From Syntrophaceae bacterium (GTDB lineage Bacteria > Desulfobacterota > Syntrophia > Syntrophales > Smithellaceae): a stretch of DNA of 34,458 bases. This document shows, in pieces, positions 1 to 34,458 of this stretch. Numbering within the stretch: the first letter of the stretch is position 1; every line of letters starts with the position of its first letter. Where the stretch lies: the NCBI GenBank assembly GCA_016927935.1, contig JAFGLS010000090.1:1-34458 (forward strand), given 5' to 3'. The translations under genes and the position numbers were made by a program. Under the pieces are notes generated by a model. It ran no database searches, was not told the DNA's origin, and saw only the letters and a program-made list of their open reading frames with translations.

Positions 1-190
1 GTCACTTCGACCCGGCGCATGCCGGGGAGAAGTCTTAATCCGAGAAGTCTTCTAAGATTCCTCACACGCCTTCGGCGGATTCGGAATAACATTCTTTGTC
101 ACTTCGAGCGAATACCTATAATCCTTCTCTGCTGGAGAGAAGTCTTGTCAATCACCACCTTAAAGATTTCTCGCTTCGCGTCGAAATGAC
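1..190. repeat. Hairpin-rich intergenic repeat DNA
   Basis: Two stretches both open with GTCACTTCGA (positions 1 and about 99). The region holds short perfect inverted repeats: CCCGGC/GCCGGG (11-16 with 21-26), CGCC/GGCG (67-70 with 74-77) and CTTCTCT/AGAGAAG (124-130 with 136-142). The right end (165-190) is the reverse complement, with one mismatch in 26, of the start of the element at 20120-20145. I read it as copies of a dispersed non-coding repeat family in this genome. The open frame across it (96-281) has no RBS and is composed of repeat sequence, so I do not call a gene. Bases 191-277 show nothing I recognise. Confidence 0.6.
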
Positions 191-277
191 TCAAAAACGA
201 ATTACGCCACAGTCTCCTACGCCGTGGTGGCAAATGCAGTGTCCACATTGCCCAATTTCGTTACTCTTGTTGGAGTA

Positions 278-1336
278 TTAATAGCTTCTTATCTGCACCG
301 ACGTCAGTTTTTCCAAGTTCTCCTTGTTTAAATAGGCCTTATACCACTCCACCGTTTTTCTGACGGCTGTTTCACTGTCCCATCTTGGCTTCCATAAAAG
401 CTTCTTTTGCGCTTTGGATGAATTAAGTCTCAGATAACTTGCTTCGTGGCGAGCCCGGGGGTCCTTTTTAATTTGATATTTTACTTCATCATCCCACAAT
501 TTGCAGAATGTCCTGACAACCTCAATAACAGATTTCGCACCCTTTTCTTTTGGTCCGAAATTCCAGCCTTCAGAAAATTCTTTTGGTGATTTACAAAGAG
601 ACTCCGCGAGGATTAAATATCCGGAAAGAGGATCCAGAACATGCTGCCAGGGTCTGGTTGAATAAGGATTTCTGATGATTATTTTCTGCCTATTCATAAT
701 ACCGCGAACGCAATCCGGGATAAGCCTGTCGTAAGCGAAATCACCGCCGCCGATAACGTTTCCGGCCCTTGCCGTTGCTATTCCTATTTTTGCTCCCGAA
801 TTAAAGAATGATTTTCTGTATGAATCTGTAACAAGTTCGGAACAGGCTTTAGAATTGGAGTAGGGATCGAAACCGCCCATCGGTTCACTTTCTTTATAGG
901 CAATTTCCGGTTTTTCCCTGTTTTTATAGCACTTGTCCGTCGTAACATTAATGATGGCTTTCAAAGTTTTTTGTTCCCGGCAAGCCTCGAAAAGATTGAC
1001 AGTTCCGATAATGTTTGTTGTATAAGTCTCTACTGGGTTATTATAGGATTCGAGAACCAGAGCCTGCGCGGCCAAGTGAAAAATAATCTCTGCGCCCTTG
1101 ACATGTTTTTTCACGGAATTTAAATCCCGAATATCGCCGTAAACAGACTTTATCTTTGATTTCAAATTCAACAGTTTAAAAAAACTGGGGTTTGTCGGAG
1201 GATCGAGGGCGTAACCTGTAACAATGGCACCCATCTCATTGAGCCAGAAGGAAAGCCAGGAGCCCTTGAAACCGGTATGACCGGTTATTAAAACTTTTTT
1301 ATCTTTCCAGAAATTTTTGGAAACTTTTTTCATCAT
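278..1336 (-). CDS. rfbG: CDP-glucose 4,6-dehydratase
   Basis: Short-chain-type NAD-dependent sugar dehydratase that converts CDP-glucose to CDP-4-keto-6-deoxyglucose in the cytoplasm, the branch point for CDP-linked deoxy sugars of O-antigens. The N-terminal Rossmann motif is TGHTGFKGSW (G19, G22, G25), with TTDK at 132-135 and the catalytic pair Y159/K163 in PYSNSK. The length of about 352 residues is normal for RfbG. A longer frame reaches 1372, but the ATG at 1336 overlaps the rfbF stop (ATGA) and sits about 7 nt after GGAAGG, so I choose it. It is translationally coupled to rfbF and distal in a two-gene leftward operon. The usual partners for 3-deoxygenation (DdhC/DdhD) are not in the window, so the final sugar need not be a 3,6-dideoxyhexose. 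Confidence 0.93.
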   Translation of the reverse strand: MMKKVSKNFWKDKKVLITGHTGFKGSWLSFWLNEMGAIVTGYALDPPTNPSFFKLLNLKSKIKSVYGDIRDLNSVKKHVKGAEIIFHLAAQALVLESYNNPVETYTTNIIGTVNLFEACREQKTLKAIINVTTDKCYKNREKPEIAYKESEPMGGFDPYSNSKACSELVTDSYRKSFFNSGAKIGIATARAGNVIGGGDFAYDRLIPDCVRGIMNRQKIIIRNPYSTRPWQHVLDPLSGYLILAESLCKSPKEFSEGWNFGPKEKGAKSVIEVVRTFCKLWDDEVKYQIKKDPRARHEASYLRLNSSKAQKKLLWKPRWDSETAVRKTVEWYKAYLNKENLEKLTSVQIRSY

Positions 1337-2112
1337 TTCCAGACCTTCCAGGGAGCCTTGCCCTTTTCCCACAGATTATTGAGGTATTTAGCATCTTTTG
1401 CGGTGTCCATGCATTGCCAAAAACCTTCATGTTTGTAAACCATCAAAGCTTTATCTCTGGTAAGATCTCTCATCGGTTCCTGTTCCAGAAAACAATCCGC
1501 ATGTTTTTTCAAATATTTTAAAAAAGATTTTTTAAAGACAAAAAATCCGCCGTTGATAAATCCTTCCTTCACCTGTTGTTTTTCGGAAAACTTTTCAACG
1601 GCATTTTCTTTTATGAACAATTCGCCAAAACGGGAATCCGGATGCACCCCCGTCACCGTTCCTGTTTTATTATGCGCTTTATGAAAATCATAAAGTTTTT
1701 TTATATTTATGTTGGAAACTCCGTCGCCGTATGTCAGCATAAAATCATCAGAGTCTATGAACTTTTCCACTCCCAGCACGCGGCCACCGGTCATTGTTTC
1801 CAATCCGGTGTCAGCAAGAGTTATCTTAAAATCATCAAAGGTGTTTTTTTTATGTATAAACGTAGAACATTTTTTGCCGAATGTAATTGTCAGATCGTTG
1901 TTAAACGCTTCATAATTAAGAAAGTATTCTTTAATCATTTCCCCTTTATATCCAAGACAGATAATAAAATCATTAAAACCGTAATACATGTATGACTTCA
2001 TTATGTGCCAGAGGATAGGACGATTGCCTACAAGCACCATAGGCTTAGGCCGATACTCGGTTTCTTCTCTCATCCTCATTCCCATTCCACCTGCCAGAAT
2101 GATTATTTTCAT
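1333..2112 (-). CDS. rfbF: Glucose-1-phosphate cytidylyltransferase
   Basis: Nucleotidyltransferase that makes CDP-glucose from CTP and glucose-1-phosphate. The N-terminus carries the signature LAGGMGMRMREET followed by RPKPM (K23 in the nucleotide/phosphate-binding loop). Its 259 residues match the usual length of about 257. The fold is a single Rossmann-like nucleotidyltransferase domain with no membrane segment. The start at 2112 follows GAGGA at good spacing. It is the first gene of the leftward rfbF-rfbG pair and overlaps rfbG by 4 nt. It is divergent from the C-methyltransferase gene at 2375, with 262 bp of AT-rich DNA between them. RfbF is highly specific for CTP in studied cases, so the pathway product is expected to be CDP-linked. 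Confidence 0.94.
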   Translation of the reverse strand: MKIIILAGGMGMRMREETEYRPKPMVLVGNRPILWHIMKSYMYYGFNDFIICLGYKGEMIKEYFLNYEAFNNDLTITFGKKCSTFIHKKNTFDDFKITLADTGLETMTGGRVLGVEKFIDSDDFMLTYGDGVSNINIKKLYDFHKAHNKTGTVTGVHPDSRFGELFIKENAVEKFSEKQQVKEGFINGGFFVFKKSFLKYLKKHADCFLEQEPMRDLTRDKALMVYKHEGFWQCMDTAKDAKYLNNLWEKGKAPWKVWK

Positions 2113-2289
2113 AAAATTTCCTCGCTTGAATTCTATTATTTATCCTTAACTTAAAAACGTAATCTCTAAATTCTCAACTACGATATCACATACACGAATA
2201 TCGGAAAAACTACAATTCTTAACAACAATTCTATAAGAGAATTTTTAATTTTTATCAGTTGCCAAACAGAGTTTTGAGGATAAAACTAA

Positions 2290-2317
2290 TTGACATAAAA
2301 TGCAAATTTCCTATACA
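2290..2317 (+). promoter_or_regulatory. Candidate sigma70-type promoter for the rightward glycan genes
   Basis: TTGACA at 2290-2295 and TATACA at 2312-2317 are separated by 16 bp. They lie in the 262-bp divergent spacer, about 58 bp before the ATG at 2375. The -35 box is perfect. I saw no equally good pair for the opposite strand. Sequence match only. Confidence 0.55.
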
Positions 2318-2374
2318 TTACCGTTATAAAGAATTATTTTATTAAAGAATCTAATATAAATATCAGATGTCCAT

Positions 2375-3613
2375 ATGAATAATTTTATTACAGTTAATAA
2401 GTGTAGAGTATGCGAGCACAAATTTTTCAAGGAGCCGTTATTAAAATACAAAAATATGCCCAAGGGCGCTCAATTTATGCCGGATATCAAATCTATAAAA
2501 AACGATAAGGGTATTGATTGGGAAGTTTGTCAGTGTTCCGGTTGTGGTTTGGTGCAATTGAACACTCCTCCAGTTCCCTATTACAGAGAAGTTATCCGTG
2601 CCTCCGCCGTATCGGCGAAAATGAAAGCTTTTCGTAGAAAGCAATTCAACAATTTCGTAAAGAAATATTTCCTGCAAAAGAAAAAAATCATCGAAATCGG
2701 CTGCGGTAAGGGAGAGTTTTTATCCATTATGCAGAAATTTGTACCTCGGGCTTACGGATTGGAGTACTCGAAAGAATCAGTCGCGTACTGTGTGAAAAAC
2801 GGATTGAAAGTTTTTCCCGGATTTGTGGAAAGCGCTGACTATAAATTAAATAACACCCCTTTTGATGCTTTTTTCATACTAAATTTCTTGGAACACCTCC
2901 CCGAACCAAATTCAGTTTTGCAGGGAATATATAATAATCTAACGGATGACGGTATCGGACTTGTTGAAGTGCCCAATTTCGATATGATTCTGCAAAAAAA
3001 ACTTTTTTCTGAATTTATTGGTGATCACCTTTTCTATTTTACCAGAGAAACTTTAAATTCAACTTTAGGGTTGAATGGTTTTGAAATTATTGACTGCAAA
3101 GTGGAATGGTACGACTATGTAATGTCCGCCGTCGTTCGCCCCGTTAGAAATCATCCAAGAAAATCTGGAAAAGTAAAATACGGGAAAGAGACGGGAATTG
3201 CTCAATTTTCTAATGGGGTAAAAAAGAAAAGAAAGACAGATTTATCGGATTTTAAAAACCATCAGGCTAAACTAAAAAAAGAAATAGAAAAATATTTATC
3301 CATCTTTAAAAATAAGAAAGTGGCGATCTGGGGGGCATCACATCAGGCTCTGGCAATTATTTCCTTGTTAAATTTATCCGGAAAAATCGAATACGTGATA
3401 GATTCCGCAATGTTTAAACAGGGCAAATTCACGCCTGCTACTCACATTCCCATCGTAGCACCCGATAAACTATATTCAGATCCTGTTGACGCAATTATTG
3501 TTATGGCTGCCGGTTATTCCGATGAAGTTGCCGGAATTATCAGGCGGAAATTTGATAAAAGAATTAACATCTCGATATTAAGAGACTTTGGACTGGAAAT
3601 TATTAAAAATTGA
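2375..3613 (+). CDS. NDP-sugar C-methyltransferase (SAM-dependent, zinc-binding N-terminus)
   Basis: The 412-residue protein has the three-part layout of TylC3/TcaB9-type sugar C-methyltransferases. There is an N-terminal zinc-binding segment (C10-x2-C13 and C54-x2-C57). A class I SAM domain follows, with motif IEIGCGKGEF at 106-115 and LEHLPEP at 172-178. A C-terminal Rossmann-like domain starts near 315 (WGASHQ at 319-324). Known members methylate a carbon next to the keto group of NDP-4-keto-6-deoxy sugars, giving branched sugars. Its position opposite rfbFG suggests a CDP-4-keto-6-deoxy substrate, but this is inferred. No strong RBS precedes the ATG. The stop overlaps the start of the next gene (TTGA). 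Confidence 0.85.
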   Translation: MNNFITVNKCRVCEHKFFKEPLLKYKNMPKGAQFMPDIKSIKNDKGIDWEVCQCSGCGLVQLNTPPVPYYREVIRASAVSAKMKAFRRKQFNNFVKKYFLQKKKIIEIGCGKGEFLSIMQKFVPRAYGLEYSKESVAYCVKNGLKVFPGFVESADYKLNNTPFDAFFILNFLEHLPEPNSVLQGIYNNLTDDGIGLVEVPNFDMILQKKLFSEFIGDHLFYFTRETLNSTLGLNGFEIIDCKVEWYDYVMSAVVRPVRNHPRKSGKVKYGKETGIAQFSNGVKKKRKTDLSDFKNHQAKLKKEIEKYLSIFKNKKVAIWGASHQALAIISLLNLSGKIEYVIDSAMFKQGKFTPATHIPIVAPDKLYSDPVDAIIVMAAGYSDEVAGIIRRKFDKRINISILRDFGLEIIKN

Positions 3614-4677
3614 AAGAAAAACAAAAAATTGAAAATAATCCCCTGAAGGAAGATCTGGAGCACATCCTTGCCCATACAAAAGGCCTGTGGGAGGAATTGC
3701 GGGGGAAAAAAATTTTTATTACCGGAGGAACCGGTTTTTTCGGCTGCTGGTTTCTGGAAAGTTTTGCCTGGGCAAATGAAAAGTTAAATTTAAAATCTTC
3801 AATGCTTGTTTTGACAAGAAATGTGGAAGATTTTCGGAAAAGAGCTCCTCACTTAACAGACAAACCATTTATATCTTTTCATACCGGAGATGTTCGTTCG
3901 TTTGATTTTCCTAAGGGCAAATTTGATTATATAATTCACGCCGCGGCATCACTGAATTCACCTCGAAATGAAAGAGACTCTTTGGAAATATTCGACATAA
4001 TTGTTGAAGGAACACGCCGTGTACTTGAATTTGCCGGTAAATGTAAAATAAAAAAGTTTTTGATGGTCAGTTCCGGTGCGATTTATGGCAAACAGCCCGC
4101 TGAAATAGCCCGCATTGGCGAAGATTATCAGGGAGCCCCTGAACCTGTTGATTGGCGCTCCGCTTACTCTGAAGGGAAGAGAGCGGCGGAATTACTCACT
4201 GCGCTGAAGGCCCGGGAATATGGTTTTGAAGCAAAAATCCCTCGATGTTTTGCCTTTGTTGGTCCATATCAAAGACTTGACGAGCAGTGGGCGATTGGAA
4301 ATTTCATCCGTGACGGCCTCAATGGCGGTCCCATAGTTGTTAAAGGCGACGGCACGGCAGTTCGTTCCTATTTATACGCGGCGGATTTAACGATTTTCTT
4401 ATGGACTATATTTTTAAAAGGCAAATCCTGTCTGCCCTATAATGTCGGCTCTGAGGAGGAAATCAATATTCGCTCACTCGCAGAAATGATTTCTTTAATC
4501 CTGAATATAAAAAAAGATATTGTCATTTCCAAAAAACCGGATATAAAAATAGAAATTGATCGCTACGTTCCCTCAACAAAACTGGCAAGGGAAAAATTAA
4601 ATTTAAAGCAGCGAATTAAACTTCATGATGCAATTAAAAAAACAATAAAATATCTAAAATACAAAGAAAGGAAATAA
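3610..4677 (+). CDS. NAD-dependent nucleotide-sugar epimerase/dehydratase
   Basis: Extended short-chain dehydrogenase of 355 residues. It has the glycine-rich motif GGTGFFG at 39-45, SSGAIYG at 154-160 and the catalytic Y186/K190 in YSEGK. Members of this superfamily epimerise, dehydrate or reduce nucleotide-linked sugars, and sequence alone does not tell which. The start is a TTG that overlaps the previous stop by 4 nt, implying translational coupling with the C-methyltransferase. No ATG lies upstream of the Rossmann motif, so a non-ATG start is required, but a start further downstream is possible. The N-terminal 30 residues before the first beta strand are unusual for the family. From context I infer that it acts after C-methylation, for example as a 4-ketoreductase or epimerase in the CDP-sugar pathway. 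Confidence 0.82.
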   Translation: MKEKQKIENNPLKEDLEHILAHTKGLWEELRGKKIFITGGTGFFGCWFLESFAWANEKLNLKSSMLVLTRNVEDFRKRAPHLTDKPFISFHTGDVRSFDFPKGKFDYIIHAAASLNSPRNERDSLEIFDIIVEGTRRVLEFAGKCKIKKFLMVSSGAIYGKQPAEIARIGEDYQGAPEPVDWRSAYSEGKRAAELLTALKAREYGFEAKIPRCFAFVGPYQRLDEQWAIGNFIRDGLNGGPIVVKGDGTAVRSYLYAADLTIFLWTIFLKGKSCLPYNVGSEEEINIRSLAEMISLILNIKKDIVISKKPDIKIEIDRYVPSTKLAREKLNLKQRIKLHDAIKKTIKYLKYKERK

Positions 4678-4691
4678 TAAAAGAAATAAAA

Positions 4692-5561
4692 ATGAATAGT
4701 GTAACCATTGGCAATCGTAAAGTTGGAGATGGATATCCCTGTTTCATTGTCGCGGAAATAGGCATTAACCATAACGGTGATATTAATATCGCTAAAAAAT
4801 TAATTGATGTTGCGGCTTTCGCCGGTTGTGACGCTGTCAAATTTCAGAAGCGTACGGTAGATGTAGTCTATTCAGCGGAAGAATTGGCAAAACCTCGTGA
4901 GAGTCCGTTCGGCAATACAAACGGGGATTTAAAATACGGATTGGAATTCGGCTTAAAAGAATATAAAGAAATCAATAAGTACTGCAAGGCAAAAAAAATC
5001 ATGTGGTTCGCATCCTGCTGGGATGAAGATTCCGTTGATTTCATAGATCAGTTCAATGTCCCCTGTTACAAAATAGCATCGGCAAGCCTTACAGATAATG
5101 AACTCTTAAGACACACAAGAGCGAAGAGAAAACCTATGATTCTCTCTTCCGGCATGAGCACAATTGAGCAGGTTGATCATGCAGTAAAAGTTCTGGGCAA
5201 GAAAGACTTGATTATTCTGCATACCTGCAGCACTTATCCATCGGATTACAATGAGATTAATTTAAAAGTAATTTCAACCTTGAGAGAAAGGTATAATGTT
5301 CCTATTGGATATTCAGGACACGAAACAGGCATCCCTTCTTCAAGCGCTGCCGTCGCTGTGGGGGCCTGTGTCGTGGAAAGACACATAACACTTGAGCGCT
5401 CTATGTGGGGCTCGGATCAAGCTGCATCATTAGGACCCAGTGGTCTCATAAAATTAGTCAGAGATATCCGGTTGGTGGAAATGTCTTTAGGTGACGGCGT
5501 AAAACAGGTTTACGAAAGTGAGAAGCCGATAATAATCAAACTCCGCAGAAAAGGCCGGTAA
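4692..5561 (+). CDS. NeuB-type PEP-dependent sugar-acid synthase lacking the SAF domain
   Basis: TIM-barrel synthase of the NeuB/SpsE family, whose members condense phosphoenolpyruvate with an aldose to give a 2-keto-3-deoxy sugar acid. Visible family motifs are AEIGINHNG (21-29), VKFQK (49-53), KIASAS (127-132), SSGMS (152-156), GYSGH (206-210) and VERHIT (228-233). At 289 residues it stops where classical NeuB proteins (about 340-350) continue into the C-terminal antifreeze-like SAF domain. The family GxDH motif here reads GSDQ (240-243). It therefore belongs to a short NeuB-like subgroup whose product is not known to me, and sialic acid synthesis should not be assumed. It is 2 nt upstream of a KdsC-type phosphatase gene, which would fit removal of a phosphate from the product. 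Confidence 0.85.
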   Translation: MNSVTIGNRKVGDGYPCFIVAEIGINHNGDINIAKKLIDVAAFAGCDAVKFQKRTVDVVYSAEELAKPRESPFGNTNGDLKYGLEFGLKEYKEINKYCKAKKIMWFASCWDEDSVDFIDQFNVPCYKIASASLTDNELLRHTRAKRKPMILSSGMSTIEQVDHAVKVLGKKDLIILHTCSTYPSDYNEINLKVISTLRERYNVPIGYSGHETGIPSSSAAVAVGACVVERHITLERSMWGSDQAASLGPSGLIKLVRDIRLVEMSLGDGVKQVYESEKPIIIKLRRKGR

Positions 5562-5563
5562 TT

Positions 5564-6046
5564 ATGAAAGATATTAAAGCTGTTGCTCTGGATGTTGACG
5601 GTGTTCTAACAGATGGATCTTTCTACTGGGGATTTGATGGAGAAGAACTCAAGAAATTTTCTTTTTCAGACATAATGGGTGTATCTTTAGGACGTAAAGC
5701 GGGCTTGATATTTGCTCTGATTTCCGGCGAAGACAATGGCCTGATCGATCGTTTCGCCAATAAAATGGGAATTACCGATATATATAAAGGATATAAAGAT
5801 AAAGCTTCAGCTCTTCGTTCTTTTGCCGAAAAACACCGTCTTGATTTTTCCGAAATCTGTTTTATGGGTGATGACGTAAATGATCTAAAAGCCTTGGAAC
5901 TTGCCGGTTTCTCAGCCGCACCGGCTAACGCCCATGCCAGTGTAAAGAGCGTGGCAAAACTTGTAACAGCAAAATCCGGTGGAAACGGCGCCGTCAGGGA
6001 ACTCATAGATTTGATTTTAGAAAAGAAAGAATCCAATAAAAAATGA
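5564..6046 (+). CDS. KdsC-type HAD phosphatase (sugar-acid phosphate phosphatase)
   Basis: Cap-less C0-type haloacid dehalogenase phosphatase of 160 residues, the size of KdsC. Motif I is DVDGVLTDG (nucleophile D10, general acid D12), motif II is ISGE around S54, motif III includes K80 and motif IV is GDDVND (102-107). The C-terminal GGNGAVRE (139-146) matches the GGxGAVRE tail that closes the KdsC active site. Known relatives dephosphorylate KDO-8-phosphate or N-acylneuraminate-9-phosphate. Here the adjacent NeuB-like gene suggests the same role on an unknown 2-keto-3-deoxy sugar-acid phosphate. The start follows AAGG, and the stop overlaps the next ATG (ATGA), so the three genes are likely cotranslated. 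Confidence 0.88.
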   Translation: MKDIKAVALDVDGVLTDGSFYWGFDGEELKKFSFSDIMGVSLGRKAGLIFALISGEDNGLIDRFANKMGITDIYKGYKDKASALRSFAEKHRLDFSEICFMGDDVNDLKALELAGFSAAPANAHASVKSVAKLVTAKSGGNGAVRELIDLILEKKESNKK

Positions 6047-7848
6047 AACTTTCAGATTATGTAATGCATTTTATAACCCGACTGGGAGTGGGGCATGTTT
6101 TCTATCTTCCCGGCGGTGGCGCTATGCATCTGGTTGATTCGCTGGGCAAACTCAAGGAGTTGGAGAGCGTGTGCTGTCTGCATGAACAGGCGGTCGCCGT
6201 TGCCGCTCAATCATACTCCATGCACACCAATAATCTCGGTGTGGGGCTCGTAACTACAGGCCCCGGTGGCACGAACTCCATCACGGGTGTATGCGCCGCG
6301 TGGATTGATTCGGTTCCCTGTTTATTCATTTCCGGACAGGTGAAAAGATCGGATATGATGACGGGAAAGGGAATACGGCAATTGGGCGTACAGGAAGCGG
6401 ATATTGTTACTCTGGTACGGTCCATAACAAAATACGCTGTCACGGTAATGGAGCCCGAGTCGATCAGGTATCATCTGGAAAAAGCCCTGTATCTGGCAAA
6501 AAACGGCAGGCCTGGTCCGGTTTGGATTGATATTCCACTGGATGTGCAGGGAAGTATCATTGATGAAACCGCGCTGAGTGGTTTTAATCTGGCAGAAGTT
6601 AAAGAAAAAAAGCCGGACATATCTTTAATTAAAAAATCAGTTAAAAAAATAACAGAACTTCTGAATAAATCCGAGCGGCCGATTATCATCGCCGGTGATG
6701 GGATAAAAATAGCAAAAGCCAGAAAACTCTTTCTGGATATTATAAAAAAGCTCGACATACCTGTCATTCCCACCTGGAAAGCCATGGATTTGATTCATGA
6801 AGAGCATGAATTATACACGGGACGCGGCGGAATACTGGGGGAGCGTTCCGCCAATTTCGCCGTACAGAATTCCGATCTGCTACTGTGCATCGGTTCAAAA
6901 ATGGATTTTACGCAGACGGGTTTCGATACCAAATCCTTCGCCAGAGCCGCAAAAAAAATCGTCATTGATATAGATAAAAACGAAATCAGGAAGCTCGATT
7001 TCCATATTGATTTAAAAATAATCGCCGATGCCAAAGTCGTCCTGGAAGAAATAGCTACTCAAATTAATAATATCAAAATCAAAGACAGAAGCTTCTGGAA
7101 AAATAAAATTAAAGAATGGAGAAAGAAATATCCTGTTGTATCCAGCGAATATTTCAATAAGACGGGATTGGTCAATCCATATGCGCTGATTGAAACTTTA
7201 TCGCGGGAAGCAACAAGCGATGACGTCATCAATCCCTGCTGTGCCGGCACCGCCGCTGAGTACAATTTTCAGGCCTTTAAAATCAAAGAAAACCAGAAAT
7301 TCATCACTAATCACGGTCTCGGTCCTATGGGATTCGAGTTGCCCGCCAGCGTTGGGGCATGCCTTGCCAACAACAGGAAACGAACAATCTGCGTAGCCGG
7401 TGACGGCGGTTTTCAGTTAAATATTCAGGAACTGGAAACACTGCGCAGGCTTGACTTGCCGGTCAAAATATTCATAATGAACAATAATGGATATTCTTCT
7501 ATCAGAACCATGCAGGAAACACATTTCGGCGGACATTATGTCGGCAATGACCCTTCTTCAGGTCTGACTTTGCCCGATATAGTTAAAGTCGCGGAGGCTT
7601 ATAAAATAAAGGCTGTCAGGATTAACGATGCCAGCGAACTGGATGTAAAAATCAGGGAAGTACTTGATTTCCCGGGACCTGTCATCTGTGATGTAATGGT
7701 CATTCCCGGCTTTAAAGTGTCACCCAAAGTGGCATCACAACGAAGAGAAGACGGAACTATGATATCCAAACCGTTGGAAGATCAATGGCCGTTTCTGGAC
7801 AGGAAGGAGCTGGAATCTAATATGATGATTCCTTTGGTTCCTGAATAA
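6043..7848 (+). CDS. Thiamine-diphosphate-dependent enzyme, acetolactate-synthase-like
   Basis: The 601-residue protein has the full three-domain layout of acetohydroxyacid-synthase-like enzymes. The N-terminal PYR domain carries the ThDP-activating glutamate E48 in LHEQAVAVAA, a central domain follows, and the C-terminal PP domain has the Mg/ThDP motif GDGGFQLN (453-460) ending in NNNG (480-483). It sits in a glycan locus between a sugar-acid phosphatase and an SDR, with no small IlvN-type subunit nearby, so branched-chain amino acid synthesis is unlikely. The closest studied precedent in glycan loci is YerE, which adds a two-carbon unit to a CDP-keto sugar in yersiniose formation. A decarboxylase or lyase role on a keto acid is equally possible. 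The ATG overlaps the previous stop by 4 nt. Confidence 0.82.
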   Translation: MKLSDYVMHFITRLGVGHVFYLPGGGAMHLVDSLGKLKELESVCCLHEQAVAVAAQSYSMHTNNLGVGLVTTGPGGTNSITGVCAAWIDSVPCLFISGQVKRSDMMTGKGIRQLGVQEADIVTLVRSITKYAVTVMEPESIRYHLEKALYLAKNGRPGPVWIDIPLDVQGSIIDETALSGFNLAEVKEKKPDISLIKKSVKKITELLNKSERPIIIAGDGIKIAKARKLFLDIIKKLDIPVIPTWKAMDLIHEEHELYTGRGGILGERSANFAVQNSDLLLCIGSKMDFTQTGFDTKSFARAAKKIVIDIDKNEIRKLDFHIDLKIIADAKVVLEEIATQINNIKIKDRSFWKNKIKEWRKKYPVVSSEYFNKTGLVNPYALIETLSREATSDDVINPCCAGTAAEYNFQAFKIKENQKFITNHGLGPMGFELPASVGACLANNRKRTICVAGDGGFQLNIQELETLRRLDLPVKIFIMNNNGYSSIRTMQETHFGGHYVGNDPSSGLTLPDIVKVAEAYKIKAVRINDASELDVKIREVLDFPGPVICDVMVIPGFKVSPKVASQRREDGTMISKPLEDQWPFLDRKELESNMMIPLVPE

Positions 7849-7868
7849 AGAACAAGGATTGATAAAAG

Positions 7869-8615
7869 ATGAAAGACTTATTTTCAGTCAAAGGCAAAGT
7901 CATTATTTTGACGGGGGGAAGCGGTTTTCTTGGTTCTCAATTCAAACGGCATCTAACATCTTGCGGGGCAAAGGTTATAATATTCGACAACAGGGCGAAA
8001 AAACCGGTTGATATCACAAAACCCGTAGAAGTAAAAAAATCTGTAGAAGACACAATAAAAAAACACAAGCGCATCGACGGCATGGTCAATGTCGCCGCGA
8101 TTAACTCCGTTCCCGGCAGCAAAACATCAAGGGATTTATGGAAACCTTATGAAAAATTCCCCCTGGAACTATGGGAGGAGGAACTGGATGTTAACCTTAC
8201 CGCCGCCCATATTGTAACCCAGGCTGTTGCTCCTTTTATGATGAAACAAAAAAGTGGTTCCATCGTTTTTTTGGCGACAGATCTTGTAGTCATAGCTCCT
8301 AACAATTCCATTTATCAAAAAGGAAAATTCAAGGACATCGCCTACGTCACATCCAAAACCGGCTTGCTGGGATTGATGCGTTCATGGGCTTCATATCTGG
8401 GGAAATACAATGTCAGGGTTAACGCCGCTGTTCCCGGCGGTATGTATAACGACCAGCCGGCAGATTTTATAAAAAAGAACAGCGCGCTGAATATGCTGGG
8501 CAGAATGGCGAAAAAAGACGAATACAACGGTGTCATCCAATTTCTATTATCCGACGCGTCTTCTTACATTACAGCCGCGTCACTCATCATTGACGGCGGC
8601 AGGACAGCTTGGTAA
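7869..8615 (+). CDS. SDR-family oxidoreductase, PtmA-like
   Basis: Classical short-chain dehydrogenase of 248 residues. The cofactor motif is TGGSGFLG (15-22), the segment after beta-4 is VNVAA, and the active site pair is Y159/K163 in AYVTSK. The last residues (IIDGGRTAW) match the typical SDR end. The overall pattern resembles proteins annotated as flagellin modification protein A (PtmA) in Campylobacter, which act with an oxidoreductase partner in amino-sugar precursor formation. The next gene encodes a Gfo/Idh oxidoreductase and overlaps by 1 nt (TAATG), so the two probably work as a redox pair on one sugar intermediate. The RBS is AAGGA about 10 nt before the ATG. The substrate is unknown. 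Confidence 0.82.
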   Translation: MKDLFSVKGKVIILTGGSGFLGSQFKRHLTSCGAKVIIFDNRAKKPVDITKPVEVKKSVEDTIKKHKRIDGMVNVAAINSVPGSKTSRDLWKPYEKFPLELWEEELDVNLTAAHIVTQAVAPFMMKQKSGSIVFLATDLVVIAPNNSIYQKGKFKDIAYVTSKTGLLGLMRSWASYLGKYNVRVNAAVPGGMYNDQPADFIKKNSALNMLGRMAKKDEYNGVIQFLLSDASSYITAASLIIDGGRTAW

Positions 8616-9616
8616 TGAAATTTTTAATTTGCGGCATCGGTTCCATCGGACAGCGCCACTATAAAAATCTACAATCTCTTGGGCATGAACTTGCCTTGTT
8701 CAGAGAGGGAGGAGGGGCCAATACTCCTTTTATTGAGAAATTTTTGTCTGAAGAAAAATCAGCAGGTCGAGAGGTAAAAGCCTATTACAATTTTCAGACT
8801 GCGGTTGATGATTTTAAACCTGACGCGGTTTTCATAACAAATCCGAACAGTAAACATATAGAAACAGCATTGCTTGCGGCGAAATCGGGGCTCAACATGT
8901 TCGTTGAAAAACCTTTGTCTCATAACAGAAGGGGCATCAAGGAACTGAAAGCTCTTGCCGAAAAAAAGAATCTAAAAATCATGATCGGTTATAATCTCCG
9001 CTGGCACCCCCTCCTGATAAAAATGAAGATGATGATTGAGGATGGCGTGATAGGTCAGCCTATTTGCGCCAATATTGAGATGGGTGAAAATATAGAAGAC
9101 TGGCATCCGTGGGAGGATTACCGTCAGGCCTACGCCGCCTACAAAGATGGCGGTGGCGGAGCCGTATTATGCTTCAGTCATGATATCGATTATCTGTACT
9201 GGTTTTTCGGCATGCCGGATAAAATTCATGCGGTCGGAGGCAAGATAACCCCTCTCGGCGGCGATGCAGAGGATATGGTAAAAGCATTGCTCGAATATAA
9301 AAATAATTTTATTGTTTCCCTGCATCTTGATTACTGGCAAAGACCTCCCCGGAGATTTTTTGAAATCATCGGTATAAAAGGCAGGATAACATGGGACTAT
9401 TATGCAAAAAATCTAACGTTTGTTTCCAGAGACAATCAGATATCTTCTGTCGAACACTCTGTGCCGGATAACTTTGATAGAAACGATATGTTCATTGATG
9501 AAGCAAGAGATTTTATTGACGCACTTGAAAACAAGAAAGAAGTTGCCATTCCGCTTCAGGAAGGGATAAATGTTTTGGAGATTTCTCGTAAGATCAAAGA
9601 ATTGATAGGATTTTAA
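8615..9616 (+). CDS. Gfo/Idh/MocA-family sugar oxidoreductase
   Basis: NAD(P)-dependent dehydrogenase of 333 residues. It has an N-terminal Rossmann motif GIGSIGQRH (7-15), EKP at 98-100 and the catalytic-region pattern SHDIDYLYW (188-196) in the C-terminal alpha/beta domain, where H189 and D192 are the expected catalytic residues. The frame opens with a TTG at 8609, but the ATG at 8615 overlaps the SDR stop by 1 nt and begins exactly at the first beta strand, so I use it. It closes the compact five-gene block that begins with the NeuB-like gene. Family members oxidise or reduce a sugar carbon, sometimes on nucleotide sugars. The exact substrate cannot be read from the sequence. Confidence 0.85.
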   Translation: MKFLICGIGSIGQRHYKNLQSLGHELALFREGGGANTPFIEKFLSEEKSAGREVKAYYNFQTAVDDFKPDAVFITNPNSKHIETALLAAKSGLNMFVEKPLSHNRRGIKELKALAEKKNLKIMIGYNLRWHPLLIKMKMMIEDGVIGQPICANIEMGENIEDWHPWEDYRQAYAAYKDGGGGAVLCFSHDIDYLYWFFGMPDKIHAVGGKITPLGGDAEDMVKALLEYKNNFIVSLHLDYWQRPPRRFFEIIGIKGRITWDYYAKNLTFVSRDNQISSVEHSVPDNFDRNDMFIDEARDFIDALENKKEVAIPLQEGINVLEISRKIKELIGF

Positions 9617-9679
9617 ATTAAATATTGATTACTTATTGAAGTGTTTTTTATTTAAATTGTTTTCATATTCTGTATTTCG

Positions 9680-10657
9680 ATGTCGAAAAGAAAATGGGAA
9701 AAAATTAAAATGGGTGAACAATTTTTAAAAACGAATCTAGGAAATAATTTACATAAAGTCAAATTCGAGCAAAGACAAACATGTCCTTTGCATAAAAATA
9801 TCGAAAATAATAAATCAATAAAACTTATACCTTTTGCCTCCATTAACGACAAGCCAACTGGTCGTACCTTTAAAATTTTACGCTGTTCTAAATGTGGCGT
9901 AGGATTAACCGATCCCTTTCCCACAGAAGAAACTGTGAAGTGGCTCTATGAAGGACGAGAATCATTGTCCAACTTTGATCCCATCCATGGAACAATTATG
10001 GACGGTATTAAAGATTTTTTTGCTAGAAGAGACCTTCGAAAAGTTTATTCCAAGGCAGGTTATCCAAAAATTGCTTCTGTACTTGACTTTGGCACTGGGA
10101 ATGGCAGGTTTTCTATAGCTAGTTCAAAAGTTTTTCCGAAATGCAAGGTTGACGCGGTAGATTTTGATACATATCCCCCACCCTCTCTTGTCGGCATTAA
10201 AAGTATTACATATATACCATTAACTACTTTTCTTGAAACTTCCCAAAAATACGACTTTATTTTACTAAGACACGTACTTGAACATATACATGACCCTCTA
10301 AATTTTTTAAGCTCTCTGGCAAAACGTCTTACATCTAAAGGTATTCTTTATATTGAAGTGCCTAACATTGAATCTGCTAGTGTTCGCTATTTTAGCCAAA
10401 TAGCTAATGCACTCTCAGTGCCATATCATTTATTTAACTTTAATATACCGTCGCTACAAAATGTAATAAGTTTAGTAGGATTAAACTACAGCATAAAAAC
10501 AAAAGGTATGCCTTTTGCGGGTTGTGTTCTCGCAGCAGTATTGAAACAAGACCGTAAACCTATACATCAATTTTTTGGCATTCTGCTACATCCTGTTCAA
10601 ATGATTATGGATTTTATTTGGGGAAAGTTCATATTAGCAGCTATTTGTAAAAAATAA
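9680..10657 (+). CDS. Class I SAM-dependent methyltransferase with CxxC segment
   Basis: The 325-residue protein has an N-terminal part with C35 and a C69-x2-C72 pair (possible zinc ribbon). A Methyltransf_23-like SAM domain follows, with VLDFGTGNGRF at 134-144 and LRHVLEHIHDP at 196-206. The C-terminus (about 285-325) is hydrophobic and basic and might touch the membrane. Relatives in glycan loci methylate sugars or glycan ends, and the target is unknown here. The start is uncertain: the ATG at 9680 has no RBS, and an in-frame ATG at 9710 follows an A/G-rich stretch. The gene is visibly more AT-rich than the preceding block and is separated from it by 63 bp, which marks a change of segment. 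Confidence 0.75.
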   Translation: MSKRKWEKIKMGEQFLKTNLGNNLHKVKFEQRQTCPLHKNIENNKSIKLIPFASINDKPTGRTFKILRCSKCGVGLTDPFPTEETVKWLYEGRESLSNFDPIHGTIMDGIKDFFARRDLRKVYSKAGYPKIASVLDFGTGNGRFSIASSKVFPKCKVDAVDFDTYPPPSLVGIKSITYIPLTTFLETSQKYDFILLRHVLEHIHDPLNFLSSLAKRLTSKGILYIEVPNIESASVRYFSQIANALSVPYHLFNFNIPSLQNVISLVGLNYSIKTKGMPFAGCVLAAVLKQDRKPIHQFFGILLHPVQMIMDFIWGKFILAAICKK

Positions 10658-10669
10658 AGAAGTTTAATT

Positions 10670-11812
10670 ATGATAAATTACAAAAAAGAAATTACACTGT
10701 ATTTAAACAAAATAAATGAAGGAAGAAAGCATAGCATTGATAAAGTCATTGAAAAAATAAAAAAAACAAAAAAATGCTGTGTTTTCGGTATCGGAATGAT
10801 ATCATATCCAATAATATCTGCTGTAAAAAATTATACAGACATAAAAATTGATTTCCTATCTGATAATGACAAATCGAAATGGGGAAATATCTATCACGAT
10901 AACTTGCAATGTATTCCGCCAAGCGAACTTGAAAAATACGGTGAAGACATTGCTATTCTGATTGCAACGCGGCATTATAAAGAAATATATAAACAACTAA
11001 AAGACAGAGGCCTTAATAAAATATTTGTAATTACTGAATATAGATTATTAAACAATGAATATTTCAAAAAAGAAAGTGTTATCGGAACAATAAAAAAGAA
11101 CACCTTAAGGCTCATTGATATACTGGAAGATGAAAAATCAAAAGAAATTCTATTTACGCTCATTAAAAATTGGTTTGACTTTGATATTCATGGTGTTGGA
11201 TATGAAAATATCTTTACCAAGGATCAATACTATCCCCCTGATATTATAAAGTTGCACGAGAATGAATCTTTTGTAGATGTCGGTGCATACAATGGAGACA
11301 CTTTATTGGAATTTATAAATAGAAGCAACAAAGAATTTGGTTCAATCTTTGCTTTTGAATTAGATGAACAGAACTTTAAAAAAATGGAAATAACTGTTAA
11401 TGCATTGGACGCAGCTATTAAGAAAAAAATTAGTTTATATAATTTGGGACTATTGGATGAAGAAAAATATGTCAGCTACACGGCTGGTGGTTCCGGAAGT
11501 GAAAGTACATGCATTAATGTCATCGGCACTGCAACCAGCAAAGGCAAAACAGTGCGATTATCAGACACCCTAAAAAATAATAAAATAACATATATTAAAA
11601 TGGATATTGAGGGTTCCGAATTACAGGCATTACACGGAGCTGAAGAAATAATCAAAAAACAAAAACCCAAACTGGCTATCTGCGTTTATCATAAACCTGA
11701 TCATTTATGGGAGATACCTTTTTATTTAAAGAAAGTCGTCCCAGAATATAAAATATTTTTAAGGCATCATAATCCCTTGGAATACGAAACTGTATGCTAT
11801 GCGGTAATATGA
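10670..11812 (+). CDS. FkbM-family methyltransferase with N-terminal Rossmann-like domain
   Basis: Two domains in 380 residues. Residues about 30-125 form a nucleotide-binding-like fold (CCVFGIGMISYPI, then FLSDND and IAILIATR), like the small domain often attached to glycan-modifying enzymes. Residues about 195-380 are an FkbM methyltransferase with SAM motif VDVGAYNGDT (202-211) and IKMDIEGSE (309-317). FkbM proteins O-methylate sugars or related hydroxyl groups. The gene follows the previous methyltransferase by 12 nt and shares its AT-rich composition. The two could be successive methylations of one glycan residue, which is inference. Confidence 0.8.
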   Translation: MINYKKEITLYLNKINEGRKHSIDKVIEKIKKTKKCCVFGIGMISYPIISAVKNYTDIKIDFLSDNDKSKWGNIYHDNLQCIPPSELEKYGEDIAILIATRHYKEIYKQLKDRGLNKIFVITEYRLLNNEYFKKESVIGTIKKNTLRLIDILEDEKSKEILFTLIKNWFDFDIHGVGYENIFTKDQYYPPDIIKLHENESFVDVGAYNGDTLLEFINRSNKEFGSIFAFELDEQNFKKMEITVNALDAAIKKKISLYNLGLLDEEKYVSYTAGGSGSESTCINVIGTATSKGKTVRLSDTLKNNKITYIKMDIEGSELQALHGAEEIIKKQKPKLAICVYHKPDHLWEIPFYLKKVVPEYKIFLRHHNPLEYETVCYAVI

Positions 11813-11843
11813 CTATAAATGATAACTTGAAACATAAACTAAT

Positions 11844-12896
11844 ATGACTACAGAAAAAGAAATTGAAAAGCAAAAAAGGGCAAAACTGAAAAAGGAAAAG
11901 CCTGCGGTTTTCGAAAAAATCATCAAAATCGAGGAACGGTTCAGGCAAGGTATTCCCACTCCGATTATCGATATCGCTTACAGTTATGCCTGCAATCTTA
12001 AATGCAGGCATTGTACAGCATCCCGGTTTAAAAAAGAGGGGCGGAAACTTACACCGCATGATTTACTTAACATAAGTAATCAGGCACATGAACTCGGTTT
12101 CTGCCAGTTTTGTCTTTCCGGAGGTGAACCTCTGATTTTCAAGGATCTTGACGACGTCATTCTGGCCTTACAGCCGGATAAGTTTCATTTAACAATGAGC
12201 ACCAACGGTCATTTTATGACATTCGAAAAAGCCAGGCACCTAAAAAAACTGGGACTTGACAAAGTAAAAATAAGCCTCGATGACTTTGATGAAAATATTC
12301 ACGATACCAATCGTAACAGCAAAGGATCTTATCGGAAAGCCATTGATGCTATGATGAATGCCAGAGAAGCGGGATTGAGTGTGGTAATTCAGACCCTTGT
12401 CACTCATCAAAATTGCCAGACAGGCCGTTTGTTTCAAATGGCTGAATTTGCCACGCAAAATGGATTTACCATTGATGTTCTGATAGCCCGATGCACTGGA
12501 GAATGGGAGGGAAAACACGAAGTATTAATTAATGAAGAAGATGCAGAATTTCTGCATAGGACACATGATAAATATCCAGTTTTACATCGAGATACTTTTC
12601 CATCTTACGGTATGGATAAAGGATGCGGTGCAGTTACCGCGTGTTTGCATATTACCCACTACGGAGATGTTCTACCGTGCGTTTATATTCATATTGGAAT
12701 CGGTAATATTTTCGAGGAAAGCCTTAAAACGATCATGGATAGAGGAATGAGTATTAAACACTTCAAAAACTACAACCCCAAATGCTTATCCGGAGAAGAT
12801 AAAGATTTCATCGAAAACTATATGACCAGATTTTACGGCAAAAAGCTACCTGTTCCCTACGCAGAAATTTTTAACAAGGATGATTTCTGCGATTAA
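11844..12896 (+). CDS. Radical SAM protein with SPASM/twitch-like C-terminal cysteines
   Basis: The 350-residue protein carries the radical SAM cluster motif C50-x3-C54-x2-C57 in ACNLKCRHC, followed by GGEP at 93-96 (SAM binding). Further cysteines at 261, 267, 279 and 314 lie where SPASM or twitch domains bind auxiliary iron-sulfur clusters. The first 35 residues are strongly charged. Such enzymes do difficult C-H chemistry on peptides or small molecules, including deoxysugar dehydration and epimerisation. In a glycan locus a sugar-modifying role is plausible, but peptide modification cannot be excluded, although I see no small precursor-peptide gene beside it. The RBS is weak. It is 31 nt after the FkbM gene and 29 nt before the GT2 gene. 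Confidence 0.8.
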   Translation: MTTEKEIEKQKRAKLKKEKPAVFEKIIKIEERFRQGIPTPIIDIAYSYACNLKCRHCTASRFKKEGRKLTPHDLLNISNQAHELGFCQFCLSGGEPLIFKDLDDVILALQPDKFHLTMSTNGHFMTFEKARHLKKLGLDKVKISLDDFDENIHDTNRNSKGSYRKAIDAMMNAREAGLSVVIQTLVTHQNCQTGRLFQMAEFATQNGFTIDVLIARCTGEWEGKHEVLINEEDAEFLHRTHDKYPVLHRDTFPSYGMDKGCGAVTACLHITHYGDVLPCVYIHIGIGNIFEESLKTIMDRGMSIKHFKNYNPKCLSGEDKDFIENYMTRFYGKKLPVPYAEIFNKDDFCD

Positions 12897-12925
12897 ATTA
12901 ATCTCTTTCATAAGGACAGCAAAAA

Positions 12926-13858
12926 ATGAAAAAGCTTATCAGTATTGTTACCCCCTGTTTCAATGAAGAGGAAAACGTCAGGGAAGTTTATCAGCAGGTA
13001 AAGGATGTCTTTGCGCAAATTCCTGACTACCGCTATGAACACATCTTTATTGACAATTCCTCGACTGATAATACTGTTCCCATACTAAGAGAAATAGCCA
13101 GAAATGATTTTAATATCAAAGTAATTATTAACTCTCGAAATTTTGGTGTTATGAATGGTTATTATGCATTACTACAATCCAAGGGTGATGCTGTTATTCA
13201 AGTAGTAGCGGATCTTCAAGACCCACCACCCATGATAAAAGACTTAATAAAAAAATGGGAGGATGGTTATAAAATCGTTCTAGCAGTCAAGAATAAAAGT
13301 GAAGAATCTCCGACTATGTTCTCTATTAGAAAATTATATTACAAAATTTACAACAAAGTTTCAAATATTCAAATAATTACAAACTTTTGTGGATTTGGTC
13401 TTTATGATAAAAAAATAATTGATATATTAAGAAAGATAGATGATCCATATCCTGATTTAAGAAGTCTGATTGGAGAAATAGGCTTTGAAAAGTTCATTCT
13501 TAATTATAAACAAAAAATAAGGCAAAAAGGTCAAACAAAAAATAATTTCTATAATCTATACGATCAGGCTATGCTAGGAATCACCAGAGATTCCATTATT
13601 CCTTTGCGACTCGCCAGTTTCCTTGGATTTTCTGTAGCGGTTGTAAATTTAATGGTGGCAATGGGTTATTTTATTTACAAATTGTTCTTTTGGCAGAATT
13701 TTCAAATGGGCATTGCTCCTCTGGTTATTGGAATATTTTTCTTCGGCGGAGTACAGCTATTTTTTCTTGGAGTTATTGGTGAATACATTGGCGCGATTTT
13801 CACGCAGGTAAAGAAAAGACCACTGGTTATTGAAAAGGAGAGAATTAATTTTGATTAG
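12926..13858 (+). CDS. GtrB-like polyprenyl-phosphate sugar synthase (GT2)
   Basis: Membrane-anchored family 2 glycosyltransferase of 310 residues. The GT-A domain begins SIVTPCFNEEENV, has FIDNSSTDNT (41-50) and the metal-binding DLQD (96-99). Two C-terminal membrane helices (about 229-252 and 262-288) follow. This is the layout of GtrB/ArnC/DPM1-like enzymes, which transfer a sugar from UDP-, GDP- or another nucleotide to undecaprenyl phosphate on the inner face of the membrane. The next gene encodes a GtrA-type protein and the one after a large polytopic membrane protein, giving a gtrB-gtrA-gtrX-like order. The RBS AAGGAC is well placed. The sugar cannot be told from sequence. Confidence 0.87.
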   Translation: MKKLISIVTPCFNEEENVREVYQQVKDVFAQIPDYRYEHIFIDNSSTDNTVPILREIARNDFNIKVIINSRNFGVMNGYYALLQSKGDAVIQVVADLQDPPPMIKDLIKKWEDGYKIVLAVKNKSEESPTMFSIRKLYYKIYNKVSNIQIITNFCGFGLYDKKIIDILRKIDDPYPDLRSLIGEIGFEKFILNYKQKIRQKGQTKNNFYNLYDQAMLGITRDSIIPLRLASFLGFSVAVVNLMVAMGYFIYKLFFWQNFQMGIAPLVIGIFFFGGVQLFFLGVIGEYIGAIFTQVKKRPLVIEKERINFD

Positions 13859-13870
13859 TTATAATGGTGT

Positions 13871-14311
13871 TTGCCGTTGAAAATATCATGGAAACAAGTG
13901 TGGTCGGAACATCAGATAAAAATACGTTTCTTATTTGTCGGTGTATTGAACACACTCTTTGCATATCTTTTATATATAAGCTTTGATCACCTTTTTACAT
14001 TCATTTTTCAAAAACGTTATATAGCTTACATGATGGCTGCCGTTCTATCCAACATTATTGCAACAATTATTGGATTTCTCTTTCACAAACACATCACCTT
14101 CAAATCAACCGTCAGAGGAATAGGGATTATTGCCGAATTTATAAAATTTTATTCTACATACGTAGTAATTTATATTTTCGGTTTTGTGTTGCTTCCTTTT
14201 TTTGTCGAGGTTCTCAAAATAGACCCGAAAATTGCCGGTGCGCTTTTAATTCCTATTGTGGCTATTGTCAGTTATTTCGGGCATTCGAGATTTTCATTCG
14301 TAAAACAATAA
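13871..14311 (+). CDS. GtrA-family membrane protein (putative lipid-linked sugar flippase)
   Basis: A 146-residue polytopic protein with four predicted helices and the GtrA signature: FLFVGVLNTLFAYLLY at the first helix, later FLFHKHITF at the end of helix two, and SYFGHSRFSF near the C-terminus. GtrA proteins are thought to move polyprenyl-phosphate-linked sugars across the inner membrane. No ATG is available in frame before the first helix. TTG at 13871 or 13877 must serve as start, and 13877 (six nt later) is also possible. It follows the GtrB-like gene by 12 nt, its standard partner. Confidence 0.85.
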   Translation: MPLKISWKQVWSEHQIKIRFLFVGVLNTLFAYLLYISFDHLFTFIFQKRYIAYMMAAVLSNIIATIIGFLFHKHITFKSTVRGIGIIAEFIKFYSTYVVIYIFGFVLLPFFVEVLKIDPKIAGALLIPIVAIVSYFGHSRFSFVKQ

Positions 14312-14344
14312 ACTGCAACACAGAACCATCTATTCAAAATTATA

Positions 14345-16390
14345 ATGAATAACATATTGGAAGATAAACAAGCTGCTATAGAAATAAAAAGAGATTGTAT
14401 AAATTTAGTTCTTTCTATATCCTTTACAATAATTTCATATATATTCCTCGCCAATCTTATTTCGACATTTTACAAACCCGATGTATCGTTAATTCTAGAA
14501 AACAATATGAGACTTCTCGTTCCAGGCGTAATCAATAGATGTAAACCGGAGCCTTTAGAAAAAACTTTATTTATTGCCGGAATTTTTTTTATGCCGGTAT
14601 TTCTATTTATATACTATTCTATTTTTAAAAAGATTTTAAATAACAAACAAGAAAGGTTAATTAGCTATATATGGATGTTTACATGTTTGTATATGATAAC
14701 AATTTTACCTTTATTTATTTATAAAGTTCTCAATGCTCCAAGTATCTATGTTCCTCCATATTCAAATTTGCAATTATATATTCTAAACTCAATCCTGGAT
14801 AAAAATATATCATTTACTATATTTATTATATTCATAGTTATCATATATATTTTTCTCAGAATTGATTACTCGCCAAAGAAGAATCTCATTAAAATCACAA
14901 CAATATTAGCTGATATTTTCTGCATATTATTAACAGTTTACATGGGTATTATATATGTATGTTCTATAGACACAAGATCTTTATTATCTGTTCATTTTGA
15001 ATCAGTATTTTATTCCATAGTCCAATTATTTAAAGGTGTACCCTTAGGGGTAGATGGCTTTACTAATTCTTATGGTCTATATCCATATTTCCTGAACGTC
15101 ATCTTCAAAATAACAGGTTTAAGCGTATTAAAATGCAGTATTGTTTTTTGCACTCTTATAACTTTGTCTTACTTGATAATTTTATTTTTTCTTAAAAACA
15201 CGGTTAATAATAAGTTCCCGGTTTTTTTAGGATTTATTAGTGTAGTTTACCTGCCAACTTTATCTCCGCTTTTATTTGGGGTAGGGTTACAAAACCCTGT
15301 AGACCCGTATTATCAATATTTGCCGTTAAGATATTTATTCCCATGCTTATTACTTTTAGTAAGTTCCTCATATATAAAAAATAAAAAAAATTATTATTTT
15401 CTTTCCTCAATTATATGTTCCCTCTCTATCTTATGGAACTTTGACACAGGTCTAATAATTACAATATCGTGGCTATTGCTTAATTTCTATTCTGAATTTA
15501 AAAATAAAGGTGCAAAAACCATTCTTAAAAATATCCTCCGGCACATTATAAAAATATCTGCCGTGATGATGGTAACAATCCTAATATTTTGTCTCTATGT
15601 TTTCATTTGTTATGGAAGGATAATGGATCTAAGTTTATTGTATCAAACATTTATTATTTTTTCGGAATTTGGTTTTGGTATGCTGCCCATGCCTTTAATA
15701 CACCCATGGAATATACTGGTTTTAACCTACATAATAGGCATAGGAATAAGCATAAGAGCACTTATCAAAAAAGATATAACACCCTGGACAAAAAATGTAT
15801 TCTTAACAACAATAATGGGGGCAGGAATGCTTCTATATTACCAGGGAAGAAGTCATGATTTTACATTTTTTATGCCGAGTTTTTACTTCTTTATTCTACT
15901 AACATTGTTTCTTGATAAAATTCTTTCTTTTTTAAAGAATAACAAAAATTTATTGTTAAGCTTTTTATCTGTCCTGATTGCATCAGCTTTGTCTCTATCT
16001 GTAATATTTATGTCCATCAATATAAAAAATGAGTTCTCTCTTTTAAAAGATTCTATTAAAAATGTTCAGACTGACACTCAAGAGAAAAAAAGAATAGAAA
16101 TAAATTGTGATTTCATTAGAAAACATTCAAGCCCTTCGGAAAATATAATTATATTATCAGGATGGAGCGGCATTTACTTTTCTAAAATACCAAATATTTC
16201 AGCTTTTAATCCGGATATTACTGAATTATATTTAAACTCTGATTATGCCAGACTTGCTAAAATTATAGCAGAGTCTGATCTAAAAGTATTTGCAGAGAAC
16301 TTTGCTGCATTAAGAAGAGTGGAAGGTATCTTGAAAACTCTGACAATAATAGATGATAATGGTTACATGGTTTTGTTGAAAAAAAACTAA
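14345..16390 (+). CDS. Large polytopic membrane protein, putative GT-C glycosyltransferase
   Basis: I do not recognise a named family. The 681 residues contain about 12-14 hydrophobic helices separated by short loops. An early extracytoplasmic-looking loop (about 45-75) is rich in Pro, Glu and Arg, a GVDGFTNSYGLYPY loop follows near 235, and a soluble C-terminal stretch of about 115 residues comes after the last helix. This size and topology match GT-C enzymes that use polyprenyl-phosphate sugars on the periplasmic side. Placed directly after GtrB- and GtrA-like genes, it is a good candidate for the acceptor-specific transferase (GtrX role), though this is inferred from context. The gene is very AT-rich. 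The start at the ATG at 14345 is 33 nt after gtrA. Confidence 0.6.
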   Translation: MNNILEDKQAAIEIKRDCINLVLSISFTIISYIFLANLISTFYKPDVSLILENNMRLLVPGVINRCKPEPLEKTLFIAGIFFMPVFLFIYYSIFKKILNNKQERLISYIWMFTCLYMITILPLFIYKVLNAPSIYVPPYSNLQLYILNSILDKNISFTIFIIFIVIIYIFLRIDYSPKKNLIKITTILADIFCILLTVYMGIIYVCSIDTRSLLSVHFESVFYSIVQLFKGVPLGVDGFTNSYGLYPYFLNVIFKITGLSVLKCSIVFCTLITLSYLIILFFLKNTVNNKFPVFLGFISVVYLPTLSPLLFGVGLQNPVDPYYQYLPLRYLFPCLLLLVSSSYIKNKKNYYFLSSIICSLSILWNFDTGLIITISWLLLNFYSEFKNKGAKTILKNILRHIIKISAVMMVTILIFCLYVFICYGRIMDLSLLYQTFIIFSEFGFGMLPMPLIHPWNILVLTYIIGIGISIRALIKKDITPWTKNVFLTTIMGAGMLLYYQGRSHDFTFFMPSFYFFILLTLFLDKILSFLKNNKNLLLSFLSVLIASALSLSVIFMSINIKNEFSLLKDSIKNVQTDTQEKKRIEINCDFIRKHSSPSENIIILSGWSGIYFSKIPNISAFNPDITELYLNSDYARLAKIIAESDLKVFAENFAALRRVEGILKTLTIIDDNGYMVLLKKN

Positions 16391-16409
16391 AAAGATAAAA
16401 TAATTGTTT

Positions 16410-17204
16410 ATGGATATTAAAGAATTAAAAGTTGCCGGGAAAAGCTCTGAAAAAAGAAATCATCCATGGGAACATGCTCGTTGTAAGGTAATTTTTAATA
16501 TTTTAAAATCTTATATAAATGAAACCTCTCAGCCTTTAAATGTTATTGATATAGGATGTGGAGACCTTTTTTTTCTCAAACAATTTTGCAAAAAATTTAC
16601 GATATATCATCCCGTCGCTATTGCTGTTGACACAGCACTTGACGACGAACTAATTTATTCCCTAAAGAATAAATATCAAGATTTACACGTTGATATTTAT
16701 AAAAACTTTCAAGATGTAAAATTAAGAGAAGGATATGCAAATATTGTATTTTTAATGGATGTTATCGAGCATATTGAAAATAGCCAAAACTTTCTTGAAT
16801 TTTTATTTCAGCAATCCTATATTACAAAAAAATCTCTTTTTGTAATTGCAGTACCCGCATTTAACAATCTTTTTTCCACACATGACAAATGGTTAGGTCA
16901 TTACCGCAGATATTCACAGCAAGAATTAAAAAAAACGATTGAAAATGCAGGTTATCAATATGTTAAAGGAGGTTATTTTTTCACAACCTTATTACTGGCA
17001 AGAATAATGCAAAATTATTTAGATATTTTATTGAAAAAGAAAAATAAAGAAGTTAAGGGAATTGGAAATTGGAATAGGAGTATAATCTTGTCATTTCTCT
17101 TTGAAAAATTTTTATTGTGTGATTATTATTTTTCAAAATTATTTTCCTTGATCGGAATTAAAATACCTGGACTTTCAACTTATATACTATGCAGACCACA
17201 ATAA
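16410..17204 (+). CDS. Class I SAM-dependent methyltransferase
   Basis: The 264-residue protein has SAM motif VIDIGCGDLFF (45-55) and the post-II segment LMDVIEHIEN (115-124). A GHYRRYS motif follows, which is common in methyltransferases found beside polyprenyl-phosphate glycosyltransferases. A hydrophobic segment near 195-215 may contact the membrane. The frame begins with TTG at 16404, but the ATG at 16410 is preferred. It is 19 nt downstream of the large membrane protein gene and overlaps the next GT2 gene by 16 nt, so the pair is coupled. The substrate is unknown; a lipid-linked or nascent glycan is likely from context. Confidence 0.78.
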   Translation: MDIKELKVAGKSSEKRNHPWEHARCKVIFNILKSYINETSQPLNVIDIGCGDLFFLKQFCKKFTIYHPVAIAVDTALDDELIYSLKNKYQDLHVDIYKNFQDVKLREGYANIVFLMDVIEHIENSQNFLEFLFQQSYITKKSLFVIAVPAFNNLFSTHDKWLGHYRRYSQQELKKTIENAGYQYVKGGYFFTTLLLARIMQNYLDILLKKKNKEVKGIGNWNRSIILSFLFEKFLLCDYYFSKLFSLIGIKIPGLSTYILCRPQ

Positions 17205-17917
17205 TAATACCTTGTTACAATGAAGAAAAACGCCTGCCCATCAATGCTTTTTTAAATTATGTCAAAAGCAATAAAAATGTCAGATTTTTATTTGTAAATG
17301 ACGGGAGCAAGGACAACACAGCGGACGTATTAAAATATTTAAGAAACCAAAACGAATGCTTTTTAACACTCGATTTGCAGAAAAACAGTGGAAAGTCTGA
17401 AGCTGTAAGACAGGGAATGTTATATGCTGTGAAGAATTTAGATTTTGATTATATAGGTTTTTGGGATGCCGATTTATCCACGCCGCTGAATGAAATAGAA
17501 CCATTTATAGATTGTTTCCAAAAAAATAATTATCAAATTGTTATGGGTTGCAGATTGATGCGATTAGGAGCAAGTGTGAAAAGAAAAAAAATCAGACATT
17601 ATTTGGGACGTTTTTTTGCTACGGCAGCTTCAATAGTATTAAATTTGCCGGTATATGATACACAATGCGGCGCAAAATTGTATAAAGCAAATATTGTTTC
17701 ACTATTATTTGACAATCCGTTCATTAGTCGCTGGCTTTTCGATGTGGAATTATTAGCGCGCTACATAAAAATTTTCGGATTGGAGGACGCAATCAGAAAT
17801 ATATATGAATATCCACTCTCATCATGGCAGGATATTGCCGGTTCATCAATAAAGATAAAAGATTTTTTAAAGGCTCCTATAGAGTTATGGAAAATTAAAA
17901 GAAAATATTTAACGTAA
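17189..17917 (+). CDS. GT2 glycosyltransferase, ALG5/DPM-like
   Basis: Soluble GT-A transferase of 242 residues beginning TTIIIPCYNEEKRL, with VNDGSKDNT (37-45), the metal-binding DAD at 93-95 and QCGAKLY (159-165), a pattern typical of dolichyl/polyprenyl-phosphate glucose or mannose synthases. Unlike the GT2 at 12926 it lacks C-terminal membrane helices. It overlaps the previous methyltransferase gene by 16 nt, and no later start precedes the IIIPCYNEE strand, so the overlap is probably real. It is the second candidate source of polyprenyl-phosphate sugar in the locus and could feed GT-C enzymes such as the membrane protein at 14345 or the array at 25774-34458. Confidence 0.82.
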   Translation: MQTTIIIPCYNEEKRLPINAFLNYVKSNKNVRFLFVNDGSKDNTADVLKYLRNQNECFLTLDLQKNSGKSEAVRQGMLYAVKNLDFDYIGFWDADLSTPLNEIEPFIDCFQKNNYQIVMGCRLMRLGASVKRKKIRHYLGRFFATAASIVLNLPVYDTQCGAKLYKANIVSLLFDNPFISRWLFDVELLARYIKIFGLEDAIRNIYEYPLSSWQDIAGSSIKIKDFLKAPIELWKIKRKYLT

Positions 17918-18007
17918 ACCGCACAAATCAAGAAGCAAAAAATATTTTGCGTAATAAGTCCAAAAGTACAATAAAGGCAACCATTACATATATAGAATTA
18001 TTCCTAA

Positions 18008-19549
18008 ATGAAAAAAATCGCGGATAACCTTTTCCCTGAATGGCTTTATTTCTCATTTATTTTTACCAGAGGCATATTTCTTGTTAGTTTCGCCTCGTTC
18101 TTTTTGTTTTTCTTTTTTTACGAAGATTTTATTACTATTCTTGTAAATACATTAAAAATTCCATTTTCAATGGATTCTGTCTATATATCAATTATATTCT
18201 TCCAGTTTTTCAACTCTATTAGTGCACTTGTAATTCTGTTGTTTGTATCTACAGGGTATTATATTGTATTTTATATTGCATTTAAGGATAAACAAAATGC
18301 ATGGATTGACATTTTGTTTTTTACTTTTTTCAGCTTCATAATCTTCAACTATACTTTGACAAAATTAAATTTCTTATCAATATTTGTTTTATTAGGAATC
18401 TATTCGCTAATATACAAACTAAACAAACTTGATTTCAGCAATTTCACGAGGCATAAGAATGTTACTTTTTTTGCCATTCCTCTTTTAATTCCCTTCTTTT
18501 TTGAATTATTTCTTCCTTCATACGTAATTTTCTTTCTCAAGAATACAAAACATCCTCATTTGACAGCTAAAATATGGAATAACCTAGGTTATAAAATGTC
18601 CATGATTTTAGGGGCAAACATCCTGGCTTTTGTCAGTATCAATCTGATTTATCCTTCCTACCATCTGCCAAAAGAAGTCCAACAAATTGCACTTGGTGGA
18701 TTTTACAGTATGGAAATAGATGAATCTACAAAAAGACTGTTCGCCTGTAACATAAGTGATAATAATTTATATGTATTTGATTTGAATAATTTAGCTTCTC
18801 CATCCAAGATTGTAAAAATATTTACTTCAGAATTGGAACGTATAGGAATAAATGAAGAAAAAAGAGAATTTTATCACTTCAACAGGGGTAATAATAGATT
18901 ATTGATTTTCGACCTCGACAATTACAAACTCAAAAGAGCGTCTACATGCAAATTAAACGGATCAGGAAGCGCTAAAGTTTCTTTCGACAATAAATCGCAG
19001 ACAATTGTTATCAGTAGAGAGGATGATTACTTGTATATACTTAATATGGAAACACTATTACCGATAAAGAAACTGGAAATTAAAAAGATTGATTACATTG
19101 TCTTTGATATTAATACAAACATGTATATTGCATCAATTTTTCAGGACTCAGAAAACATATACCTTCTTCCCCCTCAAAAAGAAAAAGCCATTTTAAAAAT
19201 TCATGCAAAATCAAATCAATCAGAAATATCTGTATCAAACAAGAGGAAGGAATTATATGTTTGTTTCCCTTTTTTGAGCAAAATATTTGTTTACGATTTA
19301 AATGAACTAAAATTAAAACGCAAAATACCCACTGTGTTTGGTGCAAAGCATATCGCCTGTGATGATATAAATGACTTTATCATCGTGTCCAGCATTTGTT
19401 CAGGATTCGTTGATATTATAAATCTAAATAATGAAAAACACACAAAACAATTTGTAGGATACTACCTGCGGGAAATCTGTTTAAACAAGTCCACGAGAGA
19501 GGCTTTCATTTCTTCTTTTAAAAGCGGCATCTTTAAAATTAATTACTAG
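18008..19549 (+). CDS. Membrane protein with C-terminal beta-propeller-like domain, function unknown
   Basis: No family is recognised with confidence. Residues 1-230 hold about six hydrophobic helices, very rich in Phe. Residues about 230-513 form repeated short blocks of the type found in YncE/YVTN or WD-like propellers: SMEIDESTKRLFACN, YVFDLNN, GINEEKREFY, LIFDLDNYKL, YILNMETLLPI, IFVYDLNELKL, IDIINLNN. About six blades can be counted. The propeller would lie on one side of the membrane behind the last helix near residue 215. It ends the AT-rich part of the glycan locus, 90 bp after the GT2 gene, and converges on the PHA genes. A sensing, scaffolding or polymer-length role would be speculation. 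Confidence 0.6.
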   Translation: MKKIADNLFPEWLYFSFIFTRGIFLVSFASFFLFFFFYEDFITILVNTLKIPFSMDSVYISIIFFQFFNSISALVILLFVSTGYYIVFYIAFKDKQNAWIDILFFTFFSFIIFNYTLTKLNFLSIFVLLGIYSLIYKLNKLDFSNFTRHKNVTFFAIPLLIPFFFELFLPSYVIFFLKNTKHPHLTAKIWNNLGYKMSMILGANILAFVSINLIYPSYHLPKEVQQIALGGFYSMEIDESTKRLFACNISDNNLYVFDLNNLASPSKIVKIFTSELERIGINEEKREFYHFNRGNNRLLIFDLDNYKLKRASTCKLNGSGSAKVSFDNKSQTIVISREDDYLYILNMETLLPIKKLEIKKIDYIVFDINTNMYIASIFQDSENIYLLPPQKEKAILKIHAKSNQSEISVSNKRKELYVCFPFLSKIFVYDLNELKLKRKIPTVFGAKHIACDDINDFIIVSSICSGFVDIINLNNEKHTKQFVGYYLREICLNKSTREAFISSFKSGIFKINY

Positions 19550-19618
19550 TATTAAAAAACCCTGATTTGTGAAGCATTTTCAGTATGGCATAAAAATTTT
19601 TAATACATTTAATGCATT

Positions 19619-20050
19619 TTATATCTTCGGTGCTTTCGGCGGACTCACCAATCCTTCACCTTCAAGCACAACCACACCCTGCTGACTACTACAAGTGGTC
19701 TTCAGCCGTACGCGGTTTTTTTCCATATTCAGTTCCAGAACTTCTACCCGTCCGGTTATTGTATCGCCGATGCGTACCGGTGCGAGAAAAATCAAATCCT
19801 GCTTCAGATAGATTGTTCCCGGTCCGGGCAATTGATTGGCAATGATTGCGGAAATAAATCCGGCCGTAAGCATACCATGTGCGATGCGCGTCTTGAAAAA
19901 AGTGTTTTTGGCGTATTCCTCATTGACGTGTGCCGGATTAAAATCACCGGTGACACCGGCATATAAGTAAATATCTGTTTCCGTCACCGTTTTGGCGAAT
20001 TCTGCCGAATCTCCAACTTTAAGTTTATCAATACTCTTTCCTGTAATCAT
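19619..20050 (-). CDS. phaJ: (R)-specific enoyl-CoA hydratase, MaoC/PhaJ-like
   Basis: Single hot-dog-fold MaoC domain of 143 residues. The hydratase motif reads YAGVTGDFNPAHVNEEYA, which places the catalytic pair D36/H41 with the D-x4-H spacing of PhaJ, followed by AHGML. PhaJ hydrates trans-2-enoyl-CoA to (R)-3-hydroxyacyl-CoA, drawing beta-oxidation intermediates into PHA. The start is supported by a very strong GAGGAGG about 5 nt upstream (20056-20064). It is on the same strand as phaE, phaC and the GAF gene, separated from the latter by 196 bp that contain a repeat, so it may have its own promoter. Other MaoC hydratases look similar; the PHA setting makes PhaJ the best call. Confidence 0.82.
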   Translation of the reverse strand: MITGKSIDKLKVGDSAEFAKTVTETDIYLYAGVTGDFNPAHVNEEYAKNTFFKTRIAHGMLTAGFISAIIANQLPGPGTIYLKQDLIFLAPVRIGDTITGRVEVLELNMEKNRVRLKTTCSSQQGVVVLEGEGLVSPPKAPKI

Positions 20051-20119
20051 AGAAGCTCCTCCTCATAGCATGTGCCACGAACAACCGTGCACGTAAATTG
20101 TGACATAATTTCCTAAATT

Positions 20120-20191
20120 GTCATTTCGATGCGAAGCGAGAAATCCTAATTCTAGATTGCCACGTCCCGACATGTCGGGACCCGCAATGAC
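20120..20191. repeat. Dispersed intergenic repeat with 18-bp palindrome
   Basis: The element starts GTCATTTCGATGCGAAGCGA and ends GCAATGAC, between phaJ and the GAF gene. Its first 26 bp match the reverse complement of 165-190 with one mismatch. Inside lies the perfect palindrome GTCCCGACATGTCGGGAC (20164-20181), which would form a hairpin in RNA from either strand. I read it as a short non-autonomous repeat; it could also end or attenuate transcripts leaving the PHA operon. Confidence 0.6.
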
Positions 20192-20246
20192 ATCTTTTAG
20201 CAGTGCAATGAAATCGCCCCATGCGGAATATTCCATTCGACGGGTC

Positions 20247-21299
20247 TTAAAACCAGCATTTATGACTCCAGATGTTATCCTTCAAATCCTTGATATCTTC
20301 CTGCAACATCATGTACATGCTGGCATTGCTTATGGCCAATCCTCCCTGATAGGCAAGAGCAGTTACCAGCATAATTTCGTCTTCTTTAAATTCCCTTGGT
20401 TTGCTGCTATAAACATTAAGCACACCAATTACTTTATCTTTGGATCTTATAGGAACATAAAGCATGGAAACAATGCCCTCGGCTTCCTTTTCTTTTCTGT
20501 ATTGAATTCCCGGATCAGATAAAACATCTTTTATGTAAATAGTATTCCCTTTCAGAGCTTTAGCAATATTTTTATCCGCCGCAACCGGTCCTTTGTTGAG
20601 ATAATTATCGCTCAAACCGAAACTCGCTACTAATTTTACAGTTAGTGTTTCCTCGTCCAGCAATCTTACCGAAGCAGCCTTTAGATGCAGCTCCCTCACC
20701 AACTCCTTGGTCATTGCCTGGATAATTGTTTTCACATCAAGACTTGAAGACATACTCGCGGACAGATCAAGAAATTTTTTCAATTGATTGCGCAATTTTT
20801 TAATAAGATTGGCATTCTCAATCACAAAGCCTCCCTGTTCAGCTAGAATGGAAAGAAAGTCAATTTCCTCTTTGGAAAATTGCCGGATATTTTTGGTATA
20901 GAGGCTCAGAATACCTATCATTTTCCCCTTATCCATTACCGGCACGGAAAGAATTGATCCAATCCCTTCTTCTTTTTTTGCCTGATGATTCATCAGCCGC
21001 TTATCAGTTGTAGCATCTCTAAAGTACATATAGCCATCCTTCATCAGCTGAGGACTGATTTTGATAGCATGTGCCGGCCCCGCATGAACATACTTTTCAG
21101 AAAGCCCAACCTGGGCTACAGCGATATTCCGAATGGAATCTTCTGCATCCTCATCGGTCAAAAAAATGACGGCTGCTTTGGCTTTTAATGTTTCCACCGC
21201 CGTGGACACAATTAAATTCAGTATCTTATCCTGATCTTCGGTGGAACCCACTTCTTTGGTCAGTTTGCTCAAAGCCAGGAAATAACTTTCAGTTGACAT
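20247..21299 (-). CDS. Tandem GAF-domain protein
   Basis: The 350-residue protein consists of two GAF domains (about 20-165 and 185-335) and nothing else. The halves align with each other: VIFLTDED versus VRLLDEET, then IGSILSVPVMDKGKMIGIL versus VSMLYVPIRSKDKVIGVL, then FSKEEIDFLSILAEQGG versus FKEDEIMLVTALAYQGG. A possible coiled linker at about 160-185 joins them. GAF domains bind small ligands such as cyclic nucleotides, haem, 2-oxo acids or redox cofactors. There is no kinase, cyclase or DNA-binding output domain, so it must act through a partner. It lies 53 bp after phaC on the same strand, with RBS GGGAG, implying co-expression with PHA synthesis. The ligand is not predictable here. 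Confidence 0.82.
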   Translation of the reverse strand: MSTESYFLALSKLTKEVGSTEDQDKILNLIVSTAVETLKAKAAVIFLTDEDAEDSIRNIAVAQVGLSEKYVHAGPAHAIKISPQLMKDGYMYFRDATTDKRLMNHQAKKEEGIGSILSVPVMDKGKMIGILSLYTKNIRQFSKEEIDFLSILAEQGGFVIENANLIKKLRNQLKKFLDLSASMSSSLDVKTIIQAMTKELVRELHLKAASVRLLDEETLTVKLVASFGLSDNYLNKGPVAADKNIAKALKGNTIYIKDVLSDPGIQYRKEKEAEGIVSMLYVPIRSKDKVIGVLNVYSSKPREFKEDEIMLVTALAYQGGLAISNASMYMMLQEDIKDLKDNIWSHKCWF

Positions 21300-21352
21300 A
21301 TTTTTTTCTCCCTATTTTATAATGCGTCAGCAAATTTTGGATGAACAATATC

Positions 21353-22627
21353 TTATCCTTTCTCAATTCCACCTGAACTAATCGCTGCCGAGTCTGGCAA
21401 TTCCTTTTCAGAAGCATCAGTTACAGCAGACCCCTTTATATTCTCCGATGTTTTTTGGGAGACATTTGTGGACTGTTGTTTGATTCGTTGCCGACGTTTC
21501 TTAATCGGTCGTACAGGTGATTCTTTGACCGAGATAATATCTTCCTTATCTCGTTCTTTAAGCCACTGAACAATTTTCGGGGCGAACATTTTCTGAAATT
21601 TGGAACTGACATAAATACCGATATGTCCAGTTTCCAGACAGACATCTTCCGCATCATTGCTGCCTACTGCTTTGGTAAGCTGATTACATGCTTCCGGCGG
21701 CACCAAATGATCATATTCGCCGAAAAAATTCAAAAGAGGCATGGTCACTTTTTTTAAATCAACCCTTTTTCCACCCAAATACATTTTGCTTTGAATCAGC
21801 AGATTCTTCTGGTAGCCATCCTCCACAAACTGGCGAAATGTTTCTCCTGGAACATCAGGACTGTCAAAAATCCAGCGTTCCATCCGCACAAAGTTTTCCA
21901 CGAAATCTTTGTTGTCCATATTTTCCATGAAGCCGACGTATTTATCTATCATCAGACGCGCGGGATTAAGCAGGAGAAAGCCAAAATTCATAAAGTCACC
22001 GGGAATATTACCAAAAGTTCGAACCATCCGGTCAACATCAACATCTCTCATCCATACGTGCAGAAGCCCCTTGTCTGTGTCAAAACTCGACGGTGTAACG
22101 GTGGTAATGAGATTTTTTACCTTCTCCGGATGTAAAGCTGCATACATTACACAAAAGGTTCCACCCATGCATATTCCCATAAGATTAATTTTCGGAATGT
22201 TGTGTTTTTCGCGGATAAAATCAACTATGTTGTTCATGTAACCGTTAACATGATCATCAATGGTTTGAAACCTGTCTTTGCGCTTTGCATAGCCCCAATC
22301 CACCATATAAAGATCAATGCCACCCTCCAGAAATGTCCTGACAACGCTTCTATTTGGTTGTAAATCAAGCATGGTTTCCCGGTTAATTAACGCATATACC
22401 ACCAACAATGGAACTTTTAATTTATTTTCCGCATTCTCGTTGCGGAAGTAGTGCTTGACCTTAACCCGGTCTTCCTCATAGACTATTTCATATGGTGTCA
22501 TGGCAAGCTGAGTATCGAGCTGCCCTTGTAAGACTTCGGATGCTTTGGAAACACGCTGTTGTGCCTTTTCCGCATCTTCGGCCATTTTTTCCAGAATCAG
22601 GTCTATAGGAATTTTTGTTGAATTCAT
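21353..22627 (-). CDS. phaC: Class III polyhydroxyalkanoate synthase catalytic subunit
   Basis: Alpha/beta-hydrolase-fold synthase that polymerises (R)-3-hydroxyacyl-CoA. The lipase-box-like GICMGG gives catalytic C153, with D306 in GEYDHLVPP and H335 in LETGHIG. These correspond to C149/D302/H331 of the Allochromatium class III enzyme with a constant offset. The catalytic part of about 360 residues fits class III, and the PhaE partner is encoded just upstream, which confirms the class. The last 60 residues (about 363-424) are an extra low-complexity tail with a basic patch KKRRQRIK (376-383) followed by a Ser/Glu-rich stretch, absent from standard PhaC. The RBS AAGGGAA precedes the ATG. phaE lies 59 bp upstream and the GAF gene 53 bp downstream. 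Confidence 0.93.
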   Translation of the reverse strand: MNSTKIPIDLILEKMAEDAEKAQQRVSKASEVLQGQLDTQLAMTPYEIVYEEDRVKVKHYFRNENAENKLKVPLLVVYALINRETMLDLQPNRSVVRTFLEGGIDLYMVDWGYAKRKDRFQTIDDHVNGYMNNIVDFIREKHNIPKINLMGICMGGTFCVMYAALHPEKVKNLITTVTPSSFDTDKGLLHVWMRDVDVDRMVRTFGNIPGDFMNFGFLLLNPARLMIDKYVGFMENMDNKDFVENFVRMERWIFDSPDVPGETFRQFVEDGYQKNLLIQSKMYLGGKRVDLKKVTMPLLNFFGEYDHLVPPEACNQLTKAVGSNDAEDVCLETGHIGIYVSSKFQKMFAPKIVQWLKERDKEDIISVKESPVRPIKKRRQRIKQQSTNVSQKTSENIKGSAVTDASEKELPDSAAISSGGIEKG

Positions 22628-22686
22628 GAAAAAAGTTTCCCTTCTGAAAATATCTGATTATTTTTCGCCGGATCCAAAACTAACAA

Positions 22687-23598
22687 CTACTTTCCCGCAG
22701 CCATGGCGTTAGGAGAAATACCCAGCATTTTCTCCATTTTATTCACTCTTTTTTTCATCAGGTGAAATTCTTTATATAAATCGTCAATGTCTTTATTGGT
22801 AACAACAGGAAGCATCTGAAGATAATCCTGCAATGTTTCATTTCTTATAATTAAAAAATCTTCAAAATTTTTAAGCACTCGATGCAGGGCTTCTGTGTAA
22901 TCATTAGATTTAAAAAGAGTCATATAATGGCCTTCCAGAATTTTCAGCCATATGGCGTAATTTTCCTTTGTTGCCGTAGGAATATTGCCTTCTTCCGCCA
23001 TCTGCTGAAGTTTCTCCTGAAATACCTTGAAAGACCTCTCCATTGGTAAATAAAGGATGGAAAGAAATTCGGCCATTGTCGATTCAAAAATGTTGTGTTT
23101 GTTCAGCATTTCATTAAAACGTTCCTGATAAAAACGGGTAAGTCCCAACGGCGGAACTTTAAAATACTGCTGTATGTCACTTTCATAAACTTCTCTGAAA
23201 GCTTTAAAGATATCCTGATCCAGGTTTTCAAAATTATATGCTTCCGTGCGTTTACCGATTTTGCCGGCTTTTTCCAGTAAATGATTTTGTATCTGCAAAG
23301 CCGCATCAAAACCGGATTTGGCTATTTTCAGAAAAATTTCCGGAAAAGCGCTCACAGCATTAGATGCCGCCGATTCGAATTCCGGCTGTTTCATCATATT
23401 GGAAAATGATTTAAGCATATTTAAATTCGCATCGAGCTGCTGTGTAAAGCGTTTCTGCAAAGCGGATTGAGTATTAAGCGTTGTTTGTGAAGTGGACGGC
23501 ATTGTTTTGGCCACATTAAGCCACATATCAGACACCATCTGCAGCCAGGGAAAAATTGAAGATTCACTAATTTGATTTTTTTTCTCTTCCTCGGTCAT
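22687..23598 (-). CDS. phaE: Class III PHA synthase subunit PhaE
   Basis: Largely helical 303-residue protein with the PhaE pattern. It has an N-terminal segment with PWLQMVSDMWLNV, a middle with PPLGLTRFYQERFNEMLNKHNIF, and a C-terminal helical stretch that carries LEGHYMTLFKSNDYTEALHRVLKNFEDF and ends in a coiled-coil-like helix (about 262-295). PhaE is non-catalytic and activates PhaC by forming the PhaEC complex on the granule. The RBS GGGGGTG precedes the ATG. It is the first gene of the leftward phaE-phaC-GAF group and faces the PhaC-like gene at 23861 across a 262-bp AT-rich divergent spacer. Confidence 0.9.
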   Translation of the reverse strand: MTEEEKKNQISESSIFPWLQMVSDMWLNVAKTMPSTSQTTLNTQSALQKRFTQQLDANLNMLKSFSNMMKQPEFESAASNAVSAFPEIFLKIAKSGFDAALQIQNHLLEKAGKIGKRTEAYNFENLDQDIFKAFREVYESDIQQYFKVPPLGLTRFYQERFNEMLNKHNIFESTMAEFLSILYLPMERSFKVFQEKLQQMAEEGNIPTATKENYAIWLKILEGHYMTLFKSNDYTEALHRVLKNFEDFLIIRNETLQDYLQMLPVVTNKDIDDLYKEFHLMKKRVNKMEKMLGISPNAMAAGK

Positions 23599-23860
23599 TT
23601 ACACCCCCAACAGAAAACTATTGAAGAAAATGTTATTTAAATGTTAAAAAAACACAAAAAACAACAATTATTCAAAATTTATATTTTACCGGAATAACTT
23701 AGATAAATAACGGTTGCACCGGAATTATACTGTAACACAACTTATTTAAACTTTGCTTGTTTTTTAATATATTATGATGTATTTGTCAACTAAATTTGCC
23801 CCCTTGATAATAGGGTAAAAATATTAATATTGTGCCCCAATAAAATAAAGAGGTTAATTT
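23599..23860. promoter_or_regulatory. Divergent promoter region between phaE and the phaC-like gene
   Basis: Very AT-rich 262-bp spacer that must serve both directions. On the minus strand TTGACA (complement of 23784-23789) is followed by an A/T-rich stretch without a perfect -10 at standard spacing. On the plus strand TTGATA (23804-23809) precedes TAATAT (23825-23830) at a short 15-bp spacing. A clear RBS, AAGAGG, lies at 23848-23853 for the plus-strand gene. Promoter boxes are weak candidates only. Confidence 0.35.
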
Positions 23861-25744
23861 ATGTCCAATCAAAAAAATAATAAAATTACACCCGATGAAC
23901 TACTCAACGTGATAGATTTTTCCCCTGCCGATAATCTGGAGGGGTTTTCCTCTGTTGTGCCCTGGAAGAGTAAACTTGTCGGACAACAGATTAGAGGTCT
24001 CTTCAATTATCAGCAAATGATGGAAACGATAAAAAAAGATCCTTGGCTTTTCGGCCCTTTAACGATTGCTGCGTCCTGGCAAAGCGCCATACTGGATTCA
24101 ATGCTGAAACATGTGAAAGCCAGCGCGCGTTTGGCTGTCGGAGCTTCCAGGAATCCGGATGCAATTGCCGATATGAACGGCTGGATCTATAAAAGTTATT
24201 CCCGTCTCCTTTACACGTTAACCGGTTTTTTCATCAAAAATGGAAAATTCGACAGAGAAAAAACTGAGATGATTTGCACAACACCAAAGGGAAAAGAATA
24301 TTTGATAAACTACATGGATGAATTCGCTCAACTTGAACATCAATATAACAACATTGGTCTTTCCCGTCTCAAAGCGATGAAAGAGCTCTTAAAATGCCTG
24401 CTGGTTTTAATCACGGAAAAGCCTTTCGATATCGAACCTCTGCCTTTCGCCAAAACAAATCCGGACGGAACACTGAGAACTTCTTTTGAAGAATATCTAG
24501 CGGAAAATCGGAAACGTCTGGAAAATCTCTACGAAGCCAATGCTTTTGATATTAAAGAATTCTCTGAAAGAGCTACTCAGGGCAAAATCGGCTGTTCTCA
24601 CTATGAGTACGTTGAAGGATCATTAAATCACCGGGTAAAATTGCGTTATTATCCGCTACCCGAAGGTATCAAACCCAACGGCAAATTATTATTCATGGCA
24701 ACTCCACTGATCAATAAACCTGAACTTCTCGACCTGGCTAGCGGCAAGTCTGTTGTGGAAGCGATGCTCAAAAAAGGCTACATCATATACATGGTAGATC
24801 ATGGCGAACCGGGGTGGGAAGAAACCGAACTGGGGCTAGATTTTTACGGAAAGACGATTCCCGATTTTTATTTGGACATAGTTAAAAAGCGACATCCTGA
24901 CTGTGAAATATATGCATTGGCAATCTGCATGGGCGGTACTTTATTACTGCCGTATCTCGCCCGACGAGCGGAGGAACTTTTAGCCGCAGGCAAACCAATG
25001 GATATAAAGAAAATAGCCCTGTTGGCTTCGCCGGTAAAATTTGATGATGAAGAAAGTGGACATGCTCCTATACGCACACTTATTCGCCGTGACTATGACC
25101 CTTACCTGATGAAACAACTTTTCGGTGCGGTGAACATTCCGCCGCAGGTCATCGAAGCCGGAATGAATGAAATTCAACCTGGAGTTCAATACACAGTCGT
25201 TTTAGGTTTTTATGGACGCGCGGAAATGAAAGAATCTATCGCCGATTCGGCACCTTTTCTCTACTGGCTCACACACGGGACAAAATTTCCCATTAACGCC
25301 CATATTCAATGGATTCAGAATATTTTCATAGGCAATCAGATATGTGAGGGTAAATACTGCCTTCCTTCCTCCAATCCTAAATTTGACGGCAAGCCGGCCA
25401 ATATGTCTATTCTGAAAAAAGCAGGGGTTAGAATTTTTGATTATAAAGGCTCCCGTGACCCCATCGGCCCGCCGGGTTCCTGCGTAGCCGGAGAAATGTG
25501 GGGGATGGTAGACAAAGGAAATATCGGACTCACCACCGGCGGACTTAATCGTGTTATTGAAAAAAATATAGGCCACATTTTTGTCGTTAGCCGTAAGTTG
25601 CTTGCCGAGTTTCTCACTGCTGTCGAAGACTTTTATCAGGAAACTCCTGTTAATAAACCGACAATGCTTAGCGTGAAAGGTTCAGCTTCTCCAGACGTTG
25701 CCGGTAATGTTGTAGATATTAAGGAACTGCAGACAAAGAAATAA
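23861..25744 (+). CDS. PhaC-like protein (second PHA-synthase-type alpha/beta hydrolase)
   Basis: The 627-residue protein has an N-terminal helical region of about 240 residues, then an alpha/beta-hydrolase core. The nucleophile motif is AICMGG (C356; alanine replaces the usual first glycine), with D533 in GSRDPIGPPGSC and H572 in NIGHIF, so a full Cys-Asp-His triad is present. The Cys nucleophile and placement opposite phaE-phaC argue for a PHA synthase or closely related acyltransferase. The length and N-terminal extension recall class I/II PhaC, but the sequence is not a standard member. The RBS AAGAGG has good spacing. The TMTC-like array starts only 29 bp downstream and could be transcribed with it. 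Alternatives are a depolymerising or oligomer-transferring enzyme. Confidence 0.75.
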   Translation: MSNQKNNKITPDELLNVIDFSPADNLEGFSSVVPWKSKLVGQQIRGLFNYQQMMETIKKDPWLFGPLTIAASWQSAILDSMLKHVKASARLAVGASRNPDAIADMNGWIYKSYSRLLYTLTGFFIKNGKFDREKTEMICTTPKGKEYLINYMDEFAQLEHQYNNIGLSRLKAMKELLKCLLVLITEKPFDIEPLPFAKTNPDGTLRTSFEEYLAENRKRLENLYEANAFDIKEFSERATQGKIGCSHYEYVEGSLNHRVKLRYYPLPEGIKPNGKLLFMATPLINKPELLDLASGKSVVEAMLKKGYIIYMVDHGEPGWEETELGLDFYGKTIPDFYLDIVKKRHPDCEIYALAICMGGTLLLPYLARRAEELLAAGKPMDIKKIALLASPVKFDDEESGHAPIRTLIRRDYDPYLMKQLFGAVNIPPQVIEAGMNEIQPGVQYTVVLGFYGRAEMKESIADSAPFLYWLTHGTKFPINAHIQWIQNIFIGNQICEGKYCLPSSNPKFDGKPANMSILKKAGVRIFDYKGSRDPIGPPGSCVAGEMWGMVDKGNIGLTTGGLNRVIEKNIGHIFVVSRKLLAEFLTAVEDFYQETPVNKPTMLSVKGSASPDVAGNVVDIKELQTKK

Positions 25745-25773
25745 CAAAATGCTGCTAAATAGACAAATCAGCA

Positions 25774-27357
25774 ATGTTGAATAAATCAGCTACTACAACT
25801 AAAACACAAAAGCTGATAGTTTATATAGTTCTAGCATTAGTCACATTCACCATCTACTGGCAGACTAATCATTTTGATTTCATAAATCTCGATGATAATA
25901 TTTACGTCGCTAAGAACAGTTATATCCGATCCGGGATGACACTTGAAGGAATCCGCTGGTCTTTTAGCACAACTTATGCCGATTTCTGGCATCCGCTGAC
26001 ATGGCTTTCTCTGATGGTTGATTATCAACTTTACGGTTTGAATGCCGGCGGCTATCATACAACAAATCTTATCCTACATATTTTAAGCACACTCCTGCTC
26101 TTCTTGCTCTTTTGCAGGATGACGAAAGAAATCTGGAAGAGTGCTTTTGTAGCTGCCTTTTTCGCCATTCATCCCCTTCACGTGGAATCGGTTGCGTGGA
26201 TATCTGAACGCAAAGATGTCTTAAGCGCTTTTTTTTGGATGTTAACATTATCTTCTTATGTCCATTATGTTGAGAAACCGTTATTAAAAAGATATCTGCT
26301 GGTTCTTTTTTTCTTTATGTTGGCCTTAATGAGCAAGCCCATGGTTGTAACTCTACCACTTATCTTTATTTTGCTCGATTACTGGCCACTTAAGCGTTTT
26401 AAGTTAAAGGAAGGTAATTTGATTTTATGGCAGTTGAAAGAAAAAATTACTTTTTTTGTTTTATCTGCGGCGTGTACAATCATTACAATTTACGCACAAC
26501 ACAGAACTTCCTTTAAAACAATCCCCATTAGTGACAGAATCGCCAATGCGTTTGTTTACTTTTTAACTTATCTGGAAAAAATATTCTGGCCTCATGATCT
26601 GTCCATTTTCTATCCTTTCCTAGAACATATTTCTTTTTGGCCGACATGGGGATCTTTTTCAACTATTCTTATAATTAGCGCTTTAGTTGTTGTAAACATA
26701 AAACGCTTGCCTTATCTCTTTGCAGGATGGTTTTGGTATGCGATAACAATCTTACCGGTTCTTGGAGTTACGTACACAGGTATTCACTGGATGCATGATA
26801 CCTATACCTATTTGCCTTCAATCGGAATTTCTGTTGGCATCGCCTGGGGAGTTCCGCATTTAATTAAAAATAAGATTATTCGCAAAAACGCTTTGTTGCC
26901 AATAGCAATAATTTCCCTTGTTTGCCTGGCAATTTTAAGCTGGAAACAATGTGAATACTGGAAAAACAGCATAGAGCTTTTCAGCCACTCTTTACGAGTA
27001 ACAAAAAAAAATTATCTTGCTTATGACCATAGAGGAATTGCTTATGGTCAAAATGGCCAATATCTGCCGGCTATTGATGACTTCACCAAAGCGATAGATT
27101 TGAAGCCTGATTATTATAAAGGGTTTAACAATCGAGGGGTTACTTATTTTATAACCGGTCAATATCAAATGGCTATCAAAGATTATAATGAAGCTATTAG
27201 TCTAAAACCGGATTATGCAAAAGCATATGACAATAGAGCAAATGTTTATCTAAATCAGAATAATATTGCGGCTGGCTGCAATGATGCGCAAAAAGCTTGC
27301 TTACTGGGAGAATGTTCCTCGCTTCAAACATTCAGGAGAAAAGGATTATGCTACTGA
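25774..27357 (+). CDS. TMTC-like GT-C membrane protein with TPRs, subfamily A copy 1
   Basis: The 527-residue protein has about 10-11 membrane helices followed by two full TPRs and a terminal half repeat (from about 424). The first non-cytoplasmic loop has the acidic pair D40/D41 in NLDDNIYV, as in GT-C transferases. Then come FWHPLTWL (71-78) and HPLHVESVAWISERKDVLSAFFW (133-155), the conserved core of the TMTC/DUF1736 family. Eukaryotic TMTCs O-mannosylate proteins from dolichyl-phosphate mannose; the bacterial function is not established. The C-terminus shows C-x6-C-x4-C-x11-C. Where the other copies read MADR[YH]xYLPS, this one reads MHDTYTYLPS (340-349) and so lacks the conserved arginine. 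No clear RBS precedes the ATG. It is 29 bp after the PhaC-like gene. Confidence 0.8.
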   Translation: MLNKSATTTKTQKLIVYIVLALVTFTIYWQTNHFDFINLDDNIYVAKNSYIRSGMTLEGIRWSFSTTYADFWHPLTWLSLMVDYQLYGLNAGGYHTTNLILHILSTLLLFLLFCRMTKEIWKSAFVAAFFAIHPLHVESVAWISERKDVLSAFFWMLTLSSYVHYVEKPLLKRYLLVLFFFMLALMSKPMVVTLPLIFILLDYWPLKRFKLKEGNLILWQLKEKITFFVLSAACTIITIYAQHRTSFKTIPISDRIANAFVYFLTYLEKIFWPHDLSIFYPFLEHISFWPTWGSFSTILIISALVVVNIKRLPYLFAGWFWYAITILPVLGVTYTGIHWMHDTYTYLPSIGISVGIAWGVPHLIKNKIIRKNALLPIAIISLVCLAILSWKQCEYWKNSIELFSHSLRVTKKNYLAYDHRGIAYGQNGQYLPAIDDFTKAIDLKPDYYKGFNNRGVTYFITGQYQMAIKDYNEAISLKPDYAKAYDNRANVYLNQNNIAAGCNDAQKACLLGECSSLQTFRRKGLCY

Positions 27358-27421
27358 TTTTTATTTTCTTCAGTCGTGAAATTGTTATAAATTTATTTAA
27401 AGAAGAAGTTATAAAAAATTT

Positions 27422-28999
27422 ATGAAGAAAAAATACACTTGTCTTGTCATCATTCTTCTGATTGTTCTGGCCTGCCTGGCTTTGGGACGGATTGCCGGCA
27501 ATAATTTCATAAATTATGATGATAATAAATATATTACAGAAAATAACTTCATTCAGTACGGCATCAATAAAGAATCCGTTAAATGGGCTTTTACGACTAC
27601 ATATTTCAGCTATTGGCATCCTCTTACATGGATTTCTCACATGCTGGATTGGAGTATCTTCGGTGCAAACCCCTCCGGTCACCATATTGCAGGCTTGCTT
27701 CTGCATATCTCCGCTGTAGTTTTTCTTTTTCTTTTTCTGAATAAAGCAACAGGAGATATATGGTCTTCGGCTTTTGCCACTGCTTTTTTCGCCATTCATC
27801 CCCTGCGCGTGGAATCAGTAGCATGGGCGTCTGATAGAAAAGATGTTTTAAGCATGTTTTTCGCAATGACGTGCTTTTATACTTACGCTTTCTACGCCAA
27901 ATCACCAAAATTAACCAGATATCTGCTTTGTCTAATATTGTTTTCTCTGGCTTTAATGTCCAAACCCACGATGGTGACCTTACCATTTGTTCTTATGCTT
28001 CTGGATTACTGGCCACTGAAACGGTGGCTGGCAGAAGGCAGAAATAATCTTGCCGGTAAACTTATTTGGGAAAAGATTCCTTTTATCTGCCTGAGTATTG
28101 CAGTATGTTTTATTACTTTCTGGGCGCAAAACAAAGATGAACAGCTCGCTTCGATAGAATACCTATCACTTTTCAATCGTGTCGGTAATTCGCTTGTCTC
28201 TTATACTCTTTATCTGGGGAAAACATTCTGGCCTGCCAATTTGGCAGTATTTTATCCGTTCAATTTATCCCTTTCTCTATGGAAAATTTTTATTTCCGGT
28301 ATCTTTCTCACCGTGATCACCATATTCGTCTTTTACTACATAAGGAAAATGCCCTTTTTATTTGTTGGCTGGCTAACGTATCTGGGAACATTAATACCCG
28401 TGATTGGATTTATTCAATCAGGAGGTCAATCAATGGCTGACCGTTATACTTATCTGCCTTCCATCGGAGTTACATTTATACTTGCCTGGGGAATTCCTTC
28501 TCTGCTGAAAACTGAAAACATTCGTAAAAAAATCTTACTGCCGGCAACAATTGCTATTATTACAGTCATGGCATTTTTAACATGGCAGCAATGCGGTTAT
28601 TGGAGAGACAGCTTAAATCTTTTCAGCCACGCGTTAAGAGTAACACAAAACAACTATCTGGCGCATAACAGCAGGGGAATTGCTTATGGTGAATTAAGTC
28701 AGTATCAAAAAGCTATTGATGATTTTAACAAGGCAATTGGTTTAAAACCTGATTATTTTAAGGCATATAATAACAGAGGTTTTGCCTACTTTAAACTGGG
28801 ACATAATAAAAATGCCATCAGGGACTATAATGAAGCAATACTCCTGAAACCTGACTATGCCAAAGCTTACAATAACAGAGGATATATTTATTTAATTCAG
28901 GGCAACAGCATTGGGGGCTGCAAAGATGCGCAGAAAGCCTGCGCATTGGGAGTTTGTGAGACAATAAAAGAGGCTAAATTAAAAGGATACTGTAAATGA
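27422..28999 (+). CDS. TMTC-like GT-C membrane protein with TPRs, subfamily B copy 1
   Basis: The 525-residue protein has the same architecture as its upstream neighbour but the B-type sequence: FGRIAGN/LGRIAGN-type end of helix one, NYDDNKYITENN, TYWHPLTWISHMLDW-like loop (here SYWHPLTW), HPLRVESVAWASDRKDVLSMFF, and MADRYTYLPSIG at 338-349. Two full TPRs and a terminal half repeat end in the shared C-x6-C-x4-C-x11-C tail. Its TPRs closely resemble those of the A copy just upstream (RGIAYG, KAIDDFNKAI against TKAI, KPDY). The predicted role is a periplasm-facing transfer of a sugar from a polyprenyl-phosphate donor, by family analogy only. It is spaced 64 bp from copy A1. Confidence 0.8.
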   Translation: MKKKYTCLVIILLIVLACLALGRIAGNNFINYDDNKYITENNFIQYGINKESVKWAFTTTYFSYWHPLTWISHMLDWSIFGANPSGHHIAGLLLHISAVVFLFLFLNKATGDIWSSAFATAFFAIHPLRVESVAWASDRKDVLSMFFAMTCFYTYAFYAKSPKLTRYLLCLILFSLALMSKPTMVTLPFVLMLLDYWPLKRWLAEGRNNLAGKLIWEKIPFICLSIAVCFITFWAQNKDEQLASIEYLSLFNRVGNSLVSYTLYLGKTFWPANLAVFYPFNLSLSLWKIFISGIFLTVITIFVFYYIRKMPFLFVGWLTYLGTLIPVIGFIQSGGQSMADRYTYLPSIGVTFILAWGIPSLLKTENIRKKILLPATIAIITVMAFLTWQQCGYWRDSLNLFSHALRVTQNNYLAHNSRGIAYGELSQYQKAIDDFNKAIGLKPDYFKAYNNRGFAYFKLGHNKNAIRDYNEAILLKPDYAKAYNNRGYIYLIQGNSIGGCKDAQKACALGVCETIKEAKLKGYCK

Positions 29000-29003
29000 A
29001 CAA

Positions 29004-29023
29004 CCCCGCCACAAGCAGCGGGG
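29004..29023 (+). other. GC-rich hairpin after B copy 1
   Basis: CCCCGC (29004-29009) pairs with GCGGGG (29018-29023) across an 8-nt loop, just after the stop of the upstream gene. No run of T follows, so it is not a standard intrinsic terminator. CCCCGCC (29004-29010) could instead pair with GGCGGGG at 29050-29056, so two structures are mutually exclusive. Confidence 0.45.
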
Positions 29024-29149
29024 TATCCAAATGAACTTGCGTCCCAAGGGGCGGGGAATTAAACCCACATTTATCCCGCTCGGCCTATAGTGACCCCATG
29101 GTGCCCTTCAGGGTATTTAGGTTATTCGCCTCGGGGATAATTCGACCAT

Positions 29150-29181
29150 CAAATTTCAGCGCACTCCGTTTCTGAAATTTG
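29150..29181. repeat. Perfect 10-bp inverted repeat
   Basis: CAAATTTCAG (29150-29159) and CTGAAATTTG (29172-29181) are perfect complements with a 12-nt loop. This could be an operator, the end of a small repeat element or an RNA hairpin. No protein is known to bind it from this sequence. Confidence 0.5.
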
Positions 29182-29229
29182 GGTCTCATTAATTTATATT
29201 TATACTGATTGCCAATATTTTACTTTTAT

Positions 29230-29266
29230 GTAAACAGATGACTCTAAAAATTAGTCGTCTGTTAAC
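29230..29266 (+). promoter_or_regulatory. Leader hairpin just upstream of A copy 2
   Basis: GTAAACAGATGACT (29230-29243) and AGTCGTCTGTTAAC (29253-29266) form a 14-bp stem with one mismatch and one G-U pair and a 9-nt loop. The stem ends 11 nt before the ATG at 29278, so it would crowd the ribosome site if transcribed. A regulatory role is inferred from position only. Confidence 0.4.
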
Positions 29267-29277
29267 GAGAACAGATT

Positions 29278-30999
29278 ATGTCAGATCAACAAATCATAAG
29301 CCAAAGCAAACAAAAGATTATCATTTATATACTCCTGGCAATTGTCACGCTCGCTGTTTTCTGGCAGGTAAACAAGTTCGATTTCGTTAATTTTGATGAT
29401 AATCTTTATGTTTCAGAAAACAGTATCATTCAATCAGGAATAACAACGGAAGGAATTCACTGGGCATTCAGCACTACTTATCTTGATTTTTGGCATCCTT
29501 TAACATGGCTCTCATATATGCTGGATTATTGCCTTAACGATCTGAATGCCGGTAGTTACCATCTGACTAATCTTATACTGCATATTTTAAGCGCATTGCT
29601 GCTTTTCTGGCTTTTTAATCGCATGACCGGTGTTGTCTGGCGTAGTGCGTTTGTCGCAGCATTTTTCGCACTTCATCCATTCCATGTAGAATCGGTTGCT
29701 TGGATTTCTGAAAGAAAAGATGTCTTAAGCGCCTTCTTCTGGATGATAACGTTGTGTATCTATGTCTATTACACGGAAAAACCGACTATAATAAGATATT
29801 TTCCGGTTATTTTTTCTTTTATTCTAGCTCTGATGAGCAAATCCATAGTTGTAACTCTGCCTGTTATCATGATTCTTCTGGATTATTGGCCACTAAAACG
29901 TCTTCAATCAAAAAAAACCAAAGATAATCTGACGGAAATCTCTCTGAAAAAGGTTTTTTTCAGGTCATTGTGGGAGAAAATACCTCTATTAATTTTTTCA
30001 ATAATTTTTGTCATTATTACAGTATATGCTAAGTATAAGCCTTCCGAATCATCAATAGAACATCTTTCCTTGAGTTCGCGAATCGCAAACACACCCGTTT
30101 CCTTAATTACTTATCTAGAAAAAACTTTCTGGCCTCATCACATGGCTATTTTTTATCCCTTCTTAGATCAAATTCAATTCTGGAATGTACTGGGGTCCTC
30201 CTTACTAATTCTTGTTATAAGCGCTGCTGTTATTGCAATGGCAAAACGCTTCCCATATTTCTTTGTTGGATGGTTCTGGTATATAATAACTATTTTGCCA
30301 GTTATCGGAATTATCCAAATAGGTAATTTTGCGATGGCGGACCGATATCATTATCTCCCCTCCATTGGAATTGGTATTATCCTGGCTTGGGGAATACCCT
30401 TTTTATTCAAGAACGAATTTGCTCGTAAAAAGATTTTACTCCCCGCAGCTCTAGCATTTCTTGCGGTTTTAGCATGCTTATCGTGGAAACAATGTACCTA
30501 TTGGAAAAACAACAAAGTTCTCTGGAGTCATGCCCTTAAGGTGACAAAAAATAATTACATGGCGCATAATAACCTTGCCTCTGCATTACTGGAAAAAGGA
30601 GAAACTCAAAAAGCCATTTATCATTATGAAAAGGCAATCAGCATAAATAATTATGCCGCAGCCTATTACAACATGGGAATTATTTATTACCGCCTTAGCC
30701 AATATGAGCAATCTATCATAAACTTCCGCAACGCAACACATGCAGATCCGGATTATTTTGCGGCTTACTATAATCTCGGGATCGTGTATAGTTCTATCGG
30801 GCAGTTTCAGCTTGCAATAAAAAACTATAATGAAGCTATCCGAATTATGCCAACTCTTGCCGACGCTTATAATAACAAAGCTTATATTTATTTAAATACG
30901 GGAAATAACATTTCCGGATGCAGTAATGCTTTTAAAGCCTGCAAACTGGGAAATTGCAAAACGCTTATCTGGGCTAATAACAACAGACTTTGCAAGTAA
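29278..30999 (+). CDS. TMTC-like GT-C membrane protein with TPRs, subfamily A copy 2
   Basis: The 573-residue A-type copy has YILLAIVTLAVFWQVNKFDFVNFDDNLYV at its start (split here by loop one), FWHPLTWLSYMLDY, HPFHVESVAWISERKDVLSAFFW and MADRYHYLPSIG (353-364). Between helices a basic insertion rich in Lys (about 208-225) is longer than in A1 and A3. Three full TPRs and a half repeat follow, ending in the shared four-Cys tail. The first TPR (NNLASALLEKG) resembles that of the next gene (SNLATALLAEG) rather than A1. Family knowledge supports a polyprenyl-phosphate-sugar-dependent transferase fold; the acceptor is unknown. It lies behind the unusually long 278-bp spacer and may have separate expression from the first two copies. 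Confidence 0.8.
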   Translation: MSDQQIISQSKQKIIIYILLAIVTLAVFWQVNKFDFVNFDDNLYVSENSIIQSGITTEGIHWAFSTTYLDFWHPLTWLSYMLDYCLNDLNAGSYHLTNLILHILSALLLFWLFNRMTGVVWRSAFVAAFFALHPFHVESVAWISERKDVLSAFFWMITLCIYVYYTEKPTIIRYFPVIFSFILALMSKSIVVTLPVIMILLDYWPLKRLQSKKTKDNLTEISLKKVFFRSLWEKIPLLIFSIIFVIITVYAKYKPSESSIEHLSLSSRIANTPVSLITYLEKTFWPHHMAIFYPFLDQIQFWNVLGSSLLILVISAAVIAMAKRFPYFFVGWFWYIITILPVIGIIQIGNFAMADRYHYLPSIGIGIILAWGIPFLFKNEFARKKILLPAALAFLAVLACLSWKQCTYWKNNKVLWSHALKVTKNNYMAHNNLASALLEKGETQKAIYHYEKAISINNYAAAYYNMGIIYYRLSQYEQSIINFRNATHADPDYFAAYYNLGIVYSSIGQFQLAIKNYNEAIRIMPTLADAYNNKAYIYLNTGNNISGCSNAFKACKLGNCKTLIWANNNRLCK

Positions 31000-31056
31000 A
31001 CCAACTCAGCCATGACTGACTATTTTTGAACAAAATAATTTCTATAATCTAAAACT

Positions 31057-32952
31057 ATGATGAAAAGAAAATATACCTATCTAATAGTAATACTTTTAAT
31101 CATTGTTTCTTTTATCGCCTTTGGCCGGATAGCAGGCAATGATTTCATTAATAGCGATGACGACCAATATATCACGGAGAATAATCACATTAAATCAGGC
31201 CTTAATGAGGAAAGCATCAAATGGGCGTTTACAACTATACATTTTACATATTGGCATCCGCTTACCTGGCTCTCTCATATGCTCGATTGGAGCCTGTTCG
31301 GAACAGATGCTTCAAGTCATCATCTTGTAAGTTTGTTTTTACATATTGGGGCTGTTTTATTTTTATTTCTTTTTTTGAAAAAGGCCACAAACAATATTTT
31401 GCCTTCTTTTTTTGCAGCGGCTTTGTTTGCCTTGCACCCCCTTAGAGTTGAATCAGTTGCCTGGGCTACAGAAAGAAAAGATGTTTTAAGCATGTTCTTC
31501 GGTATGACAACCCTGTATATTTACGTTTTTTATACTAAGAAGCAAAACTTGCCCCTTTATATTCTCACTTTGATATTTTTCATATTTGGACTTATGTCCA
31601 AACCAATAATGGTTACACTTCCTTTTGTTCTCCTGCTTATTGATTACTGGCCACTCGAACGCTGGCCCAAAAAAATACATCAAGCAAATATTAAAGTTGT
31701 TCGCAGAATTATTTTAGAAAAACTTCCCTTTATTTTTCTAACAATTTTGCTGAGCATTGTAACTTTTTCATCCCAAAATATAAACGACTTGGTTATTTCC
31801 AATGAGCAACTTCCTCTTATTACACGTATTGTCAATGCGATTATTTCTTACATTGCTTATTTAGAAAAATTTTTTTGGCCAATAAACCTGGCGGTTTTTT
31901 ACCCCTATCCAGACTTCTTCATGCCTCAGCAAATAATATCTTTTCTTTTCATTTTGACCGGCATAACCATTACCGTTATTTATTTCTCTAAAAAATACCC
32001 CTTTTTATTCACAGGCTGGCTCTGGTATTTGGGAACTTTTATTCCAATGATAGGTCTTGTTCAGGTGGGTGCTCAGGCAATGGCTGATCGTCACACTTAT
32101 CTGCCCTCTATCGGCATTGCCATTATAGTTGCTTGGGGTATTCCGTCTATTATTGAAAATCAGAAACTGCGCAGAAAAATTTTATCACCGGCAGCTATTA
32201 TTTTTATTACATTAATGTTAATTTTAACGTGGAAACAATGCGGTTACTGGAAAAACAGTATCACTTTATTCAGTCATGCTTTGCAGGTAACCAAAAACAA
32301 CCATCTGGCGCATAGCAATCTTGCCACGGCTCTTCTCGCAGAAGGTAGAAAAGAAGAGGCTATTAATAATTATAGACAAGCTATTCTTATAAAACCAAAT
32401 TCGGCATTACCTTATAACATGCTGGGAAACGCTTACACCAAACTTGGCTGGTATGAATTGGCTATTCAGCAGTATAATCATGCTATCCGTTTGAATCCGA
32501 CTTATGAAAATGCTTTTAACAATAGAGGAACCGCATATTCCTCACTTAAACAAACGGAAATTGCCATTAAGGATTTCAATTATGCAATCTATATAAAGCC
32601 CGATTATGCTGACGCTTACTACAACAGAGGAACTGTTTATATGGAATTAGGGCAATATCAAAAAGCCGTTCAGGATTTCAGCGAAGCCATCCGTATAAAA
32701 CCGGATTACATTTCTGCATATTATAACAGAGCAATAGTTTATTCCAAACTGCGCCGGTATCAATCAGCCATCGAGGATTACAGCCAGATAATACGTTGGA
32801 GACCCGATTATGCTGTCGCTTACAATAATAGGGCTGCTATATATTTGAATCTGGGTAATAATGAACTCGGCTGTCAGGACGCACGAAAAGCATGTGAATT
32901 TGGCACTTGTAAGATATTGGCAATAGTCGAAAGAAACGGAATTTGTCGTTGA
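31057..32952 (+). CDS. TMTC-like GT-C membrane protein with TPRs, subfamily B copy 2
   Basis: The 631-residue B-type copy is the longest in the array. The membrane part has AFGRIAGNDFINSDDDQYITENN, TYWHPLTWLSHMLDW, HPLRVESVAWATERKDVLSMFF and MADRHTYLPSIG (342-353). It carries five full TPRs plus a terminal half repeat, against two in B1, so the repeat domain has expanded. The fourth TPR (YYNRGTVYMELGQYQKAVQ, DNA at 32617-32697) is about 88 percent identical in DNA to a TPR in the following A copy. The C-terminus has the C-x6-C-x4-C-x11-C pattern. It is 57 bp from A2. ATGATG gives two adjacent possible starts. Confidence 0.8.
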   Translation: MMKRKYTYLIVILLIIVSFIAFGRIAGNDFINSDDDQYITENNHIKSGLNEESIKWAFTTIHFTYWHPLTWLSHMLDWSLFGTDASSHHLVSLFLHIGAVLFLFLFLKKATNNILPSFFAAALFALHPLRVESVAWATERKDVLSMFFGMTTLYIYVFYTKKQNLPLYILTLIFFIFGLMSKPIMVTLPFVLLLIDYWPLERWPKKIHQANIKVVRRIILEKLPFIFLTILLSIVTFSSQNINDLVISNEQLPLITRIVNAIISYIAYLEKFFWPINLAVFYPYPDFFMPQQIISFLFILTGITITVIYFSKKYPFLFTGWLWYLGTFIPMIGLVQVGAQAMADRHTYLPSIGIAIIVAWGIPSIIENQKLRRKILSPAAIIFITLMLILTWKQCGYWKNSITLFSHALQVTKNNHLAHSNLATALLAEGRKEEAINNYRQAILIKPNSALPYNMLGNAYTKLGWYELAIQQYNHAIRLNPTYENAFNNRGTAYSSLKQTEIAIKDFNYAIYIKPDYADAYYNRGTVYMELGQYQKAVQDFSEAIRIKPDYISAYYNRAIVYSKLRRYQSAIEDYSQIIRWRPDYAVAYNNRAAIYLNLGNNELGCQDARKACEFGTCKILAIVERNGICR

Positions 32953-33021
32953 TTCGTGATTATTGCTAATTATAAACTAAAAAATTTTTACATTGATCAA
33001 ACGAAAAATGTTTAAATCACC

Positions 33022-34458
33022 ATGAAAGAGAAAATTAGTTTCGGCTCGAAAAGAAAAATCCTAACCGTTTATATCGCCTTAATAATCGTTACTCTTGCCG
33101 CTTATTGGCAGGTCAATGAATTTGAGTTCGTCAATATTGACGATCCGGTATACATCATAGAAAATTATCACATACATTCAGGAATCTCACTGGAAGGACT
33201 TCGCTGGGCATTTAGCATTCAACATGCTGCATTTTGGCATCCTCTAACGTGGCTTTTTTTAATGTTTGATTATCAAATCTACGGCCTTGATGCCGGTGGA
33301 TTTCATCTGACCAACCTTATTCTGCATGTCCTGAGCACTTTACTATTGTTCTGCCTTTTCCACCGTATGACACAAACTATCTGGAAAAGTGCTTTTGTTG
33401 CTGCTTTCTTTGCACTCCACCCTTTGCATGTGGAATCGGTAGCATGGGTTACTGAACGCAAAGACGTTCTGAGTGCTTTTTTCTGGATGCTGACTTTATA
33501 TCTTTATGTTTATTACACGGAAAAACCTGTTATAAAAAGGTATTTACTTGTTCTTCTTTGCTTTATCTTAGGACTTATGAGCAAGTCAATGCTCGTCACT
33601 CTACCTGTTATCATGATTTTTCTGGATTACTGGCCGCTAAAACGTTTTCAATTACATAAGGGCAATCTGATTTTATGGCAATTACAGGAAAAAATATTTT
33701 TCTTTATTCTTTCAGCCATTTTTTCGATTATAACGCTTAACGCGCAGAAAGGGCTTTCCATAGATTATCCCATTACCCCTTTGAATTTACGTATCTTAAA
33801 TGCTCTTATCTCTTTTGTATGTTATATAAAAAAACTTTTTCTGCCTCATGATATGACTTTTTTCTATCCTTTTTTGAATAGATATCCTCTGGGGCAAATC
33901 TTAGGATATGCTCTGATAATTATAATCATCAGCATTTTAGTGATTATAATGATAAAACGTTTACCCTATCTCTTTACGGGATGGATGTGGTACACAATAT
34001 CCATTGCTCCTGTCATCGGAATAATTCAGTTTAGTTCCCAAGCAATGGCTGATCGTTATATTTACATCCCCTCCATTGGCATTTCCATTATGCTCGCATG
34101 GGGTGTGCCAATGCTTTTCAAAAAAGAAAACATGCGTAGAAAAATTTTATTCCCTACAACAGTAGCCTTGTTGATAATCTTTTCTTTTTTGACTTGGAAG
34201 CAATGTGGTTACTGGAAAAACAGCATTGAACTGCTTAATCATGCTTTGCATATAAGAAAGGATGTTTATATTGTGCATGACTGTTTAGGTGTTGCACTTT
34301 TTGCTGAAGGTAAAAATAAAGAAGCCATCGATCATTTTAATCAAGCAATACTATTACACCCTGAATATCATAATGCCTACTACAACAGAGGTAGTGTTTA
34401 CCTTGAATCAGGGCAATATCAAAAAGCCATTCAAGACTTCAGCGAAGCTATCCGTATA
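33022..34458 (+). CDS. TMTC-like GT-C membrane protein with TPRs, subfamily A copy 3 (cut by window end)
   Basis: From the ATG at 33022 the frame stays open for 479 codons to the last base. The N-terminus reads AYWQVNEFEFVNIDDPVYI, followed by FWHPLTWLFLMFDY, HPLHVESVAWVTERKDVLSAFFW and MADRYIYIPSIG (342-353), so it is clearly A-type. The loop GNLILWQL near residue 215 is shared with A1 and absent from A2. Two TPRs are visible before the cut; the second is nearly the same as the fourth TPR of the preceding B copy. The C-terminal end, including any four-Cys tail, is outside the window. It is spaced 69 bp from B2 with no strong RBS. Confidence 0.8.
   Translation, partial: MKEKISFGSKRKILTVYIALIIVTLAAYWQVNEFEFVNIDDPVYIIENYHIHSGISLEGLRWAFSIQHAAFWHPLTWLFLMFDYQIYGLDAGGFHLTNLILHVLSTLLLFCLFHRMTQTIWKSAFVAAFFALHPLHVESVAWVTERKDVLSAFFWMLTLYLYVYYTEKPVIKRYLLVLLCFILGLMSKSMLVTLPVIMIFLDYWPLKRFQLHKGNLILWQLQEKIFFFILSAIFSIITLNAQKGLSIDYPITPLNLRILNALISFVCYIKKLFLPHDMTFFYPFLNRYPLGQILGYALIIIIISILVIIMIKRLPYLFTGWMWYTISIAPVIGIIQFSSQAMADRYIYIPSIGISIMLAWGVPMLFKKENMRRKILFPTTVALLIIFSFLTWKQCGYWKNSIELLNHALHIRKDVYIVHDCLGVALFAEGKNKEAIDHFNQAILLHPEYHNAYYNRGSVYLESGQYQKAIQDFSEAIRI
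34378..34458 (+). repeat. TPR-coding DNA shared with the preceding gene
   Basis: These 81 bases align without gaps to 32617-32697 in the B-type gene upstream, with 71 identical positions by my hand alignment, including the 18-nt identical stretch GGGCAATATCAAAAAGCC. Most differences are at third codon positions. Confidence 0.7.

Follow-up and report, generated by a model that had tools for sequence, protein, structure and literature searches.

Animal TMTC1-4 are O-mannosyltransferases of the GT-C/PMT clan. Full-length prokaryotic homologues, one of them from a deltaproteobacterium, have been noted before, and the DD pair of TMTC proteins has been aligned with the active site of known sugar transferases (PMC7801869, part of the text). 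In Pseudomonas, pilin-accessory cassettes place a glycosyltransferase gene just after pilA, beyond an intrinsic terminator (PMC11841053, likewise in part).

Here we analyzed a window (the whole stretch of DNA studied, 34,458 nucleotides, contig C133) of a Smithella-like bacterium that carries a tandem array of five TMTC-like genes. Like animal TMTC1-4, the encoded proteins combine a membrane domain at the N terminus, whose first loop holds a DD motif, with TPR repeats at the C terminus. Unlike animal TMTC1-4, they are bacterial and massively multiplied, carry a four-cysteine tail, and have relatives linked to pilA, and no match to the DUF1736 profile (the TM7-TM8 loop) is listed for any of genes 1-5 at E≤0.01. 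With PMT/ArnT GT-C enzymes, the family shares PMT_2 matches (13 of 22 family membrane domains; Pfam) and an acidic pair in the first loop, but it has in addition a TPR domain, and its membrane profile matches no PDB chain. The likeness to Pseudomonas TfpO/TfpW lies in gene layout: relatives of the array genes stand just after pilA with a terminator between, whereas the window genes and most copies in the genus have no pilin neighbor, and the array family differs in its TPR domain, its TMTC-like membrane domain, and its many paralogs per genome. TMTC-like proteins in prokaryotes were already known; the link to pilin is new in the literature searched, as we found no open-licence paper tying TMTC-like proteins to pilin or to Smithella.

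Architecture of the array proteins

Five consecutive ORFs lie in tandem on the + strand between positions 25774 and 34458. By ORF, alignment, and clade membership, they are gene 1 (type A, 527 aa, 25774..27357), gene 2 (type B, 525 aa, 27422..28999), gene 3 (type A, 573 aa, 29278..30999), gene 4 (type B, 631 aa, 31057..32952), and gene 5 (type A, 33022..34458). The five-gene array described in a sequence-only reading of this DNA is thus real, and so is its A-B-A-B-A order, with start-to-start units of 3504 and 3744 bp that match the ~3.5 and ~3.7 kb given there. With three A and two B genes, one in 10 of the possible orders alternates strictly. Contig C133 ends at position 34458, inside the ORF of gene 5; gene 5 therefore lacks its C terminus, and the array may exceed five genes.

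The GT-C/TPR architecture claimed for all five holds, in that the whole membrane domain is alignable across these homologous proteins, each having a membrane domain of ~400 residues and, after it, TPR repeats. In Pfam, genes 1-5 all match TPR repeats and four of the five match PMT_2 (under the curated cut-off for genes 1, 2, and 4 and above it for gene 5), with no PMT_2 listed for gene 3. The DUF1736 profile also gave no match among the 22 family membrane domains at E≤1. A DD pair after the first membrane helix is kept in all five array proteins, as is the pattern of the membrane domain. It lies at 25891..25896 in gene 1 (D40-D41), 27518..27523 in gene 2, 29395..29400 in gene 3, 31156..31161 in gene 4, and 33139..33144 in gene 5, all on the + strand. 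Among family sequences with a residue at the respective column, the first D is present in 67/70 A and 42/42 B sequences and the second in 70/70 A and 40/42 B sequences. By analogy with TMTC, this pair, in the first periplasmic loop, is the expected catalytic site.

AlphaFold2 models of gene 1 (mean pLDDT 93.1; 91 related sequences used) and gene 2 (mean pLDDT 91.8; 69 related sequences used) each have TPR helices after a helical membrane domain. The helix list of the gene 1 model, taken alone, can be read as eleven membrane helices with the N terminus inside and the TPR part outside. A loop at a place similar to that of the DUF1736 loop may also be read from this helix list. Foldseek against the PDB returned only TPR proteins among the best 50 matches listed, a PDB sequence search with the whole-protein profile only TPR chains among the 60 matches listed, and a search with the membrane-domain profile no match at E≤10. 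Because these fold and sequence searches gave no membrane-domain match, the GT-C fold is argued from weak PMT_2 matches, the motif, and reasoning on architecture and topology. The best reading of the sequences is that the array encodes putative periplasmic GT-C glycosyltransferases, for which we infer activity, sugar, and acceptor.

The TPR part ends in a tail with four cysteines, placed by alignment at 27199..27354 in gene 1 (here together with the last TPR), 28841..28996 in gene 2, 30841..30996 in gene 3, and 32794..32949 in gene 4, all on the + strand. The tail is present in 62/64 A and 40/42 B proteins, in 1/23 outgroup paralogs, and in 1/42 pilA-locus relatives. Its profile occurs in 35/108 genomes of the class, with at least 10 copies mainly in this genus, and it is found also in stand-alone proteins of ~200 residues (lengths by open frame). 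The tail cysteines may form a periplasmic disulfide cap.

Subfamilies, pairing, and array turnover

To place the five genes within the family, we fetched 100 loci from genomes of the genus, found family ORFs by profile, and built trees. In an 85-row IQ-TREE phylogeny, whose bootstrap had not settled, A (42 rows) and B (28 rows) received support of 100/99 and 90/95, respectively; in a 137-row FastTree phylogeny, A (70 sequences) received 0.656 and B (43 sequences) 0.773, both inside a joint clade at 0.999. The proposed division into A and B thus stands as two clades at the family level, and, as these trees are read, A and B are two old subfamilies. The motifs offered as diagnostic fit the window genes but do not define the subfamilies across the family. 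The A motifs HP[LF]HVESVAW..ERKDVLSAFFW and FWHPLTWL..[MF].DY occur in 35 and 27 of the 70 A sequences, and the B motifs HPLRVESVAW..[ED]RKDVLSMFF, YWHPLTW.SHMLDW, and GRIAGN in 26, 12, and 15 of the 43 B sequences; none occurs in the opposite type or in 24 outgroup members. By these counts, the motifs characterize the window genes and not the subfamilies as a whole. There are alignment positions that do separate A from B.

The sequence-only reading had also proposed an A/B pair as the functional unit and duplication of the pair, not of the single gene. Neighbor counts and trees support neither proposal. In genomes of the genus, 47 of 108 intact A/B genes (32 A and 15 B) are solitary, with at least 400 bp of room on both sides, and 56 of 108 stand in tandems, so relatives do carry one type without pairing. 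We took the solitary count from intact genes only, because an earlier not-in-tandem figure held some broken pieces; broken pieces at loci L168, L196, and L197 were likewise left out of the adjacent-pair counts. Among 53 adjacent pairs of family ORFs, the 40 with clear labels comprise 14 A-B, 10 B-A, 9 A-A, and 7 B-B pairs. The 24/40 mixed pairs compare with 21.3 expected when labels are shuffled among them within genomes (p 0.23) and with 19.6 when the shuffle extends to every A/B gene of a genome (p 0.10). These counts come from 10 unevenly sampled genomes: G000, G003, G007, G008, G015, and G016 were sampled by the family matches listed (at least these, the weak end being incomplete) and G002, G009, G010, and G013 at chosen loci only. 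The window's own genome has two B-B tandems (contigs C6 and C234).

The phylogeny of the array genes bears on duplication. The AU test rejects monophyly of genes 1, 3, and 5 (p 0.00107); for genes 2 and 4, monophyly is not rejected (p 0.37). Since genes 1, 3, and 5 are not one clade, they are old paralogs, not recent copies of a single pair. Across 23 A-B neighbor pairs, distances between A and between B partners correlate weakly overall (r 0.25, p 0.004), and within genomes the correlation is absent (r 0.05, 21 comparisons); the weak overall value is what orthologous arrays in related species would give.

The tails behave differently from the membrane domains. In other genomes, the nearest relative is of the same type for 103/103 membrane domains, versus 75/103 tails (53.4 expected by composition). 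We compared 29 neighbor pairs in which both members have the cysteine tail. In the 18 A-B neighbor pairs, tail similarity is 0.526 versus 0.472 for random A-B pairs of the same genome (p 0.0002), while membrane-domain similarity shows no clear difference (0.439 versus 0.430, p 0.07). In the 11 homotypic pairs, neither tails (p 0.32) nor membrane domains (p 0.16) are more similar than in random pairs. Hence, TPR tails are shared between A-B neighbors, while membrane domains keep their type. Genome-wide homogenization of the TPR parts at the DNA level was considered separately and rejected: only four gene pairs of the own genome reach ≥80% identity across ≥80 bp, and one of the four is an 87-bp identical contig overlap.

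The array is one part of a larger set of copies. The own genome has 26 matches to the gene 1 membrane domain at E≤1e-30, scattered over many contigs, and 16 other genomes of the genus have 0 to 29 each. The nearest named records are mostly Smithella, Syntrophaceae, and deltaproteobacterial metagenome assemblies. The best match of gene 1 outside the array, on contig C108, is closer (60%) than genes 3 and 5 are (57%). Directly upstream of gene 1, across a gap of 30 bp, lies a gene for a PHA-synthase-like alpha/beta hydrolase (23861..25744, + strand), named from profile matches below curated cut-offs and from synteny. After this gene, five genomes carry A-B-A-B-A (the window), A-B, A, A-B, and A-gap-A-A-B-A. 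The PHA-synthase-like gene marks a syntenic site where array size varies between species, and the array is best seen as the birth and death of old, unlike paralogs at one fixed site.

Linkage of family members to pilA

A type IV pilin surfaced when we clustered the neighbors of family genes, and a pilin-motif scan found pilins adjoining family genes both in the own genome and among relatives. We therefore searched each genome with the own major pilin, kept the top match, and scanned these loci with the family profile. From the first 31 genomes, four (G006, G011, G012, and G026) were left out, and 40 genomes were added, not at random, from the top of a list of 94 with a pilin match. Of 67 pilA loci fetched, one (in G009) has no pilin ORF and seven are in genomes without a family member, leaving 59. 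In 34 of these 59 genomes, the best pilA match has a family member no more than 1.5 kb away, versus about 0.57 expected under uniform placement, a figure for which the family counts per genome come partly from the best ≤17 candidates scored per genome. In 24/59, the family member is on the same strand and no more than 400 bp downstream of pilA. The linked loci span nine family codes, and on one Desulfobacterales contig (L096), a pilin is followed by three family genes. The seven genomes without family members have, as must be, no such pilA neighbor. No family member lies within 1.5 kb of the tested pilA in 25/59 genomes, including G004, G005, G007, and G008 of the genus itself, and in several genus members, the family neighbor diverges from pilA instead of lying downstream.

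After pilA, a strong terminator is present in 25/25 cases with a downstream family member and also in 34/40 without one; we considered the terminator as a cassette-specific mark and rejected it on this count. In a tree that includes the pilA-locus genes, A and B (0.744 as a group) fall in a clade of 77 rows (0.978), most of whose remaining members are pilA-locus genes, and a second, distant pilA-locus type forms a group of its own. Linked pilins have a higher share of Ser/Thr after residue 50 than unlinked ones (0.30 versus 0.26, p 0.0004, 34 versus 32 pilins, uncorrected for relatedness). A type A gene adjoins two of the 10 N-methyl pilin-type genes of the own genome. At the pilA locus of this genome (C108), there are also a PMT-family protein and a GT2-methyltransferase fusion. 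The pilin-motif scan found no pilin gene in the window, so the acceptor of the five array copies can only be guessed. The linkage of relatives to pilA suggests a role for array-type enzymes in attaching sugars to pili or to other proteins of the cell surface. As relatives stand directly beside pilA in this bacterial order, the most likely activity is sugar transfer to an exported pilin.

Candidate functions and significance

Our preferred explanation, which we consider probable, takes the array as one site where a family of putative GT-C/TPR membrane proteins expanded in this lineage. Homology, clades, copy number, array turnover, tail sharing, and pilA linkage are observed here, and activity, sugar, acceptor, and the role of the cysteines are inferred. 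The family would be sister to, or descended from, pilA-adjacent glycosyltransferases; the array enzymes would glycosylate pilin or other surface proteins; and A and B would each work singly. On this scheme, the GT-C enzyme would take a sugar from a polyprenyl-phosphate carrier and put it on Ser/Thr of an exported protein, with catalysis at the DD pair in its first periplasmic loop. Acceptor binding would fall to the periplasmic TPR part and its cysteine tail, which neighbors would exchange. Pilin would be the ancestral acceptor, and the amplified copies may serve pilin at further sites, further sugars, or other surface proteins, with the differences between A and B membrane domains setting donor or acceptor. 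The array would have grown and shrunk at its fixed site beside the PHA-synthase-like gene.

We also weighed other explanations. Many GT-C enzymes have lipids or polysaccharides as substrates, and a cluster of sugar and polysaccharide genes lies upstream in the window; the array copies might accordingly glycosylate a surface polysaccharide or lipid, of the O-antigen side-chain or lipid A type, and not protein. We hold this to be unlikely, given that the PHA-synthase block stands between the sugar cluster and the array, family copies are scattered over many contigs, relatives are linked to pilA, and C-terminal TPR domains fit protein binding. That A and B form a heteromer or act as two-step enzymes, duplicated as a pair, strikes us as distinctly improbable. 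The strict alternation in the window, the mixed majority among adjacent pairs (24/40), and the weak overall correlation of partner distances do speak for such a unit, and the syntenic site opens with A in 5/5 genomes and has A-B in two besides the window. At four pilA loci (G018, G021, G037, and G041), moreover, pilA is followed by members of two distinct family clades in one shared order, so two-step work by unlike members is conceivable there. Against these points stand the 47/108 solitary genes, the A-A or B-B make-up of 16/40 adjacent pairs with a mixed share not above the shuffles, the failure of genes 1, 3, and 5 to form one clade, and partner distances that are uncorrelated within genomes.

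It is also conceivable, if rather doubtful, that the extra copies have no individual jobs and act as a reservoir for recombination or antigenic variation under attack by pilus-specific phages. Tails are shared between neighbors, the array is variable at one site, copy number in the genus runs from 0 to 29, and broken copies exist (for example, in G016 at L168). Glycosylated pilin shields Pseudomonas from pilus phages (PMC11841053, in part). The membrane domains, however, are old, well kept, and not homogenized, and besides the contig overlap, only three gene pairs of the own genome pass the threshold of ≥80% identity across ≥80 bp.

Going beyond the preferred explanation, in which singly acting enzymes glycosylate pilin or other surface proteins, we tentatively put forward a broader proposal, which might hold but to which we would not yet commit. 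TMTC-like GT-C/TPR proteins may be an unrecognized class of type IV pilin glycosyltransferases, encoded in pilA-terminator-TMTC cassettes across the order. Amplification in this genus may have raised them to as many as ~30 copies, whose cysteine-capped TPR modules can be exchanged. The outcome would be combinatorial sugar coats on pili and on other proteins of the surface, and pressure from pilus phages may have played a part.

TMTC-like proteins are common in bacteria, and the pilA linkage gives them a first concrete candidate substrate. Relatives with a single pilA cassette offer a small testable system of one pilin and one enzyme. If the proposal is true, it would connect the animal O-mannosyltransferases to bacterial pilin glycosylation, and it would bear on the pili of syntrophic bacteria.

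Genes preceding the array

Pfam assignments delimit a cluster of sugar and surface-polysaccharide genes at 278-19549 of the window, encoding nucleotide-sugar enzymes, NeuB, methyltransferases and two GT2 proteins; a 681-residue ORF within it (14345-16390) has no Pfam match at a threshold of 0.001. By the same assignments, a PHA-synthase-like block (20247-25744) made up of a GAF protein, a PhaC-like hydrolase, PHA_synth_III_E and a PHA-synthase-like gene precedes the array.

Contig breaks, tail-only proteins and a contig filed under Verrucomicrobiota

Two other contigs of this genome, C30 at its end and C174 at its start, break within TMTC-like family genes and have 87 identical bases in common, so the assembly likely splits family copies. 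Short proteins of ~200 residues carry the four-cysteine TPR tail of the A and B subfamilies without the membrane domain, as at 64962-65114 of contig C165 in the same genome and at similar places elsewhere. A contig filed under Verrucomicrobiota (L055) matches at 51%, possibly owing to a binning error or transfer.

Family members at pilA loci

The genome's own pilA locus (L138, contig C108, 8799-18636) contains the pilin, a PMT-family protein, a GT2-methyltransferase fusion and a B12-binding radical SAM protein, and its type A gene is divergently oriented. A distant family type, found mostly at pilA loci (for example, L161 6604-8517 and L280 6504-8369, among others), forms a separate group of 12 rows in the tree. 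In four related genomes (G018, G021, G037 and G041; loci L274, L276, L323 and L336), two unlike family clades lie 3' of pilA in conserved order. We consider these two-clade loci a better candidate for two-step action than the A/B pairs, for which the sequence-only reading had proposed it.
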